Of a stretch of 64,000 nt of DNA, positions 1-64,000 are shown piece after piece. The stretch spans positions 1 to 64,000 of the forward strand of contig NZ_BHZC01000001.1 in the NCBI RefSeq assembly GCF_003865135.1, written 5' to 3'. Numbering within the stretch: position 1 is the first letter of the stretch; the number at the start of each line of letters is the position of its first letter. The notes beneath the pieces are model-generated. The model saw only the letters and a list, made by a program, of their open reading frames with translations. It was not told the DNA's origin and did no database searches. Made by a program: the position numbers and the translations under genes. Source of the DNA: Streptomyces chrestomyceticus JCM 4735. Its GTDB lineage: Bacteria; Actinomycetota; Actinomycetes; Streptomycetales; Streptomycetaceae.

Positions 1-1
1 C

Positions 2-460
2 GTGCTGCTCGACCCCGGGATGCAGGAACGGATCTGGGACGATCACGGGCGCGGCGGACCGGTACGCCCCTTCCGGCCGGACGGGGCGTTCTTCCGCGAA
101 CTCGCAGTACTGCTGGAGCGGCCCTGGCTGGCCGACTGTGAACAGGCTGCGCGGCGTGGGCTGGTGCTGGAAGGCCCACTGCATGCCGGGCCGCTGCTGG
201 ACTGCATGGGCGCGTTCACCCGTGTCCGGCGCGGACAGCAGCACCCCAACGGGTACGGGCTGGATCCGTGGTGGCTGCGCGCGGAGCACCGCCCCGCCTC
301 GGCCCGGGTTCAACTGCGCGCCCTGGCCGAACGAGTTGCGGCCGCACGCCGCGCCGGTGAGGACCGCGCTGCCCGGCCCGGTGGCGGTACGTTTGCGGCC
401 CGTCGGCTGTTCCGCGACCGGTACGGACGCGCCACCACTGCGTACTACCGCGCCCGGTGA
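2..460 (+). CDS. TniQ-family protein, C-terminal part (cut by window edge)
   Basis: The reading frame is open to the left edge and ends at TGA 458-460; about 152 residues are visible. I do not recognise it alone, but it aligns by eye with the middle of the TniQ-like protein at 5017-8589: both have an 'L-DPG-Q-R---D-GR' stretch, then 'LERPWLA' about 35 residues later, then a 'GPL' segment. TniQ/TnsD proteins choose the target site for Tn7-like transposases. This is therefore probably the last gene of a further Tn7-like module lying mostly to the left. Unlike the intact copy it stops soon after this region and has no HA-type repeats. The assignment rests on similarity inside the window only. 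Confidence 0.5.
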   Translation: MLLDPGMQERIWDDHGRGGPVRPFRPDGAFFRELAVLLERPWLADCEQAARRGLVLEGPLHAGPLLDCMGAFTRVRRGQQHPNGYGLDPWWLRAEHRPASARVQLRALAERVAAARRAGEDRAARPGGGTFAARRLFRDRYGRATTAYYRAR

Positions 461-812
461 CCGTACTGGTCCCGGCGCGGCTGGCGGAGCGGGCTCTCAC
501 TGCCCCTTCGGCGGAGCCGCAGCCGGCACAGCGACGGCACGGCCCGCGGCATGGACCACGCGTTCATACTCCTCGTCGCCCAGGAGGATCGGCAGGCCGA
601 GCATGGTGGCCCAGCAACTTTGACCTCTTCGGGCGCGTCGTCGCCGTGCCGCCGGTACAGCGCCCTTCCCCCGGGTAACCGGGGTGAAGATCACGCGGCC
701 GGATGCGCGCCCGGTCGGCGACATCATCGGCGGGGCAAGGCGAGGCGCTTCGCGCGGTGGAGGTTGGCTGATTTCGGCGGTTCGCGCGTGTGGGCGCGCT
801 TGACTGGAGCGC
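461..812. other. Gap between two Tn7-like modules
   Basis: No convincing gene was seen on either strand. The end of the left-hand module and the left end of the next one should lie here if the modules are separate insertions, but I could not find a terminal inverted repeat or a short target duplication by eye. Confidence 0.3.
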
Positions 813-1784
813 ATGATCGACGAGCATCACCCGCCGGCCGCCGGCAGCACTGCCTTGCCCGCATCGCCATGGCAGAGCGCGGGAGCGCAAGGTGGTGCAC
901 AGGCCGCACAGGTATCCGGTCCGGCAGACGGAGGATGCGACCAATCGCCGCTCATGGCGGTCCGAAAGCCGGCTGGCGCATCCGGGGACTCCGCCGGGCT
1001 GCCGGGCGAGCTGCCGGAAGATGCTGAGACGACCGCGGATTTACCGGTCGGGATCGGCGACCGGCTGGAAGCTCGGTTCGTCGACCAGGCGGGAACCGAG
1101 CAGCGGACGTTGTGGCCGGACGCCGCGCGCGGTGTCTGCTTGGAGGAGTGCGGTCCGGTGCGCCGGTTCCCGGTGCGGCACGGCAAGCGGATGGCGCCGG
1201 GGTGGTGGTGGTCGGCGACCAATGGCCGGCTGGTGCACTACGCGTCCGGCGTCATGCGGACCCAGGTGATGCTGCTGGACTGGGATCCTTCGATCGTGGC
1301 CATTGCGTGCCGCCCGGTGGAACTCACCTGGCGTGAGCGTGACGGAACCTGGGTGCGGCACGCACCGCACCTGATGGCCCGGCTCGCGGACGGCAGGGGT
1401 CTGCTGGCGGACTGCGCCGGGCACGGCGATATCTCGCCGCGCCTGGCCTGTCGGGCGGCGGTTACGGAGGCCGCGGCCGCGGCGGTCGGATGGCGCTACC
1501 AGGTCCTGCGGCCCCCGGATCCGGTTCTGGCAGCCAATCTGCGCTGGCTGGCCGGGTACCGGCACCCCCGCTATAGGGGCGGCGAACTTGCCGTACGCGC
1601 AGCTGAGGTCTTCCGGCGGCCACGCCCGCTGATCGAGGGGGTACGAGAACTCGGCGACCCGGTTCAGGTCTTCCCGGTGGTCTTCCACGCGCTGTGGCGC
1701 GGCGACTTGTCGGCCCGGCTGGAGAAGCCGCTGCACGAGCGGGTGAACGTGACGGCGGCCCCCCAGGGGCGGAGGCAGAGGTGA
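813..1784 (+). CDS. tnsA: TnsA-like transposase endonuclease subunit
   Basis: TnsA nucleases cut the 5' ends of Tn7-like elements and work with the TnsB transposase. The conserved part starts near residue 80. It shows the actinobacterial TnsA pattern: 'GWWWSATNGRLVHY', then a segment with 'LLDWDPSIVAIACRPVEL', then the nuclease-like strands around 'HLMARLADGRGLLADC', then 'LRWLAGYRHPR'. The same blocks recur in the copies at 10504-11304 and 14503-14767. The stop overlaps the next gene by a GTGA tetranucleotide (1781-1784), which implies translational coupling with tnsB. The start is uncertain: ATG 813 gives a proline/alanine-rich N-terminus with no match to copy 2, and ATG 954 is an alternative. 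I did not identify the catalytic residues individually. Confidence 0.75.
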   Translation: MIDEHHPPAAGSTALPASPWQSAGAQGGAQAAQVSGPADGGCDQSPLMAVRKPAGASGDSAGLPGELPEDAETTADLPVGIGDRLEARFVDQAGTEQRTLWPDAARGVCLEECGPVRRFPVRHGKRMAPGWWWSATNGRLVHYASGVMRTQVMLLDWDPSIVAIACRPVELTWRERDGTWVRHAPHLMARLADGRGLLADCAGHGDISPRLACRAAVTEAAAAAVGWRYQVLRPPDPVLAANLRWLAGYRHPRYRGGELAVRAAEVFRRPRPLIEGVRELGDPVQVFPVVFHALWRGDLSARLEKPLHERVNVTAAPQGRRQR

Positions 1785-3949
1785 GCGGCACGGTGCTGGA
1801 GCCCGGAACACAGGTGCGTTTCGCGAAGCGGACCTGGACGGTGGTCATGCTGGAAGGGGCATGCGTACGGCTGGTCGACGCGGACAACTCCGTGGCTATG
1901 GTGCTTGCGAACTTCCTGTTCGCCGACCCCGACTTTGAAGTGGTGGGCGCCCCGCAGCGCGGCGTGCCGCCGTTCGGGCTCCTGGAGGAACTGCCGGAGC
2001 AGGTGCGCGAGCGTGCGTACGCCTGGGAGCGGCATGTGCGTGAGGTCGAGACCGGATACCCCGTCCCGGGACAGGACCAGGTGCCGCGGGCCGAGTTCGA
2101 TCCGGCCATGCGCACCATGGCGGAGCGGGAGGAGGCCAAGGCCGCCGAGCTGACGGCGGCCGGGCAGCCGGCCAGTGCGGTGACGGTGCGGCGGATGCGG
2201 GCCCGCTACCGGGAGCAGGGCCTGTGGGGGCTGGTGGACGGCCGGGCTGCCCGGCGGCGCTCGCCGGTGGGGCGCGCGGACGAGCGGGTGGTCGCCGCGA
2301 TCGAGCAGGCACTTGATGCGCAGCGGGAGCGGTCGACCGGGACGCTGAGCCGGCTGCGGCGTGCGGTCGGCTGGATTCTGGAGGATACGCATGGCGCGGG
2401 GGCGGTGAAGGTGCCGCCTGCCTCGACGTTCAACCGGCTGGTCCACGCCCTCGCAGACCGTCAGGGGCTGCTGGGAACCGCGGCGCAGCGGCGCCGTCAT
2501 TCCTCACGGCCGGCTCCGCCGTTCACCCCGACGGTGGCGTTGCGGCCCGGTGAGCTGGTGATGCTGGACAGCACCCCTTTGGACGTGATGGTGGTCCTGG
2601 CCGACGGGGTGGTGGGTAAGGCCGAGCTGACGATCGCGCTGGACGTGGCGACGCGCAGTATCTGTGCGACCGTTCTGCGGCCGATGGGCACAGGGTCGGT
2701 GGACGCGGCGATTCTGCTGGCGCAGATGGTGACGCCCATGCGGATGCGCCCGGGATGGGAAGAGGCGCTGGCGATGTCCCGGTCGGCCATCCCCTACGAG
2801 CGGCTGGTGTCCCTGGACGCGCGGCTGGAGGGGGCGGCAGCCCGTCCAGTAATCAGCCCGGAGACGGTGGTCGTCGACCAGGGCCGGGTGTTCGTCTCCG
2901 CCTCGTTCGTCGCGGCGTGCGACAGCCTGGGGGTGTCGGTGCAGCCGGCGCCGCCGGCCAACGGCCCGGCCAAGGGACATGTCGAGAGAATGTTCCTCAC
3001 CATCGGCGACCGGTTCTCCCAGTACGTGGCCGGTTACACCGGATCCGACGTCACTCAGCGCGGCTCTCACGTCGAGGACGAGGCGTGCTGGACGCTTCCC
3101 CAGATCCAGGACCTGCTGGACGAGTGGCTGATCGCGGACTGGCAGCACCGCCCGCACGCATCTCTGCGCCATCCGCTGGCCCCCAAGCTCGCGGTGTCGC
3201 CGAACGAGATGTGGGCCGCGCTGGTCGGCGTGACCGGCTATGTCCCGGTGCTGCTCAGCGAAGAAGACTACGTCGAGCTCATGCCGGTCAAGCGGCTGGG
3301 CATCAACGACTACGGCATCCGCTTCGACTACCGCACCTACGACCACGAGGTCCTCAACCCGCACCGCGGGCGCAGGTCGACGGCCCCGGACGGGATGTGG
3401 GAGGTGCACCACAACCCTTATGACCCCCAGCAGATCTGGGTGCGGCTGCCTGGCGGCTGGGAGGAGGTGCCCTGGATCCACAAGGAGCGGGTAAGCCTGC
3501 CCTTCACCGACTTCACCTGGCGGCACATCCGCGCGACCGTCGAGCGCCGCGGCGACCGCGACGAGCACGAGCAACAGCTCGCCCAGGCCTTGGACCGCCT
3601 CCTGCGGCGGGCCGGCAACGGGGAAGGCACCCGCCGCGAGCGGACCGTCGCGGCACGCGCCAGCGCCGCAGCCTCCCTCGCCGGGCCCGCCCCAAACCAG
3701 CAAGAGCCGCCCGACCCCCTCACCGCCCCGACCCTCTCCTACGGCCTGGTCGGCGCCTTCACCCCAGCAAGCCCGGATGAGCCCGACGACGAAGAGTTCG
3801 AGGACGGCTGGGACGAGGACGAAGACCCGCTCGGCACATCAGACGATGCCGGCGGCGGCCCCGCCGGAGACGAACAGCCATCCGGGCGGGCCGCAGTCCC
3901 CCGCCCGTCACGGATCTACGATGCCCGCCAGGAGGCAACCCAGTGGTAG
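1781..3949 (+). CDS. tnsB: TnsB/TniA-type DDE transposase (module 1, intact)
   Basis: This is the strand-transfer subunit of a Tn7-like element. It starts at GTG 1781 behind a GGAGG box and gives 722 residues. The order is an N-terminal DNA-binding part with a winged-helix-like stretch ('TVRRMRARYREQGLWGLVDG'), the RNase H-fold core, a Mu-type beta-barrel region, and an acidic tail rich in Asp/Glu. The DDE triad is visible: Asp near residue 262 in 'MLDST', Asp near 366 in 'VVVDQG', Glu near 403 in 'GHVERMF'. 'SPNEMWAALVG' follows in the usual place. Its last codons overlap tnsC. The acidic tail could contact TnsC, as TnsB tails do in Tn7, but that is inference. No frameshift or internal stop was seen, unlike in the two other copies. 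Confidence 0.88.
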   Translation: MSGTVLEPGTQVRFAKRTWTVVMLEGACVRLVDADNSVAMVLANFLFADPDFEVVGAPQRGVPPFGLLEELPEQVRERAYAWERHVREVETGYPVPGQDQVPRAEFDPAMRTMAEREEAKAAELTAAGQPASAVTVRRMRARYREQGLWGLVDGRAARRRSPVGRADERVVAAIEQALDAQRERSTGTLSRLRRAVGWILEDTHGAGAVKVPPASTFNRLVHALADRQGLLGTAAQRRRHSSRPAPPFTPTVALRPGELVMLDSTPLDVMVVLADGVVGKAELTIALDVATRSICATVLRPMGTGSVDAAILLAQMVTPMRMRPGWEEALAMSRSAIPYERLVSLDARLEGAAARPVISPETVVVDQGRVFVSASFVAACDSLGVSVQPAPPANGPAKGHVERMFLTIGDRFSQYVAGYTGSDVTQRGSHVEDEACWTLPQIQDLLDEWLIADWQHRPHASLRHPLAPKLAVSPNEMWAALVGVTGYVPVLLSEEDYVELMPVKRLGINDYGIRFDYRTYDHEVLNPHRGRRSTAPDGMWEVHHNPYDPQQIWVRLPGGWEEVPWIHKERVSLPFTDFTWRHIRATVERRGDRDEHEQQLAQALDRLLRRAGNGEGTRRERTVAARASAAASLAGPAPNQQEPPDPLTAPTLSYGLVGAFTPASPDEPDDEEFEDGWDEDEDPLGTSDDAGGGPAGDEQPSGRAAVPRPSRIYDARQEATQW

Positions 3950-5001
3950 CAGTCCCCGAAGCCGGTCCCGTCCCGGACGAGGAGCAGCAGATGGCGGCCT
4001 ATGCGCCACCGACCACGCGGGAGGGCTGGCAGCAGTTCGTCGGCACTCCCCCGCTGCAGCCCCCGCCAGACGCCGGCGAGGACTGGTCGCTTGAGGAACG
4101 CCTGGACTACCACTCCCGGTTTGTCGTCCTGACCACCCCGGCCATGGAACGCATCTCACTGTCGGTTCGGCGACTGATGCTCCTCAACCGCCGCCAGCAG
4201 GGCACCGCGCGCCGCGGACTGATCGTGTCCGGGCCACCCACCACCGGCAAGACCACCACCCTGCTGGAGATGGGCCGCACCTTCGAGCTCGCCGAGCAGC
4301 GCCGCCACCCCGGCCGCGCCGACCGGCTGCCCGTGGTGTTCCTGGCGGTGCCGCCCGCCTCCACTCCCAAGATGCTGGTATCGGAGTTCGCCCGGTTCCT
4401 CGGTATCCCCATCGCGGTCCGGATGAACCAGGCGCAGATCACCGACGCCGTCTGCCACCTTTTGTGCCAGCTGGGCACCGCGCTGGTCCTCGTCGACGAC
4501 GTCCACCTGCTCGACACCCGCACCCGGGCCGGCTCGGAGACCTCCGACCAGATGAAGCACCTAGGCGAGAGGATTCCGGCGACCTTCGTCTACGCAGGCG
4601 TCGACGTCGAGGCATCCCCCCTGCTCAACGGGCCGCGCGGCGCACAGTTGGCAGGCCGCTTCACCCTGGTCCGCAACACCGCCCTGTCCCGCGGCACCGC
4701 CGAACAGCGCGCCATCTGGCTGGACCTGGTCACCGACATGGAAAACGCCCTGCACCTGCGCCACCACACCCAAGGCACTCTGGCCCGGCACGCCGACTAC
4801 CTCCACCAGCGCACCGGCGGAGTCATGGGAAGCCTCTCCCACCTCATCCGTGAAGCCGCCCTCACCGCCCTCCTCGACGGCAGCGAAAAGATCACCAAAC
4901 GGCTCCTGGCCGGCATCCAGCTCGACATCCGCGCGGAGCAGCAAGCCCGCCCGCCCCGAAAACGCCTCCCGCGCCCCCGCAACAACGGCACTGGATCCTG
5001 A
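3943..5001 (+). CDS. tnsC: TnsC/TniB-type AAA+ ATPase (module 1, intact)
   Basis: This is an ATP-dependent regulator that links the target selector to the transposase. The start is GTG 3943 behind an AGGAGG box, overlapping the tnsB stop; the product has 352 residues. Walker A is 'GPPTTGKTT' near residue 95, and Walker B is 'ALVLVDDVHLL' near residue 180. The size fits TnsC/TniB. The C-terminal block around 'YLHQRTGGVMGSLSHLIREA' recurs almost unchanged at the end of the degenerate fusion gene at 17.6 kb, which identifies that remnant. It lies between tnsB and tniQ in the standard order, so it probably belongs to a single transcript. Confidence 0.87.
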   Translation: MVAVPEAGPVPDEEQQMAAYAPPTTREGWQQFVGTPPLQPPPDAGEDWSLEERLDYHSRFVVLTTPAMERISLSVRRLMLLNRRQQGTARRGLIVSGPPTTGKTTTLLEMGRTFELAEQRRHPGRADRLPVVFLAVPPASTPKMLVSEFARFLGIPIAVRMNQAQITDAVCHLLCQLGTALVLVDDVHLLDTRTRAGSETSDQMKHLGERIPATFVYAGVDVEASPLLNGPRGAQLAGRFTLVRNTALSRGTAEQRAIWLDLVTDMENALHLRHHTQGTLARHADYLHQRTGGVMGSLSHLIREAALTALLDGSEKITKRLLAGIQLDIRAEQQARPPRKRLPRPRNNGTGS

Positions 5002-5016
5002 CGAGGCGGACCAGCG

Positions 5017-8000
5017 GTGAAGAAGACCACCAGCCCTCTAATGGAACCTGCCGTCAGGGATTATTCGCAGCCACCACAGCGCGAGCAGAACGAACTATCC
5101 CTGCACAGTCCGCCTTTGGGCGCGGTGCGTGTCGCTCCACTGAACGGCGAGACGACGCTGTCGTTCATGAGCAGAGTCGCCTCCCGGTACAAGCTCACGG
5201 CCAAAGAACTCATCGGCGCGCTCGTGGACGTGGGGCGGCGGCCCAACCTGTTCACGGTGCGGCCCGACGGCGAAGTGGTCTTCAACGCCGAGGCCCGGGC
5301 GGTGGTCGCCGCTTTCTGCCGCATGCCCGAAGAACACCTGCACCGTGCTCTGCCGGCCTGGGGCAGAGACGTCCCTTCGAGCAGGCTCGGGAACAGGCCG
5401 GCCGCCTGGGTCCGCACCGCAGCCACGATCCCGCCGACCGGCCCCGGATGCCGGGCGTGCACCGCGACCGCCACACGAGGCCAGGAAGAAGCACGCCGCT
5501 ACCTGCTGCCGCACGGCCGGGTATGCGTCAAGCACCAGTGCTGGATGATGGAAACACCCGTCGTCGACGGGGCAGCGGCCGTCCCCGGGCAGTTGGACCT
5601 GCGGTATGTGCCGCAGAACGGGGCGGCCCAGCGCCGTCATATACGGCTGCTGCGGCGCTCTGCGCACGCCGGCGAAGCGTTCACCATGGCGCAGGCAATC
5701 ATGGCTTCGTGGTGGGACGAGCCCTGGCTGGAAGAGATCCTCTGGCCCGATCGGCTGCGGCTGATGGCACCCGGCAACGACCTCGCTTGGCGTGCCGCAG
5801 CGCGGGATGCGGTGACCTATCCCGAGGCCGTCACGCTGGCCGCGGCTCTCGCCGACCCAGGCCTGCAGCAGCGGCTACTCAATGACGCGGGGCGGCACCA
5901 GCCGCACGCGCTCGCCGATGTCCCCAGCCTCGTGGACGAACTGGCTCGGCGCCTTGAGCGGCCATGGCTCGCCGGTCGCCTCAGCGCCATCACGACAGGC
6001 CCACTGAACGCCTGGGTACGCGCCTGCGTACGCACCCAGGCCGGGCACAAGCCGAAAACACGCAGCATGTGGCACGTCTCCCCGCCCCACCGGCCCGCAC
6101 CGATCACCCGGCTCCTGGCCGAAACCCGGCCCGTCGACGAAACGCCCGGAAAAACGGAGTCGGCGAGGGCGCCGGCCCCAGACGTGGCCGAGACCGCCAA
6201 GGGGTTCGCGCGCGGCCTGCGCCATGCCCGCACCTACGCCACCGAACACGGCCACCTCTGCATTCCTTACCGGCATGAAAAGGACGGGTTCCAACTCGGC
6301 CTGTGGCTGGCCAACCAGCGCGCCGCAGGCCCCCAGCTCTCCCCCGAGCGCAGCCAGGCCCTGGCCGCTCTTGACCCGTGGTGGAATCCTGCGTGGAGCA
6401 CACTGTGGCAGCGCATCTATCTGCGCGCACGACGGCTGCTGGACCTAGGCACCGACATCAGACCCGAGCAGGGCTTCCCGGGCACCAGCGAGAACCTCGG
6501 CACCTGGCTGTACCGGCAGTGCCAGGTCTACAGCAGCCTCCACCCCCAGCAGCGCAGACTACTGGCACAGATCGGCATCAGTGCCGAAGCCGCCCGCCAC
6601 GCACTGCCGCGGCGTCGCAACCTCGCCGAGGCCCGTGACCAGAGCCTGACCAACGCACGCGCCTACTGGCAGGAGCACGGGCACCTTTGTGCAAGCTCTG
6701 CTGATACGTACGCCGGCTTCCCCATCGGCCAATGGCTGACCAACCTCCGCGTACGCGCCCGACGCGGCATTCTCGATCCCGCCCTCACACAGCAGCTGGA
6801 CGCAATGGATCCGTGGTGGGCACCGCCCTGGCCCTCCGACTGGCAGCGAGCCTGCTACACGGTGACCGAACTCGTCCGCTCCGGCCACCCCCTCGACCCC
6901 GAAAGCGTCTTTGCAGCCTTCGACGACGAACTCGGTCAATGGCTATACACCCAATGTGTGTCCTACCCCGGCTTGGCAGTGGAACAGCGCCGACAGCTCG
7001 CGGCCGTCGGACTGACTGAGCAGACCGCCCAAACCGCTCGCCCCAACCCCGCCACCCACAGGCCGTCCCTGGAGACCGGTCTCTACTACGCCCGCTCCTA
7101 CGCGGCACTGCACGGCGACCTCAACGCATCACCCTCCGACCGGCACGAGGGCTTCCCCATCGGAAAGTGGCTGGCCCGCCAAAAGCACCAGGCCGGCCTT
7201 CACACCGCCAAGTTCGCCGCGCCCTACCCGGCCGGCCCACTGCTGGCCGCCATCGACCCATGGTGGAACCCACCGTGGAACGGGGACTGGCAGATCAACC
7301 ACCGCGCCGCCCGCAGACTCGTCGAGAACGGGATCAAACTCCTCCCTGCACAAGGCTTCCCCGGCACCCCCGACTGGACTGGGCAGTGGCTCTACACCCA
7401 GTGCGTCACCTACCAGAACCTCCACCCGGGGCAGCAACAAAGGCTCACGCAACTCGGCATCACCACCGCGAACTCCTGCACCGCACAGCCCCGTCGCGTC
7501 ACCCAGCAAGCATCATTCGACACCGGTCTTGCACACGCCCGCTCCTACGCCGCCCAACACGGACACCTCGCCGTACCCAGAAGCGCGAACCACCACGGCT
7601 ACCGGCTGGGGACATGGCTCGCCCACCAACGCAAACGGGCCGCCAACGGCCGACTACCCCACCGTCGCGCCGAGGCCCTCGACGTCCTTGACTCATGGTG
7701 GAACCCGTCCTGGGGCCTACCATGGCAAATCGCCTACCATGCCGTCAGAAACGAGATCCACGGCCACATTCTGAACGCGGCCGCAGGTTTCCCCGGACTC
7801 CCTCCAGCCGCCACCAGATGGCTGCTCACCCAGTGCACCAACTATGGCGACCTCCACCCGGGCCAGCAGGAACTCCTGACCGGACTCGGCATAACGCCCC
7901 AGGACGCACACGCCGCCCGCCCCCAGCGAGAAACACGCATGCGCCGCCGAACCGGCACCAACGGGCCGCGCCCCACAACCGTCTCGTCATCCATCGACGG

Positions 8001-8589
8001 CGGCCTGCCCTACGCCCGCTCATACGCACACACTCACGGCGGACTCGGCACCGCCCACTACACCACCGAACACAACGGATTCCCCCTGGGCTGGTGGCTA
8101 TACGAGCAGCGCAAACGCGCCGTCGCCCACCTACGCCGCACCGGCCGGCCCTGGCCCCACGACACACAGCTCACCGCACTCGACCCGTGGTGGAACCCAC
8201 CCTGGCGGGCCTCCTGGAACCACAGCTACCACCAAGCCCACACCCACCACACCGCCGGCCGCCCATTCCCTGGCACCACGACCAAGTGGATCCGCACCCA
8301 GCAACGCACCTGGAATCAGCTCCACCCCCACCAACAACACCTCCTGACCACCCTCGGCATCCACGGACCCACACCCCTGATCAGCTACAACAGCCGCCCA
8401 ACGAAACTGACCGGCCAACCAATAGAACTGACCAACGGACCTACGGCCACCCTGAAGCAGGAAACCCACAGCTCACAGACCCCGCCCAGCCCCAGCCCGC
8501 AAGCAACGTCAAGCCCCTCGCCAACGCAGAGCACACCGCCAGCCCCAACCAGCCAACTGATCAGCCCAGCTCAACACCCCGAACACTGA
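5017..8589 (+). CDS. tniQ: TniQ-type target selector fused to HA-like repeats
   Basis: This is a 1,190-residue protein starting at GTG 5017, 16 bp after tnsC. Residues about 40-240 look like TniQ: 'APLNGETTLSFMSRVASRY', followed by the Cys-rich motifs 'GCRACTA' near 145 and 'VCVKHQC' near 170 that resemble a zinc-binding pair. From about residue 391 to 1128 there are five tandem repeats of roughly 145-160 residues, beginning near 391, 537, 684, 832 and 992. Each has 'HARSYA--HG-L', 'GFP-G-WL--QR', 'LDPWWNPPW', and then 'W-YTQC--Y--LHP-QQ--L--LGI'. This is the pattern of the helicase-associated (HA, PF03457) domain. The last 60 residues are Pro/Ser/Thr-rich. TniQ proteins are usually 300-700 residues, so the tail is an unusual extension. 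Its role is unknown; binding DNA at the target is a reasonable guess. Confidence 0.8.
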   Translation: MKKTTSPLMEPAVRDYSQPPQREQNELSLHSPPLGAVRVAPLNGETTLSFMSRVASRYKLTAKELIGALVDVGRRPNLFTVRPDGEVVFNAEARAVVAAFCRMPEEHLHRALPAWGRDVPSSRLGNRPAAWVRTAATIPPTGPGCRACTATATRGQEEARRYLLPHGRVCVKHQCWMMETPVVDGAAAVPGQLDLRYVPQNGAAQRRHIRLLRRSAHAGEAFTMAQAIMASWWDEPWLEEILWPDRLRLMAPGNDLAWRAAARDAVTYPEAVTLAAALADPGLQQRLLNDAGRHQPHALADVPSLVDELARRLERPWLAGRLSAITTGPLNAWVRACVRTQAGHKPKTRSMWHVSPPHRPAPITRLLAETRPVDETPGKTESARAPAPDVAETAKGFARGLRHARTYATEHGHLCIPYRHEKDGFQLGLWLANQRAAGPQLSPERSQALAALDPWWNPAWSTLWQRIYLRARRLLDLGTDIRPEQGFPGTSENLGTWLYRQCQVYSSLHPQQRRLLAQIGISAEAARHALPRRRNLAEARDQSLTNARAYWQEHGHLCASSADTYAGFPIGQWLTNLRVRARRGILDPALTQQLDAMDPWWAPPWPSDWQRACYTVTELVRSGHPLDPESVFAAFDDELGQWLYTQCVSYPGLAVEQRRQLAAVGLTEQTAQTARPNPATHRPSLETGLYYARSYAALHGDLNASPSDRHEGFPIGKWLARQKHQAGLHTAKFAAPYPAGPLLAAIDPWWNPPWNGDWQINHRAARRLVENGIKLLPAQGFPGTPDWTGQWLYTQCVTYQNLHPGQQQRLTQLGITTANSCTAQPRRVTQQASFDTGLAHARSYAAQHGHLAVPRSANHHGYRLGTWLAHQRKRAANGRLPHRRAEALDVLDSWWNPSWGLPWQIAYHAVRNEIHGHILNAAAGFPGLPPAATRWLLTQCTNYGDLHPGQQELLTGLGITPQDAHAARPQRETRMRRRTGTNGPRPTTVSSSIDGGLPYARSYAHTHGGLGTAHYTTEHNGFPLGWWLYEQRKRAVAHLRRTGRPWPHDTQLTALDPWWNPPWRASWNHSYHQAHTHHTAGRPFPGTTTKWIRTQQRTWNQLHPHQQHLLTTLGIHGPTPLISYNSRPTKLTGQPIELTNGPTATLKQETHSSQTPPSPSPQATSSPSPTQSTPPAPTSQLISPAQHPEH

Positions 8590-8593
8590 TCAG

Positions 8594-10480
8594 ATGGAAC
8601 GAGCCACGACACGCGACCCCTCCCCCGTTCTCGGGGAGTCGGAGGAGGCGCGGCGGGGCCGGCGTCTGGCGCTGCTGCAGACCGCGCTCCTGGAGCACGC
8701 GGCGGCGTACAACCTGCGCACGGTCATGACGTTCCACCAGAAGGTCGAGGAAGCCGCGGCGTTCGCGGAGAAGCTGCCCGAGACCGCCGCCGAGCTCTAC
8801 ATGAACGACGCCACGGACGAGGACCTGGCCGCCGCCGGCAAGCTGCCCGCGTCGTCGATCGACGCGGAGTTCTACGAGCTGGAGGCCGGCCGCCACGTAC
8901 CCCCAGACCGCGTGTGGTCGGCGTGGCTGTGCGGCGACCACCTCGTAGCCGAGCGGCGCGAGGTCCTGCGCCAGTTCGCCAACGGCATCGACGCGGCCGG
9001 GCGCCGGGTACACCGGGCGTTCCTCGCCAGCGTTCGCGTTCTCGGAGAGGGCGTGGACATCACCGGCGAGCGGGGAGTCGACTCGATCTGCTTCGCCGAC
9101 ACCCGCGGCTCACAGGTGGAGATCGTGCAGAACATCGGCCGGGCCCTCCGGCTCAACCGCGACGGCAGCACCAAGGTCGCCAGAATCATCGTGCCGGTCT
9201 TCCTGGAGCCGAACGAGGACCCCACCGACATGGTCGCCAGCGCCAGCTTCAAGCCGCTCGTGGCCGTGCTCCAGGGCCTGCGTTCGCATGACGAACGTCT
9301 GGTCGAGCAGCTCGCTTCCCGTGCGCTCACGAGCGGGAAGCGCAAGGTGCACGTCCGGCGTGAGGAAGAGGGGCGGATCGTCGGGGCCAGCGGCGAGAGC
9401 GACGGTGAGGACCAGGAGGAGGGCGACGACACCCAGGCCGCGACCGAAGCCGCTCTGCTGCACTTCTCCAGCCCGCGCGACGCGGCGACGATCGCGGCGT
9501 TCCTGCGCACCCGGGTGTACCGGCCGGAGTCGTTGGTGTGGCTGGAGGGCTACCAGGCCCTGATCCGCTGGCGGGCGGAGAACGAGATCACCGGCGTCCG
9601 CGCCGTGCCCTACGACGTCGAGGTCGAGGTAGGGGTCACGAAGTCGTTTCCGCTTGGCCGCTGGGTGCATCAGCAGCGGAAGGCCCTGCGGGCGGGTGAG
9701 CTGGAGGAGCGGCGCAAGACGCTCCTGGACGCGCCGGAGGCCGGGATGGTGTGGGAGCCGGGCGAGGAGGCGTGGGAGAACAAGCTCGCCGCGCTGCGGT
9801 CCTACCGGCGGGCCATGGGGCACCTCGCACCGCGTCAGGACGCGGTGTGGGGCGAGGGCACCGAGATGGTGCCCATCGGGCAGCACATGGCGAACCTGCG
9901 CCGGAAGGGCGGACTCGGGAAGGACGCGGAGCGGGCCGCCGTACGCGCGCAGCAGCTGGCCGCAGTCGACGAGGACTGGAACTGCCCGTGGCCGCTGGAC
10001 TGGCAGCGGCACTACCGCGTCCTGGCGGACCTGGTCGACGCCGACGGCGTTCTGCCGGCCATCGAACCGGGGGTGCAGTTCGAGGGCGATGACATCGGAC
10101 GCTGGCTTCAGCGGCAGAAGAACTCAGGCACCTGGGCGCAGCTTCTCCCCGAGCAGCAGCAGCGACTGTCGAAGCTGGGCGTGCAGCCGCTCGAGGTACC
10201 GCATCCGGCTCCAGGGGCAGCTCATACGACGAAGGGGCCGAGCAAGGCACAGCAAGCGTTCCAACGCGGCCTGGCAGCTCTCACGCAATACATCCAGCGG
10301 GAAGGCAGAACCGTCGTTGGAAGGGGGCATATTGAGGAGATGGCGGATGGTTCGGCGATCAGGCTGGGTGTGTTCCTGAGTAACCAGAAAGTCAGGCGTG
10401 ACCGCCTGGACGCCGCCCAGCTCGCGGCCCTCGCCGAGCTGGGCTACACCTGGGCTGCAGAACAGTCCGGGCGCAGCTGA
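8594..10480 (+). pseudogene. DEAD/DEAH helicase with HA domains, 3' half only
   Basis: The frame encodes the C-terminal half of a superfamily 2 helicase with HA repeats. Near the start it reads 'LRTVMTFHQKVEEAAAF', which lies in the second RecA-like domain. Motif V-like 'LGEGVDIT' and motif VI-like 'QNIGRALR' follow, then an acidic linker, then HA repeats ('FPLGRWVHQQRKAL', 'DEDWNCPWPLDWQRHY', 'IGRWLQRQKNSGTW'). The first RecA domain with Walker A and DEAD box is missing, so it cannot be a working helicase. The first few residues do not look like helicase, so the break lies about 8594-8625, immediately after tniQ. The simplest reading is that the Tn7-like element inserted into a helicase gene and this is the right-hand target remnant. 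The 5' half is not in the window. Confidence 0.75.
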
Positions 10481-10503
10481 CTGACTTCAGCGATGGGGCG
10501 TGC

Positions 10504-11304
10504 GTGCCCATACCGGATGGGCCGATAAGCCGTTTGGTTCTGTATGCAGGATGCTGGGTGGAACGGGGCGGGGGCACGGCGACCGGAAGTCGAGTCGGTG
10601 GATGTGCTGTTCCGGGCCGCGGGCGGGTCCCGGAGTGCTCGAGGTGGTCTTCGGCTGCCGCCGAGGTGCTCTTCGAGAACTGTTCGCCGCTGAAGCCGTT
10701 CCCGGGCCGCGCGGGCAAGCGGCTGGCACCAGGATGGTGGTGGTCGGCCACAACCGGACGGCTGGTGTACTACGGGTCCGCAGCGATGCGACTGCATGTG
10801 ATGATTCTCGACCGCGACCCGCGTGTCAGCGGTCTGGCCGCCCGGCCGCTTGAACTGCGGTGGCATGTGCCCAGTGGGGTGCGGGCGCATGCTCCTCAGC
10901 TGATGCTCCGGCTGGCCGACGGCCAGGGAGTGCTCGCCGACTGCACAGCAAGGGGAGAGCTGTCTCGGCGCCAGCGGTCTGTTGCTGCGGCTGTCGGAGA
11001 GATCTGTACGGCGGCGGGCTGGCGGTACTGGGTGCTCGGTCCTGTCGATCCGGTCTACCGGCGCAATGTGACCTGGCTGGCCGGATACCGGCACCCCCGG
11101 CACCACGGTGGTGGGTTGATGGCTGACGCGCTGCAGGAGGCGTTCGCCGGGCCGGCGCCGCTGTGGGAGGGCGTACGCAGGGTCGGGGATCCGCTGTTGG
11201 TGCTTCCTGCGCTGTTCCATGCCCTGTGGGCGGGACGGTTGGCGGCGGACCTGGGGGCAGCGATGCATGAGCGGATGCCGGTGTGGGCCCAGGCGGCAGA
11301 GTGA
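10504..11304 (+). pseudogene. TnsA-like subunit, module 2 (probable 5' frameshift)
   Basis: From 'GWWWSATTGRLVYYGS' onward the protein matches the intact TnsA at 813-1784, including 'HAPQLMLRLADGQGVLADC' and 'VTWLAGYRHPRHHGG'. Upstream, the residues homologous to the intact N-terminal conserved block ('VESVDVLFRAAGG...') are in another frame, and the frames join near 10640. One extra base in a run near 'cgaggtgg' would explain this. The open frame from 10504 may still express the nuclease core with an unrelated N-terminus. The gene ends with a GTGA overlap onto tnsB2. Confidence 0.6.
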
Positions 11305-12017
11305 GGTCGGGTGGGATGCCGGGCAGGCCGGTGGCGGGGCTGGGATGCCAGGTGCGGTTCGCGGAGCGTACCTGGACGGTGGCGGCCCTTGCTGACGGGC
11401 AGGTCGGGCTGGTCGCCGAGGATGGTGCGGTAGCGGCGGTTTTGCTGTCGCTGCTGTTCGCCGATGCGGGGTTCGAAGTCCTGGACGCTCCGGGGGTGTC
11501 CAGGGTGCCGCCGCTGGGCTTGCTGCAGTCGTTGCCCGAGGCGGTGCGCGAGCGGGCCATGTCGTGGGAGCGGCATGTGCGGGAGGTGGAGACGGGGCAG
11601 CCGGGCGAGCCCGGTGACGAGGGTACGCGGCGGGCGGAGTACGACCCGCAGACGCGGACGCTGGCGCAGCGGGAGGAGGCGAAGGCGGCGGAGCTGTCGG
11701 CGGCCGGCATGCCTACCAGCGCGGTGACGGTGCGGCGGATGCGGGCCCGCTACCGGCAGGACGGGGTGTGGGGGCTGGTGGACCACCGTGCCACCCGGCC
11801 GCGGACGGCGCTGGGGCGTGCGGACGAGCGGGTGGTGACCGCTCTGCGGGAGGTGCTGGAGACAGGGCGGGAGCGCTCCAGCGGGACGCTGGGGCGGTTG
11901 CGGGTGTACACCGAGCGGCTGCTGGCCGAGCAGTACGGGGAGGGGGTGGTGCGGCTGCCCTCGGGTGCGACGTTCAATCGGCTGGTGCACGCCCTGGCTG
12001 ACGGGCGTGGGCTGCTG

Positions 12018-12105
12018 GTGTCGGCGTACGTGCTTAGCTGGCTCTGGCTTGATTTTCGTAGGCGGAGATCATCCCGGGGCGGGGATCGGCCGGACCGCGT
12101 CGCGG
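12018..12105. repeat. Left 88-bp terminal inverted repeat of the ISL3 element
   Basis: Perfect reverse complement of 13704-13791. It starts GTGTCGGCGTACGTGCTTAG. Identity ends abruptly after base 12105. Confidence 0.9.
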
Positions 12106-12137
12106 GCAAGATCTGACTGTGCCCTGTTGAACTTCCT

Positions 12138-13740
12138 TTGCTGTTACCGCACTTGACGAAGGTTCTGGTGACTTCGGTCGATGTTTCCGGGGCCGCGGTA
12201 GTGGTCCGTGCCCGGACAAGGGCGCGTGCTCCCGCAGCCTGTACGGGGTGCAAGATGCCGAGTGCGTGGGTTCACAGCCGTTACGAGCGGCATCTCGCGG
12301 ACGCTGCCGTGGGTGGCCGCCCGGTCCGGATCGATCTGAGCGTGCGGCGTCTGTACTGCGAGAATCCGGCCTGCCCGAAGCGAACATTCGCCGAGCAGGT
12401 TCCGGGGCTGACAGTCCGCTACCAGCGGCGCACGCCGTTGCTCCAGCAGGTGGTCGAGGCGGTCGGCATCCTGTTGGCTGGCCGTGGCGGTGCGCGGATG
12501 CTGCAGATCGTCGGCGTTGGGCTCTCGCGGTGCATGGTGCTCTCCCAGCTGATGCGGGTACCGCTGCCGCCGCTGGTCACGCCCCGGGTGCTGGGGGTAG
12601 ACGATTTCGCGCTCTACGGCGATACCTACGGCACGCTCCTGGTCGACGCCACCAGCCGTCTCCCGCTCACTCTGTGGGAAGGTCGGGACGCCGACCAGCT
12701 CGGCCGCTGGCTGCGCGAGCATCCTGGCGTCGAGGTCGTCTGCCGCGACGGATCCCTCGCCTACCGGCAGGGCATCACCTCCGGTGCGCCTGACGCCTTG
12801 CAGGTCGGAGACCGCTTCCACCTCTGGCAGGGACTGTCCCGGCAGATCCAGAAGATTGCCTCCGCGCACCACGGCTGCCTGCCCGCCGCACTCCCGGAGC
12901 CGGAACCGGCGACCGCCGGGATGCCAACGGCACCCGCAGCCCCGGAGACTCCCGCCGACCGGCACGCACGGCGCCTGTTCGAAGCCGTACACGCCCTCGC
13001 CGACACAGACCGCTCCATCAGCAGCATGTCCCGCGAACTCGGCCTGGACCGCAAAACGGTGCGCAAGTATGCCCGCGCCCGCACCTGGCAGGAGGTCGTG
13101 CGCCGGCTTCCCCGCCGCACCACTGCCCTGGACCCCTACCTCAACTACCTGCAACAACGCTGGGACGAGGGCGAACACAGCGCGAAGGTCCTCCACGAGG
13201 AGCTCTTGGCCAAGGGCTATCCCGGCCACTACCAGCGCGTGAAGATGGCCGTCGCACCCCTACGACGCGGGCTGCCCCTGGACGAGCCTCGCGAACGGCC
13301 GCCCTCCCCACGCGAAGCCGCACGTTGGATCATCACCGCCCCCGACCACCGCACCCCACACAGCGCACAGTGCCTGCAACGGCTCCTCGACCACTGCCCC
13401 GAACTCCGGCGCGCTCACCATCTGGTCCGCCTGTTCGCCGCCATGCTCGACACCTGCGACGCCGCCCCACTGCCCCAGTGGCTCGACGAGCTCACCACCA
13501 GCGGTCTGCCCGCCCCTGGCGGGCATGGCGAAAGCTCTCCGCGAAGACCAGCACGCCGTCGTCCAGGGCATCACAACCCGCTACAACTCCGGCGTCAACG
13601 AAGGCCGTATCACCGACGTCAAGCTCCAGAAACGCCTCATGGCCGGACGCGCCGGCGTCCCCCTTCTCCGCCACCGCGTCGTACTGATCGCCCACCTCCG
13701 CCGCCGCGACGCGGTCCGGCCGATCCCCGCCCCGGGATGA
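12138..13740 (+). pseudogene. ISL3-family transposase, frameshifted near its C-terminus
   Basis: A TTG start at 12138 gives the usual ISL3 layout: an N-terminal zinc-finger-like part ('CTGCKMPSAWVHSRYERH' and 'CENPACPKRTF'), then a DDE core with 'GVDDFALYGDTYG', then a helix-turn-helix-like block ('SRELGLDRKTVRKYARA'). Near 13520 the family pattern leaves this frame. The expected C-terminal sequence ('MAKALREDQHAVVQGI', 'YNSGVNEGRITDVKLQKR') continues in the next frame to TGA 13738-13740. A one-base slip thus separates the last ~70 residues, including the conserved glutamate region. The original-frame read-through is Arg/Pro-rich noise. Either the enzyme is dead, or a frameshift product is made; ISL3 elements are not known for the latter. 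Confidence 0.7.
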
Positions 13741-13791
13741 TCTCCGCCTACGAAAATCAAGCCAGAGCCAGCTAAGCACGTACGCCGACAC
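13704..13791. repeat. Right 88-bp terminal inverted repeat of the ISL3 element
   Basis: Perfect reverse complement of 12018-12105. It overlaps the last codons of the transposase, so coding sequence is also present, inverted, at the left end. This suggests that the left end was copied from the right. Confidence 0.9.
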
Positions 13792-14502
13792 TGGGCAGTG
13801 CGCGGCAGCGTCAATGGCGCTCAGCGAGGCCGGCTCCTCCGTTCGTGCCGGCGACGGTGTTGGCGCCGGGTGAGCTGGTGATGATGGACAGCACCGTGCT
13901 GGACGCCTTCGTGGTCCTCGACGACGGAGTGGTGGAACGGCCCGAGCTGACCATCGCGCTCGATGTCGCCACCCGGACCATCTGCGCCGCCGTGTTGCGT
14001 GCGAAAGGGACCCGCAGCGTCGACGCGGCGCTGCTGCTGGCGCAGATGATGGTCCCGGCGCCGATGCGGCCCGGTTGGGCCGAGGCGCTGGCGATGGAAC
14101 ACTCGGTGGTACCCTACGAGCGGCTGCTGAGCGTTGATGCCCGGCTCGAAGGCGCCGCGGCGCGGCCGGTGATCACCCCGCAGACCATCGTGGTCGATCA
14201 GGGCAAGGTGTTCGTGTCGTCCTCGTTCATCGCCGCCTGCGAGTCGCTGGGCATCTCTGTGCAGCCCGCGCCGCCGGGCAACGGCCCGGCCAAGGGGCAC
14301 GTGGAGCGCACCTTCTCCTCGATCAACACCCTGTTCGTGCAGCATGTGGCCGGCTACACGAGCTCGCACACCGGCGAGCGCGGCCAGGACACCGAAGGGG
14401 AGGCAGTGTGGACGCTGGCCCAGCTGGACGACCTGCTGCAGGAGTGGATTATCTGCGGGTGGCAGGAGCGCGAGCACGACGGGTTGCGGCACCCGATGAT
14501 GC

Positions 14503-14767
14503 CCCGCTGTGGCTGGCCGGCTACCGCCATCCCCGCAACGCCGGCCGCCCGGGCCTGACGCCCACTGTTCTGGAGGCGTTCGCGCGGCCGCGGCCGCTGC
14601 TCGCGGGAGCCGAAGGTGTCGGTGACCCGATCGAGGTCCTTCCCGTCGTCTTCCACGCCCTGTGGCACGGACAGCTCACGACGGGCCTGGAGGCGCCGCT
14701 GCACGAGTGCGTTCTCGTCGGCCCCAGGCACTGGAACGGTCTGGGTGAGACGGGAGGTGCCGGGTGA
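14503..14767 (+). pseudogene. TnsA-like subunit, module 3, C-terminal fragment
   Basis: It begins inside the conserved 'LWLAGYRHPR' motif at the deletion junction with tnsB2. It then reads through 'VLEAFARPRPLL' and 'VLPVVFHALWHGQL', matching the last ~85 residues of both other TnsA copies. It ends with a GTGA overlap onto tnsB3, the same coupling as in the other modules. The nuclease core is absent. Confidence 0.8.
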
Positions 14768-15474
14768 GCGCGCGGCGCGATGCGCGGCCGGCCGTGGCGG
14801 TCGGGGCGCATGTCCGTTTCCGCGATGTGAAGTGGCAGGTGATCGCTTTGTCCGGGCAGATGGTTCACCTCGTCGGCCCGGACGGCGGCGGTGAGGCGGT
14901 GCTTGCCGGGTACCTGTTCGCCGATCCCGGCTTCAGTGTCATCGGGGCCGACGTGCCGCAGGCGGCCCCGCAGTGGGGGCTGTTCGAGACCGCGCCCGCC
15001 GCGGCGCGGGAGAAGGCCCTGGCCTGGCAGCTGCACGTGAGGGAGGTCGAATGCGGCCTTGCCGACGGGCCCGGCAGCGGTGGAGTGGTGCGCGAGCAGT
15101 ACGATCCCGCACGGCACACGCTGGCCGAGCGGGAGCAGGCCAAGGCTGAGGAGCTGACCGCGCTGGGGTTCGGGCGGGTATCGCGTACCACGGTGCAGCG
15201 CATGCGCCTGGCCTACCGCAAGCAGGGACTGTGGGGGCTGCTCGACCACCGCACCACCCGCGCCTCCAGCCCTACCGGGCGCTCCGACGGACGGGTCGTC
15301 GCCGTCCGCGAGGCGCTGCGCCGCCGGCGCGGACGTTCCAGGGGCACCATCAACGGCCTGTTCCCGCTGATCAACCAGATCCTTCAGGGCCGGCACGGCA
15401 TCGAGGGGCGGGCTTTCACCCCCACCACCGCGCTGCGGCCGGGCGAGCAGGTCCAGATCGACACCACCCGCCTA

Positions 15475-16597
15475 GTGACCTGAGTCGGAGATTCGTCGTT
15501 GGTTGGGTATGAGTCGTCCGGGTCCGAAGATTGCGCCGTTGTCGGTCACTGATGCCCAGCGGGCTGTGCTGGAAGGCTGGGTGCGTCGGCGTACGACGGC
15601 TCAGGCGCTGGCTCAGCGGTCGCGGATCGTGCTGGAGTGTGCCGAGGGGCGCTCGATCCTGGAAGTGTCGCGCCGGCTGCGGATCGCCCCGGACACGGTC
15701 CGCACCTGGCGGCGCCGTTTTCTGGAGCGCGGGCTGGACGGCTTGTGCGACGAGCCGCGGCCGGGTGTCCCGCGCAAAATCACCGACGCGGATGTCGAGC
15801 GGGTGATCGTCAAGACGCTGGAGGAGAGGCCGAAGAACGCCACCCACTGGTCGACGAGGTCGATGGCGGCGGCCACGGGCATGTCGCAGTCGGCCGTTTC
15901 GCGGATCTGGCGGGCGTTCGCCCTGGCCCCGCACCGCACGCAGACGTTCAAGCTGTCCACCGATCCGTTGTTCATCGACAAGGTCCGCGATGTAGTGGGG
16001 CTCTACCTCGATCCGCCGGAGAAGGCCCTGGTGCTGTGTGTGGACGAGAAGTCGCAGATCCAGGCGCTGGACCGGTCCCAGCCGGTCCTGCCGATGATGC
16101 CCGGGGTGCCCGAGCGGCGCAGTCACGACTATGTCCGGGCCGGCACCACGACGTTGTTCGCCGCCCTGGAGGTGGCGAGCGGGAAGGTCTTCGGCTCGCT
16201 GCACCGCCGGCACCGGGCCGTGGAGTTCAAGAAGTTCCTGGCCAGGCTGGACAAGGAGGTCCCGGCCGGCCTCGGCGTGCATCTGATCCTCGACAACTAC
16301 GCGACGCACAAGACGCCCGCGGTCAAGACGTGGCTGCTGGCGCACCCGCGCTTCCACCTGCACTTCACCCCCACCAGCGCGTCCTGGCTCAACCTGGTCG
16401 AGCGCTGGTTCGCCGAACTGACACAGAAGAAGCTCAAGCGCGGCGTCCACCGCTCCGTCCAGGCCCTCGAACGCGACATCCGGGCCTGGCTGGCCGACTG
16501 GAACGAGCACCCACGCCCCTTCCTCTGGACCAAATCCGCCGACGAGATCCTCGACAAAGTCGCCGCCTACTGCCACCGGATCTCTGACTCAGGTCAC
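15475..16597 (+). mobile_element. IS630-family insertion sequence in tnsB3
   Basis: About 1.12 kb, flanked by TA on both sides (15473-15474 and 16598-16599), the expected IS630 target duplication. The ends are inverted repeats: the left begins GTGACCTGAGTCGGAGAT and the right ends ATCTCTGACTCAGGTCAC, with a single mismatch over 18 bases. Removing the element and one TA restores the tnsB reading frame exactly, which fixes the boundaries. Confidence 0.93.
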
Positions 16598-16600
16598 TAG
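15509..16600 (+). CDS. IS630-family transposase
   Basis: A 363-residue protein with an intact frame. An N-terminal double helix-turn-helix ('RSILEVSRRLRIAPDTVRTW') is followed by the DDE core: Asp in 'VLCVDEKSQ', Asp in 'LILDNYATH' and Glu in 'WLNLVERWF'. The length is normal for the family. ATG 15509 was chosen; a TTG two codons upstream is possible. The stop TAG at 16598-16600 is made from the duplicated TA plus the first flanking base, so the terminator codon depends on the insertion site. The protein looks functional. Confidence 0.92.
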   Translation: MSRPGPKIAPLSVTDAQRAVLEGWVRRRTTAQALAQRSRIVLECAEGRSILEVSRRLRIAPDTVRTWRRRFLERGLDGLCDEPRPGVPRKITDADVERVIVKTLEERPKNATHWSTRSMAAATGMSQSAVSRIWRAFALAPHRTQTFKLSTDPLFIDKVRDVVGLYLDPPEKALVLCVDEKSQIQALDRSQPVLPMMPGVPERRSHDYVRAGTTTLFAALEVASGKVFGSLHRRHRAVEFKKFLARLDKEVPAGLGVHLILDNYATHKTPAVKTWLLAHPRFHLHFTPTSASWLNLVERWFAELTQKKLKRGVHRSVQALERDIRAWLADWNEHPRPFLWTKSADEILDKVAAYCHRISDSGH

Positions 16601-17771
16601 ATGTTCTGGTCCTCTTCGACGACGGGCGTCTGGCCCGGCCCGAGCTGACTATCGCCGTCGACGTCGCCACCCGCTCCATCCTGGCCGCCGTGCTGTGCCC
16701 GAGCGCGACCAAGGCCGTGGACGCGGCCCTGCTGCTGGCGGAGATGGCCGTCCCGCACCCGGCCAGGCCGACCTAGCCAGGCATCCTGCGCATGGACCAC
16801 GCCCGCGCGCTCCCCCATCAGCGGCTGGCCACGCTGGATGCGCCTGGCCGGTGCGGCGGCCCGGCCGGTCGTGTTGCCCGAGACGATCGTCGTCGACCGG
16901 GGCAAGGTCTTCGTCTCCGCCGCGTTCACCGCCGCCTGCGAGACCCTCGGCATCAGCGTCCAGCCCGCCCCGCCCCGCGCCCACCGCCAAAGGCATCGTC
17001 GAGCGGACCTTCGGCACCATCAACGCCCTGTTCTGCCAGCACCTGCCCGGCTACACCGGCTCCGACGTCACCCGTCGCGGCCCCGACACCGAGCAAGACA
17101 CCTGCTACAGCGTCGCCCAACTGCAGGACCTCCTCGATGAGTGGCTGGTGCACTACCACCACCGGCCCCACGAAGGGCTGCGCCACCCGATGATGCCCAG
17201 GAAGGCCCTTACCCCGAATGAGATGTGGGCCGCGCTCGTCGCCGGACACGTCCCCGTCCCATTGACCGGGCGCGACTACCTCGACCTGTTGCCCGTGCGC
17301 TGGCAGGCCATCACCCCCGCCGGCATCACCATCCACCACCGCACCTACAACACGGATCTCCTCGCCCCGCACCGCGGCCAGGCCTCCCCCGTCCCCGGCC
17401 GGGGCGGGAAATGGGAGATCCACTACAACCCCCACGACGTGCGCCACGTCCACCGGCCCTTCGATGAACGCACCTGGCAGCGCATCCGCACCCAGGCCGC
17501 TGACGGCAACCACGGTGACGCCGAGCAGTACGAAGCCAGCCTCGCCGACGCCCTCGACCTCCACCATCACACACCCGGCACCCTCCCCCGCCATGCCCCC
17601 TACCTCCACCAGCGCACCGCCGGCCGCATCGGATCCCTCACCCGCCTCATCCGCCAAGCCGCCATCACCGCCATCCACGACGGCACCGAACGCATCACCA
17701 AACGATCACTCGACGCTATCCGCCTCGACCACCTCGCCGAAACCCACCACCGCCCCCGCCGAGGCCGATAA

Positions 17772-18133
17772 GACCACCCCGCCGAACAGGCAGAACAGCC
17801 CTGACCAGCACAAACACCAGCCGGGCCTTTACACGCTAGAACTACCTGCAACAGACCCAGCCCCGCTCAGCACAAACCGCACAACCCCAGCCCACACACC
17901 CGGCCACCCCCCCGTCGAACCGCCAACTCCGCCTCTCAACCAATCAGCAAAACACCAGATCAGCCAGCTTCCGGTACATCAACAAGCCCCCTCCAAGCGT
18001 TAGTCGCCGGACGCTCGGGACGGAGAACTGCATCAGCTCAAGGACAGGATCGTAATAACGCGAGTAGTTGCACATATGGAAACTAGCTGCCACTATTGAA
18101 TCACTGGTAAACAGTGAACAAGGGGTGATTCTG
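17772..18133. other. Gap after module 3
   Basis: The first ~230 bp can be read as a Pro/Thr/Gln-rich stretch, similar in composition to the extreme C-terminus of the intact TniQ, so it may be the tail of a lost tniQ3. No clear gene and no recognisable transposon end was seen. The last part is less GC-rich and probably holds the promoter for the gene starting at 18134. Confidence 0.3.
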
Positions 18134-18547
18134 TTGGAACGCGACATGAACCCGGCAGAGCAGCTGCAAGTCATCATGGATGCCCCGACGCTCACCCGAC
18201 CCGCCAGCATGCGCGAACGGATCCTCGGCGTAGCGTCAGTAGCCGCGCTCTACACGGGCCTTGCTATTGCCCTCGCTCATGGCGTGCCCACCCTGCTCGG
18301 TGTCTTGATCCTGGTGGCGTCGCTTTTTTTGCTGTTGCGATGGAACTGGTTTCATGGTCGCATCACCTGTCGCAGGCCCCACACTAAAGTGGAGAATGCT
18401 GCACGGTTCTTGACGGCACCGATGTTGGGTGTCTCGGCAGCAGGGCTCTTTGGTGACGGTCCGGAACCGCTTGGCTTTTCACTGGCGGCAGCGGCTCTGC
18501 CGGCCGCGTCGTTGATGGTCTACCTTGCCCTGCGGTGGAGGCGCTAG
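18134..18547 (+). CDS. Small membrane protein, unknown
   Basis: TTG 18134 lies 8 bases after an AGGGG box; ATG 18146 is an alternative. The product is about 137 residues: a short hydrophilic N-terminus, two hydrophobic helices around residues 35-75 ('GVPTLLGVLILVASLFLLL'), a basic loop, and two more hydrophobic segments ending in Arg-rich 'LALRWRR'. I do not recognise a family. The gene is followed after only 4 bases by a winged-helix regulator, so the two are probably co-transcribed, and the pair may form a membrane-linked regulatory unit. Confidence 0.6.
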   Translation: MERDMNPAEQLQVIMDAPTLTRPASMRERILGVASVAALYTGLAIALAHGVPTLLGVLILVASLFLLLRWNWFHGRITCRRPHTKVENAARFLTAPMLGVSAAGLFGDGPEPLGFSLAAAALPAASLMVYLALRWRR

Positions 18548-18551
18548 CAAG

Positions 18552-18857
18552 ATGACCGGCGAGCACCCCCGCACCCGCCTGCTGACAGTGATCCACTCTC
18601 CCACCCGCCTGGCGATCCTGGGGACGCTGCGGCACGTCGAGCAGATCAACTTTGCCGACCTGCAGCAGGCCCTCGACCTGTCAACCGCCGAACTATCACG
18701 GCAATTGGCTATCCTGGAGAAGGAAAGTCTGATCGAGATCGGCAAGTTCCGCGAGCGACGGCACCCGGTGACCCGAATCTGGTTCTCAGAATCAGGACGC
18801 CAACGGTTCGACGACTACCTCAACCAGCTACGCCAAGTCGTCCAGGCCAACCTTTGA
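18552..18857 (+). CDS. Winged-helix transcriptional regulator (ArsR/MarR-like)
   Basis: A 101-residue single-domain DNA-binding protein. 'HSPTRLAILGTLRHVEQINFA' opens the fold, and 'ALDLSTAELSRQLAILEKES' is the recognition helix region. 'VTRIWFSESGRQRFDDYLNQL' gives the wing and the dimerisation helix. A GGAGG box lies upstream inside the end of the previous gene. No metal-binding Cys pair is visible, so classical metal sensing by an ArsR protein is not supported. It probably regulates its own two-gene operon. Confidence 0.72.
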   Translation: MTGEHPRTRLLTVIHSPTRLAILGTLRHVEQINFADLQQALDLSTAELSRQLAILEKESLIEIGKFRERRHPVTRIWFSESGRQRFDDYLNQLRQVVQANL

Positions 18858-18860
18858 TGA

Positions 18861-18906
18861 CGCCGATGCGGGCCCCCTGCCCATGGGCAGGGGGCCCGCA
18901 TCGGCG
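18861..18906. terminator. 46-bp perfect palindrome, probable bidirectional terminator
   Basis: Bases 18861-18906 equal their own reverse complement, with a central CCATGG. Each arm begins CGCCGATGCGGGCCCCCTGC. It lies between two converging genes (stops at 18857 and 18918). There is no T-tract, which is common for actinomycete terminators. Confidence 0.8.
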
Positions 18907-18917
18907 CGGATGTACGA

Positions 18918-19478
18918 TCACCCCTGCCAGATACATATGATGGCCGAGGCGGCAAGAGTCGCCGCCATACCGGCGACGCCCCCCTTGACGGCGATCTTGA
19001 TGCCCCGCTTGGCCGCTTCCTTGGTGATCAGCCTCGCCGCATCTGCCCATTTCTTGTTCTTGAGCTTGTCCACGATGGCGTTCGTAGCGCTACCGAGGCC
19101 GCCCGCGCCTACAGCGTTCAGGAGACATGAGGTGTAACTACGCTTCTGCCGACCGGAGTTTTCCTTGTTGAACTCCGCGGTAAGCGCGTCGGCAAACTCG
19201 GCACCGAACTGGGCACGCGTCTTCGCGTAATCAAACTTGCCGTCTGAGCCGAGGATCTCACCCTCGACGATCGCCTGGAGGTACCGCGCCAGCTCGTCGA
19301 TCTGCTCAGGAGTGGCGTCGCCCGCCTCGGACATGCCGGCACCGTGGGCGGAGGCTCCGGCCTCTACGGGGCGAGCGTCCCCGGCAGCAGCAGCGTAGGC
19401 ACTGCCGATGCCGGTGAGCCCGACGGCTGCGACACAGACAGCGGATATGACGGAGAGGCGCAGGCTTTTCTGTTTCAT
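18918..19478 (-). CDS. Secreted protein, unknown, with Gly/Ala-rich hydrophobic C-terminus
   Basis: The start is the ATG at 19478, behind an AAGAGGA box; 186 residues. The N-terminus 'MKQKSLRLSVISAVCVAAVG' with a later 'AYA' is a typical Sec signal peptide, cleaved near residue 31. The mature part has an acidic helical region ('ATPEQIDELARYLQAIVEGE'), a basic middle with one Cys, and a C-terminus of alternating basic and hydrophobic blocks ('AAKRGIKIAVKGGVAGMAAT') with a second Cys three residues from the end. The two Cys could form a disulphide. The layout resembles secreted pore-forming or bacteriocin-like peptides, but I recognise no family. Confidence 0.6.
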   Translation of the reverse strand: MKQKSLRLSVISAVCVAAVGLTGIGSAYAAAAGDARPVEAGASAHGAGMSEAGDATPEQIDELARYLQAIVEGEILGSDGKFDYAKTRAQFGAEFADALTAEFNKENSGRQKRSYTSCLLNAVGAGGLGSATNAIVDKLKNKKWADAARLITKEAAKRGIKIAVKGGVAGMAATLAASAIICIWQG

Positions 19479-19777
19479 GGACCATTTTCCTCTTGTGCGG
19501 GGAGGCATCAGACGCGAAGCCCGCAGCGGCATGGGCTTTCCGTCTGCTGCTGGAATCCTCGTTAATCCCAAGGCCCAGGTGATCATTGGGTGGGTCGTCC
19601 GCTCCAGGGCCGTACAGTCCAGCGTCATGGGACCAAAGTCCAGTACTTTCGACCCCTTCATGCGGTGCGCAGCGTTTGTCCGTAGCCCGGTCCTTACGAC
19701 CTGGGAAACAATGGGTGGGGCCGAGAGAGGGCCACCGTCATCCAGTCTGGTCACCCGGCCCTGCTTATGCTTCCGGC

Positions 19778-19891
19778 ATGACGGACATTCAGGAATGGAA
19801 AGACCGCAAGGTCGCCATGCGGGCCTGCTCTGCCGGGGCCCGCAGTACCGGTCTCGAGGGCGCGCTGCGCGCCCTGCTGCGGGCGAGGTGA
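19778..19891 (+). CDS. Possible 37-residue leader gene
   Basis: A short frame from ATG 19778 to TGA 19889-19891, ending 5 bases before the next start. The product is basic and Ala-rich ('MTDIQEWKDRKVAMRACSAG') and matches nothing I know. Upstream 'TTATGCT' could be a -10 element. It may be a real small gene coupled to the membrane protein, or chance. Confidence 0.35.
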   Translation: MTDIQEWKDRKVAMRACSAGARSTGLEGALRALLRAR

Positions 19892-19896
19892 GCTCT

Positions 19897-20268
19897 ATGG
19901 CCGCGAAGAAGGGGCTGTCCTGGTGCTTCGCCGTCGCGGTGGGCGTCATGGCGGTGAGCGTCGTCGTTGACTGGGGCCGGGGTGAGGGTCTGGACTGGGC
20001 CGTGGTGGCTTTCCTGCTGATGGTGGGACCTCACGTGGTGGGCGAGGTGCTGCGGGCGTATGGGAGAGACCGCGCGGCGGCCCGGGCTGACGCCGTCTCG
20101 AACTGGCTGGTGCTCCCCGCCTGCGCCGTTCTGTGTATGGGCCTGATCATCGGCTGGACCCGAGGCAAGGGCACACCATGGCTCCCGTTCACGGCAGCGG
20201 TGCTGATCTCGCTCGGCGCGGCGATGATGGGCGTGGCAGCCCTGCGCAGGCGCCGCGCGGCGGCCTGA
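19897..20268 (+). CDS. Small membrane protein, unknown
   Basis: ATG 19897 behind an AGGTGAG box gives 123 residues with four hydrophobic helices: 'GLSWCFAVAVGVMAVSVVVD', 'WAVVAFLLMVGPHVVGEVL', 'LVLPACAVLCMGLIIGW' and 'FTAAVLISLGAAMMGVAAL'. The C-terminus is basic ('RRRRAAA'). The upstream frame is open but contains no plausible coding sequence. No family is recognised. Confidence 0.6.
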   Translation: MAAKKGLSWCFAVAVGVMAVSVVVDWGRGEGLDWAVVAFLLMVGPHVVGEVLRAYGRDRAAARADAVSNWLVLPACAVLCMGLIIGWTRGKGTPWLPFTAAVLISLGAAMMGVAALRRRRAAA

Positions 20269-20376
20269 GCCGCCCGCAACCGGAAATCCTGGGCCCCGCC
20301 CTTCAGTCGGAGTGCAAAGTTGACGAGGCTGGCGGCCGGGCCGTGACATGACGGTGGCCGTGCGGGTTCTCGAGGT

Positions 20377-20568
20377 GTGAACTACGAGCTACTCCGCACG
20401 ACTTTGTCCCATCCTGCCTTCACCGGCATCTCCCGCCAACGCTTCGGCAAGTTGCTCGAAGAACTTTCGCCGCGCTGGGAGGCGGCCCGTGAGTCCGCGC
20501 TCGCCGAGCGGCGGGGACTCGCCACAGCTCGGTCCTGCTACAAGTGTCTCCAACGCCTCACCATGTAG
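20377..20568 (+). pseudogene. IS5-like transposase, N-terminal fragment
   Basis: About 63 residues from GTG 20377. 'LSHPAFTGISRQRFGKLLEEL' and 'ALAERRG' match the helical N-terminus seen in some actinomycete IS5-type transposases; the rest of the enzyme is missing. The following bases to 20739 contain no gene. A repeat of 'GTAGGACACTGTCTTACGAG' type just after it may be an element end. Confidence 0.45.
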
Positions 20569-20739
20569 GACACTGTCTTACGAGTTGGTGCGTGATAGCG
20601 GGTGGGCATGCTCTGCTGGCCGGCAGTTCCACCCATCGGGTCCGGTCGCCCTCGGGCGTCACCGTCGCATTCCGCACAGCCCACTCCCTGTTCCTGTGTT
20701 CGAATCGGGATGATCATAAGGCCACTCCGTTGGCGGGCG

Positions 20740-23238
20740 TCAGCCGCGGGCGTCCACCACCGTCCGCAGCTTGCCGGTGGTCGGCGTGCGCGCGAAGCCG
20801 GCGCTGTCCACCGCTTCCACCGCGACGTCGAGCAGCCGCTCGTCCGCCGCGGTGCGCAGCTCCGGGTAGCCGGCCAGGAGCGCGTCCCGCAGGTGGTCGA
20901 TGCCGGTGCCGGTGTGCTCCACGCGGACGGTGAGGCGTTCGCGCGGGCCGTCGGCGGACAGCAGGAGCTGGAGCTCCCCGCTGTAGCCGGTCTCCTCCGC
21001 GAGGGTGACGAAGCGGCGGTAGTTGAGGAAGTAGGTCGCCACGCGCATCACGTCGCCGGTGCGGCCCAGGAGTTCGAAGCGCGGGGCCCGGCTGCCGCAG
21101 GGGCAGGGGCCGGGGACGGCGCGGCCGAGGTCACCGATGACGTAGCGGTCGAGCTTCTGACCGCGGCGGGCGCGGGTGGTGAAGACGAGGCGGCCGGTCT
21201 CGCCCGGGGGCACCGGGCGGTCGGCGTCGACGCCGACGATCTCCAGGGTGTGCAGGTCGGCGTGGAGGTGGTGGACACTGCCCTCGCTCTCCACGCACTG
21301 GTAGCCGAGCGGGCCGAGGTCGGTGCTGCCGTAGGTGATGGAGCGGACGGTCTCGATGCTGAAGGTCTCGGCCAGGACGCGGCGCTGTTCGGCGGTGAAG
21401 TGCTCGCCCCCGTAGAAGATCTTGCGGATGCCACCGTACGAGCGCAGCAGGTTGGCCTGGTCGTGCAGGAGCTGCCACAGGTAGGAGGGCATGCCGAAGA
21501 GGGTGTCGGCCTCGTGGGCGATCAGTGTCTCGGCGGTGGCCCGGTGGTCGGGGCCGGCGGTCATCGGCAGCTGGACGCCGCCGAGCCGCTCCAGGATGGA
21601 GAAGAAGCTGATGAACCCGCCGTACATGTCGCCGCAGTAGAAGAGGTTGGCGGTGCGGTCGCGGGCCGGGTCGTAGCCGGCGGCGAGCAGGCCGCGGGCG
21701 GCGGCGTGCATCTGGGTGTCGTAGTCGTCATAGGTGAAGAGGGAGAGGGCGGGGCTGCCGGTGCTACCGCCGCTGCGGAAGTACAGCTCGGCGTCGGCCC
21801 GGCCGACCTCGCGGTTGCGTTCCTGGACGGCGGCCTTGTCCAACAGCGGCCCGGCGGGCGGCGGGACGTCGACCGGGCGGATCAGGTCGTCGAGGCAGGC
21901 GGTGGTGGCGAAACGCTCGTCGGCCCGGACGGCCACGCGGCGGCTGTAGCGCTGGAGGGCGTAGACGCCGTCGTGGGGCTCGCCGGGGTAGCTGCCCAGC
22001 ATGTCGCCGACCGGGGTGACCCGGGTGACACCGGCTGCCAGGACGGTGCGGGCGAGTTCCGCGACGTCCGCGCGGCTGCCTGCGATACCGGCCGTCTGCA
22101 GGTAGCGGCGCATGGGCCGCAGGGTGGCGATCAGGTGCTTGCGGGGCAGCGGCTTGACCCAGATGCTGCGGTGCAGCGGGGAGGCGGTGAGCGCGGGCCG
22201 GGTGTCGGCCATGACGCGCCAGGAGCCGTCGGGGGCGGCGTGGACGCGGGTCAGACCGAGGTGCTCCTCCAGGCGGGCGAACAGCTCGGTGGTGGTGATC
22301 TCGGCCTCCTCGGCCGGGCCGAGCTCCTCGCCCCGGGGCGCGGGCGGCACGGCGGCCAGGGCGCCGGCCAGGCGCTCGGCGAAGGCGAAGACCTCGTCGA
22401 CGTCCTCGGTGTCGAGGTAGACGACCTGCGGGCTGGAACACGCCTGCTGCTCGCGCAGGCACACGTCCGCCGCGAGGGCGCGCAGCGTGGCCCCGTCGTG
22501 CCAGGCGTCCGAGGCGAGGTAGGCGAAGGAGATCCGGTGGCCCCACTCCACCAGGCGGCAGCCGGGCGGGACGTGGGCGGCGACACCCTCGACGGCGGCC
22601 TCGCCGCCCCACACCGCGACCGCGTCGGCGGGCGCGCACATCAGACGCAGCCACTCCTGGCGGGAGGAGGGGAAACGCAGTACGACGACGCGCTCGGCGA
22701 CGGCCCCGGTGAGGTCGAACGCGGCGAGTTCGGCGAGCAGGTGCTGGGCGAGGAGGGTGTCGGCGCTGCTGGTCTTGAGGACGTTGATGTTCCCGGCGAG
22801 CAGTCCCTCGACAATGCTGAGCGGTGCGACGGTGGCGGCGTTGCCGGGGGCGATGTGGGCGACCATGCCGACGGGCGCCCACGCCTCGTAGACGGTCTCC
22901 TTGGCGTCGGGCCGGCCCAGCCGCTCGGGGGTGGCTCCGCCGAGCTCGCGGCGGAGCTTGCGGGTCAGTTCGGGGCGGCTGAGGAAGGCGGCGAGTTCGG
23001 TGAGGAGCGAGGCGTCCTCGTCGTCGGGCAGATGGGCGGCCAGGCGGGCGGTCACCGGGTGCGCGGGGTCGCGCAGGGCGGTGGCCAGCCGGTCGCAGGC
23101 GGCCAGCACGGTCTCGGTATCCAGGGGGGCGGCCAGCGCGGCCTCGACGGCGGCGGGCAGGCCGGCCAGTCGGCGGGCCGCCTCGTCGTCGTCGACGAAG
23201 GCGCCCTGCCAGTAGTGCTGGTGGTTCGTCTCGGTCAC
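20740..23238 (-). CDS. LuxC-type acyl reductase fused to a PaaK-like adenylating domain
   Basis: An 832-residue fusion starting at GTG 23238. Residues about 1-400 resemble LuxC, the NADPH-dependent reductase that turns acyl thioesters into aldehydes. 'PVGMVAHIAPGNAATVAPLS' and the catalytic Cys motif 'QQACSSPQ' near residue 266 are visible. Residues about 430-832 form an ANL-superfamily ligase of phenylacetate-CoA ligase type: P-loop-like 'RSGGSTGSPALS', 'IFYGGEHFT', 'TYGSTDLGPLGYQ', a zinc-like 'PCPCGS', then 'GRTGDVMRV'. One chain may thus activate and reduce its substrate. The start overlaps the luxE-like stop by 4 bp, and this is the last gene of the five-gene operon. The substrate is unknown, and no carrier protein is encoded nearby. 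Confidence 0.82.
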   Translation of the reverse strand: MTETNHQHYWQGAFVDDDEAARRLAGLPAAVEAALAAPLDTETVLAACDRLATALRDPAHPVTARLAAHLPDDEDASLLTELAAFLSRPELTRKLRRELGGATPERLGRPDAKETVYEAWAPVGMVAHIAPGNAATVAPLSIVEGLLAGNINVLKTSSADTLLAQHLLAELAAFDLTGAVAERVVVLRFPSSRQEWLRLMCAPADAVAVWGGEAAVEGVAAHVPPGCRLVEWGHRISFAYLASDAWHDGATLRALAADVCLREQQACSSPQVVYLDTEDVDEVFAFAERLAGALAAVPPAPRGEELGPAEEAEITTTELFARLEEHLGLTRVHAAPDGSWRVMADTRPALTASPLHRSIWVKPLPRKHLIATLRPMRRYLQTAGIAGSRADVAELARTVLAAGVTRVTPVGDMLGSYPGEPHDGVYALQRYSRRVAVRADERFATTACLDDLIRPVDVPPPAGPLLDKAAVQERNREVGRADAELYFRSGGSTGSPALSLFTYDDYDTQMHAAARGLLAAGYDPARDRTANLFYCGDMYGGFISFFSILERLGGVQLPMTAGPDHRATAETLIAHEADTLFGMPSYLWQLLHDQANLLRSYGGIRKIFYGGEHFTAEQRRVLAETFSIETVRSITYGSTDLGPLGYQCVESEGSVHHLHADLHTLEIVGVDADRPVPPGETGRLVFTTRARRGQKLDRYVIGDLGRAVPGPCPCGSRAPRFELLGRTGDVMRVATYFLNYRRFVTLAEETGYSGELQLLLSADGPRERLTVRVEHTGTGIDHLRDALLAGYPELRTAADERLLDVAVEAVDSAGFARTPTTGKLRTVVDARG

Positions 23239-24389
23239 GACATTCCCTTCATCAGTTCGGAGGCGGCCACGGCACAGCTGCGGTTGCGGCTCACGCCGGC
23301 GCGGCCGTGCACGGTGAACCAGGGGGTGTTCAGCTCGCAGCCGCACTCCTCGCCCGGGTGGAGGGAGGCCAGGTCGCCCATGAGGACGCTCTGCGCCGGT
23401 ACGGAGGTGATGTACGGCGAGACGAGGTGCAGATAGCCCCGCTCGCCGTACGGCAGCGGCTCCAGGGTGCGCGTGGAGCGGATGGCGACGCGCGACCAGA
23501 CGGGGGCGTGCAGCCGGTGGTGGTCGCACTCGATGTACGGGATGCAGTGCTCAACGGAGCCGAAGGTGTCGCGGATCCGCTCCGGGGGGATGCCCAGCTG
23601 CTCGGTGATCCGGGCGTACAGCTCGTCCTTGCCGATCTGCCGGTCGGCGTTGCCCTTCCAGCCGCCGCCGAGGATCACCAGGGAGTCCTCGGACAGGCGC
23701 AGGGGCGGCAGGCCCATGGCGCGCATCCGCTCCAGGGTGAACCAGAGGAAGGCGGGGAAGCCCAGGATGCGCACGGGCGCGTCGTCCCGCTCGTAGCGGC
23801 GCAGCGCCTCGACGCAGCCGAAGGGGTCGAACTCGTGGCCACCGCCGGTGTTCCGCAGGGCGTACGCGACCTGCCGGGCGGGGGCGAAGTCGCACAGGTA
23901 GTTGTCGGTGAAGGAGGTGCCCAGCTTGAGGTCGCGGACCGGCTCGTAGCTGTAGAGGAGATAGTTGACCTCCTGGCCGGGGGTGATCCAGCCGTTGTGG
24001 TCGAAGATGCGGGCGACCATGCGCTGGGCGGAGCGGATGGTCCAGGTGTCGAAGAACATCTGCGACTTCTGGCCGGTCGTGCCGGAGGAGGTCAGGTGCA
24101 GGTCGACGGCGTCGCGCGGGATGGAGAGCAGCTCGTGCCGCTTGAAGAGGCTCGCGTGCACGAGCGGGGCGCGGTAGGGGGCGCCGGCGTCGGTGCCGGT
24201 GCTCTCGTACAGCGAGCGGAAGAACGGGGAACGGTCGGCGTGCCAGGCGTTGATCTCGGCCATGGCGGCGGCGAACAGCTCGTCCTCGGCGGGGCCGGTA
24301 GCGTAGGGGGCGGTCAGATCGCACAGCTCCTGCACCCGGGGCAGCAGCCCGGGGTCCGGCACGGCGATCGGGGCCAGGTGGCTGTTCAT
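23235..24389 (-). CDS. LuxE-type acyl-protein synthetase
   Basis: 384 residues, ATG 24389 overlapping the upstream stop by ATGA. LuxE activates a fatty acid as acyl-AMP and holds it on a Cys before passing it to LuxC. The ATP-binding loop is 'LTSSGTTGQKSQMFFD', followed by 'RILGFPAFLWFTLERM', 'LVILGGGWKG' and 'TFGSVEHCIPY'. A Cys near the C-terminus in 'SRNRSCAVAASEL' fits the position of the acyl-accepting Cys of LuxE. Its position directly before the LuxC fusion supports an acid-to-aldehyde step. Which acid is used cannot be read from the sequence. Confidence 0.82.
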   Translation of the reverse strand: MNSHLAPIAVPDPGLLPRVQELCDLTAPYATGPAEDELFAAAMAEINAWHADRSPFFRSLYESTGTDAGAPYRAPLVHASLFKRHELLSIPRDAVDLHLTSSGTTGQKSQMFFDTWTIRSAQRMVARIFDHNGWITPGQEVNYLLYSYEPVRDLKLGTSFTDNYLCDFAPARQVAYALRNTGGGHEFDPFGCVEALRRYERDDAPVRILGFPAFLWFTLERMRAMGLPPLRLSEDSLVILGGGWKGNADRQIGKDELYARITEQLGIPPERIRDTFGSVEHCIPYIECDHHRLHAPVWSRVAIRSTRTLEPLPYGERGYLHLVSPYITSVPAQSVLMGDLASLHPGEECGCELNTPWFTVHGRAGVSRNRSCAVAASELMKGMS

Positions 24390-25522
24390 GAGGCAACCTC
24401 GAGGGTGGGCAGATAGGTCGACGCCCAGGCCGACGCGTAGGAGTCCAGATAGGGCTGTAGCGGCCCGTCGACGACGACGCCGCGGAAGTCGATCTGTTCG
24501 TTGGTGTGGGTCATCACGGCGTAGTCGTGGAAGCCGTAGCCCTCGGCCCGCATGGCCGGGTAGAGGGCGCTGGGGATGAAGCCCTGGGCGAGGAAGGCGG
24601 AGAGCAGGTCGTGCCGGTCCAGGGGCACCAGGGCCTCGACGTAGCCGGCGCCGGCCCGGGTGAGGGTGCGCGTAATGGGCTCCAGCCAGGCCGCTGCCGC
24701 GGCGGGCCCGGGGTGGGCGGCGATCAGCGCGCAGTAGCTGCCGGTGCGGTTGACGTAGGCGTAGACCTCGAAGTGGCCGTCGTCGGGCATCAGCAGCACA
24801 TTGGGCGTGTGCAGGGGGCAGAACCAGCCGTCGGCGTCGGGGAAGCGCTCGCGGAAGCGGCGGCGGACGAACGCCGGTGCCTCGATCGTCTCCAACCGTC
24901 CCGCGGCGGGCCGTTCGGGGGCGGGAAGCGGGGCGGTGGCCCGGGTGTCGGCGTAGCTGACGCCCAGGCTCTGTTCGACGGCGCGCAGCAGCGGCGTCAG
25001 CGGTGCGGGGACCTCGGGCACGGGGACGCGGCGGTCCAGCACCCCTGAGGAGTGACGCGCGTAGAGCGCAAGGCTCTCGCGGCGGCTGAGGTCGACGGCG
25101 TTGGGCAGGATGCCCAGGGCGCGGAAGCCGTTGCGGGCGACGACGCGCTGGGGACCGGCGCTGACGGTGCGGACGGTGGCGTAGACGGAGTCGAGGAGGC
25201 CCGTGCCGATGGTGCGTTCGCACAGTGCCTCGGTCAGCGCTCCGGCGAGTCCGCCGGTGCGGTGTTCCGGGTGCACGGCCAGGCCTTCGAGCCGGCCGAT
25301 GCGGCTGACGAGCTCGCCGTGGACGGCGGCAGATCCGACGAGGGCGCCGGTGCCCGGCCGACGGGCGACCAGCCAGTGGGTGTGCGGGTCCTGGATGAGC
25401 CGGGCCATCTCGGCGGGGTCGGTGCCGAGTCCGGCGGGGTAGTGCGGTCCGTAGACCGCGTAGTACAGCTGGCGCAGATCAGCGATGTCGGCGGGGGTGG
25501 CCGCCTGGAGCTCGGGGGTCAT
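24386..25522 (-). CDS. GNAT-family acyltransferase, probably two-domain
   Basis: 378 residues from ATG 25522, with 4-bp overlaps at both ends. The first half is a clear GNAT fold: 'LVARRPGTGALVGSAAVHGE', then 'EGLAVHPEHRTGGLAGALTE' containing the acetyl-CoA-binding R-x-x-G-x-A type loop, then 'VVARNGFRALGIL'. The second half has beta-strand/helix alternation ending 'FLAQGFIPSALYPAM', which could be a second, degenerate GNAT domain. In this operon it could acylate the product or transfer the activated acyl group from LuxE or PaaK-like partners; that is inference. Confidence 0.75.
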   Translation of the reverse strand: MTPELQAATPADIADLRQLYYAVYGPHYPAGLGTDPAEMARLIQDPHTHWLVARRPGTGALVGSAAVHGELVSRIGRLEGLAVHPEHRTGGLAGALTEALCERTIGTGLLDSVYATVRTVSAGPQRVVARNGFRALGILPNAVDLSRRESLALYARHSSGVLDRRVPVPEVPAPLTPLLRAVEQSLGVSYADTRATAPLPAPERPAAGRLETIEAPAFVRRRFRERFPDADGWFCPLHTPNVLLMPDDGHFEVYAYVNRTGSYCALIAAHPGPAAAAAWLEPITRTLTRAGAGYVEALVPLDRHDLLSAFLAQGFIPSALYPAMRAEGYGFHDYAVMTHTNEQIDFRGVVVDGPLQPYLDSYASAWASTYLPTLEVAS

Positions 25523-26817
25523 CGCTCGCTTCCGACGGGGACGGTTTCGGGAAGGGGTGCGGGGTCGGCGGGTCCGGGCGTGCGCTCGCGCAGCAGGGTG
25601 AGGACGCAGGCCGCGGGCAGCAGGCCGGCCGCCTGGATCAGGCACAGCGCCCGGACGGGCAGCTGGTCGCCGAGCAGTCCGAAGAGCAGGGAGGCCAGTG
25701 GGAAGGTCGCGCCGAGCCCGGCCTGCATGACGGCGAAGAAGCCGGGCTTGTCGGCCGCGGGGACCAGCCGCTGGAAGAGGGCCACGAAGCGGACGCCGAT
25801 GACGCCCACGCACCAGCCGGCCACGACGAGGGAGCCGGCGAAGACCAGCCGTCCGGTCAGCAGACCAGGCAGGGCCAGGGCGAGCGACATCAGTGCCAGG
25901 CAGTACGAGCCGAGGACGGTCGGTCGTCCGGGTACGCGCGCTCCGGTGAAGGAGCCGATCAGTGTGCCGGTGCCCAGGGACGCCTCCAGCAGGGCGACGG
26001 TCGAGCCGTCGTCGTGGAGCACGGACCGGGTGTAGAGCGGGATGACGACGAAGACGGCGGTGGTGAAGAGGTTCGCGGCCGTGAAGCAGAGCAGGATCTT
26101 GCGGACGAAGGGCAGACCGGACAGGATCCGGCGCAGTGTCCGCCCTCCGGTCCCGGCGGCGTCGTCCGCCGTGGCAGCCCCGGGTGTGGCGGCCGGGCGG
26201 AAACGCACCGCCGTCAGCAGCAGCGCGGCCGTCAGATAGGCCGCCGCGCAGCCCACCGCGAGGCCCGCGACGCCGGCCCCGTCGGCGATCAGGGCGCCGA
26301 GCAGGGCGCCGCCGAGGCTCGCCAGGGACTGGGTGGAGAGTTCGAAGCCGGTGGCGGCCTCGATGTCCTCGCCGTCGACGAGTTCCGGCACGGAGGTGGT
26401 CAGACAGGGGTCGAAGAAGGCCTGGCAGGCGGCCAGGGCCAGGGTCGCGGCGTAGGCCGCCGCGAGCGGGAGTTCGGTCGCGTACGCCCAGCCGGCCAGC
26501 GCGGCCGCGGCCAGCCCGGCGGTGCCGGCCGCCGCGCGCAGCAGCAAGCGGTGGGAGCAGCGGGCCACGGCCCGGGCGACGACGGGGGCGAGGGCGACGG
26601 CGGGCAGGGTACTGACCGCCATGAACAGCCCGGAGGCGAGGCCGCGGCCGCCGCCGACGGCGTAGGCGACCAGCCACCAGGCCACGCCCACCTGGAACAT
26701 GCGCACCGCGGCTTGGGTCAGGACCTGGGCCAGCCAGACGGCGCCGAAGGTGCGGTTGCGCAGGACGAGCGGCAGCCGGCGGCTGGTGGGCGCGCCGGAG
26801 GGGTCGGGGGTGCTCAC
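25519..26817 (-). CDS. MFS transporter
   Basis: 432 residues from GTG 26817. There are about 12 hydrophobic helices, starting 'FGAVWLAQVLTQAAVRMFQV'. A hydrophilic central loop near residue 200 contains 'AATPGAATADDAAGTGG'. The layout fits MFS exporters of the DHA/enterobactin-exporter type. It is embedded in the biosynthetic operon by 4-bp overlaps, so export of the pathway product is the likely role. Confidence 0.82.
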   Translation of the reverse strand: MSTPDPSGAPTSRRLPLVLRNRTFGAVWLAQVLTQAAVRMFQVGVAWWLVAYAVGGGRGLASGLFMAVSTLPAVALAPVVARAVARCSHRLLLRAAAGTAGLAAAALAGWAYATELPLAAAYAATLALAACQAFFDPCLTTSVPELVDGEDIEAATGFELSTQSLASLGGALLGALIADGAGVAGLAVGCAAAYLTAALLLTAVRFRPAATPGAATADDAAGTGGRTLRRILSGLPFVRKILLCFTAANLFTTAVFVVIPLYTRSVLHDDGSTVALLEASLGTGTLIGSFTGARVPGRPTVLGSYCLALMSLALALPGLLTGRLVFAGSLVVAGWCVGVIGVRFVALFQRLVPAADKPGFFAVMQAGLGATFPLASLLFGLLGDQLPVRALCLIQAAGLLPAACVLTLLRERTPGPADPAPLPETVPVGSER

Positions 26818-28085
26818 GCGGTCGGCCTCTCGTCGAGGACGCGGACGAGCTTGCCGGAGCGGGGGTTGACCGCAAGGTCGCCGTTCCGGACCCATTCCAC
26901 GGTCAGCGGGTGCACCATGCCGGCGCGTTCGCTGTCGGGGTAGAGCGGCCGGGCGGTGTTGAGCGCGGTGACGATCTCCCTGGCGAGGACGTCGAGTCCG
27001 GCCGGGTCGTCGTCGCCGGGCGCGGTGGCCAGGCGCAGGACAAGGCCGTCGCGGCCGTTCCAGCGGCGGACGACGAGCTGGGTGCCGGTGACGCGGCCCT
27101 CGGTGTCCGCTTCGGCGACGGCGGCGTGGGCGTCCTGGGTGTAAAGGGAGACGGGTCCGACGCGGACGCCTTCCTCGGCCCGGCCGAGGATGCGGAAGTG
27201 GCCGGCCGCGGGGTCGGTCCACTCCGCCCGGTCGCCGGCGGGGTAGCGGATGACGGGCATGAGGCGGCGGAAGAGGCTGGTCACCAGGACACGGCCGGGG
27301 CGGCCGGCCTCGGTGACGGGTTCGCCGGTCGTCTCGTCGACGATCTCGACGAGGGTGTGCGGGCTGAACGCCCGGTGCACGCGCGGATCGGGGCCGGGCA
27401 CGGGACGGCCGAGGAGGCCGGCGTCGACGCTGGCGTAGCCGAGGGAGCGGGGCTCGGCGTGCGGGAAGCCGGCGGCGAGCAGGCGCCGCTGGTCGTCGAA
27501 GAGCGCCTCGCCACCGAAGAACAGCAACTCGACGGAGTGAAGCTGACGACCCGTCGCGACCAGGTGTTCGGCGAGCCGGCACAGGGTGGTCGGTGTACCG
27601 GCCGCCACCTGGGCGGCGAAGTCCGCCAGGGTGGACACCGTCGACTCCAGCGGGGCGGCGCCGCCGATGGGCAGGCGCACATTGTCGACGGGGGCCTGGG
27701 CGAGCGAGTCGAGGACGAAGAGGAAGCTGGCGTAGAGCTCGCCGGCGTAGAAGAGGTCGGCGACGCGGTGTCCGGGGCGCAGTCCCGCGTCGAGGAGTCC
27801 CTGTCCGAAAGCGGCGGTGAATTCCCGCCATTCCTCGCGTGTGTAGCAGGAGAACTTCGGTGCGCCGGTGGTGCCGCCGGTCTTGTAGACGACGGCTTCG
27901 GAGAGGGGCCCGGTCAGAACACGATTGACGTGGAGGGCGTTCGCCTGCCAGAACGCGTTCTGGTCCACCAAGGGGAGTTGCGTGAGGCACTCGACCCGGT
28001 CGGGAAGTCCGGCGTAGAGCTCGGCGTAGAAAGGAGAGTTATGACGGGCGAAACGTATGAGGTCCGATAGCTGGTGGACGTACAT
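26814..28085 (-). CDS. PaaK-like acyl/aryl adenylate-forming ligase
   Basis: 423 residues, first gene of the operon (ATG 28085). It is related to phenylacetate-CoA ligases. The N-terminus 'LIRFARHNSPFYAELYAGLP' is typical. The ATP loop is 'YKTGGTTGAPKFSCYT', followed by 'LLFFGGEALFDDQRRLL', 'SLGYASVDAGLLG', 'LVTSLFRRLMPVIRYPAGD' and the C-terminal lysine region 'NPRSGKLVRVLDE'. It should activate a carboxylic acid as an adenylate and perhaps make a thioester. With the LuxE-like protein and the LuxC fusion, the operon encodes three adenylating modules. Confidence 0.83.
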   Translation of the reverse strand: MYVHQLSDLIRFARHNSPFYAELYAGLPDRVECLTQLPLVDQNAFWQANALHVNRVLTGPLSEAVVYKTGGTTGAPKFSCYTREEWREFTAAFGQGLLDAGLRPGHRVADLFYAGELYASFLFVLDSLAQAPVDNVRLPIGGAAPLESTVSTLADFAAQVAAGTPTTLCRLAEHLVATGRQLHSVELLFFGGEALFDDQRRLLAAGFPHAEPRSLGYASVDAGLLGRPVPGPDPRVHRAFSPHTLVEIVDETTGEPVTEAGRPGRVLVTSLFRRLMPVIRYPAGDRAEWTDPAAGHFRILGRAEEGVRVGPVSLYTQDAHAAVAEADTEGRVTGTQLVVRRWNGRDGLVLRLATAPGDDDPAGLDVLAREIVTALNTARPLYPDSERAGMVHPLTVEWVRNGDLAVNPRSGKLVRVLDERPTA

Positions 28086-28237
28086 GCAGCCTTTGCCTTG
28101 TGGGTGACAACGCGGGGTACGCAGGGTTGGGCGGCATGACGAGGGTCGGTGCTCGCCGCCTGCCTGCCGGGCGTCGCGTCAAGCGCGGTGCGCCGGCCCA
28201 TCGGGTCGGTCACTGTCGACCTGACGCACGATCATAA

Positions 28238-28254
28238 CCTTTGTGGTGTAAAGG
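28238..28254. promoter_or_regulatory. Possible operator upstream of the PaaK-LuxC operon
   Basis: An inverted repeat CCTTT-N7-AAAGG in a short AT-rich patch about 150 bp before the operon start. The adjacent 'AAGGAATATA' could be part of a promoter. Bases 28086-28458 contain no gene otherwise. Confidence 0.35.
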
Positions 28255-28458
28255 AATATATCGCACCGTCAGCACTGCTTCGTACGACCGTTGAGAGTTG
28301 AACGCGAATCGCCGGGGTCGTGACCGGAAACCGGATCCGGCTCAGCGAGAATGCGGCCGATACCTCATACAAATACGGCGTCCGGTATCAGCATTCGAAA
28401 GGTTCGCCGAGCAGTCAGGGTTTTACCGACCGCAGCAGGCCGAGGGGGCCGGCCATCC

Positions 28459-28644
28459 TCATCTTGTGGCGGCCCCCAGCCACCAGCGGCGCAGCACGCC
28501 CAGCAGCTCGGTCTCGTCGGCCTCGCCCATCTCCCGGTAGAACTCCATGCGGTCGGCCGGCGGCAGGGCCGCGGCCACCGCGTTCTGGGTGCGGGGCAGC
28601 GGCGGCGGACCGCCGTCGCCGTGGTGTACCGGCTGTGCGCTCAT
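28459..28644 (-). CDS. Small protein, possibly DUF6247-like
   Basis: 61 residues from ATG 28644. A Pro/His-rich start is followed by 'AVAAALPPADRMEFYREMGE' and a final 'LGVLRRWWLGAATR'. This end resembles short Streptomyces proteins of the DUF6247 type, whose role is unknown and which are sometimes found beside toxin genes. None is visible here. Confidence 0.5.
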   Translation of the reverse strand: MSAQPVHHGDGGPPPLPRTQNAVAAALPPADRMEFYREMGEADETELLGVLRRWWLGAATR

Positions 28645-29685
28645 GAACTCATCCTTCCGACAGCGTCGAGTCTGCCGTCTGGCGGCGGGGTGCGCGAGTG
28701 GCGACGTTACAAGTGGGAAGTTCGCAAGAGGCTGGTGTTGACCGCTTCGGTGGTACGCCCCGTTGGCGGTCGGGGGCCACCTCCGTCCGGGTAGGGCTTC
28801 TCTCGCCGGGGCATCGGTGGTGTGGGCAGGCCGTTGTGTGGGTGTGCGCACCTGTACATGCGACTTCGGCTTCATTGCGGGACCGCGATGTTGACCGTCG
28901 GCCTGCTTCGCCGCGTGCAGGCACGGGCCGACAGGAGGAAGCGCCGAGGCGACGACGGAGCCGTCAGTGATGTGCTGCGCTCCCTGGCCTGCCGGTTGCA
29001 GGGCAGCGGTCCACGATTCTCAGGGGGAGCGACTGTGGTGTGAGGTCTTAGAGGTGACTTCGTGCAGCTCAGCGCCAGTGAGTCGAAGGCTAGTGACTGC
29101 AACAGGTGTGGTGCCCACCCCGATTCAGATGAATGGCGGACCTGGGGGTGGTTGACGACAAGGCGGCAGGGTGTGCAGTGTCAGAGCCAGCAGAACCTCT
29201 CTCCTCCGAGCACGGGCCCGTCCCCACACATTCCGGGGAAACTCGCACCAGCCGCTGGCCGCCGCTGGCTACCTCAACGAGGTCGTAGCAGCAGGTTGCC
29301 ACCAGTCGTTCCGGCACGGGCAGATTGTCCGGTGTCTGCCGACGGTTCCTCACGGCCGCGAAGCCAGGACACATTGGCGGCGATTACGACGATGCCGTCG
29401 TGGTGCGGTTCCGTCCTGACGGCTATCGCCGTCAACATCGAGCGCCTCAGCGGACTGCCGCTGGCCGAGGAAACTCTTAGCCCCGCCGGCCAACTGCCTT
29501 TCGGGGAAACACGCCCTCACCCCCGTGGCGTCATACGCAGCGACTGACTTGCCGACGTGCGGCAGGTGGCGGGACGTACCTCAGTGCCACCGGCCGATCG
29601 GCTGCCTGGCACCCGCCGACCGGGTGGCCGGTGTTCCGCCTTGAGGTGTACGGAGAGGGCCGCTGCCGCTGCTTACGGTTCCCGT
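28645..29685. other. Gap without intact genes
   Basis: About 1 kb. In one frame 29390-29500 reads 'LTAIAVNIERLSGLPLAEET', which resembles the C-terminus of an IS4/IS1182-type transposase and may be a remnant. Otherwise I see nothing coding on either strand. Confidence 0.3.
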
Positions 29686-30269
29686 ATGGAGCAGCCCACG
29701 GAATTCCTCATGCCGCAGAAGGTCACGCCGCTGGTGAACTGGTACGTGGTCACGGCGCCGGAAAGTGGTGCGGTCGTCGTTCGCGGAGCAGAAGCGGTTC
29801 GCGCTGAAGGAGGAGCTGACTCTGTGATCCGACGAGGACCGCACCGGGGAACTGGGCGGCTTCAAGGCCCGCAAGGTGATCGACCTCGGGGGCCACGTAC
29901 GACGTCCGGGGCGCCGACGGAGAGCCCGTCGGAACGTTCCGCAAGGGCGTCAAGGCTCGCTGCTGCGGTCCACCTGGCGCCTGACGCGGGGCGGCCGGGC
30001 CGCCGTCGGCAAGGAGCGCAGCGTCGGTGTCGCGCTGGCGCGACGGGCGTGGGAGCTGGCCGACGCGGTCGTTCCGGTCATTGCCGTGCCACCCGCGCCG
30101 TTCGTCTACCACTTCGACTTCGTACGCGACGGAGAGCCGGTGCTGGCGGTCGGGTGGAAGTGGGGGGATACGGGGCCGGTACGTCATCCGCGTCCAGGAC
30201 CCGGAGCTGGATACCCGGTCCCTCGCGCTGTGCATGGCCGTGGGACTGGATGCCCTACAAGGGCGCTGA
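29686..30269 (+). pseudogene. LURP-one/tubby-like protein, multiply frameshifted
   Basis: Pieces of one protein are spread over all three frames. From ATG 29686 they read 'FLMPQKVTPLVNWYVVTAP'; then 'FAEQKRFALKEEL', followed by a stop; then 'GGFKARKVIDLG' and 'YDVRGADGEPVGTF'; then 'SLLRSTWRLTRGGRAAVG', 'FVYHFDFVRDGEPVLAVGWK' and 'GRYVIRVQDPELDTRSLALC'. In order these match the LURP-one-related (PF04525) beta-barrel family found in actinomycetes. At least three single-base slips and one stop are needed, so the gene is dead. It lies directly upstream of the lanthipeptide precursor. Confidence 0.65.
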
Positions 30270-30449
30270 CGCCCAATACCCCGCCGGGCGGGTGGCACGG
30301 ACCGGCCGTTCGGAGGGGCCGGAATTGTCAGAACGGCGGGTTTCGGCAGGCCCCCGGGCGTCATTACGTTTCTTGTGGCCCGCCTCCGGAACTTCGCCGG
30401 AGTTCCTTTCCTGGCGGTCCTTTTGCACGGAATGAAAGGTGCTTTTTTC

Positions 30450-30632
30450 ATGGACGAGTTCAACCTTGACGCCCGCGTGATTGTTTCTGCCGACCCGGTC
30501 CAGACGCAGCTGTCCCCGGTGGCCAGCGTCGCCTCCCGCGTCGCCAGCAAGTGGGTCGCCAAGCAGACCATCCGCCAGACGATCAAGCTGACGGCCGCCT
30601 GTGCCGCCGTCCGCACGAACGGCAAGTGCTGA
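30450..30632 (+). CDS. lanA: Class I lanthipeptide precursor peptide
   Basis: 60 residues from ATG 30450 (GAAAGG box upstream), immediately before lanC and lanB. The leader has the FNLD box at residues 4-7, the motif read by LanB enzymes in nisin-type precursors. The core probably begins around residue 24. It holds Ser at 26, 29 and 33, Thr at 40, 44, 48 and 56, and only two Cys, at 51 and 60. The natural rings are Thr48-Cys51 and Thr56-Cys60, leaving three Ser and two Thr without a thiol partner. The core is strongly basic (Arg30, Lys34, Lys38, Arg42, Lys46, Arg55, Lys59), reminiscent of Pep5/epilancin-type lantibiotics. The cleavage site is not obvious. Confidence 0.85.
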   Translation: MDEFNLDARVIVSADPVQTQLSPVASVASRVASKWVAKQTIRQTIKLTAACAAVRTNGKC

Positions 30633-30662
30633 CCCTACTGCCGATCGCGTCCGATCACACGG

Positions 30663-30687
30663 GGCCCTCCAGCAGAACCGGAGGGCC
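30663..30687 (+). terminator. Hairpin between lanA and lanC (attenuator-like)
   Basis: GGCCCTCC, a 9-base loop, GGAGGGCC. It lies 30 bases after the lanA stop and before lanC. Such a partial terminator would let the precursor be made in excess over the enzymes. Confidence 0.65.
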
Positions 30688-30746
30688 TCTCCGGATAACC
30701 CGGGAATCCAGAAGCCGAGAACCCGAGAACTCCCAGAGCCCACCCC

Positions 30747-32018
30747 ATGCACCCGAAGCCCCTGCTGCCGTACAGACTTGCCGCGCGCGCCCACACCGTC
30801 GCGGACCTGATCCGGGAACGCCTCGACAGTCCCGCGAGCGCCGACGCGTACGCCGCGCGCGCCGCCGGGCAGAGCGACGTGTCCTTCTGGCACGGTGCTT
30901 CCCTCAGCGAGGGCCACGCCGGGCTGGCGCTCCTGCACCTGCACGCCGCCCGTACCGCCCGCAGCGACGAGGAATGCGAGCAGTCGCTCGACCGCGCGTT
31001 CTCCTTCGTACGCGCCGCGTTCGCCGCTACCCGGAAGCGCGCGCTCACGCACCCGGGACTGTTCGATGGAACCGCCGGACTCGCCTTCGTCCTGCGCGAG
31101 GCCTCGGCCGACGAGCCCCGCTTCCTGCCCAGCCTCGCCGCACTGGACGAGCAACTGTGCCAACAGGTGCTCGCTATGGACCTGCCCCACGGCCCGGAAG
31201 CCGTCGCCGACCACCACTACGACCTGATCTACGGAAGCGCTGGCCTCCTCACCCACCTGTGCGCCGTCCGCCCTCCGACCCCGTCGGCCGAACAGGCACT
31301 GCTGCGGTGCCTGCGTCACCTCCTGTGGGTCGGCGCCGACCGCCGGTGGGCCGTCCAGGGGCGGCTCGACACCGGCAGTTCCCACGGAGCGGCGGGCATC
31401 GCAGCCGCCCTCGCCAAGGCCTGGCGGTACGGCCACCGGCTGCCCAGACAGCGCCAGGTGACGGACCAGCTCGTCAGGTGGCTGCTGGCGGCCGGCACCG
31501 GCGACGGGCGACAGCTCCAGTGGCCGCGATACGTGGCCCTGGGGCCGGACGCGGACCCGGATCGCGCCGGTGCGGCCGAAACCGCCCCGGCCTGGTGCCA
31601 CGGGACCGGCGGAGTGGCCGCTGGGCTGCTCGCCGTCGCCGGTGCGACCGGTGACCAGGCCCTGGAGACACGGGCGTGCGCCGCGCTCGACGGGCTGCTC
31701 GGCCGGGTGGCGGCGGGGGACGTACCGCGTTCGCCGACCGTGTGCCACGGCCGCGCCGGACTCGTCGCGCTAGCCCACGAGTTCGCCACGCACGGCAGCG
31801 CCGGGGCCGCCCGCGCGATGCCCCGGCTCGTGACGGACCTGGTCGCGGCCGCTGACCCCGGACAGCCCCTGGTCTACCGCGACCACGAGACAACCGGACA
31901 CCTCGTCGACAACCCCGGCCTCCTCACCGGCGCCGCCGGAATCGCCCTCACTCTCCGCGCCACCGCGACCGGCGCCGGCCACCGGCCGGCCTGGTGGCGG
32001 GTGCTCTTCCCGCGATGA
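30747..32018 (+). CDS. lanC: Lanthipeptide cyclase LanC
   Basis: 423 residues from ATG 30747. LanC adds Cys thiols to dehydrated Ser/Thr. The zinc ligands are visible as Cys in 'WCHGTGG' near residue 282 and the Cys-His pair in 'CHGRAG' near 331. The barrel glycine motifs 'LSEGHAGLALL', 'LFDGTAGLAFVL', 'IYGSAGLLTHL', 'HGAAGIAAALA' and 'LLTGAAGIALTL' are in order, as in family members. The stop overlaps the lanB start by ATGA. Here LanC precedes LanB, whereas nisin-type operons often have B before C. Confidence 0.92.
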   Translation: MHPKPLLPYRLAARAHTVADLIRERLDSPASADAYAARAAGQSDVSFWHGASLSEGHAGLALLHLHAARTARSDEECEQSLDRAFSFVRAAFAATRKRALTHPGLFDGTAGLAFVLREASADEPRFLPSLAALDEQLCQQVLAMDLPHGPEAVADHHYDLIYGSAGLLTHLCAVRPPTPSAEQALLRCLRHLLWVGADRRWAVQGRLDTGSSHGAAGIAAALAKAWRYGHRLPRQRQVTDQLVRWLLAAGTGDGRQLQWPRYVALGPDADPDRAGAAETAPAWCHGTGGVAAGLLAVAGATGDQALETRACAALDGLLGRVAAGDVPRSPTVCHGRAGLVALAHEFATHGSAGAARAMPRLVTDLVAAADPGQPLVYRDHETTGHLVDNPGLLTGAAGIALTLRATATGAGHRPAWWRVLFPR

Positions 32019-35000
32019 AGGCGAGCGGCCGTGGCCGCCTCCCAGTGACCATGACGACGACGGACAAGGACCCCACCCGCCTCATGCCGCAGTACGAAGC
32101 TCTCGACTTCCACCTCCTGCGCGCCCCCGCTCTGCCGGTCGACGTCTGGCGCCGGGCGCTCGCCGACCACGACCCCGGCCGGACCCGGGCCCGGCTGCGC
32201 GCCATGGCCGACGACCCCCGCGTACGCCACGGGCTCGTCGCGGCGGGCAGCGGGCTGCTCGACGGGCTCGCCAGGACCAGGGGCGCGGACAGTGCTACGC
32301 AGGGGTGCGCGAGCGGCAAGGCGATACGGCGCGTGCACTCCCGCGCCCTGCGCTACCTCACCCGCATGAGCACCCGCCCCACCCCCTTCGGCGCCTTCTC
32401 CGGCGTCGCCCTCGGAACGTTCGGCGCGGCCACCACCGCCCGCCTCGGTGACACCGCCCTCGCCTCCTCCCGCCTGCGCGCCGACATGGGCTGGCTGCTG
32501 GCCCTCGTCCGGGACCTGGAAGGCGACCCGGAGGTGCTCGGGCAGCTCAGCGTGTCCGTGAACGCCATGGCGTACCAAGTGGGCGACCGCCTGGTACTGC
32601 CCTTCTCCGACGTGCACGGCAACGCCGACCGGCGCTCCGTACGGGTGCGCCATACCGCGCCGCTCGACCACATCCGGCGGCTGGCGCCGCCCGCCGCACC
32701 CGTGCCCTGTGCCGACCTGATCGCCGCGCTGACCGAACGGTTCCCGGCGGCCGGGCGAGAACGGATCACCGTGTTCGTCACCGAACTGGCGGGACTCGGC
32801 CTGCTCGTGACCGACCTGCGGCCGCCCGTCACCGAGCCCCGCCCCGCGGCGTACGTCCTCGGCCGGCTCACCGCCATCGGCGTCGCCCACCCCGCTGTCG
32901 CCGCACTGCGCGAGATCGTCAGCCTGACCGCCGACGCCGTCTACGGCGACACGGGCGCCCTGGAGAAGCTGCGCCTCACCCAGCGCACCCTCGTACCCGG
33001 ATACCGGTACCAGCCTTTCCAGGCCGACTCCACCCTCGCCACCCCCGGCCCCGCCGAGACGGTCCTCAACCGCCAGGTGGCCGACGAGATCGCCGAAGCC
33101 GTCGGCTGCCTGGCCCGGCTGGCCCAGGCGGCACCCACCGGATACGACCATCTCGTCCCCTACCACCAGGCGTTCATGGAACGCTACGGAACCGACGCCC
33201 TCGTACCCGTACTCGAACTCCTCAGCGCCGAACGCGGCCTGGACGCCCCCAACGGCTACCTCAACCCGCCCCGCGCCATGGTCATGCAGCAGCCCGGCAG
33301 CGAAGGCGACCCGCACACCGCGCGGGCCCTCGTCGCCCTGGCGTCCGAGGCGTGGCGCAACGGGGCCGAGGTGGTGGAGCTGAGCGACGAGGTACTGGCC
33401 AGGCTGCTGCCCGCCGACGCCGACGGTGATCACCGTCTCGTCTGCCCGGGTATCGATGCGTATGTCCAGATTGCCGCCGCCGGACCGGACGCCATCGACG
33501 CCGGTGACTGGCACGCCGTGCTCAACAGCGACGGTCTCGGCGAGGGCGGACGCACCTTCGGACGGTTCTGCCACCTCCTTCCGGAGGCCGCCACCGAACG
33601 GCTTCGCGCGTACGCCCGGGAACGCGAGGCCCTGGAGCCCGACGCCGTGGTGGCCGAGCTGGCGTACCTGCCGGGCAACGGGCGCGGCGCCAACGTGGCG
33701 ATCCGGCCCGCCGTCCACACGTACGAGATTCCCGTCAACGTCGCCCCCGCCGGGGCAGCGGACCGGACCATCGGCCTCGATGACATCCACGTCGGCGCCA
33801 CCGACGACGGCTTCCGGTTGTACTCGGCACGCCTCGGCCGCGAACTGGTCGTCGTCCAGAACCACATGCTCAGCCCGCTCGGCGCCCCCAACGTGTGCCG
33901 CTTCCTCCTGGAGGTCTCCCGGGCCCGGTATACCATCCCCACCGGCTTCACCTGGGGGCCTGTCGAGGGCGCTCCGTACCTGCCGCGCGTGGCGCGGGGG
34001 CGGGTGGTCGTGCGGGCGGCGGAGTGGAACCTTTATCCGGGCGCGCAGAGCGGTACGGGTACGGCTATGAGCGTTGCCCCGGTGCCCGGGCCCGTGCTCC
34101 GTACGGCCGCGGACGTGACCCAGTGGCGCCGCACCTGGAACGTCCCCCGCCTCGTCTACCTGGCCGACGACGACAACCGGCTGCTCCTGGACCTCGACCA
34201 CCCGGCCTGCGTGGACGAGCTGCTGGCCGCGCTGTGCACCGCCGCCGAGCAGATCACGCTCCAAGAGGCGCTGCCGGGGCCGGACCAGGCGTGGCTGCGC
34301 GACAGCGCCGGACGCGGCCACTTCTCAGAGGTCGTCGTCCCGCTGCTGGCCAGGGGACGCGAAGGCCGTGAGTCCTGTGAAGCCCGTGCGCTCGGTGAAC
34401 CCCGTGAGGTCCAAGAGGCACACGGATCCCATGCGTCCGCGCAGGACCGGATACGCCACAAGGTCCACCCCGCCGCCCACCCCGTCCACCTCCCCGGCTC
34501 CGAGTGGTCGTACCTGAAGCTGTACGCCGCCCGTGAGCTGCACGACGAGATCGCCGCGGTCGAACTGCCCGGCGTCATTGAGGGCCTAGCTGACGCGGGC
34601 GCCGTCGTCGACCGGTGGCTCTACATCCGCTACGCCGACCCCGACCCGCACCTGCGCCTGCGGGTCCGTACCGCACCCGGTTCGCCGCCCGCCCTGGGCC
34701 CGCTCCTGGACGGGTGCCGCCCGCTGGTCGGCCGGGGCCTCGCCGAGCGGATCGAGGTCGCCACGTACCACCCGGAAGTCAGCCGGTACGGCGGGCCTGC
34801 CGTGTACGACCAGGCCGAGCAGGTCTTCGCGGCCAACAGCTCCGTCTCCACAGCTCTCCTGCGCCTCCTGTGGGACGGCGAGCCCGGCCTGCGGCCCGAG
34901 GCGGTCACCCTCGCCGCCGTCGACGCGCTGTACGTGCAGTGGGGCCTCGATGTCCGCGAACGGCTCGCCGCCATGCCGAGGCCCGCCGAGGACCCGGAGG

Positions 35001-35326
35001 CCCGCGAGCAGTACAAGAAGGACCGCGACTACCTGTGCGAGCTGCTCGCCCCCTGGGACCGCCGCCCGCACCCCCTGGGGCGTATTCACCACGAGCGCCT
35101 CGCCGCCGTACTCGACGGCCAGGCCGGAGCCGTACGGGCCGCAGCCCGGGCCGTCGCGGCAGCGGAGGCGGCCGGGACGCTGTGGGGCACCCGGGACGCG
35201 ATCCTGGCCAGTCTCGCGCACATGCAGGTCAACCGCCTGCTGCCGATGGACCGGGCCGCCGAGAACCGCTGCTACGTGGTGTGGGGGCACGTCCTGAACT
35301 GCCTTCGAGGGAGGCCCCGTGACTGA
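32015..35326 (+). CDS. lanB: Full-length lanthipeptide dehydratase LanB
   Basis: 1,103 residues if read from ATG 32015, which overlaps the lanC stop; ATG 32051 is an alternative. LanB uses glutamyl-tRNA to glutamylate Ser/Thr and then eliminates glutamate. The N-terminal dehydratase part shows 'SRALRYLTRMSTRPTPFGAF', 'KLRLTQRTLVPGYRYQPFQA' and 'QNHMLSPLGAPNVCRFLLEV'. From about residue 828 the SpaB_C-type elimination domain begins with 'EWSYLKLYAARELHDEI' and 'DRWLYIRYADPDPHLRLRV'. Both domains are on one chain, as in class I lanthipeptide systems and unlike split thiopeptide enzymes. A low-complexity linker with Arg/Glu repeats lies near 780-825. Confidence 0.93.
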   Translation: MKASGRGRLPVTMTTTDKDPTRLMPQYEALDFHLLRAPALPVDVWRRALADHDPGRTRARLRAMADDPRVRHGLVAAGSGLLDGLARTRGADSATQGCASGKAIRRVHSRALRYLTRMSTRPTPFGAFSGVALGTFGAATTARLGDTALASSRLRADMGWLLALVRDLEGDPEVLGQLSVSVNAMAYQVGDRLVLPFSDVHGNADRRSVRVRHTAPLDHIRRLAPPAAPVPCADLIAALTERFPAAGRERITVFVTELAGLGLLVTDLRPPVTEPRPAAYVLGRLTAIGVAHPAVAALREIVSLTADAVYGDTGALEKLRLTQRTLVPGYRYQPFQADSTLATPGPAETVLNRQVADEIAEAVGCLARLAQAAPTGYDHLVPYHQAFMERYGTDALVPVLELLSAERGLDAPNGYLNPPRAMVMQQPGSEGDPHTARALVALASEAWRNGAEVVELSDEVLARLLPADADGDHRLVCPGIDAYVQIAAAGPDAIDAGDWHAVLNSDGLGEGGRTFGRFCHLLPEAATERLRAYAREREALEPDAVVAELAYLPGNGRGANVAIRPAVHTYEIPVNVAPAGAADRTIGLDDIHVGATDDGFRLYSARLGRELVVVQNHMLSPLGAPNVCRFLLEVSRARYTIPTGFTWGPVEGAPYLPRVARGRVVVRAAEWNLYPGAQSGTGTAMSVAPVPGPVLRTAADVTQWRRTWNVPRLVYLADDDNRLLLDLDHPACVDELLAALCTAAEQITLQEALPGPDQAWLRDSAGRGHFSEVVVPLLARGREGRESCEARALGEPREVQEAHGSHASAQDRIRHKVHPAAHPVHLPGSEWSYLKLYAARELHDEIAAVELPGVIEGLADAGAVVDRWLYIRYADPDPHLRLRVRTAPGSPPALGPLLDGCRPLVGRGLAERIEVATYHPEVSRYGGPAVYDQAEQVFAANSSVSTALLRLLWDGEPGLRPEAVTLAAVDALYVQWGLDVRERLAAMPRPAEDPEAREQYKKDRDYLCELLAPWDRRPHPLGRIHHERLAAVLDGQAGAVRAAARAVAAAEAAGTLWGTRDAILASLAHMQVNRLLPMDRAAENRCYVVWGHVLNCLRGRPRD

Positions 35327-37184
35327 CGGCCCGACGACCGACCACGAGCTGCCGGACCAGCCAGCCGTCCCCGAGGAGCACCGCCGCCTCTCCCGCGACC
35401 TGCGCTACTGGGCCCTGGTCCTGCGCTCCTTCTGGGGCCTGAGCCCCCTGCGTGTCTCCGCGCTCGTGGTGGCCACGGCCCTGACCGCGGCCGTGCCCGC
35501 GACCGGCATCTGGCTGACCGCCCAGGCCGTACAGGCCGTGGTCGACGCGGTCCTGCACGTACCGGGCGCGCTGGACCGGCTCACCCCCGCGACCGCCGGC
35601 CTGGTGGCCCTCGCCGTGGCCGAACACGTCGTCTCCTCGATGTCGCAGTACCTCAACTCGCTGCTCCAGCTGGAGTTCTCCGCCAAGATCGGCGAGCAGG
35701 TGATGGTCAAGGGGACCCGGATGGACCTCAGCGCGTACGAGAATCCCGAGGCGTACGACCGGCTGCAGCGCGCCCTGCGGGAGAGCGGCAGCGGTACGGC
35801 GTTCGAGGTCTTCGAGGAGATGATGCGGACGCTGACCTCACTGGCCTCGCTGGTGACGGTCAGCTGGGTGCTGTTCACCTGGAACACCTGGATCGCCCTG
35901 GCCATCCTGCTGGCGCCGCTGCCCGCGCTCGCCGCGCACGTGGTGTTCAGCAAACAGGGCTACGCCATCGAGTACCACCGCGCCCAGGACCGGCGCCGCG
36001 CGTTCTACTACCAGGACCTGACAACCACGGACACCTCCTACAAGGAGGTCAAGCTCTACCAACTCGGCCCTTACTTCGTGGACCGCTACCGCGCCCTCGT
36101 CCAGGGCTTCTTCCGCGTCGACCGGTCGCTGGCCAGGCGTCGGCACGGCTGGTCGGCGGCGCTCGGCCTGGTCAGCGTGGCCTGCTCAGCAGGCGCCCTG
36201 GTCTTCGCCCTGAGGTCGACAGCGGGCAACGGCAAGCTCGGTGAGCTGGCCGGCTACCTCCAGGCGCTGGGCGCCGTACACGCGGCGGCCACCGGCCTGC
36301 TGCTCGGCGTGGCGACGCTCTACCAGAACACGCTCTTCACCGGGAACCTCTTCGACTACCTGTCACTGCCCGAGGGCGGCATCACCGGTGGCTCGCGGCC
36401 GTTCCCGCGGCGGCTCACGCACGGCATCGAGTTCCAGGACGTCACCTTCCGCTACCCGGGCACCGAAACCACCGCCCTGGACCGCTTGAGCTGCTTCATC
36501 CCCGCCGACACCTGCTGCGCTCTTGTCGGGTCGAACGGTGCGGGCAAGAGCACCGTCGTCAAACTGCTCGCCCGTCTTTACGAGCCGAACAGCGGCCGCA
36601 TCCTCATCGACGGCGTGCCGATCGAGGAGTACGACACCGACGACCTCCAGCGCAACATCGGCGTCGTCTTCCAGGACTTCATCCGCTACGAGATGCCCGT
36701 ACGGCACAACATCGGCTTCGGCCACCTCGACGACCTCGGCGACGACGACCGGATCCGGGTGGCCGCCCAGGCCAGCGGCGCCGACGAGTTCGTCGACCAG
36801 TTGCCGGGGCGCTACGACACCACGCTGGGGCGCCGCTTCGAGGGCGGCCACCAGCTGTCCGGCGGCCAGTGGCAGAAGATCGCCCTGGCCCGCGCCTTCC
36901 TGCGCGACGCGCCGGTCGCAGTCCTCGACGAGCCGACCGCCGCGATCGACCCTGAGGCCGAGGCCGACATCTTCGGTCAGCTGCGCACCATCTGCTCGCA
37001 GGCGACGTCCCTGGTGGTGTCCCACCGGTTCTCCACCGTTCGCATCGCCGACAAGATCCTGGTCGTGGAAGGCGGCAGGCTCATCGAGGAGGGCAGCCAT
37101 GAGGAACTGCTCAGCCTCGGAGGCACCTACGCCTACCTCTTCCGTCTCCAGGCCGACGCCTACCTGCCGGAGGCCACCGCATGA
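35319..37184 (+). CDS. lanT: ABC transporter, membrane domain plus ATPase (LanT-like)
   Basis: 621 residues from GTG 35319, behind GGAGG and overlapping lanB. It is a half-transporter: hydrophobic helices from about residue 35 to 340, then the ATPase with Walker A 'GSNGAGKST' near 403, the signature 'LSGGQWQKIALAR' near 513, and Walker B 'VAVLDEPTAAID' near 532. There is no N-terminal C39 peptidase domain, so it cannot remove the leader itself. Export of the modified precursor, or of the mature peptide, is the likely role. Confidence 0.9.
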   Translation: MTDGPTTDHELPDQPAVPEEHRRLSRDLRYWALVLRSFWGLSPLRVSALVVATALTAAVPATGIWLTAQAVQAVVDAVLHVPGALDRLTPATAGLVALAVAEHVVSSMSQYLNSLLQLEFSAKIGEQVMVKGTRMDLSAYENPEAYDRLQRALRESGSGTAFEVFEEMMRTLTSLASLVTVSWVLFTWNTWIALAILLAPLPALAAHVVFSKQGYAIEYHRAQDRRRAFYYQDLTTTDTSYKEVKLYQLGPYFVDRYRALVQGFFRVDRSLARRRHGWSAALGLVSVACSAGALVFALRSTAGNGKLGELAGYLQALGAVHAAATGLLLGVATLYQNTLFTGNLFDYLSLPEGGITGGSRPFPRRLTHGIEFQDVTFRYPGTETTALDRLSCFIPADTCCALVGSNGAGKSTVVKLLARLYEPNSGRILIDGVPIEEYDTDDLQRNIGVVFQDFIRYEMPVRHNIGFGHLDDLGDDDRIRVAAQASGADEFVDQLPGRYDTTLGRRFEGGHQLSGGQWQKIALARAFLRDAPVAVLDEPTAAIDPEAEADIFGQLRTICSQATSLVVSHRFSTVRIADKILVVEGGRLIEEGSHEELLSLGGTYAYLFRLQADAYLPEATA

Positions 37185-38239
37185 CCGCCGCAGACGTGCC
37201 GTCCGTCCCACCTGCCATGGAAACCCCCCAGGAAGCTCCCGTGAACCGCGCTCCCGCCCTGTCCCTCATGTACCCGCTCATGGCGTACGACCTGGACCAC
37301 CTCGCCGCGTTCGGCGCGGCCGTCCGGGACCTGCCCCTGGAACGCCTCTACCTGGGGCAGTCCGTGCTGGTCGACACCCACCAGGCCTTCGCGTACCTCG
37401 CTGGGCGCGGCATCCGCGTACCCGTCGGCACGAGCGTCGCCCTCACCGCACTGCGCCACCCGCTGGACGCGGCGGTGCAGACCAGGTCCCTGGCGCTGCT
37501 GACCGGCGCCGAGGTGGTAGCCGGGTTCGGCGCCGGCGAACCGGAGTTCGTGGCGGCGCTGCGCGGAGCGCCGTACGAGAGCCCGCGTACGGCCGTCTCC
37601 GAGTATCTGACGGTGGTGCGGCGGCTCCTGGACGGCGAGGTGGTCGAGTACGAGGGGCGGTATGTGCGGGTGGACGAGGGGCTGATCCAGGTGCCGCACC
37701 CGCCGGTGTCGCTCGGCGCCGGCACACTGCGCCCGCGCATGGCGTATACCGCGGGCCAGGTGGCCGACGTGGCGGTCACCCTGCTCACCCCGAAGGCTCA
37801 CCTGAAGGACACCCTCGTGCCCGCGCTGGCACAGGGCGCCGCCTCCCGGAACCGCCCGGCTCCCAGGGTGACGACGATCGTGCCGTGTGCCGTACGCAGA
37901 CCCGGCCGAGACCCGCGCAAACTCGCCTTCGCCGCGCACGAACTGCACCTGACCGGCGAGCACTACGCCTCGATGCTGCGCTCGGCCGGCCTGGCCGTGG
38001 ACGTCGCCGACCCGTGGGCCGGAGCGGGCTGCCTGGTCGACGGCGGTGTCTTCGCCTACGGCACACCTGAAGAGGTCGCCAGCCAGCTCACCGGCTACGG
38101 TATGGCCGGGGCGACGGAGATTTCGCTGAGCTGTGCCGGAGTCCTGCTGACCGAAGGAGCCGAGGCGGCGCTGAACGATGTACGGGCCATCGCCGAGGCG
38201 ATGCGCGACCGGACGGGCCGGATGGCCCCCGCCCGGTGA
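37181..38239 (+). CDS. Luciferase-like flavin/F420 oxidoreductase, candidate LanJ
   Basis: 352 residues, ATG 37181 overlapping lanT by 4 bp. The protein has the bacterial-luciferase TIM-barrel pattern: 'DLPLERLYLGQS', 'GTSVALTALRHPLDAAVQT', 'AGFGAGEPEFVAALRG', 'YLTVVRRLLDGEVVEYEGRY', 'PPVSLGAGTLRPRMAYTA'. Members use FMN or F420. In other lanthipeptide clusters, F420H2-dependent enzymes of this fold (the LanJC type, as in lexapeptide) reduce dehydroalanine to D-alanine. The precursor here has several Ser/Thr with no Cys partner, which suits such a step. An oxidative tailoring role is the main alternative. Confidence 0.78.
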   Translation: MTAADVPSVPPAMETPQEAPVNRAPALSLMYPLMAYDLDHLAAFGAAVRDLPLERLYLGQSVLVDTHQAFAYLAGRGIRVPVGTSVALTALRHPLDAAVQTRSLALLTGAEVVAGFGAGEPEFVAALRGAPYESPRTAVSEYLTVVRRLLDGEVVEYEGRYVRVDEGLIQVPHPPVSLGAGTLRPRMAYTAGQVADVAVTLLTPKAHLKDTLVPALAQGAASRNRPAPRVTTIVPCAVRRPGRDPRKLAFAAHELHLTGEHYASMLRSAGLAVDVADPWAGAGCLVDGGVFAYGTPEEVASQLTGYGMAGATEISLSCAGVLLTEGAEAALNDVRAIAEAMRDRTGRMAPAR

Positions 38240-38286
38240 AGGCCCAGTTTGCCCATTCGAGTCGTCCCGGCTGAGGGGAAGAACCC

Positions 38287-38688
38287 ATGCTTCTGGAATT
38301 CGCACTGCATTCCCTGATGGATTTGGTGCTGTGGATAGGCGGCAAGGGCCTTGACAGGTCCCGTTCAGCGCGAAAGACCGCCGCTTTCCGGCGCGGCGAA
38401 ACCGTCACCCTGCGCTGCCGGTTCCGTATTCGGGCACAGGGCCCCGCGATGCACCGGGGCAGCATCACCCTGAACCGTTCCGGTGTCTTCCTGGACGGCC
38501 CCGGCGCGAAAGGCCTGCGACTCTCGGCCCCGGCCACGTCGGCAACCGGCGGCGGCCGGGGCGGCACGACCGTGGACTGCACCGTGACCACGAAGGACGG
38601 CGTGACCAAGCAGCTCGAACTGCTCCTGACGACCTGGGACAAGGAACTGCTGAAACTCATCACGGAAACCATGCCCGCCCAGGCCTGA
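38287..38688 (+). CDS. Small protein with N-terminal hydrophobic segment, unknown
   Basis: 133 residues from ATG 38287 behind a GAGGGGAAG box. A short hydrophobic start ('FALHSLMDLVLWIGG') could anchor it in the membrane. The rest is basic and beta-rich ('ETVTLRCRFRIRAQG'), with a Gly-rich loop near residue 90. I recognise no family. Its place between the oxidoreductase and the regulator makes immunity or a cluster-specific accessory role possible; there is no direct evidence. Confidence 0.6.
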   Translation: MLLEFALHSLMDLVLWIGGKGLDRSRSARKTAAFRRGETVTLRCRFRIRAQGPAMHRGSITLNRSGVFLDGPGAKGLRLSAPATSATGGGRGGTTVDCTVTTKDGVTKQLELLLTTWDKELLKLITETMPAQA

Positions 38689-38816
38689 CCCCGTTCCGAA
38701 TTCACGCCCGCGACGCACGCCGTCACGCCTTCCCCCCGCCCCCATTGCCCGGACCGCCGACCGCATTGGTACCTTAAACGTGATATTGGCCGAGGGGTCA
38801 TGCACACGAGGGCGTG

Positions 38817-39590
38817 ATGATTCGCGTGATGATCGTCGATGACGAAATTCTGCTGCGGACGTGTATGCAGCGCATTCTGGAGTGCGAGCCGGACATCGAA
38901 GTGCCGGTGGTCTGCGACGGACGGGACGTACTCGAAGCCGTGGACACCCACCGGCCCGACGTAGTCCTGCTGGACCTCAGGATGCCGGACGTCGACGGGC
39001 TCACCGCTCTCCAATGGATCCGCTCCCGCCCGGCGCCACCCACGGTCGCCATCCTCACGATGTTCCTGACCGACGAGGACATCGCCGCGGCGCTGCGCTC
39101 CGGCGCGGCCGGCTTCCTGATGAAGGACGCCACACCGCAGGAACTGGCCCACGTGGTCCGGGTGCTGGCCGCCGGCGACACCGTACTGTCCGCCGCGGCG
39201 GCCCGGATCGTCATCGACGGTTACCTCGACACCGGCATGCGTCACGACGAACCGGACCCGCGCCTGGGCACGCTCACCGAGCGCGAGCACCAGGTCCTCG
39301 AACTGCTCGCCGAAGGACTGACCAACGCGGAGATCGGACGCCACCTGCTGCTCAGCGCGTCCACCGCCAAGGAGCACGTCAGCACGATCCTGACGAAGCT
39401 GGGTCTGACCAACCGGGTGCAGGCCGCCGTGGTCGCCCACCGCGCCGCGGCCGCCCGGAGACGCCCCCTGGCCACCCCGCCGAGACCCGCTGAGCGATCG
39501 GGGGAGCCGGGGGCGGCACGGGGCGGATCCGGGCAGACAGCACACCCCCCTCACCTCCACCACCCCACCCCTCGGAGACCAGCACCATGA
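38817..39590 (+). CDS. NarL/FixJ-type response regulator
   Basis: 257 residues from ATG 38817 (GTG 38814 possible; spacing from the GAGG box favours ATG). The receiver domain has the acidic pair in 'VDDE' near 8-10 and the phospho-acceptor Asp near 53 in 'VVLLDLRMPD', then 'AAGFLMKDAT'. The LuxR-type HTH near 150-210 reads 'LTEREHQVLELLAEGLTNAE' and 'STAKEHVSTILTKLGLTNR'. The last 45 residues are Pro/Arg-rich. No sensor kinase gene is nearby, so its partner, if any, is elsewhere. It probably controls the lanthipeptide operon. The stop overlaps the methyltransferase start. Confidence 0.87.
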   Translation: MIRVMIVDDEILLRTCMQRILECEPDIEVPVVCDGRDVLEAVDTHRPDVVLLDLRMPDVDGLTALQWIRSRPAPPTVAILTMFLTDEDIAAALRSGAAGFLMKDATPQELAHVVRVLAAGDTVLSAAAARIVIDGYLDTGMRHDEPDPRLGTLTEREHQVLELLAEGLTNAEIGRHLLLSASTAKEHVSTILTKLGLTNRVQAAVVAHRAAAARRRPLATPPRPAERSGEPGAARGGSGQTAHPPHLHHPTPRRPAP

Positions 39591-40354
39591 CCCTCGGCAA
39601 CGCGATCTACGACCAGAAGCTGGCGAGCATCTACGACCGGATGTACCCGATCGGCGAGGACACGGACCAGGCGGTCGAGTTCATCGCCGCCCACACCCCG
39701 CCGGGCGGCCGCGTCCTCGAACTCGGCGTCGGTACGGGACGGATCGCCGTCCCGCTCGCCGGGCGGGGCCTGGCTGTACACGGCCTCGACGGCTCCGAGG
39801 CCATGCTTGCCGAGCTGCGCAGACGTGATCCGCAGGAGACGGTGACCGCGCAGCTCGGCGACTTCACCGAAGAGGGCACCGGCCAGGTCTTCGACACCGT
39901 GACCCTCGTCCTGAACACCTTCTTCGTGGCCATCACGAAGGAGCAGCAGCTCGGCTGCCTCCGCCTGGCCCACGAACAGCTCGCCCCCGGCGGCCGTTTC
40001 ATTCTGGAAGCGTTCGACCCGGCGCCGTACCACTACCTGCAGAAACCCGACTTCTCCATGCGGCACCTGGACGAGCGGGCCGTCATGCTGGACACCCTGA
40101 CCGTGGACCGCTCGCAGCAACTCATGCTCTCGACCCACACCATCGTCGACGGCGACGCCCCGGCGACCCGGAAACACGTACTGCGCTACGCCTTCCCCTT
40201 CGAGATCGACCTGCTGGCCGAGCTGTCCGGCCTGCGCCTGGTCGACCGCTCGGAGGACTGGTGGGGCACCCCGTACACCGCCTCCAGCCTGCGGCATGTC
40301 TCGGTGTACGAACCGGACCCCGACTCCCCCTGGCCGTCAGCCACCGCCGGCTGA
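39587..40354 (+). CDS. Class I SAM-dependent methyltransferase
   Basis: 255 residues from ATG 39587, coupled to the regulator by ATGA. SAM-binding motif I is 'VLELGVGTGRIAVPLAGRG' near residue 43, the acidic end of strand 2 is 'HGLDGS', and 'VTLVLNTFFVAITKEQQ' is the post-motif region. It may methylate the lanthipeptide (N-terminus, Asp or C-terminus) or belong to unrelated metabolism. The substrate is not evident. Confidence 0.82.
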   Translation: MTLGNAIYDQKLASIYDRMYPIGEDTDQAVEFIAAHTPPGGRVLELGVGTGRIAVPLAGRGLAVHGLDGSEAMLAELRRRDPQETVTAQLGDFTEEGTGQVFDTVTLVLNTFFVAITKEQQLGCLRLAHEQLAPGGRFILEAFDPAPYHYLQKPDFSMRHLDERAVMLDTLTVDRSQQLMLSTHTIVDGDAPATRKHVLRYAFPFEIDLLAELSGLRLVDRSEDWWGTPYTASSLRHVSVYEPDPDSPWPSATAG

Positions 40355-40439
40355 CGCACCGGCGCGCTCTTCCCGGCGGCAGGCTCCCCGAGCGGCAGTG
40401 CGCCCGACGACAACGGCAAGCTGGACGCCACCGTGGCAG

Positions 40440-40770
40440 CCGCCCCCGTCACCCTGCTGCGCCAAGCCCTGCACCCCGACACCTGACCGGTCAGACAGCC
40501 ACCTGCGGCAGGGGCCGGCCCTGCGCGGCACGGACCGGCTCCAGGCAGAGAGAATTCTCACCGTAGCCGTAGCGATGGCACGGCTGATGGCACCAGGCGC
40601 ACCTGCCGACCTGATCGGACGGGCAGGACAGCGGGGCACCCGGGCATGAGGCGGACGAGGTCATGGCGGTCGATCCTCTCTCGTTCAACGCTGAAGGAAC
40701 CGTTTTGCCGCTCCGGTATCCCCCGCCGAGAATCGACCACCTTACGAGGCGACGGGAAGCTCGTCGACGT
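40440..40770. repeat. Copy 1 of a diverged ~330-bp dispersed repeat
   Basis: Matches 59630-59960 in the same orientation, at roughly 80-85% by eye. Shared anchors are CTGCTGCGCCAAGCCCTGCA, CCTGACCGGTCAGACAGCCA and TCCTCTCTCGTTCAACGCT. It covers the end of a lost plus-strand gene and the small zinc-ribbon gene on the minus strand. Confidence 0.75.
40491..40664 (-). CDS. Small zinc-ribbon-like protein, possibly damaged
   Basis: 57 residues from ATG 40664. 'CAWCHQPCHRYGYG' supplies a C-x2-C pair, but the second pair seen in its relative at 59678-59860 ('CRRC') is replaced by 'SLC'. The flanking residues 'LSCPSDQVGRCA' and 'RPLPQVAV' are conserved. It may no longer bind zinc. Function unknown. 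Confidence 0.5.
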   Translation of the reverse strand: MTSSASCPGAPLSCPSDQVGRCAWCHQPCHRYGYGENSLCLEPVRAAQGRPLPQVAV

Positions 40771-41025
40771 CCAGGTCCTCGCTTACCCGCACCGCACGCG
40801 GCCGATGCCGGAAGCGGTGCCACTCGGTGGGCGCGGCCTGGTGGTCGGCCTGATCTCTCCACCACCACCTCGGACCGTACGGTGCTGCGCGCGCCTCCCG
40901 CCGTACGGCCCGCCCGGCGGCCCGTCGGCCAGCGAGGAGAGCGCCCCGGCTCCGCGGGCGCTCCGGCCTGCTCGCACCACAAAGCCGCCGCCGTGGGCCG
41001 TTTCCGTGGTGGCGGCCCGGCTCCC

Positions 41026-41784
41026 TCAGCTCAGCCGGGTCATGGCGTATGCCTCGATGGCATCACGCTGGTAGGCGGCCAGGCCCGGTGCGATCGTCTC
41101 GTAGGCCGCGCGCCATGGTTCGTTGTCCACGCAGGAACGCCCGATCGCGCGGTACTCCTCGGCGGATACGGCGCGGAGCTCCGTGAGCGCCTGGTACTGG
41201 GCGTCGATTTCAGCCTGCACCGGTTCGGCGTGGGCGGGGGTGCCCGCGTCCATCAGCTCGGCCAGCCGGATCATCCGGACGGTACGCTCGCGCTGTCCGG
41301 CCTCGACCTGGGCCTCGCTCAGTGTCGCGGTGTGCCGGTCGATCGCCCCGGCCAGCTCCGGGAAGTCGTGCAGGCTCTCGCGGTACTGCGTGGGCTCGAT
41401 CCCTTTGAACAGATTCTCCGGCCGGTTGATGACCAAAGGTGTGCCGTCCCTCCTGGACCGCTCCGATGCGGCGATCGTGCGGGCGACCGTTGCGGCCAGA
41501 GCGTCGAGCCGGTCGCGCTCGGCGAGCAGGCGGCGGTGATGACCCCGCAGGGCTTCCACCTCGTCGACCTGCGCGGCCAAAACCTTGCCGATCTCGGACA
41601 GTCCCAGGCCCAGTGCCCGCAAAACGAGGATCTGCTGCAGTCGCAGCAGCTCGCCTTCCTCGTAGTAGCGGTGGCCGTTGGACCCGACCCAGGCCGGCGG
41701 CAGCAGACCGATCTCGTCGTAGTGCCGCAGCGCCCGAGCCGTCACCCCCGACATCCGGGCGACTTCCGCAGTCGGCCAGGCCAT
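41026..41784 (-). CDS. MerR-family regulator with TipA-like C-terminal domain
   Basis: 252 residues; the start is the ATG at 41784, where the MerR fold begins. 'TAEVARMSGVTARALRHYDE' is the winged HTH, followed by 'NGHRYYEEGELLRLQQILVL' and a coiled dimerisation helix. The last ~110 residues are helical and resemble the TipAS ligand-binding domain ('FKGIEPTQYRESLHDFPELA', 'YRAIGRSCVDNEP'). TipA-type proteins sense thiopeptide-like antibiotics and switch on multidrug resistance. Its closeness to the lanthipeptide cluster is interesting but may be chance. No obvious target gene is adjacent. Confidence 0.83.
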   Translation of the reverse strand: MAWPTAEVARMSGVTARALRHYDEIGLLPPAWVGSNGHRYYEEGELLRLQQILVLRALGLGLSEIGKVLAAQVDEVEALRGHHRRLLAERDRLDALAATVARTIAASERSRRDGTPLVINRPENLFKGIEPTQYRESLHDFPELAGAIDRHTATLSEAQVEAGQRERTVRMIRLAELMDAGTPAHAEPVQAEIDAQYQALTELRAVSAEEYRAIGRSCVDNEPWRAAYETIAPGLAAYQRDAIEAYAMTRLS

Positions 41785-41879
41785 CGCCACCCCCGCGTAC
41801 TTCTTGACCGGGCCGGACTTTCCAGCCCTGTCCACAACGGTAGAAGCTTCCCCTGCGGCAGCTTCAAGCCGCGCCCCAG

Positions 41880-42235
41880 GATTCCAGCACATCGCCGTCA
41901 CCGCGAGGCAGTGCGGCCTGAACCCGGCCGTGATGCCCCTGGGCCCGGTGCCGGTCGGCGGGCGCGGCGGCAGTTCATTGCCTTCGGCCGGAGTCTTCAA
42001 CCCCGCTGTGGTCAAGTTCCAGGTCGGCTCCCGACCAGCCTTGCCGTCCGGCTCCGCCGAGTGCTGGTCCACCATCTGCTGCTCCGCCCGGCGTACGTAC
42101 GCCGGCCCGGCCGACCTGAGCCGTCTGCCGGGCCGGGGCGATCCACCCGCACCTCAACACTCGCAGCGCACCCGCACGCAGCAGGCGAGCAGTAGGAGTT
42201 GGCCTTGCCCTGGTCGCCGACGCTTCAGGACCCGT
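41880..42235 (-). pseudogene. Replication-relaxation protein fragment
   Basis: Diverged copy of the front part of the gene at 55558-56420. Shared pieces are 'PTWNLTTAGLKTPAEGNELP' (compare 'PIWNLTLAGLKALAEGNELP') and 'CWNPGARLEAA' near the break. Frameshifts separate the N-terminal pieces, and the gene is truncated where the MerR gene begins. No function is expected. Confidence 0.65.
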
Positions 42236-42367
42236 GTCCCAAGCCGAATGCGCCGCAGCACAAACGCTGCACCCTGCCGGACTTGAAGCTGACGCAGCGG
42301 GAACCTGCACGATCGCTCCGTACGGTACGCACCGCTTTCCCAGCGATCCCATCCGGAGGCACCTGTC

Positions 42368-43393
42368 ATGCTGCGCGGCAAAGGCGTTCACTACGACACC
42401 GGCACCTTCCCCAACGGCGACACCTCGCGCCCCGTCTTCGCCCCTCGGGACGCCGAACGGGACATGCGGGTCGTCGCCGAAGACCTGCACTGCACCGCGG
42501 TCCGCATCACCGGCGGCGACCCCGACCGGATCGAGACCACGGCGCGGTACGCGGCGCAGGCCGGGCTGGAGGTCTGGTTCTCCCCGTTCCCCTGCGAGCT
42601 GACGGACGCCGAGATGCTGCCCCTGTTCGCCGACTGCGCCGAGCGGGCGGAGCGGCTGCGGCGCGACGGCGCCGAGGTCGTCCTCGTCACCGGCTGCGAA
42701 CTCAGCATCTTCGCCCGCGGCTACCTGCCCGGCGACATCTTCAACGAGCGCGTTCCGGTGCTGGCGGGCCCCGGCCGCGAAGCCGCACTCCGGGGCATCC
42801 CCGACAAGGTCAACACCTTCCTGGCAGAGGTCGCCGGCACCGTGCGGCCGCTCTTCGGCGGCCGCGTCAGCTACGCCTCCTGCCCCCTGGACGGCGTGGA
42901 CTGGACCCCGTTCGACATCGTGGGCCTGGACGCCTTCCGGGGCCAGCGCAACGCTGCCACCTACCGGGCCGACCTGCGCGCGGAATGCGCCCGCGGCAAG
43001 CCCGTCGCCGTCATGGAGGCCGGCTGCTGCACCTACCGGGGAGCGAGCGAGCACGGCGGCGCCGGCTGGTACATGGCCAAGGAAAGCGACGGCATCACCC
43101 TCAGACCCGGCCTCGTGCGCGACGAGGGCGAGCAGGTCAGGTACCTCGAAGACCTCATGGCCGTCTTCGAGGAGGTAGGCGTCGACTCGGCCTTCTGGTT
43201 CAGCTTCGCCGGCTTCAGCACACCCCACCGGACGACCGGGCCGGACGAGGATCTCGCCTCTTACGGCATCGTCAAAATACTGGATGAACACAGTGATTAC
43301 CCCGTCAGCCAGCGCGCCTACCCGGACATGCCCTGGGAACCGAAGGAGGCCTTCCACGCCCTCGCCAGACGCTACGGGGCAGCTGGGAGGTAG
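42368..43393 (+). CDS. TIM-barrel protein of the type often annotated abortive infection protein
   Basis: 341 residues from ATG 42368. Family-like motifs are 'GKGVHYDTGTFPNGDTSRPV', 'LHCTAVRITGGDPDRIETTA', 'GLEVWFSPFPCELTDAEM', 'FDIVGLDAF', 'GKPVAVMEAGCCTYRGA' and 'SAFWFSFAGF'. The Glu in 'VMEAGC' sits where glycoside hydrolase-like barrels hold a catalytic acid, so a carbohydrate-active enzyme is plausible. The abortive-infection label used in actinomycete databases is, as far as I know, not backed by experiment. It stands alone here. Confidence 0.6.
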   Translation: MLRGKGVHYDTGTFPNGDTSRPVFAPRDAERDMRVVAEDLHCTAVRITGGDPDRIETTARYAAQAGLEVWFSPFPCELTDAEMLPLFADCAERAERLRRDGAEVVLVTGCELSIFARGYLPGDIFNERVPVLAGPGREAALRGIPDKVNTFLAEVAGTVRPLFGGRVSYASCPLDGVDWTPFDIVGLDAFRGQRNAATYRADLRAECARGKPVAVMEAGCCTYRGASEHGGAGWYMAKESDGITLRPGLVRDEGEQVRYLEDLMAVFEEVGVDSAFWFSFAGFSTPHRTTGPDEDLASYGIVKILDEHSDYPVSQRAYPDMPWEPKEAFHALARRYGAAGR

Positions 43394-43831
43394 AGCAGAT
43401 CGTGCTGCCGGGCACGCAGGAAGCCGACCAGGCGCAGGACGGCGGTGTCGCGGCGGTTGTCCCAGACGTAGGTGCGGCGGTTCTGGTAGACGTCGCGCTG
43501 TCGTGGCCGCGGCCGGTGTGCACGCGGACCTGCTGGTAACCGCCCAGGCGGAAGCGGTAGGTGGCGTGGGTGCGCCGGCTGGTCAGCGTCCAGCCGGTGA
43601 GGTTGACCGCGCGGCGTCCGGTGTTCTTCACCGTGACCCACTCACCGTTCAGGGACCGGTTGGAGCCGTCGTCGCGGCCGGGGCTGTCGGCCTGGACCGC
43701 GCCCAGCACGACCGGGGAACGGTGGGAAACCGGCAGCCGGTGGCCAGCGGCCGATGCCGGACCCGCCAGGGCGGTGGCCAGAGCCGCTGATACCGCCGCA
43801 GCGGCGGCCAGACGCGGTGCAGACGAATCAC
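43372..43831 (-). pseudogene. Secreted lamin-tail-domain protein, frameshifted
   Basis: GTG 43831 follows an AGAAGGA box. A signal-like 'LAAAAAVSAALATALAGPAS' then appears in a shifted frame. The mature part 'VVLGAVQADSPGRDD' and 'SLNGEWVTVKNTGRRAVNLT' is the start of a lamin-tail domain (PF00932), continuing to 'YRFRLGGYQQVRVHTGRGHD'. Another slip near 43497 moves the end ('RTYVWDNRRDTAVLRL') to a third frame, which stops at 43372. The downstream tail overlaps the neighbouring TIM-barrel gene. A further fragment of the same family lies at 50339-50495. Confidence 0.65.
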
Positions 43832-44123
43832 GTGATCCTTCTGGAAGCCGCCCCGACGCACGGGGCGGGTAGTACCCGATCGCCGGACGCAGCAGCACTG
43901 TGGGGCCGCGTCGGCGGACGTAGTTGACGGTTTGACGGCCCATTACGCAACACGGACCTGCGCATGTCCACCGCGCTCTGCCCCCAAGCGCGCACGCCTA
44001 GGCGCACGCGCACCGCCTCGCACCGCCCCGGCCAATCCCCGGCAAGATCTCCAGCCCTGTACGCCACACAGTGCACATCTGCCTGTCCGAGCAACGCCGG
44101 TGGCCGCCGGGGCATCTTCAGTG

Positions 44124-45098
44124 ATGCGGGTGACCGTGCCCGTACCGAACCTCGGGACAGGAGGCGGCGTGCCGTTGTACATGGCCTGGCGGGGTTCGCT
44201 GGGCGATACCGGGCTGTGGTGGTCCCAGAGCCGCAACGGAATCACCTGGACTCCGCAGCAGCGGATCTTCGGCGCCATGTCCATGGAACGCCCGGCCCTG
44301 GCGGCATGGCGGGAGATGCTGTATCTGGCCCGGCGCGAAGAACATGATCAGGTGCTGTGGTGGGCGGTGAGCGACGGATCCGGCTGGAGCGGGCCGCGCG
44401 CGGTCCCCGGCGCCTGCTCCAGCCACGCCCCCGCCGTGGTGGCCGGCCACCACGGACTGCATTTGTACTGGAAAGGGCCGGACTCGGACGAACGGCTCTT
44501 CCACGCCGCCTTCGACGGCCGGTTCTGGGCCCCCGGTCAGGTGCTGTTCAACGGCTGGCCCATGACCTCTTCCCGACCCAGCACCACCACCACCCACACC
44601 ACCCGCACTTGGCTGGCCTTCACCGGCGCCGGCCGCGACCGGACGATCCGCCTGTGCCACTCCCCCGACGGCACCCGGTGGAATTTCCGCAACGTCCTGC
44701 CGGGACCGGCGGCAGCGGCCAGTTCCTGGCCCTCGGTCACCGGCCGGACCGGCCCGGGCCGCACCGACCGCCTGCTGCTGGCCTGGCCCGACCACGACGG
44801 CGCCGTCCGGTGCGCGCTCTCCCACGACGCGGCCCGCCGCTGGTCACAGCCGGCCCCCGTACCCGCCCGTACCCTGCGCGGCATCGCCTTCGCCGCCTGG
44901 GACACCGCGGACGCCTACGCCGCCTGGGCCGTGACGCCGGACGGCGAGTACGGCATCTTCTGGGCCGACACCGCCGACGGCATCGTCTGGCGCCATCCGC
45001 GCACCGCCCAGCCGCTGCAGTACGGCCAGGGACGGCTGGACGAACGCGCCTCGCTCCGGGAACCTGCCATGGCCGCCTGCGGCCACATGTGGCGCTGA
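44124..45098 (+). CDS. Beta-propeller (sialidase-like) protein, unknown
   Basis: About 324 residues from ATG 44124; the frame is open upstream without plausible coding. The protein is built of repeated blades with Asp-box-like turns and Trp-rich strands: 'GDTGLWWSQSRNGITWT', 'LWWAVSDGSGWSGP', 'IRLCHSPDGTRWNFRN', 'VRCALSHDAARRWSQP' and 'GIFWADTADGIVWRHP'. This is the pattern of exo-sialidase-type propellers. I see no sialidase Arg triad that I can assign, so the enzyme role is open. No signal peptide was found with this start. Confidence 0.6.
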   Translation: MRVTVPVPNLGTGGGVPLYMAWRGSLGDTGLWWSQSRNGITWTPQQRIFGAMSMERPALAAWREMLYLARREEHDQVLWWAVSDGSGWSGPRAVPGACSSHAPAVVAGHHGLHLYWKGPDSDERLFHAAFDGRFWAPGQVLFNGWPMTSSRPSTTTTHTTRTWLAFTGAGRDRTIRLCHSPDGTRWNFRNVLPGPAAAASSWPSVTGRTGPGRTDRLLLAWPDHDGAVRCALSHDAARRWSQPAPVPARTLRGIAFAAWDTADAYAAWAVTPDGEYGIFWADTADGIVWRHPRTAQPLQYGQGRLDERASLREPAMAACGHMWR

Positions 45099-45249
45099 CC
45101 GGCGGGTGTCGTCGGCCCGGCCGCAGCGGTCCAGCCTGCCGGAAACGCGCATCCACCACGGAGCGCGGCGCGCACGGTGAGAGACGATGCGCGCAGCCTC
45201 TGGAGCCGGTGCGCGTTTTCGGCCAGAGGCGCGCACCGGCTGGTGCCGG

Positions 45250-45738
45250 CCCGGCACCGGCGCGCAGCGCGCGGGCCGTGTGCCGGGCCTGTTCGGCGTG
45301 CTGGCGGTACGCCAGTGCCTGTTGTGGGCGGTCATACTGTTCGTGCTCGCGGGCCAGGGCGTCGTGGATGTCGGCCAGGGCGCTGACGGTGGCGGCTGCC
45401 TGGGTGGGCGCCGAACGCTCCGGCCATTCCAGGGCCTGCTGGGTTGAGTGGTCCTCGGCGATCTGCCCAGCGGTGGTGGCGGCCGTTTCGCGTGTGATGG
45501 CGCCCTGCTCCCGTGTCTCTTGTGCCTGGCCGCGGCGCAGGGCCGTTTCCCTGCGTTCCAGGCGGGCGGCGGTTACCGCCCGCCGGTCGCGGGAGCAGCC
45601 GATCTGCTCCAGGGCGCGCTCACGCAGATTGGCAGCCGCCCGCCCCACCGCCCGGCTGCGGGCGTCGGCTTCGTCTACCCAGGCGGTCAGACGATCCTTA
45701 CGTACGTCGGCGGAGGTCTCCCCGTCGTCCGCGACCAC
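45250..45738 (-). pseudogene. Coiled-coil-like protein, 3' end not definable
   Basis: Reading from 45738, the first ~160 residues are charged and helical ('LTAWVDEADARSRAVGRAAA', 'LERRETALRRGQAQETREQG', 'LADIHDALAREHEQYDRPQ') and look coding. After about 45250 the frame becomes Arg/Pro-rich, with no stop until it is deep inside the opposite-strand propeller gene. The natural end has probably been lost through a slip. No family is recognised. Confidence 0.35.
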
Positions 45739-46628
45739 GCACTACGAGAAGACGGAAACTACGCACACACGCGCGGGGCCCGGCTCGGAGCCCCTCGCGA
45801 TACGAAGGTCTTCCGTCATACCGGGCCGGCCGCCCGGAAGTGAACGGGCCGCAGCGTGTTGCCGGGGCGATTGACAGCTCCTTAAGTGCGGACACCAGCG
45901 GTTCTACCCTGGACCGTACCTCCCCCGGCCCCCGGCCGGTACATCTGTCCCTCGCGTCCGTCCGGCCCGAAGGGCGGGAGCTCAACAGGCCGCCGGATCC
46001 GCATTTCCGCAGCGGACGCACGGATCCGTCTTGCCTGCAGCCCGTCGCCTCGGGGCACTCCTGCGCCCCTGCGACGGGCGGTGAGGCGCTGGTTCGGGGC
46101 CGGAGAGGAGCCGGTCCCGAACGCGGCGCTCCCAGCACCGCCCGCCTTGCCTTGTGCTCGGTGTCCCGCACTTCCGGCTCCGCAGCGGCCCGGCGGCGCA
46201 CACCGGGCCCGGTTCCGACCTTCCTCCACGGCAGCGGATCCTTCACCGGCACCACCTCGACTGCAGCACGTCCACCCCGGCCTCTCGCGGAGTGCGGCAG
46301 ACGCCTGCGGTCAGTCACGCCCAGCCCTACGGGAAAGTTGCTGGATGTAACGGTCGCGGCGTTGCGCAGCGCGGTGTGGGCGTTACGGCTGCGTTCGCGT
46401 CTCGGCGTGTGCGGCCCAGTCTGCTCGCGAACGACAGCAGGACTAACCGCGTGCTTCGGCCCGGATGGCCGGGCAGCACCGGGGTGTCCCCGCAAGATCG
46501 CACCAACGGTCGAGGCGAGATCGCATACGCGCAGAACATCAGGAGCTACTGGCGTTGTGGGTGAGAGTCCTGCGGAGACAGTTGAAACGCAGGGGCACAG
46601 GGCCTGCTCGCGGAGGACCATCGTCGCT
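45739..46628. other. Gap without recognisable genes
   Basis: About 890 bp. Long open frames exist in several phases, but none shows a protein-like pattern. A GGAGG box at about 46612 serves the next gene. Confidence 0.3.
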
Positions 46629-47042
46629 ATGGGGGTCGAACGCGAGGGTTCCAGGGACTATCTCTACTATGCGCCTGACTGGATCTGGCCAGCCAGCCAT
46701 GAGGGCTATATCAAGTCGTTCCTGCTGTTCTTTGACGGAGTGGCTCTCTCCCTGCCGACGGATCTCGCAGCCGAGACGCTCGACCGAAGCCCGAACCTGG
46801 CCCAGCCGCTGCACGACAAGGGCCTCCTGGTCAATCTCGACCCCCACACCTGCCTGAGTCACGAGGCGTCCTCCACGCTGGCGCGCGGGCTGACCGACTG
46901 GCTGGAGAGCCAGCCCCGCCGACCGCCTGACCCCGATGTCGCAGCGGCGATCGCTTCACTGCAGTGGGCCCGGCACTGGTCGGCTCGGAGAGATTCATAC
47001 AGGTGCTGCGGCGTCAGGGCTGCACGTTCCAGGGAGAAATTG
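46629..47042 (+). pseudogene. Front half of a gene split by an IS256-type element
   Basis: ATG 46629 opens a protein reading 'SRDYLYYAPDWIWPASHEGY', 'FLLFFDGVALSLPTD', 'LHDKGLLVNLDPHTCL' and 'LARGLTDWLESQPRRPP'. Near 46978 the plausible sequence moves to the next frame ('GSERFIQVLRRQGCTFQGEI') and stops at the element boundary. The second half is at 49060-49706. The style (YY-P start, then a short list of position-like statements) recalls DUF6236-type proteins, but I am not sure. Confidence 0.5.
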
Positions 47043-47071
47043 TCAAGAGCTGTGGATTGGGTCGTTGACGT

Positions 47072-47629
47072 CTACCGCTGTTCCCACTCGGTCCGGGTGA
47101 GTTCGTACTCGACTTCACCATGTTCGGAGCCCTCGGTGGCCTCCGGCCAGTCCCCGGTGAAGTTCCGGACGAAGGACAGGCCGGACTTCTCCATGACGCG
47201 GCGGGAACGGGTGTTGACGGCCATCGTGTTCGCCGTGACCCGCTCGACCTCCAGGTCTGTGAACCCCTTGCGGATCAGGGTCTGGGCCCCCTCGGTGGCA
47301 TAGCCGCGCCCCCATGCGGCCTGCTTCAACCGGTAGCCGAGTTCGACCACGGCGGGGCTGTGCTCCTCCAGCGGCCGGAACTCGAACCACCCTAGGAAGG
47401 TGTCGGTGGCCTTCTCCTGCGCGGCCCAGTAGCCGCGGGTCCTCCAGCACGGGTAGTCGTGCATCAGCCGCGGCAGGACCCTCGTTGCGATCGCCTCGCT
47501 GCTGGTGGGACGGCCTCCGTTGATAAAGCGCATGACCTCGGGGTCGTTGTCCAGGGCGAGCAGGTGGTCGGTGTCGGCCGTCGTGAACGCGCGCAGGACG
47601 AGCCGGTCGGTCTCCAGGAAGTTGGACAT
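47072..47629 (-). CDS. GNAT N-acetyltransferase (RimJ/RimL type)
   Basis: 185 residues from ATG 47629. 'LETDRLVLRAFTTADTDHLL' is the classic RimJ/RimL-like start. 'ELGYRLKQAAWGRGYATEGA' holds the acetyl-CoA loop, and 'VTANTMAVNTRSRRVMEKSG' with 'LSFVRNF' closes the fold. It ends 29 bp from the proposed left end of the IS256-type element and reads in the same direction as the transposase, so it is probably a passenger gene. The substrate could be a ribosomal protein N-terminus or a small molecule. Confidence 0.82.
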   Translation of the reverse strand: MSNFLETDRLVLRAFTTADTDHLLALDNDPEVMRFINGGRPTSSEAIATRVLPRLMHDYPCWRTRGYWAAQEKATDTFLGWFEFRPLEEHSPAVVELGYRLKQAAWGRGYATEGAQTLIRKGFTDLEVERVTANTMAVNTRSRRVMEKSGLSFVRNFTGDWPEATEGSEHGEVEYELTRTEWEQR

Positions 47630-47697
47630 GTCGCGATCTTCACCACGGGCTGGCCGGGTCTGCCACCGGTTTTCCGGCTGATGGATGTCGGTGGTGA

Positions 47698-48954
47698 TCA
47701 TGCCGCGCGGTCGGCGGATCGCTCGATGAGGATGCCCCGCTCGAAGCGGGCCCCGGCCCGGACCAGTGCCACGAGGTGGGGCGCGTTCACGGCCCGCCAT
47801 CGCTGCTGGGCGGACTCCACCAGCTTGAAGACCATGGCCAAGGCGGCGGTCGCGCTGCCGGCGCCCTTCGTGACCTTCGTGCGGAGTCGAACCGTTGCGA
47901 AGGTGGACTCGATGGGGTTCGTGGTGCGCAGGTGGACCCAGTGCTCGGCGGGGAAGTCGTAGAACGCGAGCAGTTCGTCCGTGTCGTCGGTGACCTTCCT
48001 GACGGCTTTGGGGAACTTCGCCTCGTAGGTCCTCTCAGACGCGGCGACAGCTTTGATCGCACGGTCGCGGTCCTCGGCGTCGTAGATCTCCCGCAGGGCC
48101 TTCTTCGCCCCGGGCTGAGCGGACTTCGGCAGGGCGTTCGCAACGTTGGCGATCTTGTGAACCCAGCACCTCTGATGGCGGGCCTCGGGGAAGACCTCGG
48201 TCAGAGCCTTCCAGAAGCCGAGTGCGCCGTCGCCGACCGCCAGCACGGGGGCGCGCATCCCGCGCCGCTGGCAGTCGCGCAGCAGGTCGGCCCATGAGTC
48301 GGCCGATTCGCGGTAGCCGTCGCTCATGGCGATCAGCTCCTTGGTGCCGTCCGTGCGCACGCCCATCAGTACGAGCACGCACGATTTCGTCTCCCGCAGG
48401 CGTATGCGCAGGTGGATGCCGTCGGCCCACACGTAGACGTAGTCGCTGCCGGACAGATCGCGCTCGCCGAACGCCCGGTACTCGGCCTCCCACTGCTGGG
48501 TGAGCCGGGTGACCGTCGCCGGTGACAGGCCTGCCGAGCTGCCGAGGAACTGCTCCAGCGCGGGCACGAAGTCGCCCGAGGACAGACCGTGCAGGTAGAG
48601 CAGCGGCAGCACCTTGCTGATCTTCGGCGACTTGCGGCACCAGGGCGGAAGAATCGCCGAGGAGAACCGCTTGCGCTCACCCGTTGCCTCATCGATGCGC
48701 TTGTCGTTGACGCGCGGGGCCCGCACCTCGACGGCTCCCGCGACGGTGGTGGCCTTCCTCGGCTGGTGGTGATCGTTGCGAACCACGAGACGGCGCCCCC
48801 GCTCGTCCTTCTCGTGCGCCAACTCGGCTATATAGGCGTCGGCTTCGTCTTCCAGCGCCGCGGCCGGCATCCGCTTCGCGCCCTCCCGGACGATCTCGTC
48901 GATCAAGGAGGAGCCGTTGGCGGTGGTGCCGTCGTCGTTCACTACGCTGAGCAC
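47698..48954 (-). CDS. IS256-family transposase
   Basis: 418 residues from ATG 48954, intact. DDE residues are placed as in the family: Asp in 'VYVWADGIHLR', Asp in 'VLAVGDGALGFWKAL', Glu in 'NPIESTFATVRLRT'. 'RHQRCWVHKIANVANALPKS' is the signature IS256 block. The length is normal. Confidence 0.93.
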   Translation of the reverse strand: MLSVVNDDGTTANGSSLIDEIVREGAKRMPAAALEDEADAYIAELAHEKDERGRRLVVRNDHHQPRKATTVAGAVEVRAPRVNDKRIDEATGERKRFSSAILPPWCRKSPKISKVLPLLYLHGLSSGDFVPALEQFLGSSAGLSPATVTRLTQQWEAEYRAFGERDLSGSDYVYVWADGIHLRIRLRETKSCVLVLMGVRTDGTKELIAMSDGYRESADSWADLLRDCQRRGMRAPVLAVGDGALGFWKALTEVFPEARHQRCWVHKIANVANALPKSAQPGAKKALREIYDAEDRDRAIKAVAASERTYEAKFPKAVRKVTDDTDELLAFYDFPAEHWVHLRTTNPIESTFATVRLRTKVTKGAGSATAALAMVFKLVESAQQRWRAVNAPHLVALVRAGARFERGILIERSADRAA

Positions 48955-49059
48955 GGACGTGTCTTCCCGGCCGACGCTGCAACGTCGGCCTTGCTCGGTG
49001 ACCTATCGATCAATCACCCGGGAAGGTACGTCCTCCCGGGGCTGATCCACAGGTCTTGA

Positions 49060-49706
49060 GCATTGCTCCGTTCCAGGCGGCCGACGGCCTTTGGCGCATT
49101 GACCAGGACGTTCGCCTGATGATTCTCATGGCTTACTGCCGGACCCTTCATCGTGAGATGAAGGCAGCAGATATCACGCTGCAACCCGTGATGAGGGATA
49201 TGCACAGCTTCCCGGAATCCGTGGGGCCGGCATTCCGGGACTTGGAACGCCCCGCTCAGAAAAGGTGGCGTCGGAATCGAGCGATGCATCGTGTGATCAA
49301 AGCCGACTGGCGTGAGGTCGGCGTTGATCTGTCGAGGGTTCCGCTCGACGAGATCCTGGGCTTCCGTGACCATCATGGAGCGGACTATCGCGCCTACGCG
49401 CAGGGCCTGCGGAACTTTGTGAGGGCATCCGAAGAGATGTCCGACACTCAGTTCGCGGCAGCTCTGCGTGATCGCAGTGAGCAGATCGACCACGCGGCTG
49501 CCGAGCTGCGAAGGTCTCTCAAGACGGCCTTCGGTCACACCGGTGCAGCGCTCATATTCTCGATCGCAGGAGCCACTTGGACCGCTACCCAGGGAGACAT
49601 CGCGGCAGCGCTGCTGGCTGTGGCCAGTGCCGCCGCCAGCACCACGCGGCCCCCGCGCCCGGTAACGGCATACTCCTACCTCTACTACATGAAGAAGAGG
49701 TACTGA
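49060..49706 (+). pseudogene. Back half of the split gene, with C-terminal membrane helix
   Basis: The frame from the element boundary gives about 215 residues: 'SIAPFQAADGLWRIDQDVRL', a helical middle ('YRAYAQGLRNFVRASEEMSD'), and near the end a hydrophobic stretch 'ALIFSIAGATWTAT' followed by 'AALLAVASAAAST'. It joins naturally to the shifted frame of 46629-47042. It could be expressed alone from TTG 49056, but there is no good ribosome site. Confidence 0.5.
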
Positions 49707-50338
49707 CCGCGCGCTGCCCCTCGCAACGCGCACGGTTGCCGGGCAGCCGGCACACCACGAGCTGCAACCGCCCGGCAACCCACCGTTGAGGTGTGCCTGC
49801 GAAGCTCGGCTGTTCCCTCTCCTTCTCGCACGAGGGCTCCCGAACACGAGGGGGGCTTCGCCGTCGGCCGCGCCACCGTCGGGGGCATGGGCATGGGCAT
49901 GGGCATGGTCGTAGTCGAGCAATGCGTCGAGGTACCCCCTATCGTCTCTTTGCGGGTCAGGCGCTGATGTTGCCAGGGCTTGGGCTCCGCATGCTGCCGA
50001 GAGTCCCGAGGCCAGGTACGGCCTTGATCAGCTCTCACCGCGCACCGGTCCTGCGCAGCGCCGTCCGGGACAGCTGAGGATCCAGATGCCCGGCGCGACG
50101 GGCCGCCCGCGCGGTGTGCCGGCGCGCATCAGGCCCGGCTGATACGTCCGGGCCATCAGGCGCCGGCCCTACCGGCGACGGACGCCTTCGGACCAGTTGG
50201 CCATCGTCGTCCTCCTGGTCAGCGGCGCGTCGGCTGAGATGCGACCGATTTTCACCATGTGAAGATGCGCCACTCCCCAGTCGGGTTGTGGCGCACCCAT
50301 GCTGAGTCGGCCGTGTCCGGCTGGTGCCGGTGATCAGG
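49707..50338. other. Gap with a short tandem repeat
   Basis: No gene is seen. Bases 49884-49907 carry four copies of the hexamer GGGCAT in a row. The rest, to 50338, has no clear feature. Confidence 0.3.
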
Positions 50339-50495
50339 TCAGCGGCGTCCCCAGCGTTCAGTGTCGATGATGTGGCGGTGCTGGTCGCGCAGGGTGGCGG
50401 TGTCGCGCTTGTTGTCCCACATGTGATCGCGGCGATTCTGGAAGACGTGCTGGAGGTTGTCGTGGCCCCGGCCGGTGTGCACCCGCGGCGAGCCA
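50339..50495 (-). pseudogene. Lamin-tail-domain protein, C-terminal scrap
   Basis: About 50 residues including 'VHTGRGHDNLQHVFQNRRDH' and 'MWDNKRDTATLRD', matching the end of the protein at 43372-43831. The rest of the gene is absent, and the scrap abuts the flavoprotein stop. Confidence 0.6.
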
Positions 50496-50512
50496 GGCCG
50501 GCGCGGGCCCGG

Positions 50513-51055
50513 TCAGGCAGGCAGCGCGTCGATGGCGGCCTGCCAGGGGTAGGCGTCGAGGTCGCCGTGGCGGGGTTTGTGCGGGGTGAACCCGGTGTCC
50601 CCGAGGAGCACGGTGACGCCCGCCTCGCGCAGGAATGCGACGTGCCGGGCGATGGCGGGGTGCGCGGCCTGGGCGTCGTTGAAGTGGGGCAGGGCGACGG
50701 TCGGCAGGCCCAGTCCGATGCCTTCGGTGATCAGTCCGAGGGCGAGGGTGTCGCTGATGGCGGTGGCCCACTTGGCGAGGGTGTTGGAGGTCAGCGGGGC
50801 GACGAGCAGCGCGTCCGGCGGCGGCAGCAGGTCATCCTGGCTGGGCAGCTTGTACTGGTGGCGGACCGGGTGTCCGGTGAGGGCTTCGAGGGCCTCGATC
50901 TCGCCTTCGGCGTCCTCGGTGGCCCACCGGTACGCGGACGGCGTGAGGACCACGCAGACCTCCCAGCCGGCCTCCTGGGCGGCGCGGACGGGGATGTGCA
51001 GGCGTCGGGCGGGCGGGGCGGCGCAGGCGATCAGGTACAGGGTGCGTGTGGTCAC
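50513..51055 (-). CDS. Flavoprotein (Dfp/PPC decarboxylase-like)
   Basis: 180 residues from GTG 51055, overlapping the upstream XRE gene by GTGA. The Rossmann-like flavoprotein fold (PF02441) shows 'LYLIACAAPPARRLHIPV', 'VCVVLTPSAYRWA', 'PDALLVAPLTSNTLAKWATA' and 'LPTVALPHFND'. It likely binds FMN. The pairing of such a flavoprotein with an XRE-type regulator recurs in actinomycetes, where its reaction is not known. It is shorter than the bifunctional CoaBC. Confidence 0.82.
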   Translation of the reverse strand: MTTRTLYLIACAAPPARRLHIPVRAAQEAGWEVCVVLTPSAYRWATEDAEGEIEALEALTGHPVRHQYKLPSQDDLLPPPDALLVAPLTSNTLAKWATAISDTLALGLITEGIGLGLPTVALPHFNDAQAAHPAIARHVAFLREAGVTVLLGDTGFTPHKPRHGDLDAYPWQAAIDALPA

Positions 51056-52293
51056 CGGGGCAGTCCACAGCGGTCAGCGAGCAGGCGCAAGCGGCCCTCG
51101 GCACTGCCCGCTCCGAGCAGGCGCAGGTCCTCGATGTGGGCCTTGGTGCGGGGCCGGCACCGTACCTCCTCGGGCGCCAGGTCGTCGGCTTCGAGGAGGG
51201 TTTCGACGGCCCTGGCGCGCAGCCCGGCCTGTGTCTCGCCGATGGCGCGGTCGGTCAGCAGGTGGGCACGGCGCTCGCGCGGCAGGTTCTCGACGGCGTC
51301 GCCGGGGATGTCCGCGGCGACCGCCACCGCCTCCGCGCCCTCGGAGAGATGGACGTGCGCGGCGACGCGGTAGAGCGAGACGTTCGTCGGGCCGAAGGAC
51401 GTCCACAGCCGGTTGTCGTCGCCGCCGAGCCGGGCGGCGTGCTCGCCGGCCTCGTCGAGGTAGTCGGGCACCCGGCGGGCATAGCGGGCCGGGTGGCGGT
51501 TGTCGGCCTCGCTCGCGGCGGCGGCCGCCATGGCCGCCTTGAGGTAGAGCATCCCGAGCACGCTGTAGCCGTCGGGACCGCTGCGCAGCAGGTCCGGCTC
51601 CAGGCGCCGTGCGGCGGTGAGCACGAACTCGGCAGCGGCCGCCGCCTGGCCGTGGTTGGTCATCGCATCGCCGAGGTGGCGCGCGGCGCTCGCCATGATG
51701 ACCGGGTTCTGCGACTGCTCCGCGGCGGTGACCGCCCGGTGCCCGGCGATGACGCCCAGCTCGGTGTCCCCCCACTTGATGGCCGCGGCCTCGGTGAGTT
51801 CCAGCGCGAGGGAGAGCACCTCGTACGCGGCGAGCCGGTCGTCACCGCGGTGGTGCTGAGCGGCCCGGGTGGCGTCCACCAGGAGTGCCGGGATCTCGCT
51901 GCCCAGCTGCGCGAAGTGGCCGGCCTGGAAGCCGGTGCGGGCGTAGGTGAGCTGGCGGTACAGCGCCGGGACGGGGGCCGGGTGGGCAAAGCAGTCGTCA
52001 CAGGAGCCGGTGATGACGTCGTGGCGCTGCAGCGCGGCGCGTACGGCGTCGATCTGGCTCGCGCGGACGCATTCGGCGTCGATGGCCTCGGCCATCAGAC
52101 GCTCCGGGGTGATGCTCAGGCGCAGTGCGGCCAGCTGGATCACCGACCACTGCGGGTCGGCCTGGCGGCGGCCGCCCTCCAGTTCCTCGACCCAGCGCAG
52201 GCTCTTGCCCATCAGGCGGGCGAACTCGGCGCGCGCGATGCGGCGGCGGGTGCGCCAGTAGTGGACGCGGCGGCCGGAATGGATGCTGTTCAT
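51052..52293 (-). CDS. XRE-family regulator with TPR-like C-terminus
   Basis: 413 residues from ATG 52293. The N-terminal HTH is 'RRRIARAEFARLMGKSLRWV' with 'EELEGGRRQADPQWSVIQLA'. The remainder is helical repeat sequence of TPR type ('HRAVTAAEQSQNPVIMASAA', 'AAEFVLTAARRLEPD', 'LDEAGEHAARLGGDDNRLW'), the layout of many Streptomyces XRE regulators that sense peptides or metabolites. It probably controls the coupled flavoprotein and itself. It is divergent from the gene at 52371, 77 bp away, so the shared intergenic space holds both promoters. Confidence 0.85.
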   Translation of the reverse strand: MNSIHSGRRVHYWRTRRRIARAEFARLMGKSLRWVEELEGGRRQADPQWSVIQLAALRLSITPERLMAEAIDAECVRASQIDAVRAALQRHDVITGSCDDCFAHPAPVPALYRQLTYARTGFQAGHFAQLGSEIPALLVDATRAAQHHRGDDRLAAYEVLSLALELTEAAAIKWGDTELGVIAGHRAVTAAEQSQNPVIMASAARHLGDAMTNHGQAAAAAEFVLTAARRLEPDLLRSGPDGYSVLGMLYLKAAMAAAAASEADNRHPARYARRVPDYLDEAGEHAARLGGDDNRLWTSFGPTNVSLYRVAAHVHLSEGAEAVAVAADIPGDAVENLPRERRAHLLTDRAIGETQAGLRARAVETLLEADDLAPEEVRCRPRTKAHIEDLRLLGAGSAEGRLRLLADRCGLPR

Positions 52294-52370
52294 GGGCGCT
52301 CCGCAGCGGAGGCGAGGACCCACACGCTTCGTGTGGCCTGTTTCGGGTCTACCGCATTTAGCGTCCGGAT

Positions 52371-53123
52371 ATGACGCACTCCCCGAAGCAGACCACCCCA
52401 ACGTGGAGCGCCCGGCTCGCCCCTGACGCCGAGACGTACCAGCGGCTGCGTACCGCCGGCCCGGGGGCGACCCAGCTCGTGCGGTGCGGCGGCGGCCGGG
52501 AGGCGGTGGTCATCGTGCCGCTGCGGCGCGGGCTGGCCGCCCTCGACGCGATGGACCTGCCGGTCGCGGACGGGTACGCCGTGCTCGCCGACCACCTGCG
52601 CCAGGAGCTCATCGTGCTCGTGGCCGGCGGCCGGGCGGGCACCTGGGAGGGCGTGGCCGGCGTACGGGTGCTCTCGCGCGGCTGCTGGCTCCGGGCCCCC
52701 GCACCGGGCCGGGACGGCTCCCTCGCCTCGGCCTGGCTGAGTCAGCCCCACGGGCCCGCGCCCCGGTGGGGCGGCCCGGGCCACGAGCGCTGTCTCGGGG
52801 AGGTCCAGGTCGCCGTGGACGTCGACGCCCTGCGCGACGCGCTCGCCGCGGTCGACCGCAGGACAGCCGCCACCTGGAAAGTCACCTCATGCCGTACGCG
52901 GCTGTTCACGACCCGCAGGGCCTGGCCGGGGCGGAGCTGCCGCTCGACCGTGACACGCACGAGCAGCTGGTGCGGGCGGTGCTGTCGTGGACGTGCCCGG
53001 CCGCGCTGCCGTCCGACGACTTGGAGCAGGTGGCGCTTGTGCTCACCGGAGCTGCGCACGCGGTCGCCGCCGAGGTGCGGGGGCGCACGGCGCTGCTGCC
53101 CCGGGTCGATCGCCGCCTCGTAG
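52371..53123 (+). CDS. Unknown protein, probably lost its natural stop
   Basis: ATG 52371. The first ~173 residues look coding ('SARLAPDAETYQRLRTAGPG', 'GRAGTWEGVAGVRVLSRGCW', 'VDVDALRDALAAVDRRTAAT'). From about 52889 on, the frame runs to 53123 as Arg/Ser/Cys-rich sequence antiphase to the next gene, which is clearly coding there. The original stop was probably near 52890. No family is recognised. Confidence 0.5.
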   Translation: MTHSPKQTTPTWSARLAPDAETYQRLRTAGPGATQLVRCGGGREAVVIVPLRRGLAALDAMDLPVADGYAVLADHLRQELIVLVAGGRAGTWEGVAGVRVLSRGCWLRAPAPGRDGSLASAWLSQPHGPAPRWGGPGHERCLGEVQVAVDVDALRDALAAVDRRTAATWKVTSCRTRLFTTRRAWPGRSCRSTVTRTSSWCGRCCRGRARPRCRPTTWSRWRLCSPELRTRSPPRCGGARRCCPGSIAAS

Positions 53124-53290
53124 TGACCCGCATCGTGCTGGACGAAGCCGCCGGGCGTCTGGCGGCTCCCGGCCGTGACACCCTTCACGGCGTCCAGCAC
53201 CGCGCCCGGCTGATCCGCGCCCTGTACGCATGGCTGGACCACCTCAAGGACGCGTTGCCCCCCGCGCCAACCGCCTCAGCGGCGTCCTGA
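52889..53290 (+). CDS. Unknown protein, 133 residues
   Basis: ATG 52889 overlaps the preceding frame. The protein is helical and acidic: 'LPLDRDTHEQLVRAVLSWTC', 'LEQVALVLTGAAHAVAAEVR', 'RLIRALYAWLDHLKDALPP'. It is probably translated together with the previous gene. Nothing about its role can be read from the sequence. Confidence 0.6.
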   Translation: MPYAAVHDPQGLAGAELPLDRDTHEQLVRAVLSWTCPAALPSDDLEQVALVLTGAAHAVAAEVRGRTALLPRVDRRLVVTRIVLDEAAGRLAAPGRDTLHGVQHRARLIRALYAWLDHLKDALPPAPTASAAS

Positions 53291-53570
53291 GGACGGTCTC
53301 CAGCCATAGGCTCCGCCCCCGAAGCCGCCGCCCGGCGGTACATCCCCGTGGACCCGGGCGGTCGGAGGCCCCGGCGCCGCACCGCCTGCTACGGCCTGCG
53401 GCCGCCGGGGCCTGCGGGGCTGCGCCCCAGGTGCGCACCCACGCAGCTGCGGCGGGGGCAGGATCGTCCAGGCGCCCGGGGGTGGTGAGGCCGCTGTTCA
53501 CGACCATGGTCCTTGGGGTGTGGAGTTCACGGATGATGCGTTACGCCGGTGGTGTTCGCCGGGGGCGAGG

Positions 53571-54353
53571 TCAGGCCGCCGTGCCTGCCGTGATGGACGG
53601 CGGTTCGGCGGAGGTGTTCTCGCGCTTCCAGATCGCTGCTCCGGCGCACGCGAGGCCGATGAGGAACGGGTGGACGGCGCCGCGTTCGATGAGGCCGATG
53701 ATCCCGATGGCCTTGTCGCCAGAAGTGATGATCACGGCGAGGTAGAGCAGCATCGAGATCAGACCGATCACGCCGACGGTGATCAACGCTCGGCCCATGC
53801 GGGCGGAGACGCCGATGCGCTGCCGGCGGCGTCCGAGGACGATGGCCAGCACGTTGCCGCCGGTGAATCCGGCGAAGGCGCCCATGCTGTGGTACTCACC
53901 GGTGCCGTCCTTGAGAGCCTCGCCCGATCCGGGATACAGCGCGAGCAGCACGCCGCCGACAGCCAGCAGCGCAGCGGGGACGAGCATGGCCCACCGGCGC
54001 CCGTGTGCCAGGTTCCGCAAAGTGGCCACTCCGGCCAGGATGGTGATCCCGAAGAGGAAGAATCCGGCGTTCATCACCCAGGCCAGCGGCGAGTACATGT
54101 ACTGGCCGAACAGGGTCGACGGCCCGTGGACGCCCAGGTTGCTGATGAAGTCGTAGGTGTAGCTGTAGGCGGGATCGGTCCACGCGGCGGCGGAGATGAA
54201 CTCCCCCAGCAGGAAGATCACTGGACCGGCGATCAGCAGCGCTCCCGCCCCGCGGCGTTGAGGCTGGGGTCCGTCCGCGTTGCTGTGCTCCCGCGCGTTC
54301 GTCGGTGGCTTCGCGCGCCGCACGGTGGAGCGCACGGTCGTGTCTTCGGTCAT
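53571..54353 (-). CDS. DUF998-type membrane protein
   Basis: 260 residues from ATG 54353. A polar N-terminus is followed by about seven hydrophobic helices: 'GALLIAGPVIFLLGEFISAA', 'LAWVMNAGFFLFGITILAGV', 'WAMLVPAALLAVGGVLLALY', 'HPFLIGLACAGAAIW'. The loop 'YDFISNLGVHGP' is typical of DUF998 proteins. Function unknown. It is divergent from a TetR regulator, which probably controls it through the shared 217-bp intergenic region. Confidence 0.78.
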   Translation of the reverse strand: MTEDTTVRSTVRRAKPPTNAREHSNADGPQPQRRGAGALLIAGPVIFLLGEFISAAAWTDPAYSYTYDFISNLGVHGPSTLFGQYMYSPLAWVMNAGFFLFGITILAGVATLRNLAHGRRWAMLVPAALLAVGGVLLALYPGSGEALKDGTGEYHSMGAFAGFTGGNVLAIVLGRRRQRIGVSARMGRALITVGVIGLISMLLYLAVIITSGDKAIGIIGLIERGAVHPFLIGLACAGAAIWKRENTSAEPPSITAGTAA

Positions 54354-54510
54354 CGGCGTCGTCTTTCTGGTGCAGGGCCGGGCGCTGAGGCGCGGCGTTC
54401 GTGCCGGCTGACGGCAGGCGGACGCTCCGGCCTCGGGGATGACGGGTGGTGGCATGGCGGTTTGCCGTCGAGACGTCCGCCACTGAGCACTTTCGCTTCA
54501 CTCGGACTCT

Positions 54511-54529
54511 AACTACATCGAGTTTAGTT
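54511..54529. promoter_or_regulatory. Candidate TetR operator
   Basis: An AACTA-N9-TAGTT inverted repeat in an AT-rich patch between the divergent DUF998 and TetR genes, 42 bp before the tetR start. It is a plausible binding site for the adjacent TetR protein. Confidence 0.5.
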
Positions 54530-54570
54530 TTACAACCGGTGGAGATAGCGACCGAGGGTAGAGTGAGGGC

Positions 54571-55164
54571 ATGGTGGATTCAGTGCCCGTGGGGCGTCGT
54601 GAGCGCAAGAAGGCCGCTACGCGGACGGCGATCCTGGACGCGGCGACGGCACTCTTCCTCGACCGCGGCTTCGATGCCGTGACGGTGCGCGAGATCGCCG
54701 ACAAGGCGGATGTGACACCCAAGACGGTCTTCACGCACTTCCCGCACAAGGAAGCGCTCGTCTTCAGTGACGAGGGTGAACGGCACGAGCGGCTCATCGC
54801 CGCGGTGCGGGACCGCGCGCCGGGGACCTCGGTCTCTGATGCACTGAAGGCGCATTACCTCGCCGAGATCGCCGCGCTGACGACCGAGCCGCAGAGCCAG
54901 ATCCTTGCGCTGATGAACGGCACGCCGTCCCTGATCGACTACGCGGAGAAGATGTGGCTGCGTCACGAGGACGCGCTGATCGCCACGCTCACCGAGGAGT
55001 TCGGGCTCGACGAGCCGAGTGACGAGATCCGTTTCTACGTACGCTTCGCGCTGCAGATCCAGCTCATAGCTACGCGTGCGGCGGACCCGGAATCGTCCGT
55101 GGCCGCCGGTTTCCGGTTCCTCGACCAGGGCTGGGCGCACCACAGCGAGGGCCAGCGCTGCTAA
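54571..55164 (+). CDS. TetR-family transcriptional regulator
   Basis: 197 residues from ATG 54571. The HTH is textbook: 'RERKKAATRTAILDAATALF', then 'AVTVREIADKADVTPKTVFT' and 'HFPHKEALVF'. The C-terminal ligand domain is all-helical. It probably represses the divergent DUF998 membrane protein and itself through the AACTA/TAGTT site. Confidence 0.9.
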   Translation: MVDSVPVGRRERKKAATRTAILDAATALFLDRGFDAVTVREIADKADVTPKTVFTHFPHKEALVFSDEGERHERLIAAVRDRAPGTSVSDALKAHYLAEIAALTTEPQSQILALMNGTPSLIDYAEKMWLRHEDALIATLTEEFGLDEPSDEIRFYVRFALQIQLIATRAADPESSVAAGFRFLDQGWAHHSEGQRC

Positions 55165-55167
55165 AGC

Positions 55168-55581
55168 GTGTCGCAGAAGGCTGTGATCAGGGCATTTTCT
55201 TGGCGGGTGTGGATGGAGACGTTTACCGGACTGCGGGTGGATCAGTTCGGCCGACTGCTCAAAGCGGTCCGTGAGCGCGGTGGTGAGGGCTGCGGACGGG
55301 GCCGTCCGTGGCGGCTGCCGCTGACCGAGCGGGTGCTGCTGATGGCCGTGTACTACCGCACGAACCTGACCATGCGGCAGCTCCCGCCGTTGTTCGGGAT
55401 CTCGTCGGCCACCGTATGCCGGGTGATCCAGCACCTGGGGCCGCCGCTCGCACTTGAGCCGGTCCCGCCCGGGCAGGACGCGGCCGAGCGGCTGTGGATC
55501 GTGGACGGCACGTTGGTCCCGCCCCGCTACCGGACGGTGGGCGCCTCGTCGCGCAACTACCGGTTCTCGACGAACGGGTAG
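55168..55581 (+). pseudogene. IS5-type transposase, 5' fragment
   Basis: The likely real start is ATG 55213. The HTH part is intact ('TLTMRQL'-like 'NLTMRQLPPLFGISSATVCR'), followed by the start of the DDE domain ('LWIVDGTLVP', 'SSRNYRFSTN'). The sequence then breaks off at about 55577, where the reverse-strand replication-relaxation gene begins. The first catalytic Asp is present; the rest of the core is missing. Confidence 0.75.
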
Positions 55582-56420
55582 CGGGCGCGCCGGCGGGGGC
55601 AGTCGTCCACGGCGAGCTCGTACCACGCCTCGCCGCGCTGCAGGGGCGGCAGCGTGGTGGCCGGCAGCGCAATGGTGATGCCTTGGACGTCGCGGGCGAG
55701 GGCCTGAAGGCGGCGATGGAGGCGGTGTTCGGGCAGGCCGGTCAGGACGACGTGCAGGGTCGGGAACAGGCGGCTGCGGGTGTAGCGGTGGCGGGCCCAG
55801 AAGACGTACGAGCGGCCGACGGTGCCTCGGGCGCCTTCCCAGACGCGGTGGCCGGCCTAGCGCTCGTAGTCCCAGACCTCCTGGGCCAGGCGGGCGCGGG
55901 GCATGGTGCCGTTGTCGACCTCGAACAGCCGCACCTCGCTGGTGGCGGTGGGCAGGGTGAGGACGGCGTCGGTGCTGAAGTTCAGGCCGATCGCTTTGAT
56001 GGCGTGGTTGACCTCCACCTGCCAGCCAGTCAGGTGGTGGCGGCCGCCGTAGGCGAGGATCGTCTCGATCACCGCGATGCCATGCGGGCCGAACCCGGCC
56101 CGGATGCCCCGGGCTCCGGTACCGGCCCTCGGGCGCGACGGCAGCTCGTTGCCCTCGGCCAGAGCCTTCAGCCCTGCCAGGGTCAGGTTCCAGATCGGAT
56201 CCCGGCCGTGCTTGCCGTTCGTCTCCGCCAGACCCTGGGTCTTCAACTGCTGCATCGCCCTGCGTACGTACGACCGGCCGTCCGGACCCTCCGCCGTGAT
56301 GACCTGAGCCATCTGCCGGACCGTCGCCATCCGCACACACCCCAGCATCCGCAGAGCATCCGCACGAACCCGGCCAGCAGTAGGAGTAGACCTTGTCCCG
56401 GTCGCTGACGCTTCAGGGAC
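55558..56420 (-). pseudogene. Replication-relaxation family protein with in-frame amber codon
   Basis: Reading leftward from about 56420: 'RVRADALRMLGCVRMATVRQ', 'RSYVRRAMQQLKTQGLAETN', 'IWNLTLAGLKALAEGNELPS', 'YGGRHHLTGWQVEVNHAIKA' and 'ARLAQEVWDYER'. A TAG at 55857-55859 then interrupts, and the same frame continues 'AGHRVWEGARGTVGRSYVFW' through 'LVVLTGLPEHRLHRRLQALA'-type sequence to 55558. Replication-relaxation proteins (PF13814) are linked to replication of actinomycete plasmids and integrative elements. The true start is unclear; no ATG/GTG fits. The TAG replaces what is probably a Tyr codon. Confidence 0.7.
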
Positions 56421-56908
56421 AAGGAGAGAGGTGTCGGCCCGCCGGAAAGCGGCCGGGCAGGGGGTGTGGCCTGTGGTTTTATGTGTGGCCGCCGCCACGG
56501 TCGCGGCACTGGTCACGGCACTGACCTGCCGGCCGCCGACAGGGGGGTGTGCGTCGGCCGTCGCCGTCGTCCGGGCGTGGTGGTGGTACGTCATCGCGGG
56601 TGACCTCCAGCGATCGGGCGGGCTCCGGACAGAACCCGCGCTTGTGACCGATAGAGGTCCGGCCCAGCGCCCCCGCGTGACCGGCCACCACACTTCCCTC
56701 AGCGGAGGTCCGCCGGAAGCCCGCCGATTCCTTTCGCGCGCACGGACCGGCAGCAGGCGCGCATCCCGTGTCCTGACCGCGCCCCGCCCCAGCAGACGCG
56801 CGCAAGGGCTGGCGCGTCTGATGCGCGGCTTCGAAGGCTGCGGCGTGCTCGCCGGCGCGCTGTCCACGGACAGTGGGGCGTCCGGGTGAGCGGACATGAA
56901 ACCCGGAG
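56421..56908. other. Gap without recognisable genes
   Basis: About 490 bp between the replication-relaxation and ISL3 remnants. The lost 5' part of the ISL3 gene or of the replication gene may have been here, but I see no convincing similarity. Confidence 0.25.
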
Positions 56909-57676
56909 GTGCTGCCAGACAAGGACGAGGGCCCGCTCACCCAGCGCAACCGGCAACGCCATGCCGCCGTGCACGCCCTGATGGAACGGGGCGTGGGCCT
57001 GAAGGGGAGCATGCGGGAGCTGCGGCTGGACCCCAAGACCGTTCGAAGGTTCATGCGGGCGGCCACGGTCGAGGAGAGCCTCACCCACGGGCCGTCGGGC
57101 CGCACCGGAATGCTCGACGCGCACGCCGACTACCTTGCCTGGCGCTGGGACGAGGGCTGCACCGGCGCCCACGTCCTGCACGCCGAACTCACCTCCCAGG
57201 GCATTCACGTCAGCAAGCGCACCGTCCGCCGCTTCGTTCACCGGATGCGCGAGCACGGCGCGCCCACGCCCCGGTCGCTGGCGCCGAAGGCGCGCGAGGT
57301 CAGCGCACTGATCCTCACCCCCCCCGACGCCTTGGCCGAGCCGGACCGTGCCTTGCTCAAGGAGTTCAGCGCCCGCTGCCTCGACCTCGCAACCATCCTC
57401 ACGCTGGTCGAGGAGTTCGCCGAGATGCTCGTCAACCGCAGGGGCGACCAGAGCCTCGACGGCTGGATCAACTCCGCCAAGACCAGCGGCGTCCCGGAGC
57501 TGCACGGCTTCGCCGACAGCCCGGCCCGCGACCTCGACGCGGTCCGCGCCGGACTGCCCCTGCCCTGGAGTTCGGGTGTCGTCGAAGGGCACTTCAACCG
57601 GATCGTGCTCAAACGCCAGATGTTCGGCCGGGCTGGACAGCGCCTCCTCCCCCACCGCATCCTGCTGGCCCACTGA
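56909..57676 (+). pseudogene. ISL3-family transposase, C-terminal part
   Basis: About 255 residues covering the second half of the family: 'MRELRLDPKTVRRFMRAATV', 'YLAWRWDEGCTGAHVLHAEL', then 'LPWSSGVVEGHFNRIVLKRQ' with the conserved glutamate, and 'MFGRAGQRLLPHRILLAH'. The zinc-finger and first DDE residues are missing. It is a different ISL3 lineage from the element at 12 kb. Confidence 0.82.
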
Positions 57677-57725
57677 AAACGCGGCGAACCAGGTAGATTG
57701 CCGAAGGCTACGAAGGGAGAGGCCC

Positions 57726-58283
57726 ATGGACCCGCGGCTCCCACGTCTCCACGACAAGCTGTTGAAGATCACCGCCAACCCGCATCGCAGCCATTCCTTC
57801 GGCGAGGACAAGCACCAGTTCCGCCTCGGGCCGCCGCTTGCGCAGGAACGGATGCAGTCCTTCGAAACTGATCTCGGAATCGCGCTTCCCAGCACCTTCC
57901 GGGCATTCCTGACTGAACTGGGCGCCACCGGCGCGGCCCCGTTCTACGGTCTGCTACCGCTGGAGCAGCACGAACTGTTCACCATGGACCCGGAAACAGC
58001 GACGCACACTCCACGCGGCTTCACCCCTCTGGAACAGCGCCAGCACCACGGCGACCTCTTCCTCCACATCATCGAGGCAGGCTGCAGCGACCTGGTCCTG
58101 CTCGGCATCACGGGCCCGCTCCGCGGACGGATCCTCACTGGCAACTCCGACGGATTCTGGGGCCCAGACCTCTCACCGGCCGCGGACTTCATCGCCTGGT
58201 ACGAACTCTGGCTCGACGACATGGCAGCCGGACGGGACAACCGAGCCCTGGAACTCTCCGCGCCTCCCTCGCACACCCCGTGA
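57726..58283 (+). CDS. SMI1/KNR4-family protein
   Basis: 185 residues from ATG 57726 behind GGGAGAGG. The SMI1/KNR4 fold shows 'RMQSFETDLGIALPSTFRAF', 'TELGATGAAPFYGLLPL' and 'LVLLGITGPLRGRILTGNSD', then 'DFIAWYELWLDDM'. In bacteria many such proteins are immunity partners of polymorphic or contact-dependent toxins. No toxin gene is adjacent, so it could be an orphan immunity gene or have another role. The gene is intact in a region full of fragments. Confidence 0.8.
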   Translation: MDPRLPRLHDKLLKITANPHRSHSFGEDKHQFRLGPPLAQERMQSFETDLGIALPSTFRAFLTELGATGAAPFYGLLPLEQHELFTMDPETATHTPRGFTPLEQRQHHGDLFLHIIEAGCSDLVLLGITGPLRGRILTGNSDGFWGPDLSPAADFIAWYELWLDDMAAGRDNRALELSAPPSHTP

Positions 58284-58572
58284 TCCAGCACGCTCGGTTA
58301 CTACTTCGCGAAAATCTTGCGAGACCCAGCTGTCCTGTCCGCCCACAAGGATCTTGCGCTGTCCGCTCTCACGCGCCGCGCGCACCAGCCGAGTCTGATC
58401 ACCTCGAGCGCGCCGCACCGCGCCGTATCACAGCACACCTTGCCGACACCCTTGCCAACCCGCGCCGCAGCCGCGCGCTCCCTTGCCGAACGCGCGCACC
58501 GGCCCCCGAGGTCGGTCGCCGCGTTGCGCGCGGCCGGGAGCCGAGGAGCTGGAAGGAGAGGAGGTAGGGATC

Positions 58573-58767
58573 ATGGGCAAGCACAGCAGCGGAAAGGGCG
58601 GCGGGTCGAAGAGCGGCGGTGGCCAGCGCATGAGTCCGGCCGCGGCCTCGCGGGTGCAGTCCGCCGGCGCGAAGAACCCGGGCAGCCGTACGGCCGAGAG
58701 CGGCTTCGCCTCCCGTGCGCAGTCGGCCGCGGCCAAGGGCGACGGCCGCCAGCAAGGTGGCCGCTGA
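58573..58767 (+). CDS. Small basic SMP-like protein
   Basis: 64 residues from ATG 58573 behind a strong GGAGG box. Gly/Ser/Lys-rich start, then 'MSPAAASRVQSAGAKNPGSR' and 'GFASRAQSAAAK'. Two near-repeats of 'A-SR-QSA-AK' resemble the seed-maturation-protein (SMP) motif, a disordered, desiccation-type sequence found in some bacterial small proteins. Streptomyces carry similar short genes. Role unknown. Confidence 0.6.
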   Translation: MGKHSSGKGGGSKSGGGQRMSPAAASRVQSAGAKNPGSRTAESGFASRAQSAAAKGDGRQQGGR

Positions 58768-58839
58768 GTCGCTGGAGCACTTCGGCCAGGAGCCCCTTCA
58801 CCGCGGCCGCCGTCCGGGCTGTCAGTGCTCACTCGCATC

Positions 58840-59186
58840 ATGGACGGCGTGAGTGAGCAGATCGAGGAACCCGAGCAGGTCCCGCCGTGGCGGCCCGAGA
58901 ACGGGCCCCAGCCGCAGGTGTGGCGCTGGCCGGCTGGTGACCGGCCGGCCCTGTACGTCTACGACGGCGGCACCTGGAAGTACGCGCCCGTCATGGCGAG
59001 CCTGGACCACGCCGACGGCCGCACCGAATGCCAGGTCACCCTCCAGACCAGCCCGGACCGCGGCACCGTGCACCGTGCACCGTGCACCGGGCGTACTGGT
59101 GGCCTCAGCCCGGCCTGCGCCAAGCTCACGGCGGCACCTGCGAGCCCATCGACCGCGAGCCCATCCCGACGACCACGCCCGGCTGA
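58840..59186 (+). pseudogene. Small unknown gene frameshifted by a heptamer expansion
   Basis: ATG 58840 opens 'MDGVSEQIEEPEQVPPWRPE', 'RPALYVYDGGTWKYAPVMAS' and 'RTECQVTLQTSPDRGTVHR'. At 59066-59086 the heptamer CCGTGCA occurs three times. With one copy the frame would continue 'AYWWPQPGLRQAHGGTCEPI' and stop at 59184-59186; with three copies it runs into Arg/Pro-rich sequence instead. The protein family is unknown to me, but it is of a type common in Streptomyces mobile regions. Confidence 0.6.
59066..59086 (+). repeat. Heptamer CCGTGCA in three tandem copies
   Basis: A short direct repeat whose copy number decides the reading frame of the gene at 58840-59186. Because 7 is not a multiple of 3, loss of two copies would restore it. 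Confidence 0.85.
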
Positions 59187-59429
59187 CCTGCCGGCAGCCG
59201 AGCAACGAAGCACTGGCCGTGCATGGCGGGCCGGGCCGCGGGGCGGGGTCGGTCCGCCTTGTTCCCGGGGAAGACGAACGAGGTACGGCGGGCCCGGGCC
59301 GGCGGCGGCCAGACGCCGGTGACGAACCGGCCCGCCCCGCCCCGGCCCCTGTCTTCTTCTCGGCGTTCTCAGCGTCGGCCCAGGGACCCGGGCCGGTACG
59401 GGACACCGGCGCGGTGACCACCACCCCGC

Positions 59430-59673
59430 ACCCCGGGCCCTCGGCCGGGGCGTCACCCAGCTCCTCCCCCAGCCCGGCGACACCTCCGCAGCCGGCCGCG
59501 CCACCTCCCTGGCCGCCCTGCGCACCCTCCCCGTCCACGCCGGCGCCCTCGAAGCCGCCGCCGCCCTCCTGGAAAACCTCCAGGACCCGGCACACGACGC
59601 GGACGACACCACCGTCGCAGCCGCGGCCGCCACCGTCACCCTGCTGCGCCAAGCCCTGCACCCCGACACCTGA
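59430..59673 (+). pseudogene. Remnant of a helical unknown protein
   Basis: In the frame that stops at 59671-59673 the sequence reads 'SLAALRTLPVHAGALEAAAA', 'LLENLQDPAHDADDTT' and 'TVTLLRQALHPDT', a plausible protein end. Its last part is also present at 40440-40485. No start can be found. Bases 59187-59429 hold nothing clear. Confidence 0.4.
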
Positions 59674-59960
59674 CCGGTCAGACAGCCACCTGCGGCATGG
59701 ACCTGCCCTGCACGGCACAGACCGACTCCAGACACCGCCGGCAGAAAGGATGCCCGCCGTAGCCGAAGCGATGGCACGGCTGATGACACCGGGCACACCT
59801 ACCGACCTGGTCAGATGGGCAGGACAGCGCAGCGCTCGGACGAGGGGTGGGCGTGGTCATGACGGTCGGGTCCTCTCTCGTTCAACGCTAAAGGAACCGT
59901 TTTTCCGCTCCGATATTCCCCGCGCCGACGATCGGCTGTCTACGAGGTGACAGGGAGCTC
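59630..59960. repeat. Copy 2 of the dispersed ~330-bp repeat
   Basis: Same orientation as 40440-40770. This copy keeps the intact zinc-ribbon gene and both C-x2-C pairs. Confidence 0.75.
59678..59860 (-). CDS. Small zinc-ribbon-like protein
   Basis: 60 residues from ATG 59860. 'CARCHQPCHRFGYGGHPFC' is followed directly by 'RRC', giving two C-x2-C pairs about 18 residues apart, as in small zinc ribbons. It is the better-preserved relative of 40491-40664. Function unknown; such genes are frequent on Streptomyces integrative elements. Confidence 0.6.
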   Translation of the reverse strand: MTTPTPRPSAALSCPSDQVGRCARCHQPCHRFGYGGHPFCRRCLESVCAVQGRSMPQVAV

Positions 59961-60104
59961 GTCGACGGCCAGGTCCTCGCGCACGCGCACGGGCGGCCCT
60001 TCCTCGTCGCCATGTGAGCACAACCCTCCACCCGGCTCGGAGGTCAACCCTGCTGATCAGTGTTGATCAGTGTCGTCACAAGTCCCGACCGGAAGAGGTA
60101 TCCG

Positions 60105-60758
60105 ATGTTTCTTCGCCGCGCCCTGACCACGGCCCTCGCCGCGGCCGTTCTTCCGGCGGCTGCCCTGGTGGCGGCCCCCGGCGCGTATGCGGCCGGGCAG
60201 GCCGGAGAGGAAGTGCCCAGCTGTTACGACGTCTCCACCGCGAACGGTGACTACGAGCAGAAGACCATCAAGCTCCTCCAGACCGACGCCGACGGCCCAG
60301 TCGTCCGGGGCGGCGCCTGGCGGTCGTTCCGGGCGACGGTGACCAACATCAGCAGCACGACCCTGAAGACGCTCGACATGTCCGTCTACGCCTGGCGGCA
60401 GGTGGAGGACGAGGACCCGGTGATCGGCGGGTTCATAGCGTTCGAGTACAAGTCCAAGAAGACCGGCAAGTGGACTCCCGTGGACCGCGCGTCCTCCCGC
60501 TTCGTGACCGACGGCGTCGTGAAGTCCGGGAAATCGGTGACCTACGACCTCCGGCTGCGCGCCACGGCCGACCTGCCGGCGCACATGACCTGGGGCGACG
60601 TCAGCGTGAACGCCTCCTTCGTGGACCGCTACCGCTTCCCCGACGGCAGGGTGATCTCCTGCAGGGCAGGCGAGACGGGCCAGAACATGATCCACATCAC
60701 GGACGCGACCGCCGCCCGGCCCACTGGCCCCGCCCGCACTTCGCCGCGGAAGAGCTGA
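60105..60758 (+). CDS. Secreted protein, unknown
   Basis: 217 residues from ATG 60105, with a GGAAGAGG box upstream. The signal peptide 'LRRALTTALAAAVLPAAALV' ends near 'AYA' at residue 29. The mature part looks like a beta-sandwich ('FRATVTNISSTTLKTLDMSV', 'SGKSVTYDLRLRATADLPAH', 'WGDVSVNASFVDRYRFPDGR') with two Cys. The C-terminus ends in 'GPARTSPRKS' without the sortase signal or membrane helix often seen on such Streptomyces surface proteins, so it may be shortened. Confidence 0.68.
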   Translation: MFLRRALTTALAAAVLPAAALVAAPGAYAAGQAGEEVPSCYDVSTANGDYEQKTIKLLQTDADGPVVRGGAWRSFRATVTNISSTTLKTLDMSVYAWRQVEDEDPVIGGFIAFEYKSKKTGKWTPVDRASSRFVTDGVVKSGKSVTYDLRLRATADLPAHMTWGDVSVNASFVDRYRFPDGRVISCRAGETGQNMIHITDATAARPTGPARTSPRKS

Positions 60759-60784
60759 CTGACCGGTGCGGCGGTGACGTGAAG

Positions 60785-60812
60785 AGGGGCCCGGCGCGAG
60801 TGCGCCGGCCCC
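60785..60812. terminator. GC-rich hairpin between converging genes
   Basis: GGGGCCCGGCGC, loop GAGT, GCGCCGGCCCC with one bulge. It lies between the stops at 60758 and 60831 and may serve both genes. Confidence 0.7.
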
Positions 60813-60830
60813 TTCCCTCACGCGTACGGG

Positions 60831-61250
60831 TCACACCTTGTCCAGCGTCCAGAACGCGAAGTCCCTGCCCAGGTTGGGGAGAATGCTCTCCTCGGCGTAG
60901 AGCCACGCCTTGCCGCTCGTATTGTACACCATGGAAGCGCCGGAGGTCGTGAACGATGCTCCCTTCGTGTGGGATTGCGCCACCCAGATGTGCGCGTCAC
61001 CTTCCTGCACCAGCTTCACGCCGGTCGCGACACGCTGCAGATAGCGGTATCCGCCCCAGTTGCTCGACGTCATCTCGATGGCGTAGCCCGTTCCCCTGGT
61101 GTGGAAGACGACCGGATAGCCCTTGTCGCCCGCGTTATTCGCCAGCAGGCAGAAGTCCCAGTTCATGTAGGGCTCTCGGCTGATCCCCCGGCCACTGCCG
61201 TTGGTGATCACCATGTAGTACTGGATCTCAGGGGTGATGTCGACCGCCAT
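60831..61250 (-). CDS. Unknown beta-rich protein, 139 residues
   Basis: ATG 61250 follows an AAGGGGG box. The protein is rich in Trp, Tyr and Gly with regular strand-like segments: 'VDITPEIQYYMVITNGSGRG', 'MNWDFCLLANNAGDKGYP', 'GTGYAIEMTSSNWGGYRYLQ', 'DAHIWVAQSHTKGASF'. No signal peptide. The pattern is compatible with a lectin-like or beta-trefoil fold, but I recognise no family. Confidence 0.65.
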   Translation of the reverse strand: MAVDITPEIQYYMVITNGSGRGISREPYMNWDFCLLANNAGDKGYPVVFHTRGTGYAIEMTSSNWGGYRYLQRVATGVKLVQEGDAHIWVAQSHTKGASFTTSGASMVYNTSGKAWLYAEESILPNLGRDFAFWTLDKV

Positions 61251-61862
61251 TGCGGCCCCCTTTCCCTGCCGCGATGTGCTTCGCGGATACGCCCCCGTCC
61301 GACTGAGCCCTTCCATGCTTTCGCCGGCCGTCGAGCCCGTCCATGCCGCCGGTCCGTACGGGGACGCCGTACGGTGGCATTCCGGCCCGTGCCCTTGCGG
61401 CCGGGTCGGCACCCAACGGCTGACCGGGGGCTTTCACAAGGCTCCCGAACCCGGAACGCCTGGTGGAGAGCGACCGAAATACGACGGCGGCGCGAGAACT
61501 CTCCCAAAATCGCCTGCGCCTCACCCGCCACCATGTGTGCAGCTCGGCTGCACACGGAGGCCACCCATCAGGAGGGGCCGGTGGTTGCGTTGACGGGTTT
61601 CGGGTTCAGGCACACAGCACCGCCCCTTCGGGATCCGTCTTGACGGCACCCAGGCGGAGCCAGCTCTGAACGCCTATGCGCAGATCTGTCTGGCCAGGCT
61701 GCGGTCCCATGCCACCGGCGTCCTGGCCGCGGACGATCTGGACGCCTTGGACGCCCTGCTGGATGAGACGCAGCCGCACAGCATCGCGCACCGAGACGAC
61801 CTGAGCGTGCGCACCACCCGCACCGCCTGGACCGCCCGGCGCCTCTGAGCCGGGGATGCCGT
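61251..61862. other. Gap with a short coding-like remnant
   Basis: The region to about 61640 shows nothing. From about 61650 to TGA 61846-61848 one plus-strand frame reads 'LNAYAQICLARLRSHATGVL', then 'AADDLDALDALLDETQP', which looks like the end of a lost gene; no start is visible. Confidence 0.35.
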
Positions 61863-62567
61863 TCATGTGAGGTGGAGGGCGGCCAGGGCGGTGGTCCAGT
61901 CGGTGGCGATGGCCTGCTGGGCCCGGGCGAGGGTGACCTGCCCCGCGCACAGCGCCTGGTGCAACTTGTTCTGCACGGCGTCCTTGGGGTTGGTGGGGCC
62001 GCTGCCGGGCTGGTGCCCGGGTGAAGGGGGTTCGACCCACAGGTTCCTGGCGTCATTGGGATCGCCGCCGGGTTCGAGGCTGATGAGGTGGTCGTACTCG
62101 GCGTCGTGCAGGCTCGGGGTGTAGCCGTAGGAGCGGGCGTCGGCCGTCTTCTCGACGCTGGTGACGGACACCGGCGGCCGGATCGCCGAGGTGTAGCCGC
62201 CGGTACGGCACACGATGGAGGCCAGCGTCTTCTGGGTGACGTCCGGGTTCAGTGCGCCCGGGGTGCAGGAGGCATCCTGCAGCGGCTGACCGCGGACGGT
62301 GCGGTAGTGGCACGTACCCGGGGCGGGCTGGGCCTGCACCGTGTAGTGCGCCTGCGGACCCGGCCCGTTCACAATCAGCGACGAGGCGGCACGGCCGCTT
62401 GCGGAAGCCGCCGAGCGGGCCGGCGCCGCACCGGACGCCCCTGCGCTCTCCCGGTGCTTGCCGTTGGCGGAACCACCACCGTTGCCGCCGGTGCAGCCGG
62501 TGAGCAGCGCAGTGCCCAGCAGCACGGCCACCGCCGGCCGCAGCGCAGACGAAGGCAGGGACAACAC
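61863..62567 (-). CDS. Lipoprotein with nuclease-like C-terminal motif
   Basis: 234 residues from GTG 62567, close to a GGAGG box. The lipobox is 'LLTGC' after 'ALRPAVAVLLGTA'; a Gly/Ser/Ala-rich spacer follows. The C-terminal half has 'HDAEYDHLISLEPGGDPNDA' and 'RNLWVEPPS', then 'PKDAVQNKLHQALCAGQ' and 'QQAIATDWTTALAAL'. The DHL...GG...NLW pattern is shared with secreted HNH/DUF1524-like proteins, which suggests a surface-anchored nuclease or a relative. Catalysis is not proven. Confidence 0.68.
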   Translation of the reverse strand: MLSLPSSALRPAVAVLLGTALLTGCTGGNGGGSANGKHRESAGASGAAPARSAASASGRAASSLIVNGPGPQAHYTVQAQPAPGTCHYRTVRGQPLQDASCTPGALNPDVTQKTLASIVCRTGGYTSAIRPPVSVTSVEKTADARSYGYTPSLHDAEYDHLISLEPGGDPNDARNLWVEPPSPGHQPGSGPTNPKDAVQNKLHQALCAGQVTLARAQQAIATDWTTALAALHLT

Positions 62568-62737
62568 GGCCTCCTGGAGGGCGGGGACATGACCAGACTG
62601 GCAGGCCACAGCGGTACGGGAAGCCCCCGCGAGCGTGAAGTTCCGGTACCTGCTTTGACCGCGTGGCCCTCTGGTGTCCGCGCAGCTGCGGGGCCGGTGT
62701 CCTGGCCCCGCAGCGTGCCGTCGGCGTGGGAGTCCGG

Positions 62738-63091
62738 CTATGTCTTCCGCCCATGCGTCCACCCGTTCACGCGGTTTCCCTCGATGCGCCAGGCCAACCG
62801 GGCGTTGCGCATGAACCGTTCCATGGCGTACGTGCTGATGAGCGCCGCGAAGTCGGCATCGTCGGCGCAGTATCGGACCAGGTGGGTGCCGAGGTGGGGC
62901 AGGTCCTTGGCGCGGCCCGTGGCACGGTTGAGCGCGGGACGCTTTTCCACTCGCTGGGATGACGCCAGCCGACTGCTCGTCAGCGCGGTGGCCGGGAGTG
63001 CGCGGGGCAAGGGCAGTACGGCTACAGAGCAGGTCCACGCGACATCGGCCTTGGCGCCACGCTGCCATGCCAGGAGGTGGAACAGGCTCAC
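62738..63091 (-). CDS. Unknown protein, probably partial
   Basis: 117 residues from GTG 63091. The last ~55 residues look well coded ('HLGTHLVRYCADDADFAALI', 'STYAMERFMRNARLAWRIEG'). The N-terminal half is less convincing. No family is recognised; the front may be missing. Confidence 0.4.
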   Translation of the reverse strand: MSLFHLLAWQRGAKADVAWTCSVAVLPLPRALPATALTSSRLASSQRVEKRPALNRATGRAKDLPHLGTHLVRYCADDADFAALISTYAMERFMRNARLAWRIEGNRVNGWTHGRKT

Positions 63092-63139
63092 CTCCTGGCC
63101 GCGGAAGCTTCCCTGGAGCAGATCGCGAAGGGCAAGGCC

Positions 63140-63272
63140 CTAGGGGCCGAGGCTGAACGGATAGCCGCCGTGGTCAAACGTATCGAGGTAGTCCCGGGCA
63201 CGCTTGCGGTATGTCCAGGCGGGGTCGTCCCGGAAGCACTTGATGCTTTTGCGGACCTCGAACACGATCAGT
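63140..63272 (-). pseudogene. Short coding remnant
   Basis: A minus-strand frame reads 'VFEVRKSIKCFRDDPAWTYR' and 'KRARDYLDTFDHGGYPFSLG', then TAG at 63140-63142. It looks like the end of a protein whose front is lost. Family unknown. Confidence 0.4.
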
Positions 63273-63412
63273 CAGAGCTGCCCAGTTCGGTGTTGGCTGC
63301 GTTGCCGACGCCGTACCGGTTGCACGGTGCTGGCCACCGCCGTCGTTGATCTTTTCGCCTGCGTGGTTCGCGCCGCCGCCGACGGCAATGACGATCAGGG
63401 CGACGGCCAGCG

Positions 63413-63600
63413 GCGGCCCAGTTCCGACATCGCGACGCGGTCGAGTGCTGCGTCAGCAAGTGGAAACAGTTCCGGGCGGTGGTCGGCCGCTCCGACAAAC
63501 GCGACTACATTTTCAACGACACCCTCACCGTCACCGCGATCGTCATCTGGCTCCGCGACACCGTCCAAGAGCCGTCAGAAACGACCGAGCGCCGGAAGGC
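63413..63600 (+). pseudogene. IS5-type transposase, C-terminal fragment
   Basis: 'AAQFRHRDAVECCVSKWKQF' and 'RAVVGRSDKRDYIFNDTLTV', then 'TAIVIWLRDTVQEPS'. This is the E-region and end of an IS5-family DDE transposase (V-E-x-x-x-x-x-W/L-K pattern). The first two catalytic residues are not present nearby. Confidence 0.65.
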
Positions 63601-63648
63601 CGGCCGCGGTGGCCGGACGGATCACACCGTCCGGCGGTGCGGTGTCCT

Positions 63649-64000
63649 TCAGCACGCGCAGGAGACGCCCGAGCGCGGGGCGGTCAGGTCGTCGACGGGG
63701 CGCTGCTCGGTACCGGTGGCGGAGGTGTAGGCGAAGCCCTCGCGTACCCAGTACTCGAAGCCGCCGAGCATTTCCTTGACCTGGTAGCCGAGGCGGGCGA
63801 AGGCCAGCGCGGCGCGGGTCGCGCCGTTGCAGCCGGGGCCCCAGCAGTAGGTGACCACGGTCCGGTCCGGGTCGATCAACTGCGGTGCCAGGTCGGCGAT
63901 CCGCGCGGTGGGAAGGTGAAGGGCACCGGGGATGCGGCCCTGGTCCCAGGCGGCGTCGCCGCGGGTGTCGACCACCACGATGCCGGGTGCGCCGGATGCC
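63649..64000 (-). CDS. Rhodanese-like protein (5' end beyond window)
   Basis: The gene runs leftward from beyond the right edge and ends near 63649; about 117 residues are visible. 'GIVVVDTRGDAAWDQGRIPG' and 'ALHLPTARIADL' are the rhodanese CH2 motifs. The active-site loop is 'YCWGPGCNGATRAALAF', with the reactive Cys in 'YCWGPGCN', and the end reads 'RLGYQVKEMLGGFEYWVREG'. Rhodaneses move sulphane sulphur from thiosulphate or similar donors. Partial only because of the window. Confidence 0.85.
   Translation of the reverse strand, partial: ASGAPGIVVVDTRGDAAWDQGRIPGALHLPTARIADLAPQLIDPDRTVVTYCWGPGCNGATRAALAFARLGYQVKEMLGGFEYWVREGFAYTSATGTEQRPVDDLTAPRSGVSCAC

Follow-up and report, generated by a model that had tools for sequence, protein, structure and literature searches.

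A Tn7-like transposon with a TniQ-HA protein, probably homing into ttrA-type helicase genes of Streptomyces replicon ends

Introduction

In the TnsD pathway of Tn7, a fixed attachment site is used for insertion. Hsieh and coworkers (Science 2025, eadp1973) have reportedly described telomeric transposons in linear bacterial replicons, including those of Streptomyces, and part of the present finding may already be known from that work.

According to the available part of PMC12669027, one class of telomeric transposons carries a CRISPR I-E5 variant that lacks TniQ-TnsD; the element described here has a TniQ. The accessible portion of a survey of Tn7 target selectors (PMC10293859) considers that long C-terminal extensions of these proteins recognise target DNA, and mentions no fusion to helicase-associated (HA) domains or to a helicase. 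The telomeres of Streptomyces are replaced via crossing-over and break-induced replication, as stated in the available part of PMC7205883, a process similar to the one proposed here in that chromosome ends are exchanged between replicons; in its main text, as far as available, a term search found neither transposition nor Tn7, helicase or ttrA. The gene ttrA is presented in the accessible part of PMC8743542 as the inward-reading helicase gene of Streptomyces replicon ends. Our name "ttrA-type" rests on that description, the comparison set containing no sequence labelled ttrA. Neither a TniQ-HA selector nor a ttrA site is mentioned in the available parts of PMC10293859, PMC8743542 and PMC7205883, and the terms sought were absent from PMC8627663. 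In the partly available literature, and in a comparison that did not include the text of Hsieh et al. 2025, our search retrieved no description of a TniQ-HA fusion or of a Tn7-like insertion into ttrA.

The locus reported here resembles Tn7 and its TnsD pathway in having TnsA, TnsB, TnsC, a long protein of the TniQ/TnsD type and a fixed attachment site. On the other hand, its TniQ extension is an array of HA domains, its site lies inside a gene, which is split by the insertion, and no left end was recognised. At the level of sequence comparison, element, site and replicon end are associated, and TniQ-HA is probably the target selector, i.e., the TnsD part. We favor, with reasonable but incomplete confidence, the explanation that this is a Tn7-like, telomere-associated transposon that homes, probably through TniQ-HA, into the ttrA-type helicase gene of the resident end.

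Gene content of the window

The window, which is the whole stretch of 64,000 nucleotides analysed, corresponds to bases 1-64000 of a genome of 9,377,418 bp assembled in one contig, and is thus the left end of the assembly. All four components sought in Tn7-like elements (TnsA, TnsB, TnsC/TniB and TniQ/TnsD) are present (Table 1), and the TniQ-HA gene is the final one of the TnsA-TnsB-TnsC-TniQ module. Relatives of TnsB are named in their records as transposase or Mu transposase C-terminal domain protein, and TnsB has candidate positions for what we take to be the DDE motif. The clipped TniQ2 gene is 83% (2-280) and 92% (228-671) identical, in two frames, to TniQ2 of locus L184. TniQ2 shows about 34-36% identity to the TniQ core and is possibly a second target selector. 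A TniQ2 gene is found upstream of TnsA in many relatives (for instance, L184 5717-7135 and L033 2615-3574).

Table 1. Features identified in the window
Feature	Position	Strand	Evidence or remark
TniQ2 C-terminal part, second TniQ-like gene	2..671	+	clipped by assembly start, in two frames
TnsA	813..1784	+	NCBIfam NF033179 TnsA_like_Actin 3e-80; score 268.7, cut-off 110 bits
TnsB transposase	1694..3949	+	rve 9.7e-4, Mu-transpos_C 0.0032; both below curated cut-offs
TnsC/TniB AAA+ regulator	3943..5001	+	PF05621 7.4e-14, AAA_22 2.4e-9
TniQ-HA, proposed target selector	5017..8589	+	TniQ core residues 37-175; ten HA domains 402-1119; 1190 aa
Inner (right) end of element, ending ...CCACGACA	8529..8611	+	end profile 1.1e-17 (itself profile member)
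Helicase remnant, 3' part of ttrA-type gene from codon 269	8612..10480	+	89% to pFRL1 helicase residues 269-888
Older Tn7-like module remains (TnsA', split TnsB', more TnsA/TnsB/TnsC pieces)	10504..17771	+	tblastn segments

The remains of the older modules begin 24 bp past the ttrA stop, and their TnsA' matches NF033179 with an E-value of 1.2e-77. The older TnsB' is split by an IS-like insertion (12018-13791) with perfect 88-bp inverted ends (12018-12105 and 13704-13791) and an ORF of 545 aa (12138-13775) that is ISL3-like by eye. A second IS-like ORF is located at 15503-16600, among the same remains, and two diverged repeat pairs (82% and 75% identity) occur at 40424-42229 and 56069-59990.

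The telomere core was not found in the first 400 nt of the window. The opposite end of the assembly, taken as its final 20 kb (L011), has no DNA in common with the window (blastn, 1e-5). These 20 kb contain polyketide-synthase-like ORFs, and neither assembled end resembles a telomere.

Inner end of the element and its relatives

The preliminary description placed a truncated helicase fragment 5 bp past the tniQ stop. The truncation is correct; the starting point is displaced, as the homology begins at 8612 and not at the ATG at 8594. The ORF 8594-10480 presents HA domains (PF03457, 5.7e-37, four stretches). All six long DNA alignments with intact helicases start at 8612, and the match of the window to near-identical elements stops at 8611 (L184), 8615 (L024) or 8617 (L022). 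Therefore the inner boundary was set at 8611/8612 (...CCACGACA / CGCGACC...), between ttrA codons 268 and 269, and the final tniQ codons overlap the inner end. An origin of the junction by homologous recombination between ttrA copies was rejected, because the break falls exactly on a conserved end, which near-identical elements carry beside different genes. Linear Streptomyces plasmids have inward-reading helicases close to their ends, and that of pFRL1 is among them; helicase relatives are located 1-4 kb from linear plasmid ends and also read inward.

When each species was represented by one genome, scanning revealed 125 stretches encoding TniQ-HA relatives, of which the best 80 gave 72 loci; plasmid records were added to these. 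A motif scan, a profile of 15 ends and a second profile, seeded with five sequences that the first had matched weakly (E 0.056 to 0.76), yielded 37 ends in total. In 32 cases the end follows a TniQ core on the same strand, four ends are in loci without a core match, and that of L016 lies upstream of the TniQ-HA gene of this locus. In addition, the end pattern was sought in 392 Streptomyces genomes and matched in 11 of them, with no reversed pattern among the matches listed. After two weak matches without the terminal GACA were set aside, 11 ends in nine genomes were left. All of them face inward, and their distance to the end of the contig or replicon is 0.3 to 55 kb.

Replicon ends and the outer side

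The outer side of the element in the window is missing from the assembly, and the position at a linear replicon end is seen in the relatives L156 and L157. The contig of locus L156 begins within the telomere core (no mismatch) and continues with an intact ttrA, with cargo and with TnsA-B-C-TniQ-HA; the inner end comes next, joined to a ttrA remnant that starts at codon 269. L157 has the same layout, with one mismatch in the telomere core. The own ttrA of L156 is 69% identical to the pFRL1 gene and the remnant 92%, so the two are different alleles. Locus L027 also starts in this way, with a telomere and an intact helicase, and has the Tns module and a helicase remnant that begins at residue 367; its inner end was not recognised by the end profile (best 11.1 bits, E 0.48). 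Among the 64 loci with a plus-strand TnsA, an intact helicase lies upstream of TnsA within 12 kb in 22. The helicase 5' halves that were anticipated on the far side of the elements in the preliminary description were looked for in the same 64 loci, and none was found upstream of TnsA.

From the layout of L156 and L157 and from the missing 5' halves, we infer that insertion replaces the resident end. In the proposed mechanism, the HA array of TniQ-HA would read the DNA of the ttrA-type helicase gene, a marker of replicon ends, and TnsC with TnsA/TnsB would then join the inner end at the chosen helicase site. One step further, the element would carry a telomere and a helicase of its own, so that its insertion would swap the replicon end, and repeated rounds would leave stacked remnants such as those at 8612-17771 of the window. 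In its most specific form, this would be telomere exchange by one-ended, protein-guided transposition, the mobile replicon end consisting of telomere, ttrA, TnsABC, TniQ-HA and a single transposon end, with the HA selector reading the resident helicase gene. We advance this form tentatively, at somewhat less than even chances. To our knowledge, no mechanism for one-ended joining is known.

The alternative on this point is an ordinary two-ended Tn7-like element that homes to ttrA-type genes, whose left end is too diverged for recognition, whose outer helicase half has disappeared or is not covered by the data, and in which the telomere and the outer ttrA belong to the host. Tn7-like elements are normally two-ended, and elements with different ttrA alleles share both the outer helicase's 3' tail and the spacer that precedes TnsA, as a left boundary there would give. 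In several loci this tail travels with TnsA, and it could be a hidden left boundary. However, when the collected loci were searched with the two end profiles, and with the final 24 bp of each of the 37 ends in inverted form, nothing convincing was obtained as a left end, and there was no inverted end match; the 5' half expected upstream of TnsA is missing; and the outer ttrA genes of L156 and L157 are complete and of another allele than the remnant. We consider a two-ended element unlikely on this evidence, with perhaps one chance in a handful. No 5-bp target duplication was seen by eye at the helicase 3' ends, and the loci yielded no outer flank of the same target gene for comparison.

The last codons of the outer helicase, followed by a CCCATTACCGGATGGG-like spacer before tnsA, are common to loci with different ttrA alleles. 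This spacer was seen in L055, L050, L070, L056, L165 and at 10330-10660 of the window.

A recurring insertion codon

The junction lies at ttrA codon 268/269 in the window, L025, L028 and L030, and at the homologous codon of a HelB-type helicase in L013, L022, L031, the plasmid L166 and L178, the last one coming from the pattern search. These nine junctions are 0-2 bp from one homologous codon across two helicase families, which is the fixed attachment site expected for a TnsD-type selector. They do not descend from one inherited junction, because L022, whose TniQ-HA is 97% identical to that of the window, is inserted in the other helicase family (about 40% amino acid identity), and because the nine helicase remnants are 30 to 92% identical to one another. 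The 60 bp upstream of the site are conserved between the TtrA and HelB genes, with a mean identity of 0.61.

Thirteen other ends of the window type are located elsewhere. L029 and L174 join a helicase at different points, L026 and L177 lie in helicase genes of reversed orientation, and L171 is at the 3' end of an HA gene (by eye). The remaining eight (L023, L024, L061, L072, L168, L170, L173 and L175) are outside HA genes. In a second clade, the ends are often a few codons before the HA-repeat motif L..LGM.W, within or at the end of an HA gene (L034, L039, L078, L047, L055, L056, L079 and L165, several of them by eye). Another ttrA break, at residue 249, was observed in L160 (reverse complement, near nt 540), not beside a known inner end, and is perhaps the target of another element.

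Before counting, we excluded L050 and L043, whose flanks measure 1 and 0 bp, L172 and L176, which have three mismatches and no terminal GACA, and L179 and L180, as G223 and G177 were already represented by another copy; the same-strain pairs L057/L077 and L047/L090 were retained. The genes at the boundaries of the TniQ-HA relatives were recorded, and 21 of the 35 readable junctions are in genes of HA proteins (19 of them with a blastx match at E <= 1e-3, L056 with one at 0.016, and L079 by eye). Two are in tnsA or tnsB of another element, and the remaining 12 have no gene assignment. Flanks without assignment in the first set are those of L016, L017, L023, L024, L036, L044, L054, L057, L061, L073, L077 and L089, and in the pattern search those of L168, L170, L173 and L175. 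In the L024 flank, a piece of 32 residues matches unannotated plasmid DNA (best 66.7%, 4e-5).

When a single BLAST rule was applied and self-matches were discarded, 20 of the 37 ends, the plasmid ends L165 and L166 included, fell in HA genes, against 267 of 1480 random positions of the same loci (p 1.3e-6, relatedness ignored, as in all these p values). The high control value (18%) reflects the abundance of helicase DNA in these regions. Three ends had been ascertained through the helicase (the window, which was the seed, L029 and L031), and without them 17 of 34 are in HA genes (p 3.0e-5). When the pattern-search ends were added to these, the proportion was 20/42 (p 1.6e-5); taken alone, they gave 3/8 by BLAST, which does not exceed the control (p 0.16).

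This control level, the result of the pattern-search set alone and the 14 of 35 junctions elsewhere, two of them within other tns genes, agree with a second alternative, that subtelomeric DNA is targeted in general, or via TniQ2, and that ttrA-type genes are struck through their abundance there. The 14 junctions outside HA genes, the pattern-search result, and the fact that TniQ2 could select targets, are also among the points against the homing of the element by TniQ-HA. Nevertheless, abundance is opposed by the nine junctions within 2 bp of one codon and by the excess in HA genes that persists after the helicase-ascertained ends are removed, and we regard general targeting as improbable.

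Origin of the TniQ-HA repeats

The TniQ core of TniQ-HA scores 24.8 bits with PF06527, slightly below the cut-off of 27.0, and the structure model of the protein has a pLDDT of 77.1 and a pTM of 0.48. The preliminary description had matched the TniQ repeats, by eye, to HA repeats, and the profile search agrees (PF03457, 6.4e-60, five stretches). The five tandem repeats counted there are, nevertheless, pairs, i.e., ten HA domains by an iterated HA profile, which found 5 to 10 domains in 53 TniQ-HA proteins and four in each of 29 intact helicases. The genome has nine PF03457 matches, every one in the TniQ-HA gene or the helicase ORF. A protein of Streptomyces malaysiensis (P0078, 849 aa) is predicted to have TniB domains and HA domains together.

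All 426 TniQ HA domains are nearest to another TniQ HA domain and none to a helicase one, with a mean best identity of 0.87 to the former, partly inflated by near relatives in the set, versus 0.38 to the latter. In the other direction, one of 116 helicase HA domains is nearer to a TniQ domain. The TniQ and helicase domains are not cleanly separated in a tree of 542 HA domains, the best split misplacing 87. The TniQ-HA fusion occurs in 152 protein clusters (E <= 1e-20); among the 120 of them listed, those with a name are mostly annotated as "helicase associated domain" protein.

As the fusion is found in so many clusters, the gain of the repeats was not a recent event. A single gain by recombination with an HA-helicase gene, one of two readings proposed initially, is thus unsupported as a recent one; an ancient single capture may have taken place. 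The other reading, that the element targets HA-helicase genes with repeats taken over from its target, survives in its first half, given the junction counts and the recurring codon and allowing for the junctions elsewhere, whereas for its second half the domain comparisons give no sign of a recent takeover. The repeats common to TniQ-HA and the helicase are, judging from the domain comparisons, a family resemblance and not a recent capture. That they were newly acquired from the neighbor helicase and have no targeting role, as the same Pfam family in adjacent genes might suggest, is contradicted by the domain identities and the number of clusters, and is most improbable.

Implications

The proposed homing of this element into ttrA-type genes gives a concrete route by which Streptomyces chromosome ends could be exchanged, so far ascribed to recombination in the available part of PMC7205883. 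It also suggests a function for a family, known in 152 clusters, that is mostly annotated as "helicase associated domain protein". The target selectors known for Tn7 would thereby gain a new type of reader, built as a repeat array.
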